Shown one piece after another: positions 1 to 64,000 of a DNA stretch of 64,000 bases; the first letter of the stretch is position 1, and every line of letters begins with the position of its first letter. This stretch comes from Dysidea avara. Its lineage: Eukaryota > Porifera > Demospongiae > Dictyoceratida > Dysideidae. A model generated the notes under the pieces. The model saw only the letters and a list, made by a program, of their open reading frames with translations. It ran no database searches and was not told where the DNA came from. The DNA lies in contig NC_089275.1 of assembly GCF_963678975.1 (NCBI RefSeq), positions 32,995,116 to 33,059,115 of the forward strand, written 5' to 3'. The translations under genes and the position numbers were made by a program.

Positions 1-1455
1 TGATTTACGTACAATTGATACAGTAACGGTGTCTTTACCATGATGACAGTTATCTTTCTTGAGAGCTTCATTTCTGGCACCAGTTGTTTTTATTGGGCTA
101 GAGAAAAACATAGCACTCTTAACACAATAAAGTATTTCTACTACATCACTAAGTAACTGAGACAACACTTACTTACTCACTTTATTGTGTGCAGTCATTT
201 CTTGTAGCCTGAGGGTAATAGGATTGGTCTCATTAATGCCATCAACCACAAAAACTCCAAGACAAGACTCAGCAATCTGTTAACAATGAAACAAGAGTAA
301 AACCTGTTTCACTGCTTGAAGTTTCTTAGTTTACTAGAGTGGTATATCCCCAGTATATGGAACAGTTAATTGTTTGGTATTTTAGTAGCTTTTCAGTAAA
401 CCTGCATTCACTGATGTTTACTGAGAGTTTAAAACTTAGTAAAACAATTATGTTCCATATACTTAAAGTTACTGACTTTTTACTATCAGTATAACTGGGC
501 ACAACTACAGTAAAGCAGCTTAACAAATTAGTAAACTAAGAACCTTCAAGCAGTGTTTGTACATGTGTGTGTGTGTGTGCTTGTGGGTGTGCGTGTGTGT
601 GCGTGTGTGTGCTTGTGGGTGTGTGTGTGTGTGCTCGTGTCGGTAGGTAAAATTTGGAAGATGATCTCTATGACCTATTGACACTTTATGCAACAAAGTC
701 ACCAGCTAACTTGAATGTGACCAACCAAATACCACCTGTTTAATAAGGTCAATGTGTTCATATATTATCTGGAAACCATAAAGGTGCTAACTTTTCATAT
801 TTCCTTAGTAATTAAACAACATTAGATAGACAACAACTCATATTATGGCAAATACCAAAGCCAACATTCGTAGTATGGCTACATTAGGCAGGTCACTTTG
901 TTCATAAATGATATAATTGGTAGCCATTGCATGGTGTGAGCATTCCTACACATTGCAATACACAAAATGGGCATGACTCCATGTATAATTGTGATCAGTG
1001 GATGTGGCTCACAAATAAAGCTGGGACGAGGCTATGATGAGTGCTAATACACTTCTACATCATCCAACAAAATAATACATTTTACATGTAATCTGGTCCA
1101 AGTTAAACTCAAATATTGTACAAGTACAGATGACCCGACCTGGTTTCAACCCTGGCATGGACCCACATAAACATAGCAGTCACCGCAAACTTGAATACAC
1201 ACACACACACACACACACTGTACAACACAGTGGTTACTACTTATAGTGCTTTAATAGTGTTAATAGCCTGTGGTTAATTAACGTGATTAGCCACAGAGTT
1301 TTAGCTATGGTATGGAATGTAACTTAGGTTGGATATACAAAGTTAAAGATAATGGCAGAGTACAAAAAAATCAGACTGTAATGGTGTGCGCTATATTAGG
1401 GTGTTTCGGGTACAAATGCACATGGCCATATTTATACTAAGTTGTTTGGTAATAA
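1..1455. other. Non-coding stretch, no gene seen
   Basis: AT-rich sequence with stop codons in all frames and no exon that I can support. It holds two dinucleotide microsatellites: a TG-rich run near 564-639 with interruptions, and an AC run near 1196-1219. Nothing else stands out. Confidence 0.6.
564..639. repeat. TG/CG-interrupted dinucleotide microsatellite
   Basis: Direct reading shows TG dinucleotides with scattered CG and GGTG interruptions over about 75 bases. The open frame on the other strand (His/Thr-rich) is an artefact of this repeat. Confidence 0.9.
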
Positions 1456-1814
1456 TCTAATTCAAAACAGCCAACCTGTGAAAAAGAGTGTGGCTTCCAA
1501 AATATAGGCTTGTAACAAATTTGCTGACACTACAATATCATTGCAGCCATTTCTTGGCCAGCACCTTTGATATCACATCTTATTTTATACTAGCCTATTA
1601 TTGGAAGGTTGCTCTCTTTCACAGCTTTGGATCAAAAAGAAATTGGCTATGCTTTAAATCTACTGGGGCATCTAGTACACTGAGTTAAGCATGCAAGAGC
1701 TATTCTTCAAACAACATAGCTAGCTATATATGCTACCAGTGTACTGTTGTTAAGTCATGGTATAAGTGTTATGGCATGTAGCTCTTGACTGATTTTCAGT
1801 CTCAGTATTGCCAT
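1456..1814 (+). repeat. Decayed foldback-family repeat abutting a retroelement ORF
   Basis: This block begins TCTAATTCAAAACAGCC and is closely similar to 34964-35332, including the internal stretch CAGCCATTTCTTGGCC shared by all members of the foldback family (30099, 42480, 59150 and 62640 kb-region copies). Here the right arm has diverged and only part of the palindrome survives. The similarity to 34964-35332 stops at the ATG at 1815 that opens the retroelement ORF1-like frame. It is either an insertion point or the 5' leader of the retroelement. Confidence 0.7.
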
Positions 1815-2348
1815 ATGTCATCTGACAGGAAGTGCAATGTAGTATTTTATGGTATCGCAGAATGTCCTCCAAACACATCTAAACCTGCTAGATCACAATC
1901 TGATCTTAACAACATCCTCTTAGCTGTATCCAATATCGAAAGCTCAGCAATTAAAGATTTACACCGACTAGGGAAATTCAAACCAAGTCAGCAACACCCA
2001 AGACCACTTTTAGTACAGTTTCTCCGTGCACTAGATGCTCAAGCTGTCCTGTATGATAGAAGTAAGCTTTCTCCTCCTATACTTGCAAAGCCTGATATGA
2101 CCCCTGAAGAGAGAAACACTGAGTCTTTACTACTTAAAGAAAGATGGAAGCTTATCCAACAAGGCTATTCTCACAAATCTATCAAAATTCACATTTATTT
2201 CAATAATCAGTCACATGGCATAGTCACCAATTCAAAGTTCAATCAACTCAGCCAGCTTGTTCCTCTTTCCTCTGACACTACAAGTACAAGTACAGCTCAA
2301 CCTGAGCCATCTCAAACTATGGACACTACTTCCACTGATTCCCAATGA
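1815..2348 (+). pseudogene. Non-LTR retrotransposon ORF1-like protein (fragment)
   Basis: This is an open frame of about 178 codons (in-frame ATG also at 1785, but the sequence 5' of 1815 belongs to a separate repeat, so 1815 is preferred). Near the N-terminus it has RKCNVVFYGI, followed by DLHRLGKF and RPLLVQF, a beta-alpha-beta style layout seen in ORF1 proteins of LINE elements that carry an RNA-recognition-like fold. A middle segment with MTPEERNTESLLLKERW and a Ser/Thr-rich tail follow. The frame is intact, but the downstream endonuclease frame is broken and no reverse transcriptase is present. The assignment rests on the downstream endonuclease match and overall pattern, so an unrelated gene fragment is possible but less likely. 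Confidence 0.6.
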
Positions 2349-2469
2349 CTAAATTCTGTTTAAAGAAATTATTGTCCTGATGATTTTACCCCTACAGAAT
2401 CAATCCCTAGTCACAACACTATAGGCATAAACTGTGGTAGTTCACCTGTAAAATCTACCAGTAGTCCAA

Positions 2470-3111
2470 ATGAAAATTTGCTACAACAATCTTGCAATTA
2501 TTAACTTCTGCAGCGTAACAAATAAGCATGCTGAACTAGAAGCATTCTTAGTTCTACATAGTATATGTTTCTTAGTTGGTACAGAATCACATTTGCATCA
2601 AGAAATTACAAATTCAGAAGTATTCCCAAAAGACTATCATGCTACAGGAAAGACCGAAACAGTCATGGTGGAGGAGTGTTCATATTAGTTGACAAAAATG
2701 TTCCATCTATTCAAGTGTTAATGGATTCTCCATGTGAAGTAGTGTGGGAACAAGTACATGTACAGAACCATTCTAATTTTAGGGTCCTTCTACTGTCCTC
2801 CTCATTATCCAATATCAATTTGGGAAGAACTATTTGAATGTATACAACAAATTCAACAAATGTTTCTTGATGCAATACCCATTCTTGGGGGTGATTTTAA
2901 CTCCACAGGAATCGATTGGTTTTCTGGTTGTCTAACTGAATCTTATTTGTCAGCAGTATTTAGAGAATCATTAATTTTGCTATCCCAAGACTTTTTATTA
3001 GAGCAAATAGTTACTGAGCCTACTAAAGAAGGACATATTTTAGACCTATGCTTTATATCACATCCTAGCTATGTTTGCCAATCTAGAGTTATAATTTGTG
3101 TGATTAGATGA
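2470..3111 (+). pseudogene. Non-LTR retrotransposon AP-endonuclease domain, frameshifted
   Basis: Three overlapping plus-strand frames (from 2470, 2565 and 2758) together cover an apurinic-endonuclease-like domain. Recognisable pieces are NSHGGGVFILVDK, then GGDFNSTGIDW (the GDFN motif of LINE endonucleases), then HILDLCFISHP (the LDL segment). Changes of frame near 2660 and 2780 interrupt it, so it cannot be translated as one protein. It ends near 3111 with no reverse transcriptase downstream, so this copy keeps 5' sequence but lacks the 3' half, the reverse of the usual 5' truncation of LINEs. Confidence 0.75.
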
Positions 3112-3560
3112 AGTAAAGAGAACTCACATGTTTTAAACTATAAGGTTTTGTGGTCAAACTATTTACATAAACTACTGGTATGTGACTCAGTGTGACAAAA
3201 CCAGTCTAACTTACATACAGCCTTTCTAATTGGCATGACTAGACACAACATAATGAAAAGGTAAACTTTAGTTAGCCTTACAATAAAATGTGGCAAAGTT
3301 TCAAGTAGATTCATTAAAGATATGAGAAGTTATGAGTCTTAAAACTTAGATATCTGGAAAAGCTATTAGACTGCAGCTGTTTTGTCAGACTAGGTCACAT
3401 TATGTAGATTTGTGGAATTTGCACAACTGTCATGATGTAATAACTCAAGAAGGAAGCATTTGCAAAGTTGGCTACTTGTGGGGTTCAGTTTAAAACAATT
3501 ATATGTTTGCAATGTGGGAGTGCAGTATAATTAACACAACTGTGAAACAGCTATTTTACT
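3112..3560. other. Non-coding stretch between retroelement and satellite
   Basis: No open frame or repeat that I can assign. It separates the broken endonuclease frame from the first satellite block. Confidence 0.5.
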
Positions 3561-3566
3561 TTACAG

Positions 3567-4402
3567 TGTGACTTGTAGCTGAATTTCTACAGGGTGAATT
3601 GTTTGTAGTGGAACTCTCTACAAAGTGACTTAGTTTGTAGCTGATCATGAACTCTCTATATACAGGAGGACTTTTTGTAGCTGAACTCTCTACAGGGTGA
3701 ATTGTGTGTAGATAACTGAACTCTCCACAGGTGACATGTTGTATATATCTTAACTCTTGACTTCTAACTTTCTACAGGATAACTTGTTGTATATACATAC
3801 TGTGTGCTGCTGAACTCTCTACGGGGTGAATTGTTTGTAGATAAACTCTCCACAAGGAAGAGAGTTCATGCGATCACTTTATACAGTATGGTTGACTAAT
3901 AATAGTCACAGTGAATTGAAAATTCCTTTGGGTGACATGTTGCAGCTTAACTCTTGACTTGTTTGTAGCTGAACTCTCTAAAAGGTAACTTGCTGTATTA
4001 TGTAGCCGAACTCTCTACAAAATGACTTCTAAAGTAGCTAAATTCTCTGCAGAGTGACTTCTGATGTAGCTGAACTCTGTACAGGGTGACGTGTTGTAGC
4101 TGAACTCTTGAACTTGTAGCTGAACTCTGTATTGGGTGACTACACTCTCTACAGGGTGAATTGCTATAGCTAAACTTTCTGCAGAGTGACTCAAATGTAG
4201 CTGAACTCTCTACAGGTGACATGTGTAAGCTGAACTCTTGACTTGTTTGTAGCTAACTGTCTTATCGATGACAACAGGCTGAATTGTTTGTAGATGAATC
4301 TCTACTGGGCGAATTGTTTGTAACTGAACTGTCTACACAGTGACTTGTAGCAGAATTCTCTACAAGGTGACTTGTTTGTAACTACACTCTCTACAGAGTG
4401 AA
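3567..4402 (+). repeat. Degenerate block of the 31-bp TAGCTGAACTCTCTAC satellite
   Basis: Repeated short units contain TAGCTGAACTCTCTACAGGG with variable spacers (GTGACTTG, GTGAATTG). Spacing is irregular compared with the arrays at 30631 and 43082. The composite element's foldback and terminal module are not visible at either side, so this is an isolated or much older block. Frames opened on the other strand here are artefacts of the repeat. Confidence 0.85.
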
Positions 4403-5524
4403 AAACTTTAGTAGTAGTGATTTTGCAGACTAAAATAAGTGAGCGAAAGCTGAATGGAAAATTTCAATTGAATTTTTCACAGGAAGTTCTAGCTACTGTA
4501 CCATGAAATTCACCACCTAAACTGTAAGCTGTACATAGACTAGTAAGCATATCAAATTAGTTCTTAAATCAACAAGTATAGTCATGGTATGCAAACAAGA
4601 ATTTTAACAAGTCATTAGGTCTAAGTCTTTGAAATTAGGTTAGGTAATCCTAAGGCTGCAGCACATGTTGCTGTCAGACCTTCAGTGCTGGTCACTGTAA
4701 AGTGCTAATAATAATAATAATAATAATAAAACCTGCTGAAAATTTTGAAGGAACTCCCTGGTAAGCATCCCGTGGCACCATTTCTTAAATCTGCCATACT
4801 TGGTTCAGCTCACCTGTTAAGGAGGGTTCTGGCGCTCCCAGAGATCAAGTAAATCTCCAGCAACAGAACTTTATTGATTCAGTAACAACTGTAATGTACC
4901 AGTAATTATATACTGTGGTTTTAAATGAAAATAATAATAATAATAAACAATAACAAACTGCATTCTATAACATACATTTAAAAAAATGAAAATATATGCC
5001 AGTAAATCAAATTGACACAAACATTGTATAGTTAAGCATTAACAACTGTTTAGATATGTAGTTACTCCAATGATTTGCATAATAGCTCATATATGGTCAT
5101 GGTCACCGTCATGTCTGCCATTATTTTGTATTGCACTCTGACTTGATGCATGATCACCGGGGCTGTAAGATTTTAAACACATACATATGTAACTAGGTAA
5201 AATACTCAGCACAAACCATTACAAAATTTAATAAGCTAGCTACATGTACATGCAAAACATGTCAATCTTAAAACTGTTAATGTAACAGTAACATCAATAG
5301 TTGCATCAAAAAAAAAGATGAGAATATAGTAATGGAGCAACAACTTCAACAAAATAATGTGATGTGGGATATTATACATTAATGTCTGTACTATATTTAG
5401 CTCACTATAGTTAGTTATTTTAATAATTGTTGATGCTGAATTAAAAGAGTATTGCAAGAAAATAAACTATGTAGCTATAGTATATCAGATAAAATAAAAT
5501 AACAGATACTTTTGTTGCAAATTT
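4403..5524. other. Non-coding stretch with ATA/AAT microsatellites
   Basis: AT-rich DNA with two short AAT microsatellites, near 4706-4728 and 4930-4946. No exon with splice signals is supported. Confidence 0.5.
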
Positions 5525-5945
5525 GATTGCATAGGAAAGGGTTGATTCAGAATAACGCGTAGGCCTGAGTCAAATATGCTCAAAATTTTGCCCAAAATGC
5601 TTTCAGGTATTTCCCAAAATTTTCACCCATTATGCTCTTACAGTATTCCTATTATACTTGCATTGTGCTCCTAAATTAGCAACATTTGTTACAATTATCA
5701 TGGAACATGTTTTAACCAGTGAATGCTCTATTAGAGTATTTCACTACAAAGTGGCTGTTCTATTAGAGAGTATCTAAGGAGTTATGTACAATACATTTGA
5801 ATGCTCTATTGCAGTTTACAGTTTTCCTTGACCGCTCTGTTTGGGAGTACCGATATATTTTCATGGAATTAAGCTCCATACTTTGAAATATCTACTTAAT
5901 ATGCCAGCCATTATGCTGGCATAGCACTCCAGCTTATTTATTATG
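5525..5945. repeat. Decayed miniature element related to the TATTATGC hAT family
   Basis: It contains degenerate TATTATGCT-type blocks (CCCATTATGCTCTTAC near 5625, GCCATTATGCTGGCAT near 5908) flanking a central pair of CTATTAGAG motifs (about 5729 and 5760). That is the same order as in the well-preserved elements at 33380-33800 and 53614-54053. Terminal repeats are too diverged to define ends. Confidence 0.45.
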
Positions 5946-6133
5946 GTCTTCCATGTTGTGATTGTGTGTGCCTGAGGACACACCACACTTTCAGTTACTG
6001 TATGTATGTATGCATTATTTTCATCATCACTGATGGTTATCTCTACTGGAATATTTGACGCAGGCCTAATAATGTGTATTACAGTGTTTATGTTAGCAAA
6101 AACAATACATTTCTAATTCATTAAAGTAAATCC

Positions 6134-6586
6134 TTACAATAGCTTAGTCTTCTCTTTATTGCATCTCATGATGATTAGCAACACAGCTACTATTACTATA
6201 ATTCCTATCACTCCTCCTATTGCTGCTCCAACAATTGTTCCAACTGGTGGGTCATCACTACTTGATGACTGGTTGATCACAACACAGTCCCTTGACTCAA
6301 ATGACTCAAGCATTGATGGACAACTTGGATCAACATGTAGGGTCACTTGGTCCACAGTTATTGATGTTTCAGATTTTACCCAGTGATCTATTCCATTGAC
6401 AATATCCTCAGCATTGGTATTTGATAGCACTTTAGCTCTATACACAACTGTCTCCTTAAAGTCTCCAACTGATTCTCGACAACTAAATGCTGCATTAACA
6501 ATGTTGAATTCACAGAAACATTTCTGCTTAATGTTTTCCATTACAAATAATTTAATGTCAAGCAGTTTCCTTTTTTGATTATCTCC
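6134..6586 (-). CDS. Receptor gene 1, last exon: juxtamembrane, transmembrane helix, cytoplasmic tail
   Basis: This minus-strand terminal exon begins after a TTGATAG acceptor (first base 6586) in phase 0 and encodes 150 residues to a stop at 6134-6136. The extracellular part carries cysteines (QKCFCEF, AFSCRE, DPSCPSM, SRDCVV), then a Ser/Asp-rich stalk (SSSSDD), then one clear hydrophobic helix (GTIVGAAIGGVIGIIVIVAV onward) with a GxxxG-like glycine pattern. It ends in a short basic tail (RCNKEKTKLL). The paralogous exon at 38012-38464 has exactly the same length (453 bases) and about 75-80% identical residues, which supports it as a real exon. The protein should be a single-pass type I membrane protein. 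The tail is too short to carry a known signalling motif. Confidence 0.8.
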   Translation of the reverse strand, partial: GDNQKRKLLDIKLFVMENIKQKCFCEFNIVNAAFSCRESVGDFKETVVYRAKVLSNTNAEDIVNGIDHWVKSETSITVDQVTLHVDPSCPSMLESFESRDCVVINQSSSSDDPPVGTIVGAAIGGVIGIIVIVAVLLIIMRCNKEKTKLL

Positions 6587-6636
6587 CTATCAAAACATGT
6601 ACAATCATGGCTATTACACCAATCAGGTACACTTAC

Positions 6637-6686
6637 TGTCCATCCAACACAACCTTCAATAAGGTCGAGTCGTAATTGAAATAAGG
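6637..6686 (-). CDS. Receptor gene 1, linker exon
   Basis: A 50-base exon between a TTCTTGCAG acceptor and an ACA|GTAAGTG donor. It is read in phase 1 to phase 0 and encodes LFQLRLDLIEGCVGWT. The paralogue at 38533-38591 encodes LFQLRLYPIKSCVGWT and is nine bases longer at its 5' end. Because the acceptor is phase 1, it can be spliced either from an FN3 exon (phase 1) or directly from the IgGFc exon at 7659-8963 (also phase 1). Confidence 0.7.
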
Positions 6687-6745
6687 CTGCAAGAAAAATA
6701 CATGTAACATTAAAGATGGCACCACAACAATTAAGCAAATCCTAC

Positions 6746-6888
6746 ATGTGGTTGCAGTAACAGTTTCGCTGGTAATTACAAGTCCACTGATGACAAAAGT
6801 TATGATGTAGATTGAGTATTTCCACACTAGAGAGAAGGTTAGTCAGATTAGCAGAAGTGCCTGTGCTGTTGATAGATGAATTTAATTT
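6746..6888 (-). pseudogene. Receptor gene 1, frameshifted FN3 C-terminal half-exon
   Basis: Homologous to the intact FN3 half-exon of gene 2 at 38650-38812 (shared SINSTGTSANLTNLLS, then YSIYI and VTSETV-like strands). Relative to gene 2 it has lost 21 bases at the start and gained one base in the segment reading TCTAGTGTGGAAATACTC, so the frame shifts and meets a stop near the donor. No FN3 N-terminal half is visible between here and the IgGFc exon; the gap holds a miniature element (7003-7347). I read it as an exon relic that is probably skipped. A sequencing or assembly error of one base is the alternative. Confidence 0.65.
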
Positions 6889-7002
6889 CTACAAACCACT
6901 TCCTTTCACCCAAAGTCTGGATTGCTTTTATATTAAAAATTAAAACTATTAATTTTGTTGGTGCCACATTTGTCTAACATTGACTCATATACACATGCAT
7001 GT

Positions 7003-7347
7003 CTAGTCTCCCGTAGCCAGACTGCTTTTTTTTCTTTTTCATTTGGTCAGTTGTGGCCGGGATTTATTCTATGCGCGCTTACTACAATCAATACAAACAT
7101 TACAAAATTGTAGCGTGCCTGTTCGTCACTGAATGGTCGGAATCCTATCTTTTCAATTACCTAGTCAATGGCAGACTTAATGTCCATTCAAGCATACTTC
7201 GAGAATACATTGAAACGCATGTGTAGAATTAATCCCGGCCACAACCGGGATTTTGAGAACAAGTGCGGGTATTCGATCTGGACCAGACCCTTTTTCCCCC
7301 GACCAAATGAAAAAGAATAAAAAAGTGGTCTGGCCATGCGAGACTAG
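7003..7347. mobile_element. Miniature inverted-repeat element with AGTCTC ends
   Basis: Inverted termini CTAGTCTCCCGTAGCCAGAC and GGTCTGGCCATGCGAGACTA, with a second inverted pair inside (TTTTTCATTTGGTC / GACCAAATGAAAAA) and another around GTGGCCGGGAT / ATCCCGGCCAC. No coding capacity. TA at each end could be a TA target duplication, but the exact ends are uncertain. A related solo end lies near 52450-52510. It sits in the gene 1 intron where gene 2 carries FN3 exons. Confidence 0.75.
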
Positions 7348-7658
7348 GTAAAACCATGGTTTCTATGTTGTTATTGATATTAACACTTTATAGTGACCAG
7401 CACTGAAGTTGTGAATGATGTGAGCAGCAACATTAGCTGCTGCACTATAGACTAGCTACATACAAAGGATGTGAGTACAGCAAGTGTTCCCAATGAACAT
7501 TTTTGGCATGAGATTGTGCTGATTGGAACACTTCACTAACGTATGATTTATCTTGCTCTTGTCTGTGTATGTGTGCAGTACTGTATAAATATTATCATTC
7601 ATTTTATTTTTACACACCTGTTGTCATGAGATACATTAGTACTTGTAATGTACATTAC

Positions 7659-8963
7659 CTGCAAATTTTAAATACATTCCTCCAGGATGACCATAGGCAT
7701 GGTGGTCATCAAAACCATAAAGTATTGTGGCTAAACAAGGACTTGGATTGCTATGGAACACTTCAATCACACCTTCTTGAATATTTAAATGGACACTATA
7801 AGCTTCAATAACATCATTGACCATAATTGGTACCCATTGGTGTGTGTCTAGTGACCTGTTCACTCCTCCTGATATCATGTAGATCATGTCAGGTTGATAA
7901 CACTGTGCTAACACTATGATGCTAATATAGTGTGTGAAATCTGCAGCTGATTGACCTTGAAGCGTAGATGACTTAAATCTGTTATTATACTGATTTGTAG
8001 CTGGTACTAGTGTCATCATTGGATCACCATTAATGTTATCATCATCTTGTCCATGACTGAACTGAACAACTAGTAGCCTTTTGTCTGAATGCACAGAACA
8101 GTATTCTCTGTTTAATACAGTATAGGTAACAGAATCTCCTTCATTTACATTATAAGACACTCTTGTATTGCTACAGTAAATATCAACAACAGTGGAGTTG
8201 TATGCTGCCACTACTTTAATAGTATATGACCTTCTGGTGGCTAATGGTGCAGTATAATACACTCTACCCCATAATGTGGTGGGTGGAACTTGTTCTATTA
8301 GGTGATCACAATAATCAACATTTACTGGTACATTACCACACTGATGACCACTCAACACAGATACTGGTTTATCAGTAACAATTTTAGTTCCGGTCAAATC
8401 ATCAACTGATCCAATCAACACAGTTTGAAGCCTGTTGATGACAAAAGAGTACTGCATACCAGCAGTGAGATCAACTGTAGAGTCACTAACACTAATGGTG
8501 ACTGGTTGTGTGACTGTCAACTTCATCATTGTGTTATCCTTTGTACCAACTACTAAAATAGAGCTATTATGTGTTTTATTAAAAAGTGTGTTTCTTGGTA
8601 CAGATATCCCATAATACACACATCCACCATCACATACATTTGTAGCAGCTAGACCAAGAAATGTGTCACCACTATTAGAAAAGAAGCTTTGGCCAATGAC
8701 AGTTACTTTATCACTACTGGTCATCAGGTGAATTCCCTTATCTCGATCATCATGTGATGATGTTGTCAAAGCAGTAGGAAGATTAACACTTATCTGCTCG
8801 CTACTAGTGATGGTACCATTAGTATAGTATTCTTCTCCTGGAGCTTCAATTGAATAGTACACTGATTGTGATTCAGGTGTAATTACTAGGATGGATATTT
8901 CTTCTGGTGATGTCATTGACTTAGTGTTGAAAAACCCAAAGTAATAATCATGAGTACCAGAAC
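7659..8963 (-). CDS. Receptor gene 1, IgGFc-binding-protein-like extracellular domain exon
   Basis: One exon of 1,305 bases (435 codons), bounded by a CTGTAG acceptor (first base 8963) and a GCAG|GTAATG donor (last base 7659). It matches the N-terminal domain of IgG-Fc-binding protein (FCGBP, IgGFc_binding family). Visible hallmarks are HDYYFGFFN, LVITPES, an ITDKP/VTDKPVSVLSGHQCGN segment, YCDHLIEQVPP, WGRVYYTAPLATRR and LPATNQY-like LVPATNQY. The domain is a large beta-rich extracellular module of uncertain ligand in invertebrates. Mammalian FCGBP is a secreted mucus protein. The ATG at 8997 is not the real start: the frame 5' of 8963 lies in the intron, and the paralogue's acceptor is at the same place. 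Cysteine-rich, with several N-x-S/T sites. Confidence 0.88.
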
Positions 8964-11446
8964 CTACAGTATGCATAATGTAAGCACCATAAGGCATTGT
9001 ATGTACTGTAGCTTTGAAAATTTATCTAGCTACTGTTTGCATACACACAAGCAATAAGATGGCTACTGTAGCAGGATCCCCCTGGGCCAAAATGTAGGGA
9101 ACCTGCCAAAATGTTAAAGCAAGAACATCATTACAGAAGCTCCAATATTGAATTATCAAAACTCTATTATTGGTCTGTCTTTCTAACCACAGCCACAAGG
9201 CTAGACAAACAGTGAAGAAATCAGGCCTGTAATATTAAGTATAGCCAAGTTGTGCTTGGCTGAACACATCAGTTAGTCAGTAAATAAAAATAATTTCATG
9301 ATTTTATATATAGGAATTCACTTAGGTTAGGCATTAAGCATGTTATGGCTTACCCCAAACTGCCACTTCATGAATAAAAGTTGATTCCTACCATACTGCA
9401 CTACCATGTTGTATGATCCCATCTATAATTTTATGTCAACACCACAGAAATGTAATTATAAGTTGAATTTATTAACCTATTGTAACCTAGCTATCCAGTG
9501 AATTCTCTAACTAGTCCTTACACCAGCTAATTTCCTAAATGTGACCTAACTAGCTAATTCCTTATACGTACTTGCTAATTCCCTATAACCAAATGTGCAT
9601 AGTGAATCAGTTATCTTGTCAGTCACCAGTGAACTTGACCTAGTTATATTCATACTTCTGCAGATTCCCTTACTCACATCAATGAATCCCTTAATCTAGT
9701 AAATCTCTTGAAGTTGATACTTTAACAATTCTGAAATCTGGTGACAAGCCAGCAATTCACTGCATATACTCATCTAACTTATGTTACAGTACTATAGAGA
9801 AATGTATTCAGTGTGTAATTCATTATTAGAATTAAAATCATACACAACTTTTAATAAACTAAAAGGATTTTAATAAGTTTTTTGACATGGCTTCAAGTGC
9901 ATAGACAATTTGCTTTCTGCTTTACCAGTTAGGCACTTGAGGGTGAACACTGAAGGCAAAGCCTGTGCAAGGTACTTTGCTGTAAAATATATTACATAGC
10001 TAGCTATAGGTCTATTAATTATATGATATGAGCATTAAATTATTATTATTACACTATCTATTACTAGGACCAGGTCACATACAACCAAGTACATACACCA
10101 ACGTGATAACCCCTGGTGAGGCTATGCATGACTAGGTGGTGAAGGTACAATCAAAACAATTATGATTTCAAATCAACTCAATATGACACAATAGTTATGA
10201 TGAATAGATAGGTATACATCAACATCCTCTGTATACAATACACCAATAATATTGTTGCTATGTATGGTTAGCTAGATGTCTGCTAGCACACCATATTATT
10301 GTTATGTCCTAATATGTGTGAATCATTTTAGACCTTGTACCTATACTCTATTGAATAACAGGAAAATTTTCTCTTCAGTTATACTGAAACCAATGTATGT
10401 CAATAAACTTATAATTCCTAAAGTGTACATTATATATAGGGATATTACCTACTTTAAAAGTGTCTGTAATAGTTAACATCTATATGTTTAATTTTATTAA
10501 AGTATTTAGTGATGAAGTAGCAATACCTATCAGTGATAGCTGGTTTATAATAATGTGGATAGGATATCCTCAAATATCATAATTTTTCTCTTACCTTGAA
10601 ACACATTTTATTACGTCACAATGTTTTGTGGGTATGCATGAAATGTGCAAATTACAAAAGGTAGAGAGTTTCTCCAGAGATATACATAGATTCCTTTATG
10701 TGTGTAACAGTGTAACTGAAAGGAGGAGCCCCTTCTGTAGTTCATGTGGAGAGTTATAGTTCAAGCTGCATTTGTTACCAGTACTTTTGTATGGGATTTA
10801 CAATAGTTATTCAATGTCAAAAATTCTTGAGCATGCCACTAATCTTATTAAATTGATCATTTTTTGTTCAAATAATAATACGTACATATCCTCTATTGAC
10901 TTAGCTGCATAATAGCTTTGGTCATGTCAAATGAAATGATAACTTGTGGGTAATTGACATCAAAATTACAGGAGAATTAAGAAACCTTTTACCCTCAACA
11001 TGCTAGTTACTACAGCTACCACTTCTCTCCGGATAGAGACTGATTTCATATTTATTTGGGCTGAGAAATGAAGTTGTTTTATCTATTCCACCATGTAGGA
11101 ACAATATCATATTTGTTGTTACGTCATTTAGCAAACTTGAAGATGTAGAGCTGATAACTGAGAAGCTGCATGAAGAAGGAACAGTCCATTATACCAGAAT
11201 GCTGATATATTACGAGACAAATGACCACTGTGCAAATTAACAGCGTCTGATCCACACTTTTGAATTGAGAACTGTCAAGCCAAGATCACCCTATATATAA
11301 TATAGTTTGACATTTTTGTCATTTGCTAAACAGATGTGCTACCCTCATTAATTTTGTTGGTGAAAGTAAATGTTGCTTGTGATTGAAGGAAGTAACACCA
11401 GTTTAACAGTACAATGCATGGCTGTATAATATGCATAGCTACTCAC
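8964..11446. other. Intron of receptor gene 1 (signal exon to IgGFc exon)
   Basis: No other exon seen. Parts still align with the corresponding intron of gene 2: the ACATGGCTTCAAGTG stretch near 9886 resembles 59355-59370, and AATCATTTTAGACCT near 10321 resembles 59543-59558. This shows that the duplication included introns. No preserved mobile element is apparent. Confidence 0.6.
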
Positions 11447-11495
11447 TGTATTGCAGCTGTAACGAACATAGCACAATCAAACTCATGATGATCAC
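11447..11495 (-). CDS. Receptor gene 1, signal-peptide exon
   Basis: A 49-base exon between a CTTACACAG acceptor and an AATACA|GTGAGT donor, phase 0 to phase 1. It encodes VIIMSLIVLCSLQLQY and joins in frame with the IgGFc exon to give ...QLQYSSGTHDYYF. The hydrophobic core fits a signal peptide. The paralogous exon at 61626-61671 (VIMGLIILFSLQLQN, one codon shorter) has the same boundaries and phase, which is strong support. Translation could begin at the internal ATG (complement of 11484-11486) or in an upstream exon such as 11770-11802. Confidence 0.72.
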
Positions 11496-11769
11496 CTGTG
11501 TAAGAGATAGTCATAATTAGCAGCTAGCTACGTGCGTACTGTATCTACTTTATGCTATCTTATAGCTATAGTCCAGGCCACTAGACCCGGAACTATAATG
11601 TTTATTGTGTAGCTACTGAATGTATAGCTAGCTATTGCATGTGTGCAAGAATCATCAGTCGCAAGATGATTCATCATAGCCGGTAGCTATACGATAAAAA
11701 TAATAGGCCTGGCTAAAACTTTTGAACGCTAGCTAGCTACATACTGGGGTATGGCTATATAACACTAAC

Positions 11770-11802
11770 CGAGGAAATGCTCGATCCTGGAGTAGAAGCC
11801 AT
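11770..11802 (-). CDS. Receptor gene 1, candidate first coding exon
   Basis: An ATG (complement of 11800-11802) opens MASTPGSSISS and runs to a TCG|GTTAGTG donor after exactly 33 bases (phase 0). This matches the phase of the signal exon downstream and would give a polar N-region in front of the hydrophobic core. It lies in a locally CpG-richer segment (11800-11930) that would suit a promoter. No equivalent was found upstream of the gene 2 signal exon, so it could be coincidental. Confidence 0.4.
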
Positions 11803-12136
11803 CACCGTCGCAATCCCAGACAAAATAATCACGACACGCCAACGGCAGCGGGTGTTCTTGAATACAGTACCGGTACTATAGGGCCATCATGCATTATTAT
11901 ACTCCTTGTTTTCCGTCACCGCCCGCACACTGTTAAAAAGCCTGAGTGCATTTCATACCAAAATTGTATGCATAGCATACTGAGTTGCTACACTAGAAGG
12001 TATGAAACAGATCTGCATGCATTACATACTAAAAACGTTAGCATATCACACTAACATATTGGTATGAAATAACATACCCTGTGAGCATACCATGACGCCA
12101 TAGTTCAGAGATATGCGCCTCTTATATGGAGCGTTT
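11803..12136. promoter_or_regulatory. Possible divergent promoter region with a small inverted repeat
   Basis: The interval between the candidate start of gene 1 (minus) and a candidate plus-strand first exon at 12137 is richer in CpG than its surroundings (for example near 11806-11870 and 12115-12155). It also contains a foldback built on TTCATACCAA (near 11951) and TTGGTATGAAA (near 12058). Promoter function is inferred only from position and composition. Confidence 0.3.
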
Positions 12137-12370
12137 ATGAATAGGCGCATACAAAAGCACTGGATGCGAGATGGGTTTGGGAGCTTGTTAGAAACTCTCG
12201 AGGGAAAGAGGTTGAAGGATCATGACGAGTCGAGTAAACTGAAGCACAGAGTGAGTTCTTAGTATTTGATAAGCAACGGTTTCAGGAAACCATAGATTAC
12301 AATTATAACTCCCGTGACAACTGTCAAGTGTGGGTTAAATAAACTCTGGTTCGGTTCTAAGCCTTGTTCC
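12090..12370 (+). repeat. Block duplicated at 14560-14850
   Basis: Shared landmarks in the same order are GCGCCTCTTAT, TGAAGGATCATGA, a GTGAGTT splice-donor-like site followed by TTAGTATT, and TCTAAGCCTTGT. The second copy lies about 2.5 kb downstream in the same orientation. The presence of a donor in both suggests duplicated 5' exons or a duplicated promoter. Confidence 0.55.
12137..12250 (+). CDS. Candidate first exon of an unrecognised plus-strand gene
   Basis: ATG at 12137 opens 38 codons (begins MNRRIQKHWMRDGFGS, ends SSKLKHR) to an AGA|GTGAGT donor. The segment is charged, with no signal peptide or transmembrane helix. A tiny in-phase piece (CAG|CCC TTG ... CTG CAG|GTGAGTG, 12925-12951) may be the next exon. 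A diverged duplicate of this block at about 14560-14750 keeps the donor and flanks but has lost the open frame, which argues that this may be untranslated sequence instead. I do not recognise the product. Confidence 0.28.
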
Positions 12371-13659
12371 AAGCTCCTTTATATGTTGTGTAACTGTTAG
12401 AGTTGATAATGAATACCATCTGTCTCATACCCAGACCCAGCTGGGCCATTTTCAGTCAACCAGCTTTGGCATCCAATGAAAGTTTGGCTGAATCTTAGTC
12501 AATCGAATTTAAATTTGATCCGTGTTGACTAACTTCATGCATGCATCTACAATGAAACTGCATTGCTTTGGTCACTCCAAATAAATTCTCTGTTCCAGTC
12601 CACTGCCTGCATCCGTGTCACTAATAATATTATAATTCTTTCGTTTTTTCTTGCATACTGAACAGTTTCAATTTTATAATGTGTCAGTGTGCATTGAGTC
12701 TCTACAAATTTACATTTTGTTCTACCTGCAACTTAATTTTATGCTGGCTATGCTCAGGAAAAGCTACCAATTTTATAATGGAAATGGACTGCTCGCTTGC
12801 ATAAATGTATGCCCAGTGGAGGACGGGAAACAGAGTCTTTATTTAGAGTGGCCTTGTGTTTGGAGCAGTCATGCACTTTTGTAATATAATTACATCTTAG
12901 CAATGGTGCAACTAGCCATTCAGCCCTTGGTAGCCACTGAAGTACTGCAGGTGAGTGTTAATGATGCACCGGTTTCTGTCTAGTTACAGTAGTGGGTAAC
13001 AGTATGCAATCTTTTAAAACTGCATGTTGGCTATTTGCTACATTAATATAACTTGCTATTCTGCTCTACGGCTTTTATTATACAAACAGGAGCTAGCTGG
13101 AGTTGGCTATAATAATTATTTACATATGCCTATAGGTAGACCCATTTAGATGCTAATAATGGTCCAGCCATTTAGTCAAACAAAATCAGTCCGGCTAGAC
13201 CAGTTTGATATCCAAATTTAGTCCGGCTAATTACCTATATTCAAAACGCTTGATTAACCAGATTGTTTTTCATGTAATAGAACTATGGACCAGTAACCTC
13301 AAAAGCAAGTCATGCAAATCAGCAGATGTATACAGATATAGTTATTGTTTATGGGTTCATATATAGTGGTCTTGAAATTTTAGATTAATCCTAAGATACA
13401 CTATCCATGCTCAATTAACGTTCTCACAACTAAGCAAGTGCAAGGTTGTACTGTCACCTAATGATATAACTCACTGATAAACTTTGTCAATGGCCTACCT
13501 TAACTACATTAATATAGATTTCAATGATAGCTGTGACTAGGGTATGTGTGCACGGTAGTATCAGGTGGAGGAGACTGTTCACACAGTGATATGGGTAACC
13601 ATTTTAAATGATATTAAATCGGAATATGCTAGATAATATTGTACAGTGTGTATGTGTGT

Positions 13660-13835
13660 GTGTAGGTGAGACTTCGGGTGCCTACACCTTCACTTGTGGG
13701 ATATGGTACAGCCTCCTGCAGGGTTACTAGTCCTAGGATTTGCCTGCACTGACTCCTGTGCTTGTTCACTGGGTAGGCACGACCATACTAGCATGACAGC
13801 TGAAGGCTTTGCTTTTTGTTTGCTTTTGTGTGTGT
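13660..13835 (+). repeat. SINE body fragment
   Basis: Shares GATATGGTACAGCCTCCTGC and GGTTACTAGTCCT, followed by GCACTGACTCCTG, with the minus-strand SINE at 20700-21095. It lacks a clear tRNA-like head. The short open frame across it is not a gene. Confidence 0.6.
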
Positions 13836-14069
13836 CCAGGGTTAGTTCTAGAAATGTTGCTCACCTGGTTTCAAGTTCTGAAATACAGGGAATAGTTGCT
13901 TTGCTTATTTAGGTGTATATTTTCATGTATGGTTAGCTACTGTTTGACACACGTATGCATGACGACTGCTCTGTTGAAATGAATGATTGTTATTTTAGAG
14001 TAGCTATGCATATGTTGATTTTATCTGAATAATATGGTTCAGCGGTATCGACTTTACCTGATTAAATGG

Positions 14070-14202
14070 TTACAGACCCAAGGTATATTCAGCTGCAGTA
14101 TCCTTGGAGAATGACTGTCGAGATTTCAGTTTAGATGGTGTCTCTGTGATCACATCGGTGAACTCATCCAGGAGACTGGAGGCATACAAGTCCTCATAGT
14201 TT
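14070..14202 (-). CDS. Candidate terminal exon, unrecognised protein
   Basis: On the minus strand an AAGTAG acceptor precedes 44 codons ending in TAA (14070-14072). The segment begins NYEDLYASSLLDEFTDVI and continues through TPSKLKSRQSFSKDTA to a final LGL. Composition is that of an ordinary acidic/polar protein C-terminus. The plus strand of the same stretch is also open (VSLENDCRDF... to a TAG), so the strand is uncertain; I favour minus for its amino-acid composition. No domain is recognised. Confidence 0.35.
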
Positions 14203-14299
14203 CTACTTATGGAAATAAACTATCAAAAGTTAGTTTATATGTAAATAAACTTGTTTATATTATATTATATTGGTATAGAGAGTAAATTGAAGACAAAAG

Positions 14300-14435
14300 A
14301 GGAACTCTAGATCTGTAAAGACAGTTAGAATGCCTGTAGACTTTGACAATGGTATTGTCAATAGTCAGGTAACTAAGAACTTTATAGCAGTCACAATGCA
14401 TTTCTACTTCTATTGCTTCATCAGGTGACAACGTT
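14300..14435 (-). CDS. Candidate internal exon, unrecognised protein
   Basis: After a CACCCTAAG acceptor (first base 14435) an open minus-strand frame reads TLSPDEAIEVEMHCDCYKV, then LSYLTIDNTIVKVYRHSNC. The residue mix looks like genuine protein. The 3' limit is unclear, as only weak donors (GTTCCT, GTCTAC) follow. It may belong with 14070-14202 and with the pair at 17267-17871, all on the same strand. Confidence 0.33.
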
Positions 14436-14559
14436 CTTAGGGTGGAAAATAAGAACAGATTGCATGGAGCTGTATGCAAATGTTGGAGTGGGTACAAATA
14501 AAGTTTTTTCTTACCTCATGACATGTTATACTTTTCCTATAGTAATATAACTGCTGTGC

Positions 14560-14850
14560 TGACGTCATACCCACAGGAATAAGCGCCTCTTATCTGGAAC
14601 ATTTATGCCGGAATAGGCACTTGCAAGAGCGTCAGCATCAGGGTCTGGGGGAGAAATACTCGAAGGAGTGAGGCTTAGAGACTGAAGGATCATGAAGAAA
14701 CGAGTTGACTAAATTGCACGCGGACTGGTATAGTAACAGGGTGAGTTTTTAGTATTCGATATCCGCATAGAGAAAGTCTATGGTAAAACCGAGGGTCACA
14801 AGTGGGATTAATAACCTATACACAAACAAAGATTCTAAGCCTTGTCTTTA
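14560..14850 (+). repeat. Second copy of the 12090-12370 block
   Basis: Carries the same ordered landmarks as the upstream copy, but the 38-codon open frame is interrupted by a stop after 18 codons. The GGGTGAGTTTTTAG donor-like site is retained. Confidence 0.5.
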
Positions 14851-14970
14851 ATACAGGCCTTCATCTAGGAAATGGCTCAAGGTGGGGGGGAGATAACCAT
14901 GAGTGGGCAATAATTAAAGATCCACGTGTTCATCCCTATGCACACTCCACCTAGGATGTATCTTACACTC

Positions 14971-15310
14971 TCAGGTGCATTGTCGTGTGCCTGAGGATGA
15001 CCATGCCACTCCAGAAATTTAGGCTTTCTTAAATTGCCTCTGGTGCATTCTTGAGTATCTCAGAGTGAAGAAAATTTTGTAGTTTTGTTTCAAATTGCTT
15101 ATGGTGCATTTTCAATTACCTGAGAATAACATGCCATTTTTAGACTCAAATTACTTGTGGTTCATTCTCAGGTACATGAGAATGCAAAGCCACTCCAGGA
15201 CATTTTTGCATTTTAAACTCTCATAGGTGGCTTCTTGTGCATTCTCGTACCACATGTCCGCCATGAAATTTTTGTATTTTAGACTCTCGGATTGCTTCTG
15301 ATGCATTGTT
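14971..15310 (+). repeat. Diverged tandem repeat, ~55-78 bp units
   Basis: About five irregular units each start with GCATTCTC-like sequence (GCATTGTCGTG, GCATTCTTGAG, GCATTTTCAAT, TCATTCTCAGG, GCATTCTCGTA), followed by a CTGAGAATG-like stretch, ATGCCACTCCAG and TTTTTGTATTTTAGACTC. The open frame on the minus strand here arises from the repeat. Confidence 0.6.
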
Positions 15311-16441
15311 AACAATTTAATGGGGTGAGAGTTTGTCAAGGGATGGCGGCAATGAAGTCCTGGTTTATATGTTGTGTGTTAAACTGTTTAGGGTGGTTAT
15401 AAAGATTTTTTTAAAATAGGTGTTTGCTAACATTGGTTCCTACAAGGCGAAGTCTGCAAATATACATGGAAACAGTAGAGACAGTTAGAAGGAAGAGACT
15501 GGTAAGTTGTTTGAATTTGAATTGATTGCTGCAATAAAAATTTAGATCTGGGACAAAATTTGTTCCAGCTGGGTCATTTTCAGTCAAACCAAATTTGATA
15601 CTACTTGATTGTTAAGGGAGGGCTGTGATGTGTTGCGTAGATGGCTGTTTTTAAGCAGAGAAGCAGGTAACATTCGCAATATAAATGGGAAATCAGCCTG
15701 GGGGCACATCACAGTGAAATATCCCATTTCTCTTGCATGATTATATAGCACTGGTTTCTTTCTTGCACTGTCACCTTACGTAACTACTGTCACTGAAGTT
15801 TATATCTCTGTTCAAATTGTGTCATGTTGTGCCTGACTGTAGTGTCATGCATACATAGCAGTTTAGCAAGTAGCTACAACAAATCTTTAATAGTATATCA
15901 TCCACTCATGCATTCACTATGCTTGTCACTATGTCAGTACTGCATGAACTAAGGTGTGAATCATATGGGGAGGGTTGGAGATTAGTACAAAGGCTTTTTT
16001 GGGAAAGAGGGGGCATTTTTGTCAATTTAAAAACCTTTCATCAATGCATCTAAAATCGCAAATTCACAAACGTTATCTTCCGCGAATGATTCCCATTATA
16101 CAGTATTATTTCCATGCATGGTTAACCGCTATTTAACACTTAGACTCTATTTAGGCTGTTTTGGGTGGGTAATAAATCTCATATACTCCACCTTGTTTTC
16201 TAATATACTCCACGCCTTTAAGCACAATATGACATATGCTCAAAATCAGATTTGTCCAATCGCTATGCGTTGTTCACATGCAGTGATTTAACGAGCGCGA
16301 TTATTTAGTCACGTGAGGACGCATAGTTACCATGGCGCTAGTATTATCGTAAGAAAACCAGCCGCTTTTGCCGAGCCTACAGCAGAAACAGCCGTGGATG
16401 AGGTAAGTGGTCTGAGTGTAATGTGAAATAGAGTCTAAAGC
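15311..16441. other. Non-coding stretch with a CpG-containing donor-like site
   Basis: No supported coding exon. Near 16290-16405 the sequence is CpG-richer and contains CACGTGAGGA, an ATG that is stopped after six codons, and a GATGAG|GTAAGTG donor. It could be a non-coding 5' exon. A similar CACGTGAGGATGC occurs near 25139, upstream of the gene at 25403. Confidence 0.4.
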
Positions 16442-16580
16442 AGTTATACGGGCACAATGTGGACTCTATGAAATTTATAAACCCTCAGGCCCTTAGTAGC
16501 GCCCTCGCTTCGCTCGTGCGCTACAGCCCGGGCCTTCGGGTTTATAAATTTCATAGACTCCACATTGTGCCCGTATAACT
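16442..16580. mobile_element. Foldback element with GGCCTTCGGG loop
   Basis: Near-perfect inverted arms of about 43 bases (GTTATACGGGCACAATGTGG on the left and its complement ending CCGTATAAC on the right) surround a GC-rich centre (CCCTCAGGCCC ... GGGCCTTCGGG). A related foldback with the same loop words lies at 41878-41990. Confidence 0.85.
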
Positions 16581-16811
16581 ATTATTCATACTAGCACTTA
16601 GCATGACAAATGTTTTGTTGAAAAGTATGACTGCTCTATTAGAGTAGCTATTTGAATATTTTGATGGTAAAATTATTTTTAGAAACTGTGGAAACACTCA
16701 TTAAACATTTTTTGTGTGTATTATGTGGTGTTGTTGTGCATGCAGAGTGAAAGCTATCTCATTTGATAGGAGCTGACACTGGATCATCGTCAACCAGTTG
16801 AAACAGTGATA

Positions 16812-17100
16812 TAGGGCTCAAACGAATATTCTATTATTCGAATATTCGGAGAATATTCGTTTCAAAGGAAATACGTAACATCAGTGTGTAAATACTTGGA
16901 ATTCTTGATCCTACATAAGCATATCTATGACATAAATGATCAAATCATGTTGATTCTGAATTGTATTAAAGAGACATCTTGTACAACAGGATTATTGATA
17001 TCTCGTCCATATACCAATGCTGAAAAAGAATATTCGAATATTCGGTAGTTGTGAATAAAGAATATTCGAATAGTAAAAACCACTATTTGTTTGAGCCCTA
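16812..17100. mobile_element. hAT-type miniature element, exact 8-bp target duplication
   Basis: Termini TAGGGCTCAAACGAATA and TATTTGTTTGAGCCCTA are inverted, with sub-terminal GAATATTCGAATA palindromes. CAGTGATA occurs immediately on both sides (16804-16811 and 17101-17108). The 8-bp duplication and TAGGG ends are standard for hAT-superfamily insertions. No transposase is encoded. Confidence 0.88.
16940..17019 (-). CDS. Possible terminal exon inside the hAT miniature element
   Basis: A TTCTTTTTCAG acceptor precedes a phase-1 segment of 26 codons (LVYGRDINNPVVQDVSLIQF onward) to a TGA at 16940-16942. It is phase-compatible with the donor of 17267-17396. Because it lies wholly inside a mobile element it may be chance, and I include it only because acceptor, phase and stop all fit. 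Confidence 0.2.
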
Positions 17101-17266
17101 CAGTGATACAAAAGATGTATTTTGTTATTGTATAACTTTGTATGAACTGTACTGTTTGCAATATTATTTCAGTATGGAGATAACAATAGAATACATAGCT
17201 TTCGGTTTTGGTATCTTGTTGAGGCAAAGTTTCCCCGACCTGTGGTCAGTGTTTTTATGGATGTAC

Positions 17267-17396
17267 CTTGGACCATACGGGCTTTATGTATGATGCTGGC
17301 AACTGGCCCAACTAATGTGTACTCAACATACAGCAACTCTGTACACAGGTCTAAGTGAGGGATATTCTCTGAATCCCTTTCATCAACCATACGAAA
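17267..17396 (-). CDS. Probable internal exon, unrecognised protein
   Basis: A 130-base exon between a TTTTTAG acceptor and a CAAG|GTACAT donor, phase 0 to 1. It encodes FRMVDERDSENIPHLDLC, then TELLYVEYTLVGPVASIIHK and ARMVQ. The mix of charged and hydrophobic residues is typical of folded protein, and there are no stops in this frame. It joins in phase with 17795-17871 upstream. I do not recognise the family. Confidence 0.45.
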
Positions 17397-17794
17397 CTAA
17401 AAACTGTTTTCTCAAGGTGTTCAGTCATATTATCAATGTGCTGTGTTGTGTGTAGCACTCATGAACTTTTTGGTTGTGTACACATACTGTGCAGATAACC
17501 ACACAAACACAAATACATTGTCCACGAAAGTTAACTATATATGTTAAAATTGTGAAAATGAAATAAATGTATTGCAGAGGTTTTGCAGTACACATTCCTT
17601 AGACATGTATGCACTGACTAGTGGATTGAGGATTCTACATTGATTTTTAAAAGTACAAAGCGAGAAGTTTTACTGGGATATGCTAAAAAGCCATTGTAAC
17701 AAGTGGCTATCTCTAGCAAATATGTATAATATTGAGGGTTGACATGTAGCTATGAATTTTGTAATGTATTGTGGGTTTTGGTATGTACATTCAC

Positions 17795-17871
17795 CCACAA
17801 TGTCTGCGCACATATTATATGAACATTCCCTGCAAAACCTCTAACGTGCATGTTATTTCCTACCAACACAA
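17795..17871 (-). CDS. Probable internal exon, unrecognised protein
   Basis: A 77-base exon between a CATCTTCCAG acceptor and a TTGTGG|GTGAAT donor, phase 1 to 0. It encodes VLVGNNMHVRGFAGNVHIIC, then AQTLW. The phase-0 end matches the phase-0 start of the exon at 17267-17396. The preceding exon was not found. A weaker candidate further upstream on the same strand is at 22449-22605. Confidence 0.42.
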
Positions 17872-17999
17872 CTGGAAGATGAAACACAAATAAAATCTGC
17901 ACTATACATAATTCCTCCCATGTTTGGTAATAAGCTGATCGTTTACCGGAGTAGTATATATTCATTGGTGCGAATTTGCTGGATATGCACAAGCAAGTG

Positions 18000-18028
18000 C
18001 ATCAGTAGCACTAGAAGTGCTACTGATG
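18000..18028. other. Perfect 13-bp-stem hairpin
   Basis: CATCAGTAGCACT and its exact complement AGTGCTACTGATG are separated by AGA. It is too short for an animal microRNA precursor and lies in otherwise unremarkable DNA. Confidence 0.8.
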
Positions 18029-19531
18029 GATGTAGTGCCACCAAAACGTACTAGGTTGATGCCATTTATAAATGCCTTTGAGTATGTTCAGTAGACAGAC
18101 ACTATACAGTATCTAATCAATGTAATATGGGTCCAGCAGGTCTGAATTGTTTATGATGTACAGTAGCTATGATAGGTGAAATTTGTATGTGAAGTAACAT
18201 TGTTGGTTATGATAAAAGTGCATCCTAATAATTTGTGTCATAATTACTTTGTAGTGTCACTTGTTCTCAGCAGTGTTACAGTGGATGGAGTCCCTCAAAA
18301 TGACATTAAAATAATTGTGGTCACTTAGGAATTCTTAACTAGCTGAACGAATGCCTTTCTTTGGTACCTAGCATGTATTCATGCAAGGAGAGTGAGAAAA
18401 CTTATAGCAAAATGCATGCGAGTTAGTTGCAATGCAATAGACATGAAATTTACTTTTGTCATTGCTTTCTGGGAATGGTTTTCTTTGTACACATGAAGAA
18501 TAGAGGGAAAACACTATATTATGACAGATTTGCTGGTAAATAGATTGAAATTAAATTTCTTGCTGTTACATTCCAACTCCAACACTATTCATCATAAAAG
18601 GCTGAAGCTTTGGTTGTCCACTGTTTACCATGGATATACTGAATTGTACTGGGCGTATTATTCGTGGACTTTGGCTATCCACAAAATTTTCATCCTTTAA
18701 ATTAACAATTATACCCTTATATCATTTAAGGTTTAAACCTGCGTACTGTGATGCACATGGGATCAACTGAGCAAATCATCATTTGTGTACATTTCTTGAA
18801 CTACATTTTACTGACCATATACCTACAAATTTTCAATGCGGATTAAGAAATGTCAGAATTTTGGTGGTTATATTTTTGAAGATCACTCCTTCACTCAGGT
18901 TACCTATTGTATTTTACCAGCCCTGATACTTCAATTAAAAACATGCATGCCATGTGTTCGCAAATTGCCCAAATTGGAATAGAATGTTCACAAAATACAA
19001 TTAGAATTTCTTAGCATAGATTAGACTAAATGTAAACTCACACAGTCTATTCATTAATTTAAGAGTTATGAACTGTTTTATTTCTGTTTAGGATAATTCT
19101 TTGAGTATCAGTTTAATGGAGTATCAGTTTAACATCTTGATTTCTACAAAAAGGACAAACAAAGATAAATACATTTATCCAGCCCTGTCCTTATGTGGGA
19201 TGATCAATAACATTCATGTTATTGATAATACCGTAATTTGCTTTTTTATTACTTTATATACCACTTTAACGTGGGTGTTCAAAGGCACCGCTCAGTGTTT
19301 AACTCGCATATTGCCCAGGAAATATCAAGATATCGCCTGGGCAATATCATGGGAAAGCGGTTTGCCAATGACTTTGATACCAAAGAACCAATGCGCTTTG
19401 ACTTGTTATATTGAGCAACATAGAGCTTTGTATTGTGGAACTCATATTTGTATTGGTTACTAAGCTTAGTATATTTGCTAAGATAGACTAGTTGGTTGTT
19501 ACTAAAGGATAATGAAGGTACAAAATAATAG
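18029..19531. other. Non-coding stretch
   Basis: No exon with convincing splice signals. Near 19310-19350 there is an imperfect inverted repeat (TATTGCCCAGG / CCTGGGCAATA) of the foldback style seen at 40960-41170. Confidence 0.45.
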
Positions 19532-19625
19532 TTTGGGCGATCGAGGATGTGTATTTCTACCCACCACATATCAGCCTTTGAACAGACCACGGAAAAGCAA
19601 AGCTACTACTACTGCTTTGAAACAG
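19532..19625 (+). CDS. Weak candidate exon, unrecognised protein
   Basis: An AATAATAG acceptor-like site is followed by 31 open codons (LGDRGCVFLPTTYQPLNRPR onward, then KSKATTTALKQ) to a AACAG|GTCAGT donor. The acceptor lacks a good pyrimidine tract and no partner exon was found. Confidence 0.25.
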
Positions 19626-19781
19626 GTCAGTAACTTACAGTCCTAAGTACTTAACTTAATATAATAACTTACTTACTGTCCCAATATCAAAGTTAGTTGG
19701 CTAAACTTAGTACAAAAATGATAACAATATAAACTCCATCCCACAATCACAAGTTTTCTAACAATTAGTTTCTTGTTTTAG

Positions 19782-20327
19782 CCTTCTATGCCAACAACTT
19801 TTGGAGTTATATCCCTACAAAGTAGCAACAACAGAAAGATTGATTTTCCCAATACAGCAAGTATTGGGAAAATAAATTACAGGTGCTTACAAAAACTGCT
19901 GTAACTTACAAACACAATGCAGTACAGAGTTGCAACTTGCACTATTGTGTTCACCATGAATAGGGGAGTCTACTACTGGGTAAGTTTTTCCTTCTATCAC
20001 TTTTCTTCACTATGTACAGGTCAAAATCAGTGAAGAAAGATCGATCACGTATGACTGCTTCGACGTGACGTAAACAAATACTCATAACTCACACATCCTT
20101 TAGTCTACTGCAACGACACAAAGACTTTCGAACTCCTCTTGAGTAGGTGAATAAGATGATGTCCAGGCTTTTATCATTGGACCCTCTTTTCACAAAAAAC
20201 AAAGTATTTAAATTTTTTACAAAAATATTTTTCAAATTACACTAATATTTTACCCATTGTAATCAATGGCTAATACTGAAAATTTAGGCTTGCGCCATTA
20301 TGTCAGGTTTTTGCAGATCAGATCACA
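19782..20327. mobile_element. Partial TGTGAC-family miniature element
   Basis: Inverted relative to the fuller copy at 21762-22396. Shared internal landmarks include AGTTTCATTCACT-like GAATAGGGGAGTCTACTACT, GACGTGACGTAAA and CTCCTCTTGAGTAGG. The right end reads TTTTTGCAGATCAGATCACA; the left terminal repeat is missing. Confidence 0.65.
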
Positions 20328-20589
20328 TATGAAAAATTGTATTACTACAATATTTAATCTATATCTTTAAGAAAAATAGATAAAGCTAGACTCATAAACT
20401 AAGTCATGGACTTGGTCTGGCATAGCCTTGGCTTGAAACAGATTGTAAGCAATAAAATGAAACTTGTGCATTGGTATCAACTGGGCGTGATCAATGGCCC
20501 CAAAGTAGAAAATCAGAACAATAATATTATCTTGATAATGAAAATGTGTTTTTCCAAGACACCCATAACAGGTTCCCAATTAGTTTCTT

Positions 20590-21095
20590 GCTCAAGAAAC
20601 AACAAAACTAAAATGGCATAACAAACTGGCCAGGCTGATGCTCTAGCCATCTGGCTATGCCCACACACAAAGACACACAGACACAAAGCAAAGCAAAAAC
20701 AAAGTCTTTGGGCATGATCGGCACTTGTGTGCTACTTAGGTGCTAGGAGTCAGCACAGACAAGGGCAGGACTAGTAACCTGCAGGAGGCTGTACCATATC
20801 TCACAGGTGAAGGTTTCGGCAACCAAAGTCAGAAGTGGACCTTTAACTGCTGTGTGAGGTATGGACAGTAGGAATTTTTCCCCAGTTAATACCATGCAGG
20901 TGTTATAACTGGGTGGGCTACTTCCCCAGTTGACACCAGGCCACCAAATTCCCATTTACACAACTGGATAGACTGGAGCAATGTAAGTAAACTTTCTTGA
21001 GACAACAAGAAGATGAATTTGGCTTAACCAAGAATCAAACTTGGAACCTTTTGATTACCAAGCCAATTCTTTAGCCACTTGGCTATGCTACACAC
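20590..21095 (-). repeat. Two tandem tRNA-derived SINEs
   Basis: On the minus strand, 21095 to about 21020 reads as a tRNA-like head (AGCATAGCCAAGTGGCTAA as box A, then GGTTCCAAGTTTGATTCTTG around box B). It is followed by a body with CCAGTTATAACACCTGC and GTACAGCCTCCTGCAGG. A second head (GGGCATAGCCAGATGGCTAG) begins near 20662. The body matches the fragment at 13660-13835. Internal pol III promoters are implied by the family, not shown. Confidence 0.7.
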
Positions 21096-21761
21096 ATGCC
21101 AACTAACAAAACAGTGTGAGACATTGACAGTAGGATGTACAATAGGACTGACATGTAGTATATCAGGATTGCTACCGTGTCACTACTGTTGTCCCTGGAC
21201 ACACCCTGGTGACCTGTATTAATTAGAACTGAGACATATGCCAAAAGATGCATATTGAGTGATCCACTATTGTGTAAATGAGTTGAACACACTGTACTGA
21301 TAGCACTGTGGCTTCACATATATGCCTTCTCACCCACTGGAATTATCTATACTCACCCATTGGTTTCTTAGATAATGTAGTAGAATTTAAAACCCTGACT
21401 GTAGTAGGATTTATATTTCTATGATCTCTACTCAAATGTACATCCTTATACTTGAATCATTTATACGTAGTTGTCATAATTACTGCAGGGCCAGAGCTCA
21501 TGGTCTGGCTGGTCTGGACCGCTTTTCAGCTACTTGACTTTTGGAAAAAATCAAGATGCTACTCTTTTTAATAGAGCAGTCATCACAATGAACTCTAGTC
21601 ATCGTGATACTCTAATAGAGGATTCAGTACAATATATCCACTGCGCTAATTACGCTGCTTGGCCTGAGCCATTATAGCTATGTTAGCTTTCTTGTGCTTT
21701 TCAAACTTTATTACTGTACTGGCATTGGGCTAATTGATCGTACATGTCTTGCATTATCATA

Positions 21762-22396
21762 TGTGACCGGATCTGCAAAAACCCAAAACAATAGTGCAAT
21801 TCTAATATTTACAGTATAAAGCATTGAAAAAATGGGTGAAATATTTGCATATTACCGAAAAAAAATCCATAGTTTTTTAATGCTTATTTCTTAGTGAAGG
21901 AAGGTACTAACAATAAAAAACTGGATATTGTATTATTTGCCTACTCAAGAGGAGTTGGAAATCTTTGTTTCGTAGCAGTAGATGCAAGTTATGAGCGTTT
22001 ATTTACGTCACGTCAAAGTGATCGTACACGATTGATTTTTCTTCACAAAGTTCACCTTTGTATGCAGTGAAGAAAGGTGATAAAAGGACAAAATTACCCA
22101 GTGAATGATTCCCCTATCCATGGTGAACACGATGGTGAAAATGTCAGCCCAGTGCGTTAATTCGCTCATAAGTTACAACAGTTGTAATAAGTGCCTGTAA
22201 TTTATTTTCCCTATAGTTGCTGTACAAATCAATTTTTCTGTTGTTGATATTTTGTAGAGCTGTAACTCCGAAAGTTATTGGCATGTGAGGCCAAAACTTT
22301 TTCAGAGGGTATGCTTGGCTAAGTAGATTATAAGAATTTAATAAACAGGAACTAGAAAATGCACTATTGTGTCAGATTTTCGCAGATCCAGTCACA
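21762..22396. mobile_element. TGTGAC-ended miniature element, fullest copy
   Basis: Inverted ends TGTGACCGGATCTGCAAAAA and TTTTCGCAGATCCAGTCACA define a 635-bp element flanked by TA on both sides. No long open frame. Shorter elements with similar ends occur at 34253-34497 and 57099-57447, and a solo end near 42963. Confidence 0.82.
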
Positions 22397-22448
22397 TATA
22401 CACAACAAGCACCAAGGCCTACAAGCAATTTACTATCAAACCATTCTA

Positions 22449-22605
22449 TTAGCAGTCCATCTCCTGGTAGTAGGTGACTTCTTGTCTACAACAGAGCACA
22501 ATTGATTGAACTATCCATGGCACATGTACTCCAATATGTTGGTGCAATACATTGCGAATGGTACATACCCAGAGATCAAAGCCGTACTGTGCTATGGCCG
22601 CTCCA
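22449..22605 (-). CDS. Weak candidate exon, unrecognised protein
   Basis: An open minus-strand frame runs GAAIAQYGFDLW (to a TGG|GTATGT donor-like site) and then on through HIGVHVPWIVQSIVLCC to a stop at 22449. It could be one terminal exon or two short ones. No domain is recognised. Confidence 0.25.
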
Positions 22606-23013
22606 GATATGGAAGTATAAAAGTAATAGAACAGCGCACATATTATATGGTTATTAATATGCAAAAGGTTTCTTCTTAATTGAATTAAAAGTGTTTCTGT
22701 GAAAAAAGTAGGGCCATAGCTGTAGCCAGTTATGATTATGAATACTGAAGAGTACAGTTATAACTGATATATTCAGGGAGGTTACAAATCACAAAATAAG
22801 AATTATATTATAGTTACCTAAAAATGTTTCCAGAGATTGAGATTCTATAGTATCAATGAGTAGGTTATTCCAATCACAGGTAGATCTGGGGTAGTAGCTG
22901 AATTTATTAGTGATTTGTTCTAGTAAAAGGTATCTCAAAATGGAGAGAGTGGGTTTGGAACCACGTGGTAGCGAGTAAGCCAGGTTGGGATCCAGCTATA
23001 AGTAGTACCATTA

Positions 23014-23345
23014 GGCCACTTCAACTAAATCTTTGTTTCTCGGGCGAAATTCAGCCAAATAAAGGTCGGTAAAATAAAAATAGGCTATTTTGCTAGCTGA
23101 AGAGTGATATTGCGAGTCAAGCGGTGGCTAAGCTACATTACGGTTGCTGTATCACTTGTGAGTAGGCAGCTATATGTTGAGATATTTAGTGTTACTTACT
23201 TTTTAAGAGCTTAAAGATAAATTTGCAACTCTTTCGTGGCGTTATCACTCTTTGCAAGGTGATCACGTGATTAACATAATTATTTTATGCTAAAAAATAT
23301 AGGGTCGGTCGGGCCCGAGAAACAAAAGATTTAGTTGAAGTGGCC
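23014..23345. mobile_element. PIF/Harbinger-type miniature element
   Basis: Inverted ends GGCCACTTCAACTAAATCTT and AAGATTTAGTTGAAGTGGCC (continuing through TTGTTTCTCGGGC) are flanked by TTA on both sides (23011-23013 and 23346-23348). TTA duplication with GGCC ends is the Harbinger pattern. 332 bp, no transposase. Confidence 0.85.
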
Positions 23346-24900
23346 TTATCTTAGTTTGGTCAGTAAAGCAAATTTCTTCCAAATCTCAAATAACTAAACT
23401 TTCACAATTTATTGTATCATGAATAATACAACCTACTGGAGGACGTGAAATTGAATTTACAGGTTTTTACAATTGATTTTGTCCCATTTGCAATAGAGTT
23501 TGTCACTTTTGCAGAATTCTCTTTTGCTATTGATTTTATCATCCTTAACAAGATTGGCAGCTGCAGTAAACACGAAAACAAGATTATAGCAAGTGCTTGA
23601 CAATCTTGTTAAAGCACAACTGTTGTAAACAACTCTTTAATTCTTCTTACAGCTTCTTTAACAGCTTTGCAATTTTTGCTTAACCATTGATGATGGGTGT
23701 GGTCACTCGCCAACAAACTAATTAACTTGAAGGCCTTTGCGTATCTAGTGTCTCAAGTGGTATTCTCTATGGTAAAATGATCCACCTTGTGATAAGCGGC
23801 TAGTTTACTGCAGACGATGCAATTATGATGAATTCTTGTGCAAAAGTGACAAAATGTAATGTAAAAGCGATGAATTCAATCACACATATACATGCTTCAC
23901 ACATGAAATATCACATCAGATCAATAAAAGTGTTCGTGACCCCCTGACCACTCAAAATCTCCGGGCCCTGACCCTGTACTGTCATTACAAAACGTGGGTT
24001 GGCTTGGCTGTATATGAAACTGTTTTGTTGCTGGCTTGGTGTAGCAGAAACACACAACCTTGGACCTTACAATTAGGATAATTCACTAGTTTTTCACTTT
24101 AATCCATAAAAGTTTCAGAAGAATCCGTAAACATGTATTATCACAGGACACCATTATGTCTAACCTTATGTCATATGTAATAGCCCTGACAATCTATAAG
24201 AAACATTGGAAGTCATGTGAAAATAATAGATGTGATTCAGACTTCCGGATGTATGAATTTTTGTAACTTGACTTCGGAGACTGTGTAAAGAAACAGTGAA
24301 GGATGGAAGCAAGAGTTCATAATATTATGAACTCTTGATAGATGCTTGTCAGTATTATATATAAACATATAAACAAAGATTATCCAGCACTATATTTTGA
24401 AGAAAAGTCAGTGACTAAGTATGCTTTAGTCGCCAAAAAGATTTTGGTCAAATGTGAAATTTGTCCCACCAGCCCGAATTAAGCTACAATACTCCTCAGA
24501 CAATAATATTATGGGTATATTATAGTGTTTAAAGACATACTTGTTCAGTGGCCAATTTGCAGTGGTGGTTTTCGAGATGCTAATAGAGCACCCCATGTTT
24601 TATACATCCATAGTGATCTAAGTTCTGTAAAACATCATGGCTATTGACGGACGTGAGTTTAAATGTAATGGCTTTCTGTAAATATGTGTTTCCAGATTCT
24701 TCTGAAACCTCTATATAAAATGGTGATCAAGAAGGAAAAATATTGATGATCACAGTTCATTGCTCCAGTTGAAAGTGCATCACCCATCATCAACTGGCAG
24801 TGTGGAAGTGACTACCAATAGCAGAGTGACCTCAATCTGATGATGCAAACTTCAACATGAGTACTGTATATTTACCTGGAATAAAAGCAGCATAGTAGCG
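23346..24900. other. Non-coding stretch containing a 26-bp perfect palindrome
   Basis: No exon supported. At 24311-24336 the sequence AAGAGTTCATAAT is followed directly by its exact complement, giving a 26-base perfect palindrome with no loop. Confidence 0.55.
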
Positions 24901-25402
24901 GTAGTCCGCCACAAACTTGGCAGCGAGTGATTGTCTGGTAGCTCAGGTAGCTAGCCGACTCAGTTTATTTTATGCGTAGGCGCCTCAAGTGATGGTGAAG
25001 TGACTCTACATTGACAAGGAATCGTATAGTAGATAAGATTTCACATACTTGGAATCACAACTAACCTTGCTGTACTCACATGATTCGATGTTCCATCCCG
25101 TGTTCTATTTAATTGTCACCATCCCTATAGTAACACTCACGTGAGGATGCTATCGACAGCTGCAATTTGTTAGCAACCGTTTGGACATACGACGTTGAGT
25201 CGAATATTCACAAACGGAGGTTGTTGAGTAGGGCTGTACTTAAAGTTGTCGGAGCTGGTGGTGCATGGTGTAGGCCGGTGTTGGACTGAGCTGCCGCAAC
25301 TGGGTTGAACCATACCAGACTATTCGGTTTGTTTCATTATACTGATAATAATTTCTTGCTTGACTAAACTTTTTAGCAGGCGGCTACATACTGCAGTCGA
25401 CC
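24901..25402 (+). promoter_or_regulatory. Probable promoter and 5' region of the 25403 gene
   Basis: This interval is CpG-richer than its surroundings (clusters near 24895-25000, 25150-25215 and 25240-25310) and lies directly upstream of a GC-rich first coding exon. It includes CACGTGAGGATGC (25139), also seen at about 16311. No TATA box is obvious. Function is inferred from composition and position. Confidence 0.4.
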
Positions 25403-25690
25403 ATGAACTGTACGAAGGCGCTCCGCAGGCTCCTGTGCCGGCGGCTCAGGGGGCCGGTTCAATTAACTGCCATTCTCTCAGTTCCGGCGGCCGGGGTTTA
25501 CATACTAGCACTGATAACAGGTTGGTAACTATGTTATACTTGCAGTGGCTTTTAGTTTTTATATAGGTATGCTGACAGAAAAGTGTTGACAGAAGTGACA
25601 GGTCAGGATGAAGTGACACCAGGTACGGACAATACAAAGGTGTTAGCTATCATGTCACATATCATATCCTTTCTAGCAAACAGCAATTAG
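25403..25690 (+). CDS. Small single-pass hydrophobic protein, three-exon short form
   Basis: Exons 25403-25524 (ending TTG|GTAACT), 25567-25622 (after ATATAG, ending CCAG|GTACGG) and 25677-25690 (after TTTCTAG) join in phase to give 63 residues and a TAG at 25688-25690. The N-terminus is short and strongly basic (MNCTKALRRLLCRRLRG), followed by a hydrophobic helix (LTAILSVPAAGVYILALITG) and a polar tail (WYADRKVLTEVTGQ...). That layout suits a mitochondrial inner-membrane or other small single-pass protein. I cannot name a family. The first exon is GC-rich, unlike its surroundings, which supports real coding. An AATAAA lies at 26118. The second donor could instead splice to 29100. Confidence 0.55.
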
Positions 25691-26706
25691 TTCTAGGGAC
25701 ATGGATTGAAATACTGCTATATAGTCGGGATGGCCAGACCACCAAACGTGGTAAGATTATGGAATGCTATGATTTATCAATCATTTTTTCTTCCCAGAAC
25801 ACCGATTTGTAAATGTATAAGACCAGTCTTATGCTATTAAGACACAACTGATTCAATAACAACAGGTATTATACCGTACAATTCTTACATTAAAATTCAT
25901 AATCTATAATAATTGACAGAATTAGCTATACATTGCTTCTGAAAGAGATTTCAATCATGCATGGTAAGTACATTATTTCTTGGCTTCATCTGTTCACAAT
26001 GCATACCATAATGCCATAGAAACAACTGCAGAAATAGAAGATAGTGATAGCCGTATGCAGTTCCCATGGATGTCATTCATCTTAGATGTTCAGATATGCA
26101 GTGTCGAAACCTAGAACAATAAATGTAATTAGCAATATTTTGAAATATGTATTTGTAATTGTAAATGGATGTTAATCATACCAAAAAAAAACAGTCTGCA
26201 TTACATACAATGGCTAGAATGGTTATGGTAATGCATTATGGATGTAGATCATACTGGGAATACAGTGTGCATTACGTACTATGGGTAGAATGGTCAGTAA
26301 TGCACACAACAAATGGAATGCTCGGTGTGAGGAAGCATATCATCTGCAGTTTGGTGTGATATGCAACCAACTGTTTTAACAGTCGCATCAATTGTTAGGT
26401 AGCTAGCCGCACCAAAATTTTAAATACATCACGTGAATGCACTAGCTATTTTATGATAGAAGGAGGCACAGAGTGACCACGGTAAATGCATTAGCTGTGC
26501 TGCCTGTGCATATGAACATAGTAGAAGGGTGGAAGTCCCTCCACTCTTGTTCAACATGTACAGGTGTCAGTCCTGGCAGCCTTCAAGATCGAGATACTCT
26601 ACTGATAGAACAGTCAGAGACTGAAATAACAAGGCTAGCTAGTGTATCAAATAATCACCTCTCGCCTGCATCACTTTTTGTTTCATTGGGTGACGGGGAA
26701 CAAGCA
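25691..26706. other. Intron or 3' flank; diverged direct repeat
   Basis: Contains two diverged direct copies of a ~70-bp unit (around GTCTGCATTACATACAATGG near 26190 and GTGTGCATTACGTACTATGG near 26264). One CTCTACTGATAGAACAGTC variant of the dispersed motif lies near 26597. No supported gene. Confidence 0.5.
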
Positions 26707-26772
26707 ATGATGGCCTAGTGATCACAGTGCCGACTGCGTTATGAGGACGAGGTTTCAGGGGCCGGTGTAGGT
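26707..26772 (+). repeat. tRNA-derived SINE head
   Basis: Reads ATGGCCTAGTGATCACAGTG (box-A-like) followed after about 22 bases by GAGGTTTCAGGGGCC (box-B-like). The body is not recognisable. The arrangement is typical of tRNA-derived SINE heads. Confidence 0.5.
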
Positions 26773-27784
26773 ACCATGTAGACAGCTTTTTCTCCCACGG
26801 CGCTTATCGATTGAAAATTATCAGGCGCTTATACCTTTTTGGAAGTAGGCATTCCAGTATCCGAGATTTTTTAATAAAAAAATTCTCCGTATATTCCCCA
26901 ATAGAACCCTGGCACAAAATGACAACTCATGTTTAACTTGGGATTGCTCCGTCGTCCGAGCTCCAATGAGGGTGAAAATCGCTGTGGGGTTTTTCCACAC
27001 GCTGATCATCATGAAAATCTTAGTTTTATCGTGCGCGTTACATATAAGTAAGTTTTGTGTTGTTTTGTAATCTTTTCAAACCTTGTAATGTATGTAGAAT
27101 ACTTTAAAACTTTTAGAAACGTACGGTCGGGTGGAAGGTAGTCACTGGTGCTTACTCTAAAGTGCGTAGTTACTTCGCTCGGGTTAGCGATTTTCAGCTC
27201 CAGAGCAATTTTCTGATGGTTGTGTCATCAACTCAAAAGTATAAACCACTTCAAAGTCGGCATAACAATGCCATAATCGAAACCACAACTCCACCTTAGG
27301 AATTGTTGCATCATTGTGGCACCTCCACTTTAGTTGTTTACCTTTATAAGTTGTTAACTTGATGTTTTTACCAACTTGAGATAGCCACTTGCCTATGGGC
27401 ATACACCATTGTATTGAGAAGTGTGCAGTAGGTGAAACATATTTGCTCACCACAAAGCATACAAAGATCGCTGAGATCCAATAAGACCTGAAGTTACTCT
27501 CATAACATGTACAAACTTGCAGCTAAAAGCAACTGCAATTTCAAGATAGTCCAGATTGCTAGATGGCTTCCTGATTCAATTGTGCCATTTTCCCCTGTAA
27601 AATGTATGGGGAGCCCTGGAGAAAAAATGTAACCTTTTTTCAGTTTTTAAGCACTGTGCATGCCAAAGTAGCTAATTCCAACCCAACAAACTATATATTT
27701 CTGAGATCAGCAATCAATACTCTATCTATTGAGCATATAAAAAGCCTAAATTTTAAGATCAGTCTGGAATGCCTATTGGAAGTA

Positions 27785-27967
27785 CCGTATAGCCTAATAT
27801 TTCGAGGGAGGAAATTTTCGTTGATTTCGCGGTTTTGGGGTTTATCAGCGAAAATCGTTTTAGCCTTGAAATATTTAGACTTCCATATAGTGTAATACAT
27901 TTTGCAAATCCGCGAAAATTTTATTTTTAGCAACATTGCTCAACCTCGAAATATTTAGGCTATACGG
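27785..27967. mobile_element. CCGTATAGCC miniature element
   Basis: Ends CCGTATAGCCTAATATTTCG and CGAAATATTTAGGCTATACGG are inverted. The interior has TCGCGGTTTTGG and CCGCGAAAATTT stretches. A second, more diverged copy is at 28791-29022 and a relic near 40680-40770. The open frames across it are artefacts of the palindrome. Confidence 0.8.
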
Positions 27968-28103
27968 AACCGAAAGGTTTTTATATTCGCGTCTAGCAGT
28001 TTCCCCGAGCACTCGACTTTAGGGGCTGCGAAAAGTAGTGTTAGGGTTAGGGTCGGGTGGTCAGCTTTGGTTTCTTCTTTACCTTTAGGTTACCTTCTTC
28101 TTA

Positions 28104-28445
28104 TGCGCCTATCAATGTATTGCCCCACCACCCCCCCCCCCCCCCCCCTCGGGCGTAAGTGGGGCTTTACAGGGGGAATTGACACGAAACTGCTGCCCCA
28201 CTATGGGGCATTTGACGATCATTCAGTAAGCACCCAAATATTTTTTGTTGTAACTTCCTTCGCTATGTCAAATCCCGAGTAATTCCCGCGTTGCAACTGG
28301 GGCCAATGGTGGGGATTTGACATGATAGGTTTGCCCTACTATGGGGCATTTGACATTCGGCTGTGTCAAATCCCCACTATAGCCCCATATATGCCCGAGG
28401 GGGGGGGGGGGGGGGGGGTAGTGGGGCAATACATTGATAGGTGCA
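28104..28445. mobile_element. TTA-flanked miniature element with long C/G homopolymer arms
   Basis: Inverted ends TGCGCCTATCAATGTATTGC and GCAATACATTGATAGGTGCA, each continuing CCCCAC / GTGGGG, are flanked by TTA at 28101-28103 and 28446-28448. Just inside the ends lie an uninterrupted run of about 20 C and, in the opposite arm, about 20 G. No coding capacity. Confidence 0.85.
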
Positions 28446-28524
28446 TTACTATATAGACTCTACTGAGACTATACTACTTAAGTAATTATAACATTTATAA
28501 GGTAGAAAAATAGGGGATATGGGT

Positions 28525-28605
28525 AGCTAGCAGTGGTAGCACAGTGGTTAGCACACATGTATAAAGCTCCAGTAGTCCAAGGCTCAAGCCCCGGCTGAGT
28601 TTTGT
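28525..28605 (+). repeat. tRNA-derived SINE head
   Basis: AGTGGTAGCACAGTGGTTAG resembles box A, and about 40 bases on CAAGGCTCAAGCCCCGGC resembles box B. A T-rich tail (GTTGTTTTTTTT) follows. It could be an independent SINE insertion between two miniature elements. Confidence 0.6.
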
Positions 28606-28790
28606 GTTGTTGTTTTTTTTATGTTCAGTGACCCTTTTTTTGTCTAAGTTTTACTGTCGATTCAATAGACGTTACAGCTTATTGGCTTATTGAACTGGCT
28701 TTTGGTACAGTATCCACTTCCATAATTTTCAATCGATAAGCGCCGTGAAAGAAAAAGTGGTCTGCCATGGCACACATACCGTATTTTGCA

Positions 28791-29022
28791 TACCGTATAA
28801 CCTAAATATTTTAAGGGGAAAATTTTTTGATGTTGAGCAATAATGTAGCTAAAATAATACGTAATGTAGCTAAAAATAAAATTTTCGCGGATTTGCAAAC
28901 ACTCTCAAAATGTATTAGACTATATGGAGGTCTAAATATTTCAAGGATAAAACTTTCGCTGGTAACTGTGAAATCAGCAAAAAATTTTACCCTCAAAATA
29001 TTTAGACTATAAGATATACTGT
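28791..29022. mobile_element. Second, diverged CCGTATA miniature element
   Basis: Starts TACCGTATAACCTAAATATT, contains TTTTCGCGGATTTGC and ends near AAATATTTAGACTATAAG. The arrangement matches 27785-27967 but with extra central sequence and more substitutions. Confidence 0.6.
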
Positions 29023-29099
29023 AAGGCATGACAGTCTCCATACAAGCTATTTGTACGTGTAAGAAAAGCAAGCCCTTATTTGAAGACTCTTTATTTCAG

Positions 29100-29168
29100 T
29101 TGCTGATGCAGCAGCTGCATCAGTGCCAAAAGGCCGACTCAATCAGTTGAGGGCTAGTTCACTACCAG
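29100..29168 (+). CDS. Candidate internal exon of the longer 25403 splice form
   Basis: A TCTTTATTTCAG acceptor and a CCAG|GTATAC donor enclose 69 bases open in phase 1 to 1 (ADAAAASVPKGRLNQLRASS...). The phase matches both the exon ending at 25622 and the candidate at 30089. The Ala-rich content and a strong acceptor support it. If used, it replaces the short terminal exon at 25677-25690. Confidence 0.42.
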
Positions 29169-30088
29169 GTATACAATGCATGGATTGTTTCATAGGCCAT
29201 GAAATAGCTACTTAGCTGTGTACTTAGCAGCTAGATCAGAGTTTAATGGCTCTGTAGAGATTTTATTTTATTTATTTATTATCCTGGGTGCAGTAGTAGC
29301 TACCTATACCCGTGAAAAGTTAAGATTCATGGGAAACCATGGAAACCATGGGAATTTTCATAAGTATTCCATGGCAATATTCATGGCAATTTTATATGCT
29401 GTTACGATAGCTAGTGGTTGTACATGCATTGTTACAACAGACATCTCTCTTTAAAGCATCATGCTTTGCTTCTTTTTATTGTGTGGCTTCTGCCCTACAT
29501 GTATGCAGTGAGATTGCAAACTATTAGTCATATAAGTGTATGGATCATGGTATATACAGTATAGTACCTATATTGTTGTACGTAGCTAAGTAATCACTTT
29601 GTTATCAGTGGATATATATGTACAGATTATGTCATGCATCTACATTTTCATTGCATTGTATTTGCTTCAAATACATGTTTCTCATAGGGCTGTCAAGATG
29701 GGTTGTATCAATTAAACATTGTCAGTGTACAAATATTTAAAGCTCTGAATCATGGTTAAGTATATACGTAAAAAGGATTAGTGAAATATGTACAATAAAA
29801 GATAAGTAGTGATAATAGTGAACGTCACTGGAAATGACAGTTACTAAAATGTACAGTGATGCTCACTATTTGCCACTGTATTCATGGCTATAGACTGTTA
29901 ATATGAAAAAGATCCACCCCGTGCCATGTAGGGTCAAGTGGTCATTCACATGTTCTTTTTATTTACAGTACTTAGTGAAGAGCACTGTTAATAGAGGACC
30001 AATGTGAAGTCTATTAGCTGTACTACTGTACATAACACTAGGAGGTTGTTGTTTGCATTGTGACACTATTGTTTTATATGTGTTACAG
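29169..30088. other. Non-coding stretch, putative intron
   Basis: No other exon, RNA gene or defined repeat seen. Confidence 0.45.
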
Positions 30089-30201
30089 GTATAGACTATC
30101 TAATCAAAAACACCCAAGCTGTAAAAAAAGGTGCGGCCCCCAAAAAGGCCATGGTGAAAAAAGATGTGAAATCCAAGGTGGCGGCCAAGAAATGGCTGTG
30201 A
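30089..30201 (+). CDS. Candidate terminal exon read into the foldback repeat
   Basis: After a TGTTACAG acceptor, 113 bases are open in phase 1 to a TGA at 30199-30201. They encode a lysine/alanine-rich tail (AVKKGAAPKKAMVKKDVKSK onward). All but the first ten bases lie in the left arm of the foldback at 30099. The same frame is open in the copy at 42480. Phase agrees with 29100-29168. It may be an exonised repeat, or the arm may descend from a captured gene piece, or it may be chance. Confidence 0.3.
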
Positions 30202-30422
30202 TGGTAGGTTAATGGTAAAAATTTTAATAATGACAATTCAGGTGAATTTTGTGCCACTTGGTCTTGGCACCAAATTCACCTGAATTGTCGTTATTAAAAT
30301 TTTTACCATTAACCTACCATCACAGCCATTTCTTGGCCGCCACCTTGGATTTCACATCTTTTTTCACCATGGCCTTTTTGGGGGCCGCACCTTTTTTTAC
30401 AGCTTGGGTGTTTTTGATTAGA
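30099..30422. repeat. Foldback with ~155-bp near-perfect arms
   Basis: Left arm from TCTAATCAAAAACACCC to about 30255 and right arm to GATTAGA at 30422 are almost exact complements, with a tiny loop. One of the few differences, AATAATGAC against AATAACGAC, is found in the same place in the copy at 42480. Confidence 0.9.
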
Positions 30423-30452
30423 TATCACTTCTTTTTGTATTTGTATACTGCA

Positions 30453-30478
30453 AAGCCGGCCTATGGCTGGCTTTGGGG
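30453..30478 (+). other. Hairpin tail followed by T-run
   Basis: AAAGCCGGCC-TAT-GGCTGGCTTT forms a 10-bp stem followed by GGGGCTTTTTTAAC. In copy 2 (42828-42858) bases differ but the stem is largely kept. Confidence 0.6.
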
Positions 30479-30630
30479 CTTTTTTAACCCATGTGTTTTT
30501 TATTTACCACAGGAAGAAGAAAAGAACTTATAGAAGATTTTTAATAGTTCAATTATTTTTGATTTTATTAGTAATTATACAAATTATATACATATATTTA
30601 TTACATGCCCATTATTCCCCACAGGATATT

Positions 30631-32475
30631 TTTTAGCAGCTGATCTCTCTACTGGATGCATGACTTAAAATATAGCTGAACTATATACAGGATGGTTTCT
30701 TTGTAGCTGAATTCTCTCCAAGGTGACCTCTTCTAGCTGATCTCTCTACAGGATGATTTGTTTCTAGCAGAACTCTCTACAGGTGAATTGTTTGCAGCTA
30801 AACTCTCTACATGGTGCTGTCTTTGTAGCTGAACTCTCTACATGATGGTTTCTTTGTAGCTGAACTCTCTACAAGGTAACTTCTTCTAGCTGATCCCTCT
30901 ACAGGGCGATTTGTTTGTTGTTGAATTCTCTAAACGGTAATTTGTTTGAGGCTGAACTCTCTACATGGTGGTTTCTTTGTAGCTGAACTCTCTACAAGGT
31001 GACTTTTTCCAGCTGAACTCTATACAGAGTGATTTGTTTGCAGCTGAACTCTCTACATGATGGTTTCTTTGTAGCTGAACTCTCTATAAGGTGCATGACC
31101 TCTTCTAGCTGAACTCCTTACATTGTGTCTAGTTTCTATAAGGTGACCTCTTCTAGCTGAACTCCTTACATTGTGTCTAGTTAATTTGTTTGTAGCTAAA
31201 CTCTCTATAAGGTGATTCGTTCTCTCTGCAGGTTGATTTGTTTGTAGCTGAACTCTCTAAAGGGTGATTTGCTTGTAGCTGAACTCCTTACATTGTGTCT
31301 AGTTTCTAGCTGATCTCTCTACAGGGTGATTTGTTTGTAGCTGATCTCTCTGCAGGTTGATTTGTTTGTAACTGAAGTCTCTACAGGGTGATTTGTTTCT
31401 AGCTGATCTCTCTACAGGGTGATTTTTTGTAGCTGATCTCTCTGCAAGTTGATTTGTTTGTAGTCGATCTCTCTACAGGGTAATCTGTTTGTAGCTGAAC
31501 TGTCTATAAGGTGATTTGTTTGTAGCTGATCTCTCTGCAGGTTGATTTGTTTTAGCTGAACTCTCTACAGGGTGATTTGTTTGTAGCTGATCTCTCTGCA
31601 GGTTGATTTGTTTGTAACTGAAGTCTCTACAGGGTGATTTGTTTCTAGCTGATCTCTCTACAGGGTGATTTTTTGTAGCTGACCTCTCTTCAGGGCAATT
31701 TGTTTCTAGCTGATCGCTCTACAGGTTGATTTGTTTGTAGCTGATATCTCAACAGGGTGTATTGCTTGTAGCTGAACTCCTTACATTGTGTCTAGTTTCT
31801 AGATGATCTCTCTACAGGGTGATTTGTTTGTAGTTGATCTCTCTACAAGTTGATTTGTGTGTAGCTGATCTCTCTGTGAGTTGATTTGTTTGTAGTCAAT
31901 CTCTCTACAGGGTAATTTGTTTGTAGCTGAACTGTCTATAAGGTGATTTGTTTGTAGCTGATCTCTCTGCAGGTTGATTTGTTTTAGCTGAACTCTCCAC
32001 AGGGTGATTTGTTTCTAGCTTATCTCTCTACAGGTTGATTTATGTGTAACTGATCTCTCTACAAGCTGATTTGTTTGTAGCTGATCTCTCTGCAGGTTGA
32101 TTTATTTCTAGCTGATTTCTCTACAAGTTGATTTGTTTGTTGCTGATCACTCTAAAGATTGATTTGTTTGTAGCTGAACTCTCTGCAAAGTGTTTTGTTT
32201 GTAGCTGATCTCTCTACAGGGTAATTTGTTTGTAGCTGAATTCTCTCCACAGTGACTTGTTTGTAGCTGAATTCTCTAGAGAGTGTAACCGAACTCTCTA
32301 CAGGGTGCATGACTTGTTTATAGCTGAACTCTCTTCAGTGTGACTTGTAATGTTCTGAATCACTACAGTGATATATTTGTAGCTGAACTCTCTATAGGGT
32401 GACTTGCTGTCTATAAGATTAACTGTTTGCAGTTGAACTCCCTACAGAATAACTTGTAATGTAATAGAATTCTAC
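30631..32475 (+). repeat. 31-bp satellite array, copy 1
   Basis: Tandem units of about 31 bp, for example GATTTGTTTGTAGCTGATCT followed by CTCTGCAGGTT, with AACTCTCTACA and ATCTCTCTACA alternatives. Around 60 units. Frames through it are not genes. Confidence 0.92.
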
Positions 32476-32489
32476 AATGGAGTAAATAA

Positions 32490-33314
32490 ATTAGCTGAAT
32501 GCTCTATTAGGGTGACTGTTCTATTAGAGTATCTCGATCTCGCATTTGTTACACGGAGTTGGTTTTCGGGTCATAACTCAGTGGTTTGTAATCCAATTCT
32601 TCTATACTACTGCAAGGACTTTCTATGAAGATTATTCCAGCTATATACCGATTTTCAGCTCATTGCTCTTAGCGGTTTGCCTAGTAGGCGTGAAAACTAA
32701 TACTTCTTTATTACTAAAAATCGATCGCGTAACTGTGACACAGGTTGGGTTTTGTGTCATATCTCCGTGGTCTTAATCTCGATTCCTTTCAAACCACCAA
32801 AAGGCACTCCTACGATGGTTACTCCATCTACATAGCAATTTTCAACTCTTTCCATGAAGCGGTTTACCCTGTAGGCGTGACAACAAATCGATCTTGTTTT
32901 ACGCGAATAATCGGTCATAACTCCTGAACCATTCATCGGATTTGCACCAACTTTGATGCTAGGATTCGCCGTTGGACTCCCTTTCTGTGTGCCAAATTTC
33001 AAGGTGATCGGAGTACGAGTTTGCGTTGTATAGCAATTTTTGCAAGTGTGCGAAAAGACGAAGAAAAAAAAACCAAGAAAAAAACGAACCTTTGGCCGCT
33101 CATATCTCGGAAATAGCTTGAGTGATTTCCTTCAAATTTGGAATGTAGACTCCCCTAGCTGGCGGGCAGCTCTGCAGCAAATTTGGTTTCAATCGGATAA
33201 GCTAGCACCGAGATACAAAAGTGTGAAAATGACGTTTTCTTTCTTCCTGTAAATATACTCACGGTGTGGCGCGCCGGTTTCTTGGGCCGCACGACACACT
33301 ACCGTGTGTCTTGA
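32490..33314 (+). repeat. Terminal module of composite element, copy 1
   Basis: About 825 bp, roughly 94-95% identical by eye to 47066-47897. It begins with GCTCTATTAGGGTGACTG and CTATTAGAGTATCTCGATC. It contains three or four loosely related sub-units that start CATAACTC/CATATCTC and end near GTAGGCGTGA or CAAATTTCAAGG. After an AscI-type GGCGCGCC site, it finishes with the terminal hairpin (33293-33310). Short frames occur on both strands and none is convincing as a gene. Confidence 0.85.
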
Positions 33315-33379
33315 TTATGTTTTAATATGTAACAGCCAACCACGTACATTGTTCCTGAGTGACATATCACAAATGGTTC

Positions 33380-33800
33380 TAGGGACCCGCCGATTATGCT
33401 CATAATTTTACCTATTATGCTATGCTGCACTGCTCAAAAATTTACCTATTATGCTTAAATATATGCTAAATACTTACCCATTATGCTCAAATTATGCCCA
33501 ATTATTTATGCTTCAGTTCCCATGCTCTAGTAATAATTTCCAATTTATGGATAAATAATAAGTGGCTGAAGCACAAACTTGTCAAAATGTATATCACAGA
33601 AAAGATCGATATACTCCAATAGAACAGTCAGTTATATGATTGTTCTATTAGAGTATATCGATATTTTTGTGATAGCTATTTTGATAAGCAAGAATTCATA
33701 CTATTACACAAATATTCTACCTATTATGCTAGCATTATGCTCAATGCTTTCAGACACCTATTATGCTCATAATTATGCCAGCATAATCGGCGGGTCCCTA
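33380..33800. mobile_element. hAT-type miniature element, exact 8-bp target duplication
   Basis: Ends TAGGGACCCGCCGATTATGC and GCATAATCGGCGGGTCCCTA are perfect inverted repeats. AATGGTTC flanks both sides (33372-33379 and 33801-33808). Many TATTATGCT words point inward from both ends. The centre has a palindromic pair of the CTATTAGAG motif ending in ATATCGAT. 421 bp, no transposase. Confidence 0.95.
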
Positions 33801-34252
33801 AATGGTTCCCAGCAGCAGCTGGCCAGAGACTGCAGTCAGATCATATATACCCATCAGACACTTGATCAGTTGTAGGGTCTCCACATATGAAAGTTAATAA
33901 TATTAAGTTAATTGTGTACATTCTGTGGTTTTAACCAAACATAATAATTATTAGTTTTCACTGTATAAAGCAACTACCAGTATTATGGTTAAGAGAAAAA
34001 TACAGTGTGCAATCTTTTTACTGCATTGTTGAATTGGATGATTGGAATAAATGTGAAGCTGTGCCCACTTAACTGCTAACCTTATATTATTAACCATTAT
34101 CAAGAATATACATAGCATGATAGCTTGGTGCTCACCGTAAGGCTCCTTCTGTATGTTGTCCAGTGCAACATGGCCTACATGATGGGTTAGTCTAGCTATA
34201 ATTCATTTTTCAAAGTTCTTTTAAATTTTTCGCTCTTCAAATATAATTACTT

Positions 34253-34497
34253 TGTGACTGGGACTGCAAAAACAGGGCAGGTGGGCACACAAAAAGTCTG
34301 CCTACTCTTTCAAATGTTTATTTTTCATAACTTTTTATGCCATTACACTATGACTATGCCTTTTTGCAACATTTAATTGGCTTTATAGTACAAGTTAAAG
34401 AATGCAAATAATTATCTATTCCAGTACTGAGATATTACCTGCTGTGTGTTGGGGTGTAGTTTGTACCACATGCCCCATGTTTGCAGGCCTGATCACA
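34253..34497. mobile_element. Short TGTGAC-family miniature element
   Basis: Left end TGTGACTGGGACTGCAAAAA, right end TTTGCAGGCCTGATCACA. 245 bp. Same terminal motif as 21762-22396 and 57099-57447. Confidence 0.65.
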
Positions 34498-34963
34498 TTT
34501 GCTGTGCAAAAATTTCTGTATTCAAAGAACCCACTATATATACACAGCATTGTTCTACAATTTGATCATCAATAGCTGGCTTGAATTGATTTTTTACTTG
34601 TGATATTGCCATATTTATTATGCTTTAAATTAGTGCACACAATGTCTCAAATAAATTGGTTTGATAAACTATAGCTAAGTATTTCTAATAACATTATACA
34701 TACAGTATAAAAACAGCAATAATACATGTAAATAGTATGTACATGATGGAAAATATGTTATAATTTTATATATAAATCCATGTGAAGAGTTTTTCTGTAT
34801 TCATGTTTGAGGTTTAATCTTTTACAATATGCTGGGATTCATGGAAACTGTTTCCTCCTGTTTGTGCAATTGTTAATCCATCTGGAACATTATCAGTGCT
34901 GCAGTTTTGACATAATATACAAGTATAACAGATTTGTATCACTGATGTAATATATACGTAATA
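34498..34963. other. Non-coding stretch
   Basis: AT-rich, no supported feature. Confidence 0.5.
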
Positions 34964-35332
34964 TCTAATCCAAAACAGCCAACCTGTAAAAAAGAGTGTA
35001 GTCTCCCAACACATAGGCTTTTAAAAAAATTGTTGACACTACAATATCATTGCAGCCATTTCTTGGCCGCAACCTTTGATATTACATCTTTTTCATACTA
35101 GCTTATTTTTGGAAGGCTGCACTATTTTCACAGTTTGGCTGTTTTGGATCTAAAGGAAATTGACTATGCTTTAAATCTACTGCAGCATCTAGTACACTGA
35201 GTTAAGCATGCAAGAGCTATTCTTCAAACAACATAGCTAGCTATATATGTTACCAGTGTACTGTTGTTAAGCCATGGTATAAGTGTTATGGCACGCAGCT
35301 CTTGACTGATTTTCAGCCTCAGTATTGCCATA
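34964..35332 (+). repeat. Decayed foldback-family repeat
   Basis: Starts TCTAATCCAAAACAGCC. A partial right arm (CAGTTTGGCTGTTTTGGAT) is still visible near 35130. The block matches 1456-1814 base for base over long stretches, including GTTAAGCATGCAAGAGC, and the match ends at GCCATA. Confidence 0.75.
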
Positions 35333-35967
35333 GGGAGAATTTTTTTGGGATCAGTATCATCTTAAATGAAGCCACACTTATACTATCATCATACTGTACA
35401 TACTGCTAAATACAGTTGAACTGTAACATGATGCTTTCTTACTGCACAACTCAGCTGTGCCTGACTGTTTTATATAGCCATGACTGCTCTATTAGAGTAC
35501 ATCGATCTTTACTAGGGGCATGGATTAAGGTTTCATTAAAATCAAAAAAATAATGCAGTTTTGACCTGCCTATATGGTACCTTTGCTATACCAATGCATA
35601 GCTGAGCTACATACCAACCAGCAGATATTGTGAAACAGCATTTTACATGCCATTCAAGAAACTCGTGTGATGAATAATGAGAATTGTACATGTAGTAAAC
35701 TTTTTGCATTAGAACTCATTAATATCTATTGTATCTTGATACGTAGTTTATCAACATTTGCAAGAAAATTCAACTAGTTTGCATTAGTGGGTTAGGTGGT
35801 AGGTGTGACAATAAATAATTAACTATCACTGACTGCTCTATTAGAGTATCGTGATTGTTATGTGAGATGAACAACTGACAGTAGTGGCTGACTGGTAAAG
35901 GGTTTGGACATGTAGGTATGGAGGTTCAAACTGTACACAGCTTCTTTTTCAACATTTTATTACTTCA
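35333..35967. other. Non-coding stretch with two CTCTATTAGAG motifs
   Basis: Motif copies near 35487 (followed by TACATCGATC) and 35839. No gene. Confidence 0.5.
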
Positions 35968-36948
35968 TGGTGACTGTTCTAATCAGTATCTCAATTACAT
36001 TTGGTTTTTGCTTTATATCTCCTTAGCTAATACTCTTAGTACTTTTACATTACAAAAGGTCTGTGTTATGATGGTCAACCTACCGGCAGACTTATATATT
36101 TCTGTAAGTAGTTTACCCTATAGGCATGACCAAAAATCACACTTGTAATTTTTGAAAATCACCTGTAACTTGGCACTACGCAATCTGTACACAAATTGAA
36201 AGATAAATGAGCTATATATAATGTACTCTTTATACCCTCAAACTTGGGGATCCTATGTATAAAACTTTTGTGAGTTATGGAGGTGTTGCAAAAAGATAAT
36301 GTATAGCAGAAGAAGGTAAAGAAAAATACATAGAACACTAGATAAAATTTGAAGGCACATATCTCAAGGATCATGCAGGGGCGGATCCAGGGGGGGGGGG
36401 GGGGGGGGGGGTTCAAAGGGATCCATGGAACCCCCCTTTAGAAATCTCTTTGAAAGAGCCTGTCTTACTCGAGATACTCTAATAGAGCAGTCAAAATCGA
36501 AATACTCTAATAGAGCAGTCACAGTATTCTTCAGAGGAGCAGTGTAGCAAGCTATGTATGTAGTTATAAATAAGGAAATATAGTTGGTCAGGGTATCTGT
36601 GGTGAGGGGCAGCTATTGTCCGCAGGTGATGACTTTTTTTTTTTGGTCTTTGATTTACAGCTAGGCTGAAGTTGTAATTCCAGAGTGGAACCCCCCTTTT
36701 AAAAAGTCTGGATCCGCCCCAGGGATGGCTGGACTGATTTGAAAGATGTCCCACTCCAAAGGAGGTTTCACAGAAAAATGGACTGAACCTCCCTTAGAGC
36801 TACTTCTGTTTAGCTATTACTGAGGAATAAATTCGTGAAAATCATGATTTCTTAATCGGTTCCTGTATAATACGCGCTTGTCTGTCCCACACTTAAACGT
36901 ATTTGTTTCCTTAACTGGCTGCAAGACACACTATCGTATGCCCTGATA
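35968..36948 (+). repeat. Old relic of the composite terminal module, interrupted by a miniature element
   Basis: Begins GGTGACTGTTCTAATCAGTA, parallel to GGTGACTGTTCTATTAGAGT in the intact modules. It contains GTTTACCCTATAGGCATGAC (compare GTTTACCCTGTAGGCGTGAC) and ends GACACACTATCGTATGCCCTGAT. The end is therefore shared with the two full copies, although the rest has diverged. A 347-bp insertion (36376-36722) splits it. Confidence 0.6.
36376..36722. mobile_element. GGGGCGGATCC miniature element with 22-G run
   Basis: Left CAGGGGCGGATCCAG and right CTGGATCCGCCCCAG are inverted. A G run of 22 (36390-36411) follows the left end and GGAACCCCCCTTT occurs near both ends. Elements with such ends are widespread in invertebrates and usually hAT-like. 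The 8-bp flanks (GGATCATG, GGATGGCT) agree only in part. Relic ends with the same start occur near 48395 and 62130. Confidence 0.75.
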
Positions 36949-38011
36949 TATACAATATATACGTATGTGTATGTATGTATGTATGTATGCAACATCTTGA
37001 ATTAACAAGATACATGCACTGCCTTAACAAGATAAACACCCTGTATACAGTACATATTTCATTAAGGCAGTGCGTATATCTTGTTAAAATTCCTGAGCCA
37101 GTGCAATATGTGATATATGCACACTGGCTTTCCTTTGATCTAAGGTTACAATTGGTACATATATTATAAAAAAAATTATCTAGTGATGCTTTTAGCTGAA
37201 ACCTCAGCAGTGTGCACTTACTTAATAAATCATTTTGTTCATTCAAAATTAGATGTACACATATACCTTGTGGCTAACTGCCAGCCTATTGTGCTTTTGC
37301 TTTTAATTTTACCTGTTATGCTATGCTACAGTGCAAAAATTTAATCTACTGTATTATGCTCAAAATCAATGCGTTATCACTCAAAAATGCTTGCTTTATG
37401 TATAATATATTTATCTGTAAGGAACTGTTGAGAGTACGTAATAATGACATTGCTTCCAATAGAAAAGTATATATTTGGCATTACCACATTGATATCCTCT
37501 AACAAAAATTAGCAAATCTAATAAAAATTACACTCTATTAAAGCCATCAACTATTTTAGAAACCTAGAGCTCTTTCTCTTCATACAATCCAATTCTGACT
37601 TCTGTCTTCAATGTGTGTATGTAAGAAGAAATGTGGATAAAGACAAACCCTAAATTCAGGGACTCATAAAAAATTAAATCCACACAAAAGCAGCCAAGCT
37701 ATGAAAAAAGGGTGTGGTCTTCAGATACTTGGGTCAAATAAGAAATCAAAGGTGGTGGCAAAGGAATTGCTATTAAAATAGTTACATTATTTATTTATGA
37801 TATCTGATTTCCAACCCCCATAGTTTATAGAAGAGTAGCTGCTTTACCCGTGCAAGGATTACAGCCATCATGGCATGTACTTAATTCCTTCTGACTAACA
37901 CAATGGTTAATCCAGACATTTGAAAATGGTGGTTCCACTCTGAGACATGGTAACCCAGCCTATTACACATATATTATAGTCTAGCTAGCTGGCTATGAGT
38001 AAAGTAAAATC
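36949..38011. other. Non-coding stretch with microsatellite and decayed repeats
   Basis: A GTAT microsatellite lies near 36964-36986. An inverted pair around TTAACAAGATA is seen at 37015 and 37085. TATTATGC-family remnants lie near 37290-37400. A half foldback (CAGCCAAGCTATGAAAAAAG) lies at about 37690. It is downstream of receptor gene 2. Confidence 0.45.
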
Positions 38012-38464
38012 TTACGTTTGATTAGTCTTCTTCATATAGCATCTCATGATGATTAGCAACACAGCTACTATTACTATAATTCCTATCACTCCTCCTATTG
38101 CTGCACTAACAATTGTTCCAAATGGTGGGTCATCACTACTTGATGACTGGTTGATTACAACACAGTCCCTTGACTCAAATGACTCAAGCATTGATGGACA
38201 GCTTGGATCAATATGTAGGGTGACTTGATTGACAGTCAATGATGTTTCAGATTTTACCCAGTAGTCTATCTCATTGATGGTATTCTCAGCACTGATATTT
38301 GATAGTATTTTTGCTCTATACACAACTGTGCCCTTAAAGTCTCCTTTTGATTGTCGACAACTAAATGCTGCATTAACAATGCTTAATTTACAGGAACATT
38401 CTTGCTTCAGTTTTCCCATTACAGCTAATTTTATGTCATGCAATTTCTTTATCTGGTTATCTTC
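38012..38464 (-). CDS. Receptor gene 2, last exon: juxtamembrane, transmembrane helix, tail
   Basis: A 453-base terminal exon in phase 0 after a TTTTATAG acceptor, encoding 150 residues. It begins EDNQIKKLHDIKLAVMGKLK. Cysteines (ECSCKL, AFSCRQ, DPSCPS, SRDCVV), the SSSSDD stalk and the GTIVSAAIGGVIGIIVIVAV helix follow gene 1. The tail RCYMKKTNQT differs most. Same length as the gene 1 exon, with many substitutions silent or conservative by eye, suggesting that both were kept as coding sequence for much of their history. Confidence 0.82.
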   Translation of the reverse strand, partial: EDNQIKKLHDIKLAVMGKLKQECSCKLSIVNAAFSCRQSKGDFKGTVVYRAKILSNISAENTINEIDYWVKSETSLTVNQVTLHIDPSCPSMLESFESRDCVVINQSSSSDDPPFGTIVSAAIGGVIGIIVIVAVLLIIMRCYMKKTNQT

Positions 38465-38532
38465 CTATAAAAGTTGCGGACATGATCATTATACACCACC
38501 TGGTTATGTAACACTGTAACATGTACGCTTAC

Positions 38533-38591
38533 TGTCCATCCAACACAGCTTTTAATAGGGTAGAGTCGTAATTGAAATAAGGCCGCATGAA
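38533..38591 (-). CDS. Receptor gene 2, linker exon
   Basis: A 59-base exon after CTGTGTTTAG, ending TGGACA|GTAAGC, phase 1 to 0. It encodes HAALFQLRLYPIKSCVGWT. It connects the FN3 half-exon (38650-38812, ending phase 1) to the transmembrane exon. Confidence 0.75.
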
Positions 38592-38649
38592 CTAAACACA
38601 GGAAAAAGTAACATTAAAGATCATACAATAACAAAGACATAAACCATAC

Positions 38650-38812
38650 ATGTAGTTGTAGTAACAGTTTCGCTGGTAACTCTAAGTCCCTTGATGATGA
38701 AAGCTGTGATGTAGATTGAGTATTTTACACCAGAGAGAAGGTTAGTCAGATTAGCAGAAGTGCCTGTGCTGTTGATAGATAGGACTTGGTTTTGATTATG
38801 GGCATAGTGAAT
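38650..38812 (-). CDS. Receptor gene 2, FN3 C-terminal half-exon
   Basis: A 163-base exon between a CTCTGTAG acceptor and an ACAT|GTATGG donor, phase 0 to 1. It reads IHYAHNQNQVLSINSTGTSA, then NLTNLLSGVKYSIYITAF and a VTSETVTTTT end. The Y-x-I-x-I/T strand after an L-x-x-G-V-x-Y motif is typical of strands E-G of FN3. It needs an N-terminal half-exon of phase 1 to 0. The nearest with the right phase is at 50545-50636; none was found between 38.8 and 48.8 kb. Confidence 0.72.
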
Positions 38813-39671
38813 CTACAGAGATCAACCACACTTGTATTAGTCTGTATTACAGGTATATACTACAAGTCACAGCCATGCTGTTATTCTGATCAGCTATTTA
38901 TACATGTACATGTAGTAGTATATTAAAAATGTTATTAAGTTTAAAATGAAGTAGTGAACAAAGCGACAATAAGTAGTGAAACAAGAGATATATGAATGAT
39001 GGTATTACAGCATAGCTCTGTGGGAAAATCCCAACAATGGCAGCTCATAACAAATATTTTGTTCAATGCCAAAGTAGGGAGTTTCCTACTGAGCGCAAAC
39101 AAAAGCTCAAGAAACTGATTTTGAAGATCAAAATTGGACTAAATCTTACCAGTAGATGCGGTCTCCTCACCTTTTTACTGTAAGGTATCAGTCAGCTATG
39201 TTGTAATACCATCATTCACCTCTTGTTTCACTATATTTTTATTGCTTGACAGCATCATGTCAAACAGTACAGTGGAACTGTTTAGTAGGAATCCCCGCGT
39301 GCCACCTAAAATGTCACAATCTCCATTGCGAATGAGATCACACGATAATTGTAGGTCATTACATACCTGGAAAAACTTGTGTATTCTAATTATTGCAACA
39401 CTAATTTTAAGTGGAACTGTTATAACATGTTGCTTTTTGTGTGGTTTATAAGTTGTATGAATAGTGAACCAGTGCTTGTTGTGTCTGTTCTGACGTTAAA
39501 ATTTTATGCTGCCTTTAAAGGTCATCCTAGAAACATCTTACACAATGAGAATCACCTTTATGGAATAATATTAGTCCATCTAATACCAAATACAGCATTA
39601 AAAACAAGAAAAAACTTACAGGCGCTTGGATATGGAATTTTAAAAAATCACTGAAGCTTGAATTTTTGTCT
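38813..39671. other. Gene 2 intron with a foldback-type repeat
   Basis: An inverted pair AGTAGTGAAACAAGAGATA (38972) and CACCTCTTGTTTCACTATAT (39217) flanks about 240 bases. It is related to the foldbacks at 40250, 51640 and 63595. No exon seen. Confidence 0.5.
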
Positions 39672-40445
39672 GACTGCCAGCCTGCCTTTCAGACCATAGT
39701 CGCAAGGCTGGAGGCCAAATGAAGCAGTGCATGCCCACCATTTTATGCCACAATGACAAACTCACAAGTGAGATGTGCCTTTTAGGGTTCCAACGAGTGT
39801 GTGGCCTCTGCTCCTTGTCTTTCCTTTTATCTTTAATCAGGCTGTCTTCATCCTTCTTCATGCAATGAAACTATATTGAAGCATTAATTTTCCCTATCAA
39901 CACTTTCCTTGAGCAGCACATTTAGATGCTGCAAACTTATTTAAGTGCTTACGCTCAATAGGTTCAATACCATGCCTATTAACGTGACCTTACCAGGTTG
40001 ATTAATAACAACTGAGCACCACCTGAGACCACATCTCTTAACAATCTATTTACTCGATCACAATGACACATCCTGTTATTATCAGTCTAGCTGTATTCAG
40101 AATGCTAGCACGATGAAAATATGCTACACCTCCTGGTAGATGAAAGGCTGACTCAAGATACTCTAATACAGCAGTCACCCTAATGAAACAGTCATGCGTG
40201 TATAGCTGTATGCTATAACAAAAAACCAAACAAACTAAAAATTATTATTAAGCAGGGATCCAAGCAATAAAATATAGTGCAACAAGGGATGAATCACGGT
40301 ATCACAGTATAGAACAAAATCACTATGATAATATGCCAATGTAGGGTTTTCCCATCAAGCTATGCTGTAAAACCATCATTCATCTCTTGCTTCACTACAT
40401 TTTATTGCTTGGATCTTTACTTCATTCTAAATCAACAATTTTTAA
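39672..40445 (+). repeat. Intron block duplicated at 51026-51850
   Basis: Both copies start near ACTGCCAGCCTGCCTTTCAG / ACTGCCTTCCAATTTGTCTG. They share CAATGGTCGCAATGCTGG-like sequence, GGTTCC-A-ACGAGTGTGTGG, CTTGTCTTTCCTTTT, GCAATGAAAC and a terminal foldback around GGGATCCAAGCAATAAAA. Same orientation, 11.3 kb apart, both in introns of gene 2. Lysine-rich minus-strand frames across both are unlikely to be genes, as each is interrupted shortly after. Confidence 0.7.
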
Positions 40446-42479
40446 TATACTATATAGTATATAATTATATATACATTACTGAGATAATTGATACAGAGTA
40501 TGAACCTGATAATGGAGTATTGGTAGGTTTAGTTCAGGATGATTCCAGTTTAGTGTAACGGTAGTTTCATCAACTGATAAAACTGTTAAATATATTGGAG
40601 TTTCAGCACCTACTGGACATTAACAGAATGATTACATATTTCATTGAAAGCAATTAATTCAAAATCAAAGCAGTACTTATAGCCTAAATATACATTTGGC
40701 TGATTTTGAGGTTTTTGGAGCTAACAGTGAAAATTTTATGCTTAAAACATTTAGACCTTCATTTACATTATTGTAATAAATTAGTACAAAAATTATTGGT
40801 AGATGGAGGTTATTAATTATTACAAAAATCATTGGAGTAGAGTTGATTTAATAGTTGGGTAAGGAGAATTCTAGGAAATGGGAGCAGGACAGGAATATGG
40901 GAAAGGTAACTACCAATGGAAAATGTCTGATACGTATATATAGTTATTTACCACTCTGCGTGGGCAGTTCAAAGGCACCGCCAGTGCCATAATTTGTATA
41001 TTGCACTGCTGCAGACCGCAGCGAGTGCATTATAACTTATAACGCACTGGTTGCTGTTTTGTAGACCACAACGAGTGCATTATAAGTTATAATGCACCGA
41101 CCGCAGTGCTATATACAGATATTGCACTGGCTGCGGTTTTGTGCAGCATAGCACAAGTGCCGGTGGCGAAGACCACTACGACACCTCACCTAATAGGTGG
41201 AAAGACACTACACAGATCACTCGAATTCTTTTATAGCCTGACATGTAAAGGTCGATTGTGGGCCATAACGTCACCAATACGTATAATGTTTACAAGCAGC
41301 CAATGGCGATCGAAAAACCCAACGCGGGTGGCCACAATTCTAGTCTACATATATATATAAACGTACTTATACACCTTACTAGTCTGGTGCCATCTTAGCC
41401 CAGATTAAACTGTAGTCCACTTCGACAATGACTCAATAAAACAAATATATTCTAAATAATACTAACCTTTACGTTCGATTGTGGTAACCAGTTTTGTCAT
41501 GCCACCGGATTCGAGTTTAGCCAGTGTGAATAGTAAGAATTAGACTAATATTGTTTAGTAGTTAGGTTTTGTTTACTTAAACCGTCTATTTAGCTGCTTT
41601 TTTTGCTCGAGAGAATCACTATGGCAATTAGTCTGGTGCTTAGTCTATATGGCACGCTGAGCACTACATGATGAGAGTGGAACAGCGAATGCAGGTTAGT
41701 GATATAACCCATAGCGTACTAGCTTTCAATATCTCAGGTGGCTGCAGTACTGCAGGGGGAACGTCATCGCAACGTCAGGCTTGGTTACCCACAATCGATG
41801 TTAGAAACCTGGCCTTTATAAGTGTTACAGCTGTCTTGTGAGACTCTCCCCACCTATTAGGTGAATGGTACATAACAGTTATACAATGTGCACTCGTGCT
41901 CTGCCTGTATAAACGCACTTGCCTTCGGGCCTGACGGCCCTCAGGCTCATGTGTTTATATCAGGCAGAGCACTCGTGGCCGTTGTATAACTATATAATCA
42001 TGCCAAAATAGAGCTAGATTTTAGATGTTTCTTTGCAGCATTGTTTGATTCTTTACTGCTAAAATCAGCCACTTATATAGCATTAAAATTCTCTAATAAA
42101 GCAGTTACAAGAAATTTTCTGTTAATTATTATCCCACTATGGAATTGCAGTTAATTTTGATGGAATAGCTGGTATAGATTAGGTATAATAGCTAAGTTGT
42201 CAACACTAAAACTATACTTCATGAATATTCAAAAGATTCACATTGCAATAACTCATAGTGCCTGCATATACAGTGTAAGTGTGGAAACCATGACAAAAGT
42301 CATATGATGGTGTATGTGGCAGTTGAAGTATAATGCTTGTCAGGCTGGAGTGGCTCAAGCTAGGGACACTATATGAACAGTCATAGTGCTGCTCCAGCCT
42401 GACAGTGCACTACTGCCCACACTGTCATAATTACTTTTATAATCCAGAAGTGTAGCTTCCCAAACCTCACATATATATA
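40446..42479. other. Gene 2 intron with foldback elements
   Basis: Includes a decayed CCGTATA element near 40680-40770 and a complex inverted region at about 40950-41170 (repeated GAGTGCATTATAACTTATAA units with CAGACCGCAGCGAG words). A foldback lies at 41878-41990, with ends GTTATACAATG / CGTTGTATAAC and a GCCTTCGGGC loop. No exon seen. Confidence 0.55.
41878..41990. mobile_element. Foldback element with GCCTTCGGGC loop
   Basis: Arms GTTATACAATG...GTGCTCTGCCTGTATAAACG and the complementary TTTATATCAGGCAGAGCAC...GTTGTATAAC surround CTTGCCTTCGGGCCTGACGG. The loop vocabulary matches 16442-16580. Confidence 0.75.
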
Positions 42480-42797
42480 TCTAATCCAAAACAGCCAAGC
42501 TGTAAAAAAGTGTGCGGCCCTCAGAAAGGCTATGGTGAAAAAAGATGTGAAATCCAAGGTGGCGGCCAAGAAATGGCTGTGATGGTAGGTTAATGGTAAA
42601 AATTTTAATAATGACAATTCAGGTAAATTTTGTGAAGCGGCACAAAAATTCACCTGAATTGTCGTTATTAAAATTTTTACCATTAACCTACCATCACAGC
42701 CATTTCTTGGCCGCCACCTTGGATTTCACATCTTTTTTCACCATAGCCTTTCTGAGGGCCGCACACTTTTTTTACAGCTTGGCTGTTTTGGATTAGA
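42480..42797. repeat. Foldback of composite element, copy 2
   Basis: Arms of about 148 bp from TCTAATCCAAAACAGCC to its complement ending GGATTAGA. The left arm keeps the frame AVKK...MVKKDVKSKVAAKKWL open to a TGA, as in copy 1. Confidence 0.9.
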
Positions 42798-43081
42798 TTT
42801 CATTTCTTTTTGTATTTGTATACCCCAAAGCCGGCCTATGGCCAGCTTTGGGACTTTTTTAACCTATGATTTTTTTTCTTTACTACAGGAAGACGAAAAG
42901 ATGAAGTAGATGTACTTTAAATATTTTATCAGTAAATGTACAAATTATATATATAATACATATGTGATCGGATTTGCGAAAAGGGGTCTTCCACACACAT
43001 CCAATTTACCAACTTTGACAATTGATAACTTCAGATTGGAAAGAGCTATTGCCTTGAAATTTGGACAGTGGTGATTTCTTT

Positions 43082-46000
43082 GCAGCTGAACTCTCTACAT
43101 GATAGTTTCTTTGTAGCTGAACTCTCTACAAGGTAATTTCTTCTAGCTGATCTCTCTACAGGGAGATTTTTTGTAGCTTAACTATCTACAAGGTAACTTC
43201 TTCTAGCTGATCTCTCTACAGGGTGATTTGTTTGTAGCTGAATTCTTTACAGGTGATTTGTTTGCAGCTGAGCTCTTTACAGAATGGTTTCTTTGTAGCT
43301 GAACTCTCTACAAAGTAACTTCTTCTAACTGATCTTTCTACAGGGTGATTTGTTTGTAGCTGAACTATCTACAAAGTAACTTCTTCTAGCTGATCTCTCT
43401 ACAGGGAGATTTGTTTGTAGCTGAACTCTCTACAGGTGATTTGTACGTAGCTGAATTCTGTACAGGTGATTTGTTTGTAGCTGAATTCTGTACAGGTGGT
43501 TTCTTTGTAGCTGAACTCTCTAAAAGGTAACTTCTTCTAACTGATCTTTCTACAGGGCAATTTGTTTCTGGCAGAATTTTCTACAGGGTGATTTCTTTGC
43601 AGCTGAACTCTCTACATGATGGTTTCTTTGTAGCTGAACACTCTACAAGGTAATTTCTTCTATCTGATCTCTCTACAGGGTGATTTGTTTGTAGCTGAAC
43701 TATCTACAAGGTAACTTCTTCTAGCTGATCTCTCTACAGGATGATTTGTTCGTAGCTGAATTCTGTACAGGTGATTTGTTTGCAGCTGAGCTCTTTACAG
43801 AATGGTTTCTTTGTAGCTGAACTCTCTACAAGGTAACTTTTCTAGCTGATGTCTCTACAAGGTAGCTAGTTTGTAGCTGAACTCTCTACATGGTGGTTTC
43901 TTTGTAACAGAACTTTCTACAAGGTGACTTCTTCTAGCTGATCTTTCAATAGGGTGATTTGTTTGTAGCTTCACTCTCTACAAGGTAACTTCTTCCAGCT
44001 GATCTCTCTACAGGGAGATTTGTTTGTAACTGAACTTTCTAAATGATGGTTTCTTTGTAGCTGAACTCTCTACAAGTTAACTTCTTCTAGCTGATCTCTC
44101 TGCAGGGTAATTTGTTTGTAGCTGAATTCTGTACAGGTGATTTGTTTGCAGTTGAGCTCTTTACAGAATGGTTTCTTTGTAGCTAAACTCTCTACAAGGT
44201 AACTTCTTCTAACTGATCTTTCTACAGGGCAATTTGTTTCTGGCAGAATTTTCTACAGGGTGATTTCTTTGCAGCTGAACTCTCTACATGGTGTTTTCTT
44301 TGTAGCTGAACTCTCTACAAGGTAACTTCTTCTAGCTGATCTCTCTACAGGGTGACTTGTTCGTAGCTGAACGATCTACAAGGTAACTTCTTCTAGCTGA
44401 TCTCTCTACAGGGAGATTTGTTTGTAGCTGAACTCTCTACAGGTGATTTGTTTGAAGCTGAACTCTCTAAATGATGGTTTCTTTGTAGCTGAACTCTCTA
44501 CAAGTTAACTTCTTCTAGCTGATCTCTCTACATGGTGATTTGTTTGTAGCTGAACTATCTACAAGGTAACTTCTTCTAACTGATCTTTCTACAGGGCAAT
44601 TTGTTCGTGGCAGAATTTTATACAGGGTGATTTCTTTGCAGCTGAACTCTCTACATGGTGGTTTCTTTGTTGCTGAACTCTCTACAAGGTAACTTCTTCT
44701 AGCTGATCTCTCTACAGGGTGATTTGTTTGTAGCTGAACGATCTACAAGGTAACTTCTTCTAGCTGATCTCTTTACAGGGAGATTTTTTTGTAGTTGAAC
44801 TCTCTACAGGTGATTTGTTTGAAGCTGAACTCTCTAAATGATGGTTTCTTTGTAGCTGAACTCTCTACAAGTTAACTTCTTCTAGCTGATCTCTCTACAT
44901 GGTGATTTGTTTGTAGCTGAACTATCTACAAGGTAACTTCTTCTAACTGATCTTTCTACAGGGCAATTTGTTCGTGGCAGAATTTTATACAGGGTGATTT
45001 CTTTGCAGCTGAATTCTCTACATGGTGGTTTCTTTGTAACTGAACTCTCTACAAGGTAACTTTTTCTAGCTCATCTTTCTACAGGGTGATTTATTTGTAG
45101 CTGAATTCTGTACAGGTGGTTTGTTTGCAGCTGAGCTCTTTAAAGAATGGTTTCTTTGTAGCTGAACTCTCTACAAGGTAACTTCTTCTAGCTGATGTCT
45201 CTACAATGTCACTAGTTTGTAGTTGAGCTCTCTACATGGTGGTTTTTTTGTAACTGAACTCTCTACAAGGTGACCTCTTCTAGCTGATCTTTCTACAGGG
45301 TGATTTGTTTGAAGCTGAACTCTCTACAAGGTAACTTCTTCTAGCTGATCTCTCTACAGGTAGATTTGTTTGTAGCTGAACTCTCTACATGATGGTTTCT
45401 TTGTAGTTGAACTCTCTCAAGGTAACTTCTTCTAGCTGATGTCTTTACAGGGTCACTAGTTTGTAGCTGAATTCTCTACATGGTGGTTTCTTTGTAACTG
45501 AACTCTCTACAAGGTAACTTTTTCTAGCTCATCTTTCTACAGGGTGATTTATTTGTAGCTGAATTCTGTACAGGTGGTTTGTTTGCAGCTGAGCTCTTTA
45601 AAGAATGGTTTCTTTGTAGCTGAACTCTCTACAAGGTAACTTCTTCTAGCTGATGTCTCTACAAGGTCACTAGTTTGTAGCTGAGCTCTCTACATGGCGG
45701 TTTCTTTGTAACTGAACTCTCTACAAGGTGACCTCTTCTAGCTGATCTTTCTACAGGGTGATTTGTTTGATACTGAACTCTCTACAAGGTAACTTCTTCT
45801 AGCTGATCTCTCTACAGGGAGATTTGTTTGTAGCTGAACTCTCTATAAGGTGATTTGTTTGTAGTTGATCTCTCTGCAGGTTGATTTGTTTGTAGCTGAA
45901 CTCTCTACAGGCTGATTTGTTTGTAGCCGATCTCTCTACAGGGTAATTTGTTTGTAGCTGAACTCTCTACAAGTTGATTTGTGTGTAGCTGATCTCTCTG

Positions 46001-47045
46001 CAGGTTGATTTGTTTGTAGCCGATCTCTCTACAGGGCAATTTGTTTGTAGCTGATCTCTCTACAGGGTGATTTTTTTGTAGCTGACCTCTCTTCAGGGTG
46101 ATTTGTTTCTAGCTGATCTCTCTACAGGGTGATTTTTTGTAGCTGACCTCTCTTCAGGGTGATTTGTTTCTAGCTGATTGCTCTACAGGTTGATTTGTTT
46201 GTAGATGAACTCTCTACAGGGTAATTTGCTTGTAGCTGAACTCCTTACTTTGTGTCTAGTTTGTAGCTGATCTCTCTACAGGGTGATTTGTTTGTAGCTG
46301 AACTCCTTACATTGTGTGTAGTTTCTAGCTGATCTCTCTACAGGGTGATTTGTTTGTAGCTGATCTGTCTACAAGTTGATTTGTGTGTATATAGATGATC
46401 TCTCTGCAGGTTGATTTGTTTGTAGCCGATCTCTCTACAGGTAATCTGTTTGTAGCTGAACTCTCTATAAGGTGATTTGTTTGTAGCTGATCTCTCTGCA
46501 GGTTGATTTGTTTTAGCTGAACTCTCTACAGGGTGATTGCTTGTAGCTGAACTCCTTACATTGTGTCTAGTTTCTAGCTGATGTCTCTACAGGGTGATTT
46601 TTTGTAGCTGAACTCTCTTCAGGGTGATTTGTTTCTAGCTGATCTCTCTACAGGTAGATTTGTGTTGATTTGTTCATTGCTGATCGCTCTAAAGGTAATT
46701 GATTTGTTGCAGTTGAACACCCTGCAAAGTGTTTTGTTTGTAGCTGATCACTCTAAAGGGTAATTTGTTTGTAGCTGAACTCTCTCCACAGTGACTTGTG
46801 TGTAGCAGAATTCTGTGTAACTGAATTCTCTAGAGAGTGACTTAATTGTAGCTGAATTCTCTACACAGTGCATGACTTGTTTATAGCTGAACTTTCTTCA
46901 GTGTGACTTGTAGTGTTCTGAATCTCTATAGTGGTATATTTGCTTAACTCTCCACATGGTGACTGTCTTCTTGCTGAACTGTCTATAAGATTAACTGTTT
47001 GCAGCTGAACTCCCTACAGAATAACTTGTGATGTAATAAAATTCT
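43082..47045 (+). repeat. 31-bp satellite array with higher-order periods, copy 2
   Basis: About 130 units of 30-31 bp. Between 44261 and 45000 a twelve-unit block recurs with period 367 bp (marker TGATTTCTTTGCAGCTGAA at 44261, 44628 and 44995). From about 45066 a fifteen-unit block recurs with period 458 bp (marker CTAGCTCATCTTTCTACAGG at 45066 and 45524). From 45850 on, units resemble the array of copy 1. Confidence 0.9.
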
Positions 47046-47065
47046 ATCATGGAGTAAATAAATTA

Positions 47066-47897
47066 GCCGAATGCTCTATTAGGGTGACTGTTCTATTAGA
47101 GTATCTCGATCTCGCATTTGCTACACGGAGTTCGCTTTCGAATCATAACTCAGTGGTTTGTAATCCGATTCTTCTGTACTACTGCAAGGACTTTCTATGA
47201 AGATTATTCCAGCTATACACCGATTTTCAGCTCATTGCTCTAAGCGGTTTGCCTAGTAGGCGTGAAAACTAATACTTTTTTATTCATAAAAATCGATCGC
47301 GTAATTGTGACACAGGTTGGGTTTTGTGTCATATCTCCGTGGTCTTTATCTCGATTCCTTTCAAACCACCAAAAGGCACTCCTACGATGGTTACTCCATC
47401 TACATAGCAATTTTCAACTCATTCCATGAAGCGGTTTACCCTGTAGGCGTGACAACAAATCGATCTTGTTTTACGCAAATAATCGGTCATAACTCCTGAA
47501 CCATTCATCGGAATTGTACCAAAGTTGATGCTAGGATTCGCCTTTGGACTCCCTTTCTGTGTGCCAAATTTCAAGGCGATCGGAGTACGCGTTTGCTTGT
47601 TATAGCAATTTTTGCAAGTGTGCGAAAAGACGAAGAAGAAGAAGAAAAAAAAACGAAGAAAAAAAAACGAAACTTTGGCAGCTCGTATCTCGGAAATGGC
47701 TGGAGCGATTTCCTTTAAATTTGGAATGTAGACTCCCTTGGCTGGCGGGCAAATGTGTAGCAAATTTGGTTCCAATCAGATAAGTGATCACCGAGATACA
47801 AAGGTGTGAAAATGACGTTTTCGTTCTTCCTGTCAATATACTCACGGTGTGGCGCGCCGGCTTCTTGGGCCGCACGACACACTACCGTGTGTCTTGA
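47066..47897 (+). repeat. Terminal module of composite element, copy 2
   Basis: Aligns throughout with 32490-33314, differing by scattered substitutions and a longer GAAGAAGAAG/AAAAAAA tract (47630-47672). Ends with GACACAC-TACC-GTGTGTC. Confidence 0.88.
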
Positions 47898-48810
47898 TAT
47901 GCTTAATAATATAGGTGTTACAAATTAGCTAGAATGTCTTCATGTTCAAAAGTCAGTTGAACACTTTTATGTGGTTTCAAAGGAATAGTCAGCTTTCACA
48001 GTTGACAACGTAGCTAGTCTACTATGATATTCCTATCTATAGGCCATCAAAATTACAGATTTTCAATGCAGGTCTCTTGTGGGATTCCTTCCACTAAAAC
48101 AATCAAAACACTCTAATAGAGCAGTCAACCTACATTGAAAATAGCAAACAACTTCAGCCACAAAGAAATATTGTGCCATAAAATCCAACCCGTATATTGG
48201 CATGATGACTAATAAAACATTTTCCATTGGTATTCCATTCTTGATTTCTGTTCCCATCCTGTTAATAATTTTATTATGGAGGCGGAAAACTTTTTAGTAT
48301 AACACTGTTCAATCTTGAACATACTTCCCCTCGGGCTTTATGGTTGATAAACTACATTGCACAAAGCACACATAGCACATGAAGTAGGGACAGATCCAGT
48401 GGGGAATCATGAACCCCCTTTGAAAAAGGCTGCTAGCTAGCAGCTACTTTTTGGCTGTAAAATTGGAAGCAAAGTTTAAAATCTGTTTATTACTAAAGCG
48501 ATTACTTATTTACTCATTATTTATGTATTTCTCCTTGTCATGAAATCACCCATCTTCAGCACCTTCAAATTCAGTAAAAATAATGACAATTTTAGTGATT
48601 TACTACATATATCAATTGCCTTCAAACCTTTCTACAAAGGTCTGTGATGGTACAGTAAGATCTATGGAGTGAGTATTATTTACACATATTAAAGCTAAGC
48701 TAGCTGCCAGACAATTGGCTGTAGCAGCATGCCTCAGAGTAGTATCCCCTTTTTGAAGATGTCCAATTCTGTCCCTGTGAAGTGTATTATAACATTTAGT
48801 ATGCACTTAC
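47898..48810. other. Gene 2 intron
   Basis: One CTCTAATAGAGCAGTC motif near 48111 and a GACAGATCCAGTGGGG relic end near 48389. A short minus-strand frame (48620-48730) is open but without clear splice sites. I saw no FN3 N-terminal half-exon here. Confidence 0.45.
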
Positions 48811-49113
48811 CAAATGGATCAGTTAGAATACTGAAGGTATCAGTCAATTCTCCACCTCCAATTCTAGTATATGCCCTTACAGCCACACTATACATTGTGA
48901 AGGGATCTAGTCCACCAATAATAACATGATAAGAAGTGTTTGTGGTCACATCAACTGGTATACTAATAGCATCTGTATCAAGTATGTTACCAACAGAGTA
49001 GAGGATTTCATATGATGTGATAATTCCATTGGTTATATCTGGTTCAGACCAACTGACAATTATTGCTGTAGAGTTGATTTCATCGACAAATAAACTTCCA
49101 GGGGGATCAGATA
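48811..49113 (-). CDS. Receptor gene 2, complete FN3 domain exon
   Basis: A 303-base exon between CTTTCTACAG and TTTG|GTAAGT, phase 1 to 1, the classical symmetric FN3 exon. It begins SDPPGSLFVDEINSTAIIVS and has W-S-E-P (IIVSWSEPDITNGII), TSYEILYSV, an L-x-P-x-T-x-Y motif as LDPFTMYSVAVRAYT, and a final FSILTDPF. Length (about 100 residues) and motif order match FN3. It is an extracellular module between the IgGFc domain and the membrane. Confidence 0.85.
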
Positions 49114-49256
49114 CTGTAGAAAGACATTACATTAGCTGTATGTGTAACAATTATAATTAAACTAAGCAAACTAATTAAATTCACAGCAATTCTTTTAAGA
49201 CAGAATGTAACCTATAATGTTGACATAATAATTATTATTTCTGAAACAAAACTTAC

Positions 49257-49323
49257 CATCCTCATCTGTAGTGACATTGACTATCTCATTACCATCACCC
49301 TCAGTGATGGTAATGGTAAACAC
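49257..49323 (-). CDS. Receptor gene 2, short exon ending an FN3-like domain
   Basis: A 67-base exon after CAAATTCAG, ending GATG|GTAAGT, phase 0 to 1. It encodes VFTITITEGDGNEIVNVTTD plus ED, like the last strands of an FN3 domain. Its phase-1 end joins the complete FN3 exon (G|TA = V) in frame. It is too short to complete an FN3 with the N-half at 50545-50636 alone, so a middle exon may be missing or lost. Confidence 0.55.
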
Positions 49324-50544
49324 CTGAATTTGGTAAGGGATCATCCGTTATTTTCAGCAGTTTTACAGGAGTACAAAGAGCACGAAGGTAAATTCACCTG
49401 TATAATTTACGCTTCATTTCCTTTGATGTCTAGAGGATTAATGAGATGCTAAATCCAATAGAAATCTGTAGCAGGGTTACTGACTAGTTAGTAACTGTGG
49501 TCTAACTTGTGGTTATTTACTACATTGATCAGCAAAGCCAAATACACAATAGTCTTACTGTTAGCTTTACTTTCTGGACAAGGCACGCATTATTTGGACC
49601 GATGCATTAGTACTACAAGTTGTGGTGCTAACACTATTAACTTGAAGAGTGGATCTTGTTACCAACAGCTACAGTTTACTACTTTCTTTCAGTCTTTCTG
49701 TACTCGCTTCGCTCAGAGAAAGTTTCTAAACTACTTAGAATGAGCCAACACACCACTTCAGTATAGCTACTGTACACCATGCTGCAATGTTAGTGTGGCA
49801 CTGACACAATTGATAAACACGAAGAGTATCTCTTAATGCTAGCAGCTATTTTGCAACTTGCTATAGCTTACTTTCTGGACTAGACAAGCATCATTGGCAC
49901 TCATTCAGGCATAATATAGCTACTATGGTGTGGTGCTGACACCTGGAAGGGTAAATCTCAATGCTAGTACCCACAGTGCCACTTCCTCTCGATCTTTCTT
50001 TACCTGCTTTACTCAGAGAAATATTCTAAACTACTTAGAACAAGCTGACACGGTTTCTACGCGATTTAGAAACCCGATGACAATGTGGGCGAGCACTACC
50101 CACAAATTAATTACCGAGGCCGTATAACTTAGTAGCACCATATGAAGTAATAATTTAGTATTAGTGTTCGGTTAGAAAGTTTATGATGGTGAATTCTGGA
50201 CTCTGAATAACTGTTTTAGGAGCTGACTATGCAGAGTGTACACAAGGCTATTTATAAACAATCAGCATTCTTTCAATGCCTACATTCTGACAAGTCAGAG
50301 GATTAGTGGGCAGAAGAAAACCATAAATGATTAACACTGATCATACAATAACTATCACATCAACATTTTTGTAGTACACTTTTGGAGAGGGTAAGCAAAA
50401 AGAGTACTCTCTGTACACTTGTGAAAATGTTGAGAGAATTATGGATGATTCCTAAGTAGTGAATATCTCCAACATGTTAATGACACATAGAAGTGTTGGT
50501 AGTTTTAAAACCATCAGTAAAGTTACTACTACTGTACTCAATAC
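49324..50544. other. Gene 2 intron with internal similarity
   Basis: Two loosely similar stretches (around CTTTCTGGACAAGGCACGCA at 49570 and CTTTCTGGACTAGACAAGCA at 49870, each followed by CTCAGAGAAA) suggest an old direct duplication. No exon supported. Confidence 0.45.
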
Positions 50545-50636
50545 GATATCATTGGGCATTATTGGTGGTTGCCAAGTTACCACAATAGATGTGGAACTGA
50601 TATTATGTGATGTGATATTTGCTGGAGCACTTGGAG
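50452..50636 (-). pseudogene. Receptor gene 2, FN3 N-terminal half followed by decayed FN3 sequence
   Basis: After an AATGTAG acceptor the frame reads PSAPANITSHNISSTSIVVT then WQPPIMPNDI, a good FN3 A-C strand region, to an ATC|GTATTG donor-like site at 50545 (92 bases, phase 1 to 0). Beyond it, a shifted frame continues as FN3 (IEYSSSNFTDGFKTTNTS), then reaches a stop. Either the exon ends at GTATTG and the rest is intron, or an originally longer exon has suffered a one-base shift and a stop. The first 92 bases could still be used. Confidence 0.5.
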
Positions 50637-50861
50637 CTACATTATGCACATACTGTGGAGTTCTGTATACTGATTTTATTTCTAATAATTACAAAGCTGA
50701 GTTTTAACTACAGTCATGTACAGTACTAAAACAACCAAATTTTAATTTCAAAACCTACAGGTAAGAGCATACGATTTTGAGAAATAATTGTGGCAAGTTG
50801 CATTTATAGTCAGAGCTTTTGAAAAGGTAGTGTGCCACATGTCACCTGGTTACATGTATAC

Positions 50862-51019
50862 TTCCATAGAGTTTATGGATGACAGTACTGTTACTAACGT
50901 TCCTTCTTTTAAAACACTTCCATAGGTAACAACTTGGCCATCTGTGCAACATTCATACACTGTGCAAAGAACATTGTGGATTAAAGTATTATTGCTTAAC
51001 GTTATTTTATTATCATCAC
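50862..51019 (-). CDS. Receptor gene 2, candidate extracellular exon
   Basis: A 158-base segment between a CAGTTTCAG acceptor and a ATGGAA|GTATAC donor, phase 1 to 0, open on the minus strand. It reads DDNKITLSNNTLIHNVLCTV, YECCTDGQVVTYGSVLKEG, then TLVTVLSSINSME. It has an extracellular beta-strand look with three cysteines and an N-x-T site. No family is recognised. It lies between the IgGFc exon and the FN3 exons on the same strand. Confidence 0.4.
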
Positions 51020-51025
51020 CTGAAA

Positions 51026-51850
51026 CTGCCTTCCAATTTGTCTGACAATGGTCGCAATGCTGGAGACCAAACGAAGCAGCATATGACCACCATTTTATGC
51101 CACAATAAACCCACCAGTGGGATATGCCTTTTGGGGTTCCGACAAGTGTGTGTCTTCTGCACCTTGTCTTTCCTTTTGTCTTCAATCAGGCTGTTCGCCG
51201 TGTTCTTCATGCAATGAAACCATATCCAGGTGTTAAATTTTCATATTAACACTTTCCTTAAGCAGCATAATTAGATGCATGCCAGAAAACTACACTTACA
51301 ATACTGTAACAGATACTGGTCACCTGGTAGATGCCTGTAGCTTCATGATAGGATCAAGACCATTCCCATTAACAATTTTTATTGATTACTACAGTACCAA
51401 TCGAATGCAGAGACCATACCTCTTATCAGTCTATTTACTTGAACACAATGGCCACATCTTGTATTGGTTTAGATTGATAGCACAGTGAAATTAGTGACCA
51501 TGTGGTTGGCTAGAGGCTGACTTAAGACATTCTGATACAGCAGTCACTCTAATAGAACAGTCACACATGTATAGCTGTATGCTATAGCAAAAAAAAAACA
51601 CTGAACAAACTAGTATATTTAAAAATTAAATGAAGTAGGGATCCAAGTGATAAAAAGTAGTGAAATGAGAGATGAATGATGGTAGTACAGCACAGCTCAA
51701 TGGGAAAATCCCTACTTTGGCATTTAATAAAACAAATGTTATAATCTGCCAATGTAGAGGTTATCTTACAGAGCTAAGCTGTAATACCATTTCTTGTTTC
51801 ACTACTTTTTATCACTTGGATGCCTACTTCATTTTTAAATTAATAATTAA
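51026..51850 (+). repeat. Intron block duplicated at 39672-40445
   Basis: Second copy of the intronic block described at 39672. It ends with a foldback around GAAGTAGGGATCCAAGTGAT (51627) and ATCACTTGGATGCCTACTTC (51813). Its left edge lies almost at the acceptor of the candidate exon 50862-51019. Confidence 0.7.
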
Positions 51851-53180
51851 TTTTACTAATACACATTGATATAGATGGTGGAGTACAAAAATCAGATACT
51901 ATAAGTAATGATAAACTAAATCTGAAACGACAAATGGCAATCAGTGAAAAAAACTACTATTAATTTTAATACTGAGCTACACAGTAACCGGTGCTATAAC
52001 TTTTCACTTGTTTGAGAGAATGAAGGAATAAATTATGTCACTAATGGTAATGTTTGTGATCTGAAATTATATTATGTAATACCATGATGATGTCATACCT
52101 AAAAGAGTTGCGGGCTGCAGGTAGTAGTTATACCATACAGCTGTGAGAGAATTGGGTGATATATACATCTGAAAGCCTGAGGGCCACAGGTCCGAGGGAT
52201 AAGGGTGTATATATCAGCAAAACCTAGTTGGTATAAGTGGTATATATCAATCTAGGCACACTTACCTGATAGGTGAAAGAACTACAGAGCACTCACCCTG
52301 TGCCTTTTATGCATCAGAATCTGATAATTGATAGTGGTTAGTTATAATAGTGTGGGCTAGTAGCCTTCAGAACATTATTCATGCATCATTTTGCTTCTAC
52401 ACAAAATGCCAGAAAAATTGCAATTGTGAGATCTAGTTTCACCATTTTGTAGTCTCATGTAGCCAGATCACTTCTCTTTTATGTATTGGGTCGGGAAGGA
52501 AAAGGGCCTGGTGAATGCAGTGTAGCAATTTTGTTCTTGCACACACCAGAATTGAGCCTAGCAAACTTGTAAACCAAAATCCACAATTTAATTAATGTAA
52601 TGTAACAAGTCAAAGTGTATCGTATCTTTCAACTGGTTGGGCATCAAAGTCATGAGCAAACCTTGTTCCCATGATATATTTCCCACAAATATGAAAGTTG
52701 CCAAAAGGAGTTACCACACCATGGTGGAATACTCTTTGTTACCGTATAGAGGGAAGCTTTTGATGGGGAAACCTTGGCAAATTTAGTAATTTGCTACAAA
52801 TTCACCAAAATATAACCTGCTAATTACTCGTAACACCAGCTAAAGATTGAGCTTCAATTTACCAAAGTTTATTTTGCCAAATGCAATATAGCTTGCTATT
52901 CGCAAAAGTTTACCCCTGCCAAAGTTTCCCATAAACTACAGTAGTTTAGTTTGTGTCTGTTAGCCAGTAATTCATGTAATGCATGTTATTCATGAGTCAT
53001 AGTATACTCATTTGAACCATGGATACTTCAGCGTATAAGTATTGCACTTATATACAATGTCGTCCTGAGCCTACCATTGATAAAATGCCTCACCTTTGGC
53101 TCAATGGTAAACTTTCTCTGACTTCGGACTCAGGGTGTATATAAGTGCAATAGCCTTGGTATATATTGTACACTGTATAT
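51851..53180. other. Gene 2 intron with foldback remnants
   Basis: Contains imperfect foldbacks at about 52120-52260 (GTAGTTATACCATACAG ... GTATAAGTGGTATA, with CCTGAGGGCCACAGG) and 53030-53160 (GCACTTATATACA / TGTATATAAGTGC, with CTGACTTCGGACTCAGG). There is also a solo AGTCTCATGTAGCCAGATCA end near 52451. No exon supported. Confidence 0.5.
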
Positions 53181-53188
53181 ATATGTAC

Positions 53189-54063
53189 TAGGCACCGGCT
53201 GATTATGCCGTTATAATTTAAAGCATAATAGGTGGCCAAAAGCATCAAGCATAATGCCAGCATAATAGGAACGATATTTGAAAATTTAATTAAACTGTGC
53301 AATACGCACGCATGAAAGAAAGCAAATATTCACTGCCAATAGTATTATTAGTGCTAAAAATACACAATATAAGTTATTAAACCGTTTCTTTGCTGGTTAT
53401 TCACATTTTGCAGAAATAAGATCGAGATACTCTAATAGAGCAGTCACTTACTCTAATACAGCAGTCAGGAAAGGCTGATATACTCTAATAAAACAGTCAG
53501 TTCTAGAGCATAATTTTGATTTTGAAAGCATAATTTTGAGCATAACAGGCTTAATTTTTGAGCAATTCTCAAAAGCATAATAGGTAAAATTTTGGGCATA
53601 ATAGGACGGAGCCTAGGGACCCGCCGATTATGCTGGCATAATTATGAGCATAATAGGTGCCTGAAAGCATTGAGCATAATGCTAGCATAATAGGTAGAAT
53701 ATTTTGTAACAGTATGAATTCTTGCTTATAAAAATAGCTATTACAGAAAGATCGATAAGTATACTCTAATAGAACAGTCAGTAACTCTAAAAGAACAATT
53801 GCATAGCTGACTGTTCTATTAGAGTATATCGATCTTTTCTGTCATATGCAAGTAAGTTTGTGCTTCAGCCACTATCATTTATCCATAAACTGGAAATTAT
53901 TAGCAGAGCATGAGAACTAAGGCATAAATAATTGGGCATAATTTGAGCATATTAGGTAAACATTGAGCATAAATTAAAGCATAATAGGTAAATTTTTTAG
54001 CAGTGCAGCATAGCATAATAGGTAAAATTATGAGCATAATCGGCGGGTCCCTAACGGAGCCTA
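53189..54063. mobile_element. Outer hAT-type miniature element, split by a second one
   Basis: Left end TAGGCACCGGCTGATTATGC, right end (after removing the insert) GGGCATAATAGGACGGAGCCTA. ATATGTAC flanks both sides (53181-53188 and 54064-54071). The ends are a diverged form of the 53614-54053 ends. The centre holds three CTCTAATAGAGCAGTC-type motifs. Confidence 0.88.
53614..54053. mobile_element. Inner hAT-type miniature element nested in an older relative
   Basis: Perfect ends TAGGGACCCGCCGATTATGC / GCATAATCGGCGGGTCCCTA. ACGGAGCC flanks both sides (53606-53613 and 54054-54061) and is itself part of the right terminal repeat of the outer element. Same family as 33380-33800 but inserted in the opposite orientation. 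Confidence 0.95.
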
Positions 54064-54071
54064 ATATGTAC

Positions 54072-54661
54072 ATGTTTAAAATATTTCATGTGCACCTTAT
54101 CCTCATTCCATCATCAGTGCAATGCAATGAAAATGCAAACCTTAAAACTGGTTATAAAGAATTATACTTGTATCTTGCACTTATAAAACAAATCTTTACC
54201 GGACTAAATATACAGGATAAAAGCAGGTAATGTATTGAAAATTCATGACATCAAAAGTGGCAACTGGCTACAATTAACTTAATAGTGACAACTTATGCAA
54301 TGACAATGTACTAAAATTACTGAAATTAACATTGTCACAATAGCTGTAGCCACTTTCCACTACTATTGACTGAATGTGCAGTAGAAAATTCATTAAAAAA
54401 ATTTTTTTGTAGCAACTTGACGAAAATGTTTCAAGTTGATCTGCAATTTTTGGGCTAGATTTTGCTCAGTCAGTACTGTCATGTTATCATAATGGTAAAT
54501 TGAGGCAGGTTTTTGGGTGATATTTTATCACTGGCCACACCCACACCTTTATTGTCCCTACTATATAATACCATCATACTGTATTAAAATAATAATAGAC
54601 CTTGCAGCAGGGCTGTCTTATAGTCTAGATACATTTTACATTTAGTATTGATATTAATTAC
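54072..54661. other. Gene 2 intron
   Basis: No exon. TTTTTGGGTGATATTTTATC followed by GGCCACACCCAC (54505-54545) resembles stretches near 61445 and 62900, marking another short dispersed repeat. Confidence 0.45.
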
Positions 54662-55969
54662 CTGCAAGGTTTGTAAACATATATAATCCTCCAGGATGAC
54701 CATAGCCATGGTAATCATCAAACCCATAAAGTATTGCTGCTAAACAAGGATTTGTATTTGTATGGAACACTTCAATCACACCTTCTGAAATTTTTATATG
54801 GACGCTATAAGCTTCAATAACATCATTGACCATAATTGGTATCCATTGTTGTGAGTCTAGCGACCTTTTCACTCTTCCTGATGTCAGATAGATCATGTCA
54901 GGTTGATAACACTGTGCTAACACTATGATATTGATATAGTGTGTGTAACCTGGTTGACCTTGAAGTGTAGATGACTGAAATTTGTTACAATACTGATTTG
55001 TGGCTGGTACTAGTGTCATCATTGGATCGCCGGTAACATTATCATCATCTTGTCCATGACTGAACTGAGCAATTAGTACTTTTTTATTTGAATGCACAGC
55101 ACAATATTCTCTGGTTGATACAGTATAGGTAAAAGACCCTCCTTCACTAATACTGTAAGACTTCCTGGTATTGTTACAGTAAATATCAACAGCAGTGGAG
55201 CTATATGCTGCCAGTACTTTAATAGTATATGACCTTCTGGTGGCTAATGGTGCAGTATAATACACTCTACCCCAAAATGTGGTGGGTGGAACCTGTTCTA
55301 TTAGGTGATCACAATAATCAACATTTACTGGTACATTACCACACTGATGACCACTCAAGACGGATACCGGTTTGTCTGTAATAGTTTTAGTTCCAGTCAA
55401 ATCATCAACTGATTCAATCAACAAAGTTTGGAGCCTGTTGATCACAAATGAGTACTGTATACCAGCAGTGAGATCAACTGGGGAGTTACCAACACTAATG
55501 GTGACTGGTTGTGTTACTGTCAACTTCATCATTGTGTTATCCTCTGTACCAACTACCAAAACTGAACTATTGTGTGTTTTATTAAAAAGTGTGTTTCTTG
55601 ATACAGATATCCCATAATACACACATTTATTAACACATACATTTGCAGCAGCTAGACCAAGAAATGTGTCAGTACTACCAGAAAAAAAGCTTTGACCAAT
55701 CACAGTTACCCTAGTACTGACCATTAAGTGAATTCCTTTATCTCGATCATCATGTGATGATGTTGTCAAAGCAGTAGGAAGATTAACACTTATCTGCTCA
55801 CTACCAGTGATGGTACCATTAGTATAGTATTCTTCTCCTGGAGCTTCAATTGAATAGTACACTGGTTGTGATTCAGGTGTAATTACTAGAATGGATATTT
55901 TTTCTGGTGATGTCATTGATGTAGTGTTGAAAAACCCAAAGTAGTAATCCTGGTGCGGAGTACCAGAAC
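54662..55969 (-). CDS. Receptor gene 2, IgGFc-binding-protein-like extracellular domain exon
   Basis: One exon of 1,308 bases (436 codons) between an AACTAG acceptor (first base 55969) and a GCAG|GTAATT donor. It aligns with the gene 1 exon over its full length, with one extra codon near the start (TPHQDYYFGFF against THDYYFGFF). Conserved hallmarks are DKPVSVLSGHQCGNVPVNV, DYCDHLIEQVPPTTFWGRV, YYTAPLATRRSYTIKVLA and LVPATNQY. There are no stops or shifts. Differences cluster in the second half (for example the segment around YSISEGGSFTYTVSTREY). Ligand and role are unknown. By analogy with FCGBP it may bind mucus, microbial or self glycoproteins, which is inference. Confidence 0.88.
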
Positions 55970-57098
55970 CTAGTTAAAAGATATTAATTGCATTGCTATG
56001 CACTGCTAAGGAAGAAGAAAGCCAACTCAAACAAACCACCAATACTAATGTACAGAAGTATGTTCTTAACTGTGTTATATTTTGTCTATAGCATTTTCTT
56101 ATGCAAATGCCCCAGGCAAAGCCTCAAAGCTGCTCTTAATTGTTGTTCTCATATGCATGAGGCACCCCCCTACTTTCAACTCAAACGAATTCATTATATC
56201 CAGTAGCCTTGGAGGCTAGCTGTGATATATTTTTGGCTGTTTGACACCCGTAGAGCCCACTGAAAAAGGGCTTCACCACACACGTCCTTATAAACTTGCT
56301 TTACCTGTATTTCAAACTGGCATGCATTAACCACCTTAAACCAAAGCTTGCCTGCCTGGAAGTTTAATACAGGCTCTATATGGCCTTTATTTCTCACATA
56401 AAGGCTGTTTTTAGTGAACAAAGGTTTGCTCACGTGGGTGCAGAAAGACAAACAAATATACATGCACACGTTTTGGAAAACAAACTCAGTAAACCAGACA
56501 TGCACCCACCCACAGCCAGCCGAAGACTGGCTGTGGGCGCACACCTGGTTTAAAGTAATTATTCCAAAAATCAGTTTAGTTCTTTGATAAGTACATACAT
56601 AGAACCAATTTGGATTGTAATGCATAACAGATAACTCACTGGAATATTTGAAAAGTAATTTGAAACCAATTGCCATAGATGTAATGGCTTAGAGCAAGCA
56701 GTATAATTAGAACAGTCACTGTAGCTATTCTATACTGCATACTTTATTAAAATATCGCGATAGCTGTTCTATTAGAGTGTATGTTGCGGTGACTGCACTA
56801 TTATATAGTTTTTTTTGTAAATTTAACTAGCTAGTGATCTGCCCTCTAGCCTTGAATGTGTGTTGTTTTGAATAATGTTTTCAAGCATATGTACCAGACT
56901 TGTGAAATGTATAATCCTAGCAAAATATGTCCATCTCGGTCCATCTGTTTTTGTTAAAAATAAACAGTCACTATCAATTCGGAAGTTAGATATCCTATTT
57001 TATTATTATTAAATGCTATCCCACTATAAGGAGGCTAAAGCTAAGCTATTTGAGTCTCAGGGACACTGCTATCCATTGAAGGATGGAAAACATAATTA
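55970..57098. other. Gene 2 intron with a hairpin-bearing repeat
   Basis: A 160-codon minus-strand frame (56194-56676) has no domain, spans a strong hairpin (CCCACAGCCAGCC-GAA-GACTGGCTGTGGG, 56510-56538) and low-complexity turns, and sits in the gene's intron, so I treat it as a chance frame across a repeat. A CTATTAGAG motif lies near 56771. Confidence 0.45.
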
Positions 57099-57447
57099 TG
57101 TGACCCAGTCTGGGAAAACCGGTCTTATCGCCTATTTAAAAGTATCGAGAAATTCCGGTTTTAATTATTTAGTGTGTTAAGTTTCTCGCCATTTTAGATA
57201 GTTTTTAAACTGTATCAGGTGAACTCCAAAAGGGGAGGGAGGCGGGGGACCCAGAAGGAGGGCAAGCGGCAGAGCTCCAATAGGGCCCAATACCACTCGT
57301 ATGGATTGCCACTGTGCTTGGGAAAACAGCCAGTAAAAGCAGTCTAGCTGATTTTGGTAATGAAATTTGATAGTTTTTTCTTGTGTTAATGGTGAAAATA
57401 AAATCTGCTGACACTGGTTTAAAGCGGTTTTCCCAGACCCAGTCACA
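57099..57447. mobile_element. TGTGAC-family miniature element
   Basis: Ends TGTGACCCAGTCTGGGAAAA and TTTTCCCAGACCCAGTCACA are inverted, followed inward by CCGGT / GCGG. 349 bp. Frames crossing it have no coding meaning. Confidence 0.82.
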
Positions 57448-58005
57448 AATATTATTATACGTATGATTATGATTCTACATAATGATGTATATTACATTGT
57501 AATGTACTGGTATATGAATGTGTGTTTCCTCCAAGAGCTGAACTGTAGGGTTACTAATTAATCTATGTACATGTAACTTGCCAATGCCTAACTACAGTTG
57601 TTAAAATGTCGCGTAAAAGTACCTTTTCACATCTTTAAAAGAAAAATAATTCATTGTCTCCTCCATAGAATTAACTAGCTAGTCAACACTGCATCTGTTA
57701 GCACAGTTATTAATTAAATTTTACTGTAATTATAGTAATTTACTATTTGTTTACTAATTTCTGGATCTCATCAACAAAATACTTCAATAAAATTATAAAG
57801 GAAATTGATGCTTAATAATATTATATTGATAATATTATGTACAAGATCCCTAAGCACCTATGTTACTAAGTAGAAATATAAGTTTGTTGACAAGCATTAC
57901 CTGGCAGCTTCAGTCTAGACAATTTTCTTGTTTATTCAATAGTGTAGGTCTAAAATGATTTCTATAATATTATGTTTCCTGACAGCTAAGCATACACAAC
58001 ATTAT

Positions 58006-58057
58006 GTTGCTTATCATCATGCTTGCTTATCATCATGCTTGCTTATCATCATGCTTG
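58006..58057 (+). repeat. Short tandem repeat, 16-bp unit x3
   Basis: CTTATCATCATGCTTG occurs three times in a row. Confidence 0.9.
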
Positions 58058-58239
58058 AATGATACAGAGGATAATTATGCCTGTGAATATATCTACTGTG
58101 ATATATATTTAATAACCTATAATTATTTCATAACTGTCTACATGTGAAGCCAAGTTAATAACCCTACCTTATTTAATGATTTTAAAAATCAATTTTAATG
58201 AAATAGTTAGTACTATAACTTCCAGTTGTCACATACTGT

Positions 58240-59345
58240 CTACACCAAAAGACCCAAGCTGTGAAAAAGGGTGCACATGGTCCCAAAAGAGCCAGGGTGG
58301 AATAAGTTATGAAAATCAAGGATGGAAACTAAAACTAAATTGGCTGCAATAATATTAATGCCTTATAAAATTGTGGAATCAACTGTCAATTTAGTTAACA
58401 CCCTTATTTTCATAATAATTTAAGTAACCTCTACCCCTCTGTTGATTTTTGTAGCAATCTAAAATCTCTATGATTACACCTGTGCGTTATAATCTCTGCA
58501 ATTTCTGCACACCATAAATATAATAAAAATAATAATACTAATAACTTTTAATGATAACATCATTCATTAAAAATGATGGCCATCTTTGGGGCTTCCTTTT
58601 TATTTATTTTTTACTGCAGCAATGGGAAAAAGTACAGAGGTTTATTGGTGGTCTATATATCTAGTTGAACTATTTTGTTTAACCCTGTACAGAGTTCGGC
58701 TACAAACTAGCCACCCTGTAGCGAACTCAGCTACAGCTATATGTTACAAGACACTCCAGCTATGTTTGTTACAAGTCACATCCTGTAGGGAGTTAAACTG
58801 CAACCTGGTCACCATGTAGAGAGTTCAACATGCTACAAGTCACTTTGTAGAGTGCTCAACTATGAACAAGTCTGACTCACCCTGTAAAGAGTTCAGCCAT
58901 ATAACAAATCACCCTGTAGAGAGTTCATGCTACATTACAAGTCACATGCAGTCCCGTATAGATACAACAAGTCACCATGTACACAGTTCAGCTATTTTAA
59001 AAAATCAACCTGTACAGTAGAGAGTTCATGTGATAATAATATTTTGCTATTTTGCTTTAATTATAAACAACAAAATAGTTCAAAGTAGACCACCAATAAC
59101 AAATACAAAATCTGCACTTTTCTGGCAATGACAAAAAGCAAAAAGAAGTGATATCTATATCAGAACAGTGAAGCTGTGAACAAAGGGAGGGTAAATAAAG
59201 TTGTGAAATCAAAGGTGTTAATGCCAATCATTTTAAATAGCAGCCATTTCTTGGCTGCCACCCTTGATTCCATACCTTTATTCATCCTGGCTTCTTTGGG
59301 GTTGCACCCTTTGTTCACAACTTGGGTATTTTGGTATAGATCATG
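58240..59345. repeat. Head-to-head relics of the composite element
   Basis: A plus-oriented half foldback (CCAAGCTGTGAAAAAGGGTG, about 58252) is followed by a tail-like ATGGCCATCTTTGGGGCTTC (58577). A block of satellite in reverse orientation (GTACAGAGTTCGGCTAC units, 58690-59035) comes next. A more complete foldback (59155-59338, GTGAAGCTGTGAACAAAGGG to CCCTTTGTTCACAACTTGGG) closes the region with its tail pointing left. Two elements appear to have inserted facing each other. Confidence 0.6.
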
Positions 59346-61625
59346 TAACTGCTGACATGGCTTCAAGTGTAGACAGTTTACCTTGCTTTGAAATAAGTAT
59401 AGGTCTGTTAATTGTATATTATTTAAGCTTAGTACATAACTACATATATAGACAGGTACATGTACACCTCTGCGCCATAAGGGTATGAGAATGATGAGTA
59501 CCACCATAATGCTGTGTATGCTTAGCTGTATGGATTATAGAAATCATTTTAGACCTACACTATTGAATATACAAAGAAAGTTGTATACACTGAAGCCATG
59601 TAGTGGTTGTCAACAGACTTACAAATGAAGTAGTGTGGGATATTACCTGTGTAGGGAATCTATGAATTTCCTAACTGAAGTATTTTGGTAAACAAGTAGT
59701 AAAACTAAATTAATAACTGTGCTAATAGTACAGTACATAGTTCAACTCAGTGTTGGCTAGCTATGGAAATCTGGACAGGAAAGCACATATAGCTCTGGTA
59801 ACTTCAACAACTATTTAAAATGTTGTGTCTGACAAAAGAAAGAATAACAAATCTAGCTAAATGCTTCGATGATGTTGGACTAAGAATGGTCAACAATATG
59901 TAGCCTAGCTATAATTATACACACTGCTTGTAATACATATACAAGTATAGAAATTTTACAGGGATGGTAAAATAGGGGATATATCATCTAATCCTACAGC
60001 TATACTAGTGGACAATTAATTCCTACTATATACAACAACGTATGATGGCAAAGTACAATAGCCATGATTGATTTCCTTTCATTTCATTTTATATTTCTAT
60101 CATTCCTACTCAAATGTGATCAAGTATTTAGGTAAGTACAATTGCAAATGTTTTTGTAAGTTAAAGGTGAACTAGGGTTGGGGGAGACTCTATAGCTGAT
60201 GTAAAACTCACAAAAAGCTTATCTTCATACAGACAGCAAATTAGTGAAAGACATTATTATGCTAAATAGGGAAACTTTAGTTAGCATTAAGGATAAATTT
60301 AGGTTCAACTTTGATTTCTTCTTCACCAGGCATGGCTCCATTTTCTTAATTATAGCATTCCCTCTTGAGTTTATTAGGTAGAAAAGAAGGAGAGGTGGTA
60401 ACTGGCAGTAGTAACACAGTGATTACAGGTTTGGATCCCCTAGATTTGAGATTTGCTTTAACCGTAATTTCTTTTTCATTTTACTCTACCCCGTCTACAT
60501 TTTTTGGTACACCAGTGTCAATAAATTTGTTGTTGAATGCACTCTAACTGACAATTGAATTGGCCATTTCACTTTGTCTTCAGTTATATATGCTCCACCC
60601 ATTATACAATGCTATATAAAATGAAAAGTGTCAGATGCTTCTCTGCAACCAATCCAGTAACTACAAAGGTTACACTGAATGTGCAATTACTGAAAAGTGA
60701 AATGGCCATTCTGTTTATGTTTCAGTTGTGTTAGTTCCACCCACCATACAGTGTTACAAATAAAGAATAGTATAAGAAATGCCTGTGATTAATCCAGGAA
60801 ATTACAGACAATTCTCATGATAGCTAGCACCAAAATCATGACATGTTAGTGCAAATCAATAACTACTCAAGAAAGAGCACATGTGAGAACTAATCAGCAT
60901 TATTAACAATAGACACACCACACGTGATACACAAGTGCTCTAATTAGAACAGTATCCTACAGCACACAAAAGGACAAAGATAGCAATGAACATGCTCTAC
61001 AGAATCAACATTTGTACAATGGTGCAGTGGAGGCTACTGCAACAAATTGTGCTGCTGGTGCTGCTTTTATCATATCTGGTTAATTATCTATCCTGCATGC
61101 TGCTAGAAAACATGTTAAACTCAGGCTAACCATCAATGTGCATCTATATTCCTGCCATTTCTTATATGTCCATGGAGCATGGTGCTGCAGTTGGCAAAAA
61201 GACATGTCTTAGGCTGAAATGGCATCAAACAGTAAAGAGATCGCCTTATTTATCATCAACTTCTGCTTGGCTGAAGGCATCAGTTAGTTAGTTAGTTAGT
61301 CAGGCAGTCAGTTATTAGAAAAAAATTAGTTAGCTCAATGATATGAAAATCAAACTTGTTGGAGTCCTCTGAAAGCATTTTTGGGTTTGGTTATGCCTCG
61401 TCAATAGCTACAGTACTGCCAAACTGGCATGAAGGAAAATGGAAGCTGGCTTTTAGGTGATATTTTTGGCCAGGAAAGCCCATCCCTACTATACGCTACA
61501 GTAGTATTACTGTACTGTATGACACCCTGGTGAGAAGTAAACATTGCAATAAATGCTTGAGTTTATGGGTTAAATGCAGGAGTATAATTTAACAGTATAG
61601 AATGACTCAATATATATATACTCAC
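59346..61625. other. Gene 2 intron (between relics and signal exon)
   Basis: Keeps similarity to the gene 1 intron (see 8964-11446). A SINE-like head remnant lies near 60395-60440 (AGTAGTAACACAGTGATTAC then GGTTTGGATCCCC). TTAGTTAGTTAG tandem lies near 61285. No exon. Confidence 0.5.
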
Positions 61626-61671
61626 TGTTCTGCAGCTGCAATGAAAATAGTATAATCAATCCCATTATCAC
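61626..61671 (-). CDS. Receptor gene 2, signal-peptide exon
   Basis: A 46-base exon between TTACACAG and AGAACA|GTGAGT, phase 0 to 1. It encodes VIMGLIILFSLQLQN and joins in frame to the IgGFc exon (...QLQNSSGTPHQDYYF). The hydrophobic core fits a signal peptide. It matches the gene 1 exon at 11447-11495. An ATG lies inside (complement of 61663-61665). An upstream first exon was not found in this window and may lie beyond 61.7 kb or be absent. Confidence 0.7.
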
Positions 61672-63594
61672 CTGTGTAAGTAAAAAATAAGAAATAGCTA
61701 GTAGCTGTGCATATAGCTATATACAGCTGTATGCATTTTACCTATGCTAACTTACAGCTATAGCTATACAGGCAGGGCTGCCAAGAAACTCAGCTTTAGG
61801 TGCCCAGGGAAAAATATACATGTAGTCAGTACACTGTCTCATGGTCCCTACCAGACTGGGGCCAGGGACAAATTACCCAAGTCTTCCTTCTCTTCAAACA
61901 ATGCTGGAGCCACACTAGCTCAGCTACCACTCCACAATGTAAATTTACTTGCTACACATTGTTGTCAATAAATAATAAAATATACCTACTTAGCTATATC
62001 TGCTACCACTGTGACCATACAGGCCTGGTGCTTGAGAGTAAAGTTGCTAAAGTCTATAATTTGCTTTCTGGTTTATCTTTCACCTGTCATCACCGTTGAT
62101 TTGTAGAAGGCTAGTTACAGTATTATCAAGGGCAGATCCAGGGGGGTGCACCAGGGCCTATGGGGCAAGGGTCTGGGGACTGCAAAGCTAAAGCTATTTA
62201 AGTTTCAGGACTGAAAATTTTGGTTTTGTACACAAAAATCTAGCTTTTTACGTATGTAGACTGAATAATATATATTGATCAAGAGTTGTATAAGGATAAG
62301 CATGATTAGTTCAGTTAGGAGCTATGGACCTCACAAATGGCACACAAAGGATGTGCATTTCATTTGCAAAATATTCTTAGCAGGCTAAGTGTGTCCATGC
62401 ATGGAATAGTGCTGTAGATGCTAGTTTGCAACTATGGAGGAAAGTGTTATTTGTGGTGACTGTTCTATTAGAGTATTTGACTACTCTATTACAGTTATCT
62501 CTATCTTGATCTTGTACACTGCATTTTTTGAGGAATGGGGAGGGGGCACAAGCCCTTCATGCTACCTCCCTCGGTTTCGCCACTGATAAAGTTGTGAAAT
62601 CAAAGTGGTGGCCAAGAAATGGGTGCTAATTAGTATTAATGACATCATTGCAGCCATTTCTTGGCCATTACCTTAAATAAATTTATAACACAACTTTTTT
62701 CACCCAGGCTTTTGAAGGTCACATTTTTTGCAACTTGGCTGTTTTAAAGACTTTATTTCTTTTTGTACTCCCAAAGCCAACCATAAACTTTTTGGGGGCT
62801 CCTGCAGTTTATTCTTATCTACAGATGCAATGGTGACATGCAGAAGTTAGAATATTATCATAAAGTTCGATAGTACTGTATAGTAGGGACCACAAAGGTT
62901 TGGGCATGGCCATTGAAAAAATCACCCAAAAACCACTCTCACATTTCCCTGATGATGATAAGGCAGTATTGATTAGGTAAACTAAGCCCAAACAAGCCTT
63001 CAGGTCAACCCAATACACTTTCAACAAGCTGCTATGGAATTTATTATAGAGAATTTTCTAGTGACAGACAGATTGACTGACTGACTGACTGACTAAGTAA
63101 CTGACTGATTGACTGATTCCTTCAGACAAGCGTAACTTGATAACTGTTAAGGCTATGGGCTTGATTTTTCACTGTATGACATCTGTTCAGCCGGACACAT
63201 GCCTTGTGGCATACCACAGTACGTTCAATGCATTTTTCATGGACTTACCAGTGTCCTCCTTTGTCTCCAGCTACTATGAAAAATAAGGACAATTTCCTTT
63301 ACAAAGGAAACCATTATGCTCTACCACCAAATCAACATCTTTTTGTCAGCAAATATGAATGGCTACTTTGATTGCAGAAGCACTTTTTGAATAGTCCTTG
63401 ATTCATAATGCTGTGTAATGGGATGAGCATAGCTGACAATGAAACATAATGGATACTTCACTTTTCAGATGATAATTAATAGCTGGGGTGAGTAGCGCCA
63501 TTTCTTTCTTTTGATGCAGTATGTGTAGGTTCACCAGTCAAATAATTTTATTTTCAAAAAATGTTAACAAACATACACAAAAGTTAAAATTTTC
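61672..63594. other. Non-coding stretch with decayed repeats
   Basis: A GGCAGATCCAGGGGGGTGCA end near 62131 belongs to the GGGGCGGATCC family. Two CTATTAGAG-type motifs lie near 62463. A decayed foldback (GTGGTGGCCAAGAAATGG / CAGCCATTTCTTGGCC) occupies about 62585-62745, with a CCAAAGCCAACC tail. A GACT tandem lies at 63072-63100. Open frames at 61744-62099 are short and unsupported. Confidence 0.5.
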
Positions 63595-63832
63595 AACTAG
63601 AGTAGGGACCATAGCACATTGATAAAAACTACTGAAACAAGCTGGAGTTGTGCATGATATTAAATCTCAATGAAGCAATAAGAAGTGTTATATATATCCC
63701 TACTGTGCATTTCATTGTGGTATGTATCTAGGGATATAACACTTCTTATTGTTATACTGTGATTTAATATCGTGTACTACTCTGGCTTGTTTCACTACTT
63801 TTTATCGATGTGCTATGGTCCCTACTCTAGTT
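63595..63832. mobile_element. Foldback element with AACTAGAGTAGGGACC ends
   Basis: Left AACTAGAGTAGGGACCATAG and right CTATGGTCCCTACTCTAGTT are inverted, and inner segments (GATAAAAACTACTGAAACAA / TTGTTTCACTACTTTTTATC) are also complementary. Related inner sequence occurs in foldbacks at 38972, 40250 and 51640. AT-rich flanks make the target duplication ambiguous. Confidence 0.85.
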
Positions 63833-64000
63833 AAAAATTTCAATTTATTGAGTACTTGCTATTATTTAAATTAGCAAAACCCTGAAGGGAATTGCGCTAA
63901 TGTACAGGTGATTAATTAAAAATTACAAAAATTAAGTGCTATACAGTTTTAAATGCAACACAGATTAAATTAGGGGGTAAAATTATTCCAGTCACAAACT
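63833..64000. other. Non-coding end of window
   Basis: Nothing recognisable in the last 168 bases. Confidence 0.5.

Follow-up and report, generated by a model that had tools for sequence, protein, structure and literature searches.

A satellite-carrying, Helitron-like repeat in the sponge Dysidea avara has a 5' foldback whose loop is found in both orientations

The window, a 64,000-nt stretch of contig NC_089275.1 in the Dysidea avara assembly GCF_963678975.1, contains two long composite repeats, copies A and B. They raise the question of whether a foldback, a satellite, and a terminal module lying side by side form one mobile element, and what kind of element that is. As the initial annotation had described, both copies present a foldback, a hairpin tail, a 31-bp satellite, and a module of ~830 bp in the same order (Table 1). 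Their ends are as sharp as it proposed and their flanks differ. The limits of both copies are nearly base-exact, those of copy A being TCTAATC at 30099 and CTTGA at 33314, and BLAST similarity between the copies ends at the element ends, 30090-30525 pairing with 42472-42901 on the left and 32441-33327 with 47013-47908 on the right. The 30-33 and 42-48 kb regions therefore do not make up one segmental duplication reaching into the flanks, which are unrelated in sequence. Allowing up to three mismatches, the 22-bp 3' end occurs twice in the window and never in 100 shuffles. Solo relics had been claimed for each part, which holds only in part. Foldback and satellite relics are present in the window; of the module, ~28 bp near its start and one weak 36-bp match are all that was found elsewhere in the window, and no module match was found at the third, older relic.

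Table 1. Features of copies A and B and of an older relic in the window (^ marks an element boundary)
Feature	Position	Strand	Details
Copy A, whole element	30099..33314	+	A^TCTAATC ... TTGA^T; 3,216 nt
Copy A, 5' foldback	30099..30422	+	324 nt, arms ~155 nt
Copy A, 5' subterminal inverted repeat, 9 bp	30131..30139	+	GTGCGGCCC
Copy A, foldback loop	30251..30270	+	Orientation F, GTGCCACTTGGTCTTGGCAC
Copy A, tail	30423..30530	+	Short hairpin AAAGCCGGCCTATGGCTGGCTTT and T run
Copy A, 31-bp satellite array	30621..32447	+	
Copy A, 3' module, ~830 bp	32486..33314	+	Class A; start approximate
Copy A, 3' subterminal inverted repeat	33284..33292	+	GGGCCGCAC
Copy A, 3' terminal hairpin	33293..33310	+	GACACACTACCGTGTGTC; 4 nt before end
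Copy B, whole element	42480..47897	+	5,418 nt; class C left part, class A right part
Copy B, 5' foldback	42480..42797	+	
Copy B, foldback loop, short type	42632..42643	+	Orientation R, GTGAAGCGGCAC
Copy B, 31-bp satellite array	43065..47019	+	
Copy B, lineage switch inside satellite	45728..45805	+	Approximate interval; class C matches left, class A right
Copy B, 3' module, ~830 bp	47068..47897	+	Class A; start approximate
Copy B, 3' terminal hairpin	47876..47893	+	
Third, older relic	58682..59341	-	Foldback, tail, satellite in same order

The same arrangement recurs throughout the 551-Mb genome. Exact matches to the 23-bp 3' terminus number 6,201, against none for the reversed control. At 16 of the 20 first-listed termini, foldback, satellite, and module are all present in order; two more (L029, L032) hold a partial layout with the order unchanged, L029 having foldback and module without satellite (1/20 loci), and the foldback is absent from the remaining two (L022, L034). 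Among 36 termini checked for an exact foldback arm within 7 kb, 28 have one upstream and four have one downstream, chance giving about 12% per side; exact arm ends number 14,152 genome-wide. Independent spread of the parts is rejected by the fixed order, judged from the 20 opened termini and the 36 checked for a nearby arm. Of the two outcomes that the initial annotation named as refuting its view, random order of the parts and longer shared flanks, neither appeared. The proposal that one mobile element disperses the satellite is supported. The array lies between the two ends, and the element is present in thousands of copies. We collected 18 full copies, a sample that leans young, 16 having been located via the exact terminus.

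We then asked which known elements these ends resemble. Every one of the 18 full copies starts with TCTAATC and is preceded by A. The last four bases at the 3' end are TTGA, and the base after CTTGA is T in 6,201 cases versus A, C, or G in 88 (6,289 in total), placing the insertion between A and T (A^T). At the one empty site examined, that of a nested copy (L033), the joined flanks align gap-free at ...AAGTCTGA^TT... to four of four relatives, with no target duplication. The terminal hairpin stands 4 nt before the 3' end in both window copies, and 17 of the 18 full copies carry a subterminal inverted repeat of 9 bp, set back 32-34 nt from the 5' end; it is weakly significant (2-13 of 1,000 shuffles gave one as long in those 17). 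The earlier view that the ends are partly Helitron-like but not CTRR thus agrees with what we find: canonical Helitrons share the 5' TC, the A-T insertion, and the lack of duplication seen at one empty site, but the 3' CTRR is missing and the hairpin is not 10-12 nt before the end. Excerpts on canonical Helitrons and Helraiser likewise describe a 5'-TC, A/T insertion without target site duplication (TSD), and a 3' hairpin end signal, but with a CTRR end, a hairpin about 11 nt upstream, and no long 5' foldback in the text excerpted (PMC4778049, PMC5876387). According to the same excerpts, Helraiser donors without the hairpin or the right end produce some insertions that end in CTTG before T (PMC4778049, PMC5876387). 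Helitron2/FoHeli elements of Fusarium, in the excerpted account, also have non-canonical ends; they show an asymmetric inverted repeat, some with a hairpin at either end, and include composite elements with repeated 5' ends. They differ in ending with ATTTT or CTCCTGT and in a 5' hairpin of a few bp, and a satellite is not described there (PMC5148889). What our element offers for comparison is the 5' foldback, the 3' hairpin, and the weakly significant 9-bp repeat. Because it ends in TTGA rather than CTRR and inserts at A^T rather than T^T, we read the element as Helitron-like but neither canonical nor a HINE. Probably it is a non-autonomous, Helitron-like (HUH/rolling-circle) element whose foldback is recopied as a hairpin and whose satellite is cargo.

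One line of evidence for such recopying comes from the foldback arms. The outer ends of both arms bear A^TCTAATC on opposite strands; in copy A, the right arm ends in GATTAGA^T, which complements the start of the element. Across the 18 full copies (112 nt per arm), arms of one copy differ at 11 of 1,992 positions (0.55%), versus 4.2% between copies. Informative arm sites pair within the copy in 603 cases, by same arm in none, and crosswise in one. Such concerted arms, almost identical within a copy and differing between copies, look like a new feature. In relic foldbacks the arms have diverged by up to 26% (23/87), in a set of 30 that counts one copy twice (L038_4686 and L039_9644), includes one member without comparable sites (W_1455), and bases three window relics on 38-41 sites. 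It counts against such recopying that some foldbacks with readable loops already have arms 7-9% apart (L048, 8/116; L061, 10/116).

The loop between the arms occurs in two orientations, F and R, at about 1:1, which also looks new; the initial annotation had noted neither this nor the concerted arms. The full copies comprise 10 F and 8 R, and 19 further foldbacks, hand-picked since both arm ends matched exactly and read by eye, comprise 7 F, 10 R, and 2 without a loop. Genome-wide, the long loop is found as 1,854 F versus 1,970 R (p=0.063) and the short loop as 744 F versus 801 R, a near-even split in both types over 5,369 matched loops. No orientation was assigned, the loop being of another type or unreadable, in L029, L036 at 540, L024 at 3370, L032 at 361, L028 at 9319, and L026 at about 9670. 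On a weak tree of 20 foldbacks, orientation changes seven times, with a mean of 6.8-6.9 for shuffled labels (354/500 as low), and the tree forces only two changes on supported branches; there is no visible clustering of orientation by kinship. The shorter hairpins hardly flip. The 3' hairpin is flipped in 13 of 6,214 cases (6,201 in standard orientation), and the tail hairpin is inverted in 0 of 29 readable among 37. A bubble beside the loop takes the commoner pairing in 8 of 11 long-loop copies, an incomplete linkage; the twelfth such copy, L038, was left out because its bubble is readable neither way.

Taken together, the concerted arms, the ~1:1 loop, and the rarely flipped 3' hairpin suggest that transposition includes a hairpin-transfer step like that of parvoviruses. 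In this scheme, a Rep-helicase provided in trans would nick A^TCTAATC on the top strand, unwind as far as the 3' hairpin, and join the strand to a target between A and T. During this cycle the foldback would be opened as a hairpin and recopied. A nick at either outer end, then hairpin transfer or strand exchange, would let one arm template the other, and the loop would emerge either way round. Our tentative and more specific proposal, to which we give less than even odds, is a eukaryotic rolling-circle transposon with a rolling-hairpin step, in which a Rep-type enzyme would nick either base of the ~320-nt 5' palindrome, remaking one arm from the other and randomising the loop at each transposition. 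The Rep proteins of parvoviruses such as AAV are of the HUH class. Two parvovirus-type traits are seen here, a palindrome in both orientations and arms alike within a copy; of a possible nicking site at its base, the symmetric A^TCTAATC sequences are what can be seen. The excerpted description of parvovirus/AAV palindromes includes a palindromic origin, two orientations (flip and flop), and Rep nicking, but the viral genome concerned is linear ssDNA and carries a palindrome at each end; the likeness is one of behaviour, and we claim no kinship (PMC1131931).

Thousands of copies seem to preserve a record of how arms were templated and loops inverted, a natural readout of a possible hairpin intermediate. 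To our knowledge, the start and completion of Helitron copying are not fully settled, and such a readout makes the question of a hairpin intermediate testable. Should the two arms be equal when the element inserts, the divergence between them would give the date of that insertion, much as LTRs are used to date retrotransposons. A rolling-hairpin step, if true, would link Helitrons mechanically to parvovirus flip-flop replication and give a built-in clock for insertion age.

Inverted repeats in general recombine and convert, and both flips and identical arms might arise, independent of transposition, where a Helitron-like element already occupies a chromosomal site and its arms recombine with each other (resolution of a cruciform, inversion together with gene conversion). 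We regard this as rather unlikely, but two observations speak for it: the timing of the flips is not readable from the tree, and the partial linkage of loop and bubble is what crossovers at different points are expected to leave. The diverged arms of relics, however, indicate no continuing conversion at dead sites, and the element's shorter hairpins hardly flip, though arm length could explain this. Source copies on the chromosome, and not a transposition intermediate, could also be where homogenisation and inversion take place.

The layout itself had been thought to match nothing known, which does not hold, since satellite-carrying non-autonomous Helentrons/HINEs are published, and their excerpted descriptions place a satellite array in the middle, inverted repeats in subterminal position, and a palindrome at the 3' end (PMC7492417, PMC4067079). 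The element might then be a true HINE, a non-autonomous Helentron of the Cg_HINE/DINE-1 kind (PMC7492417, PMC4067079). It has the central tandem repeats of that group (in the 18 full copies; L029 lacks satellite); a 3' palindrome and the 9-bp subterminal inverted repeat of 17/18 copies also speak for this reading, but their positions depart from the definition. Cg_HINE of the Pacific oyster is, as excerpted, a dispersed, non-autonomous rolling-circle type with a central satellite-like array, an inverted subterminal repeat, a 3' palindrome, and no TSD; unlike our element, it has T-rich/TT targets, an 11-12 bp subterminal inverted repeat, and short conserved flanks, and a ~320-nt 5' foldback and two-way loop are not described in that text (PMC7492417). 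The comparison here is one of layout. DINE-1/HINE elements, in the excerpts, are asymmetric and non-autonomous, with subterminal inverted repeats, a 3' palindrome, sometimes tandem repeats, and no TSD, but they prefer TT targets, place repeat and palindrome differently, and are described there without a long foldback (PMC4067079). We consider a true HINE improbable. The TT/T-rich insertion of that group is absent, A^T being used instead of T^T; the subterminal repeat and palindrome lie at 32-34 and 4 nt, against 2-4 and 8-35 nt in the mite HINEs as excerpted; and the published definition, in these excerpts, does not include a foldback of ~320 nt. Tetris of Drosophila virilis offers another likeness, a foldback element supplying satellite repeats, but its terminal inverted repeats hold the 220-bp tandem repeats and asymmetric Helitron-like ends are not described in the excerpt (PMC4079207).

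Palindromic as it is, and with pieces elsewhere in the window, the foldback might instead be a separate cut-and-paste MITE that by chance borders a satellite-bearing repeat on its left. We reject this as the main reading and give it very little credence: the foldback is the left end of the whole element at 16 of the 20 loci reached through their 3' end, its right end continues into the conserved tail in most foldbacks read, and no target duplication surrounds the whole nested element of L033. Long hairpins are hard to sequence, but that the two orientations are assembly or sequencing artefacts is the least credible reading of all, given 5,369 loops split near-evenly in both loop types and arms bearing copy-specific substitutions.

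The preferred reading of a non-autonomous, Helitron-like element implies a Rep supplied in trans. Genome-wide, 150 of 230 candidates are scored matches to Helitron Rep, many in long open frames. No Rep-bearing element with these ends was seen in the five of 150 Rep loci partly read, at four of which the 4-6 kb examined downstream may stop short of the end (L044-L046 are 4-kb pieces downstream of Rep matches). At the two loci where a 3' end could be proposed, that end reads CTAG. L042 has an open Helitron frame of the Rep-OTU-PIF1 type; L043 lies downstream of a different Rep match, with a UCH domain at its end and a helicase match below the curated cut-off. For a 124-aa reverse frame of the 3' module, Pfam gave no match at E 0.001, searches of the window for Rfam families (gathering scores) and tRNAs gave no match, and exact pattern scans of viral contigs gave 0. 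A bacterial MAG contig has one 18-mer match, and its likeness is confined to ~32 bp at the 3' end (88%).

The satellite array ranges from 697 to 4,011 nt among the 18 full copies, and copies A and B had been thought to differ mainly in its length (1.8 kb in A, 4.0 kb in B). They do not, as the left 3.3 kb of copy B comes from another lineage. From 3328 to 5421 (right part), copy B is 98.8% collinear with L037; further left, its 18-mers are best matched by class C copies. By these matches, copy B is a chimera in which two lineages meet within the satellite, which looks new, and the lineage switch rules out simple satellite expansion as the A/B difference. As cargo of varying length, the satellite would let different lineages exchange ends; the exchange is seen in copy B, with its breakpoint within the array, and we infer its route. 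Two points thus bear on how satellites spread: one mobile element carries this satellite to thousands of places, and the satellite is a place where element ends get swapped. Even so, satellite has been gained or lost between copies that are otherwise nearly identical.

Copies A and B of the element, the putative non-autonomous Helitron-like repeat of the window, both begin with a foldback (318-324 nt) and continue with a tail bearing a short hairpin; the 31-bp satellite follows, and the last part is a ~830-bp module whose end reads GACACACTACCGTGTGTC-TTGA. Their end points lie where sequence similarity stops in a masked self-comparison of the window. Genome-wide (550.8 Mb, 108 contigs), the 23-bp terminus, which takes in the T after the end, has 6,201 exact copies and its reversed control none; the 31-nt foldback end has 14,152 matches, an intact foldback contributing two. 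We opened 10-kb loci (L022-L041) at the first 20 listed termini, all less than 2.1 Mb from the start of contig C1, a sample that is not random and is biased to young copies because it was picked via the exact terminus. Foldback, satellite and module lie in order at 16 of the 20, confirming the shared layout proposed in the initial annotation. L029 and L032 are partial elements with the same order, the former without satellite, the latter with half a foldback and a shortened module; L022 and L034 have no foldback: L022 is a 46-bp 3' end by itself, and L034 consists of module pieces. Within the first 3.8 Mb, an exact foldback arm lies at most 7 kb upstream of 28/36 termini and downstream of 4/36, with ~12% expected per side. 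Together with copies A and B, the 16 loci give 18 full copies of 2,092-5,459 nt (mean 3,976 nt), of which the satellite takes up 697-4,011 nt and the remainder 1,291-1,680 nt. If every one of the 6,201 termini had a mean-length copy, the family would occupy 24.7 Mb, or 4.5% of the genome; extrapolating from a full copy at four in five termini gives ~20 Mb.

The 5' end reads A|TCTAATC in all 18 full copies, the flanking A having been no criterion in finding them. The base after CTTGA is T in 6,201 cases genome-wide and another base in 88 (98.6% T). At L033, one copy is nested in the module of another, and its flanks, once joined, align gap-free to four uninterrupted relatives (L023, L025, L027 and L035) across the empty-site junction ...AAGTCTGA^TT..., with one mismatch beside the junction in L027. 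The A^T target, 5' TC, lack of duplication, 3' hairpin and asymmetric ends are Helitron behavior. The last four bases, however, are TTGA, whereas the canonical Helitron 3' end is CTRR, and the hairpin lies just 4 nt from the end, another departure from the canonical form. Seventeen of the 18 copies, all but L035, have an inverted repeat of 9 bp, GTGCGGCCC internal to the 5' end and GGGCCGCAC ahead of the 3' hairpin; one as long arises in 2-13 of 1,000 shuffles for those 17, which are mutually related and therefore do not amount to 17 independent tests. The repeat is reminiscent of those found subterminally in Helentrons and Helitron2, though at different positions. The element works like a Helitron, yet falls outside the canonical Helitron and HINE definitions on points tested. 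In L032 one copy is inserted head-to-tail a few bp behind the 3' end of another, and the nested copy of L033 leaves two 3' ends in tandem. The solo 3' end of L022 lies within an (AT)n run and is perhaps a 5'-truncated insertion.

The short loop at the tip of the foldback is asymmetric, so its direction (F or R) can be read. Among the 18 full copies, which carry two loop types, ten are F and eight R. In 19 further foldbacks, read by eye from the loop sequences since automatic labels left some undecided, we found seven F, ten R and two with the center deleted. Genome-wide patterns, in which a spacer ties loop to tail and direction is therefore relative to the element, gave 1,854 F and 1,970 R for the long loop type (binomial p=0.063) and 744 F and 801 R for the short, a slight R excess in both; reversed controls gave 0. 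In a 20-foldback tree built without the loop columns, orientation changes seven times, against a shuffled-label mean of 6.8-6.9, and shuffled labels went as low as seven in 354/500. The tree is weak (2/17 inner branches starred), and its well-supported branches alone force two changes. As controls, the 3' hairpin is flipped in 13 cases genome-wide, one of which coincides in part with a normal terminus listed for the opposite strand, versus 6,201 unflipped, and the tail hairpin is inverted in none of 29 readable cases among 37 foldbacks. The shorter length of these two hairpins could possibly account for their near-absent flipping.

The foldback strand forms a near-perfect hairpin with arms of ~155 nt in the four copies folded. 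Over 112 nt per arm in the 18 copies, the arms of one copy differ at 11/1,992 sites, while arms of different copies differ at 4.1-4.2%. Informative sites, summed over all copy pairs such that a single change is counted repeatedly, pair both arms of one copy in 603 cases, like arms in 0 and crossed arms in 1, indicating that both arms change together. In older relics, the arms have diverged, by 6-8% in L032 (3069) and L029 and by 13-26% in another six, with just 38-41 sites compared in three of them; arm equality is therefore not maintained at dead sites. The 19 further foldbacks, selected for exact arm ends, have arms differing at 0-10 of ~116 sites, or at 17-18 of 97-99 sites in the two that lost their center.

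The right arm ends, with the following T, in GATTAGA|T in 20/20 foldbacks. The 5' start A|TCTAATC is complementary to this, placing the same presumed nick site at both hairpin bases on opposite strands. The Helraiser transposase is reported to cut its left end in vitro on the bottom strand, at an internal AT (PMC4778049). By inference, the enzyme can open the foldback from either base; the hairpin would then be recopied, one arm templating the other, and the loop could emerge in either direction. The terminal palindromes of AAV have flip and flop forms and are resolved when the terminal repeat is nicked and copied (PMC1131931), a likeness in behavior with no kinship meant. The main rival is arm-to-arm recombination within the chromosome. 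A small bubble adjoining the loop shows incomplete linkage with the direction of the loop (commoner pairing in 8 of the 11 scorable among 12 long-loop copies), as could result from crossovers at different points. The diverged relic arms argue against continuing chromosomal recombination, yet not against recombination restricted to young copies.

Satellite monomers are spaced mostly 30-31 nt apart and are ~64-76% alike within one copy and 71% between copies; close relatives share long collinear blocks broken by gains and losses. The 3' modules fall into three classes, A, B and C, with A and C 71-75% alike. Copy B joins two of them: its left end is class C-like (99% to L023, L024 and L027) and its module class A (98-99% to L037 and L041). 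Left of the switch, 18-mer matches per 250-nt window are 66-96% for class C, 4-66% for class A and 40-69% for class B; right of it, the sequence is 98.8% collinear with L037 over ~2,090 nt. As the switch lies inside the satellite, the array is, in copy B, a joint between lineages. The initial annotation had described the satellite as expandable; its length does vary, but expansion does not explain the difference between copies A and B. Between tail and satellite, copy B also has a piece that matches a repeat of ~244 bp found at L042, whose 26-bp inverted ends read ATATGTGACCGGATTTGCGAAAAGGG.

Satellite-bearing non-autonomous Helentrons are described from oyster (PMC7492417) and the wider HINE/DINE-1 group (PMC4067079), and Tetris connects foldbacks with satellites (PMC4079207). 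Within the accessible portions of the literature on Helitrons and foldback elements, and of that on satellites or hairpins in Helitrons, we recognized no account of a two-way loop or arm conversion, which is not proof of absence. The flip-flop foldback is what the element adds to known satellite-bearing Helitron-like repeats.

For an autonomous partner, 150 of 230 candidate Helitron Rep matches in the genome were scored, many in long open frames. The ends of the element were not seen in five partly read Rep loci (L042-L046; for four of them, coverage was just 4-6 kb on the downstream side of the Rep match), with 6 mismatches allowed in the 3' terminus. The protein encoded at L042 is 1,613 aa long and combines OTU, Rep and PIF1 domains; for this locus we propose the canonical ...CACTAG|T as its 3' end; L044 also has a candidate CTAG 3' end. 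In L043, where the helicase match scores below the curated cut-off, a frame downstream of the Rep match has a terminal UCH (ubiquitin hydrolase) peptidase domain, possibly captured.

The neighboring genes of the element include fn3 and IgGFc-binding ones, which suggest an animal host, possibly a sponge. The paired IgGFc-binding-domain frames with a similar frame pair are a local gene family. A ~28-bp motif from the start of the 3' module, TGACTGYTCTATTAGAGTATCTCGATCT, stands alone at 16 other places in the window, on both strands and occasionally in inverted or direct pairs; it may mark one end of a different dispersed repeat.

Positions of features in the window and in the opened loci; coordinates in L026, L029, L032-L034 and L038-L041 are on the reverse complement of the locus
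Feature	Sequence	Position	Strand	Remark
Copy A	window	30099-33314		
Copy B	window	42480-47897		
Lineage switch in copy B	window	near 45,730-45,805		
Match to ~244-bp repeat	window	42963-43075		
~244-bp repeat	L042	6875-7118		
Head-to-tail copies	L032	3030-3110		
Nested copy	L033	8499-9237		
Solo 3' end	L022	8455-8500		
Frame with UCH domain	L043	1-2364		
TGACTGYTCTATTAGAGTATCTCGATCT motif	window	16628, 26586, 33603-33662, 35481, 35830, 36469-36522		
TGACTGYTCTATTAGAGTATCTCGATCT motif, remaining sites	window	40153, 48102, 51525, 53419-53499, 53761-53835, 62455		
IgGFc-binding-domain frames	window	7636-9021 and 54654-55973	minus	DNA 88.8% identical over 1,325 bp
Similar frame pair	window	6134-6586 and 38012-38464		
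Endonuclease-reverse transcriptase relic	window	2743-3111		PF14529, below curated cut-off
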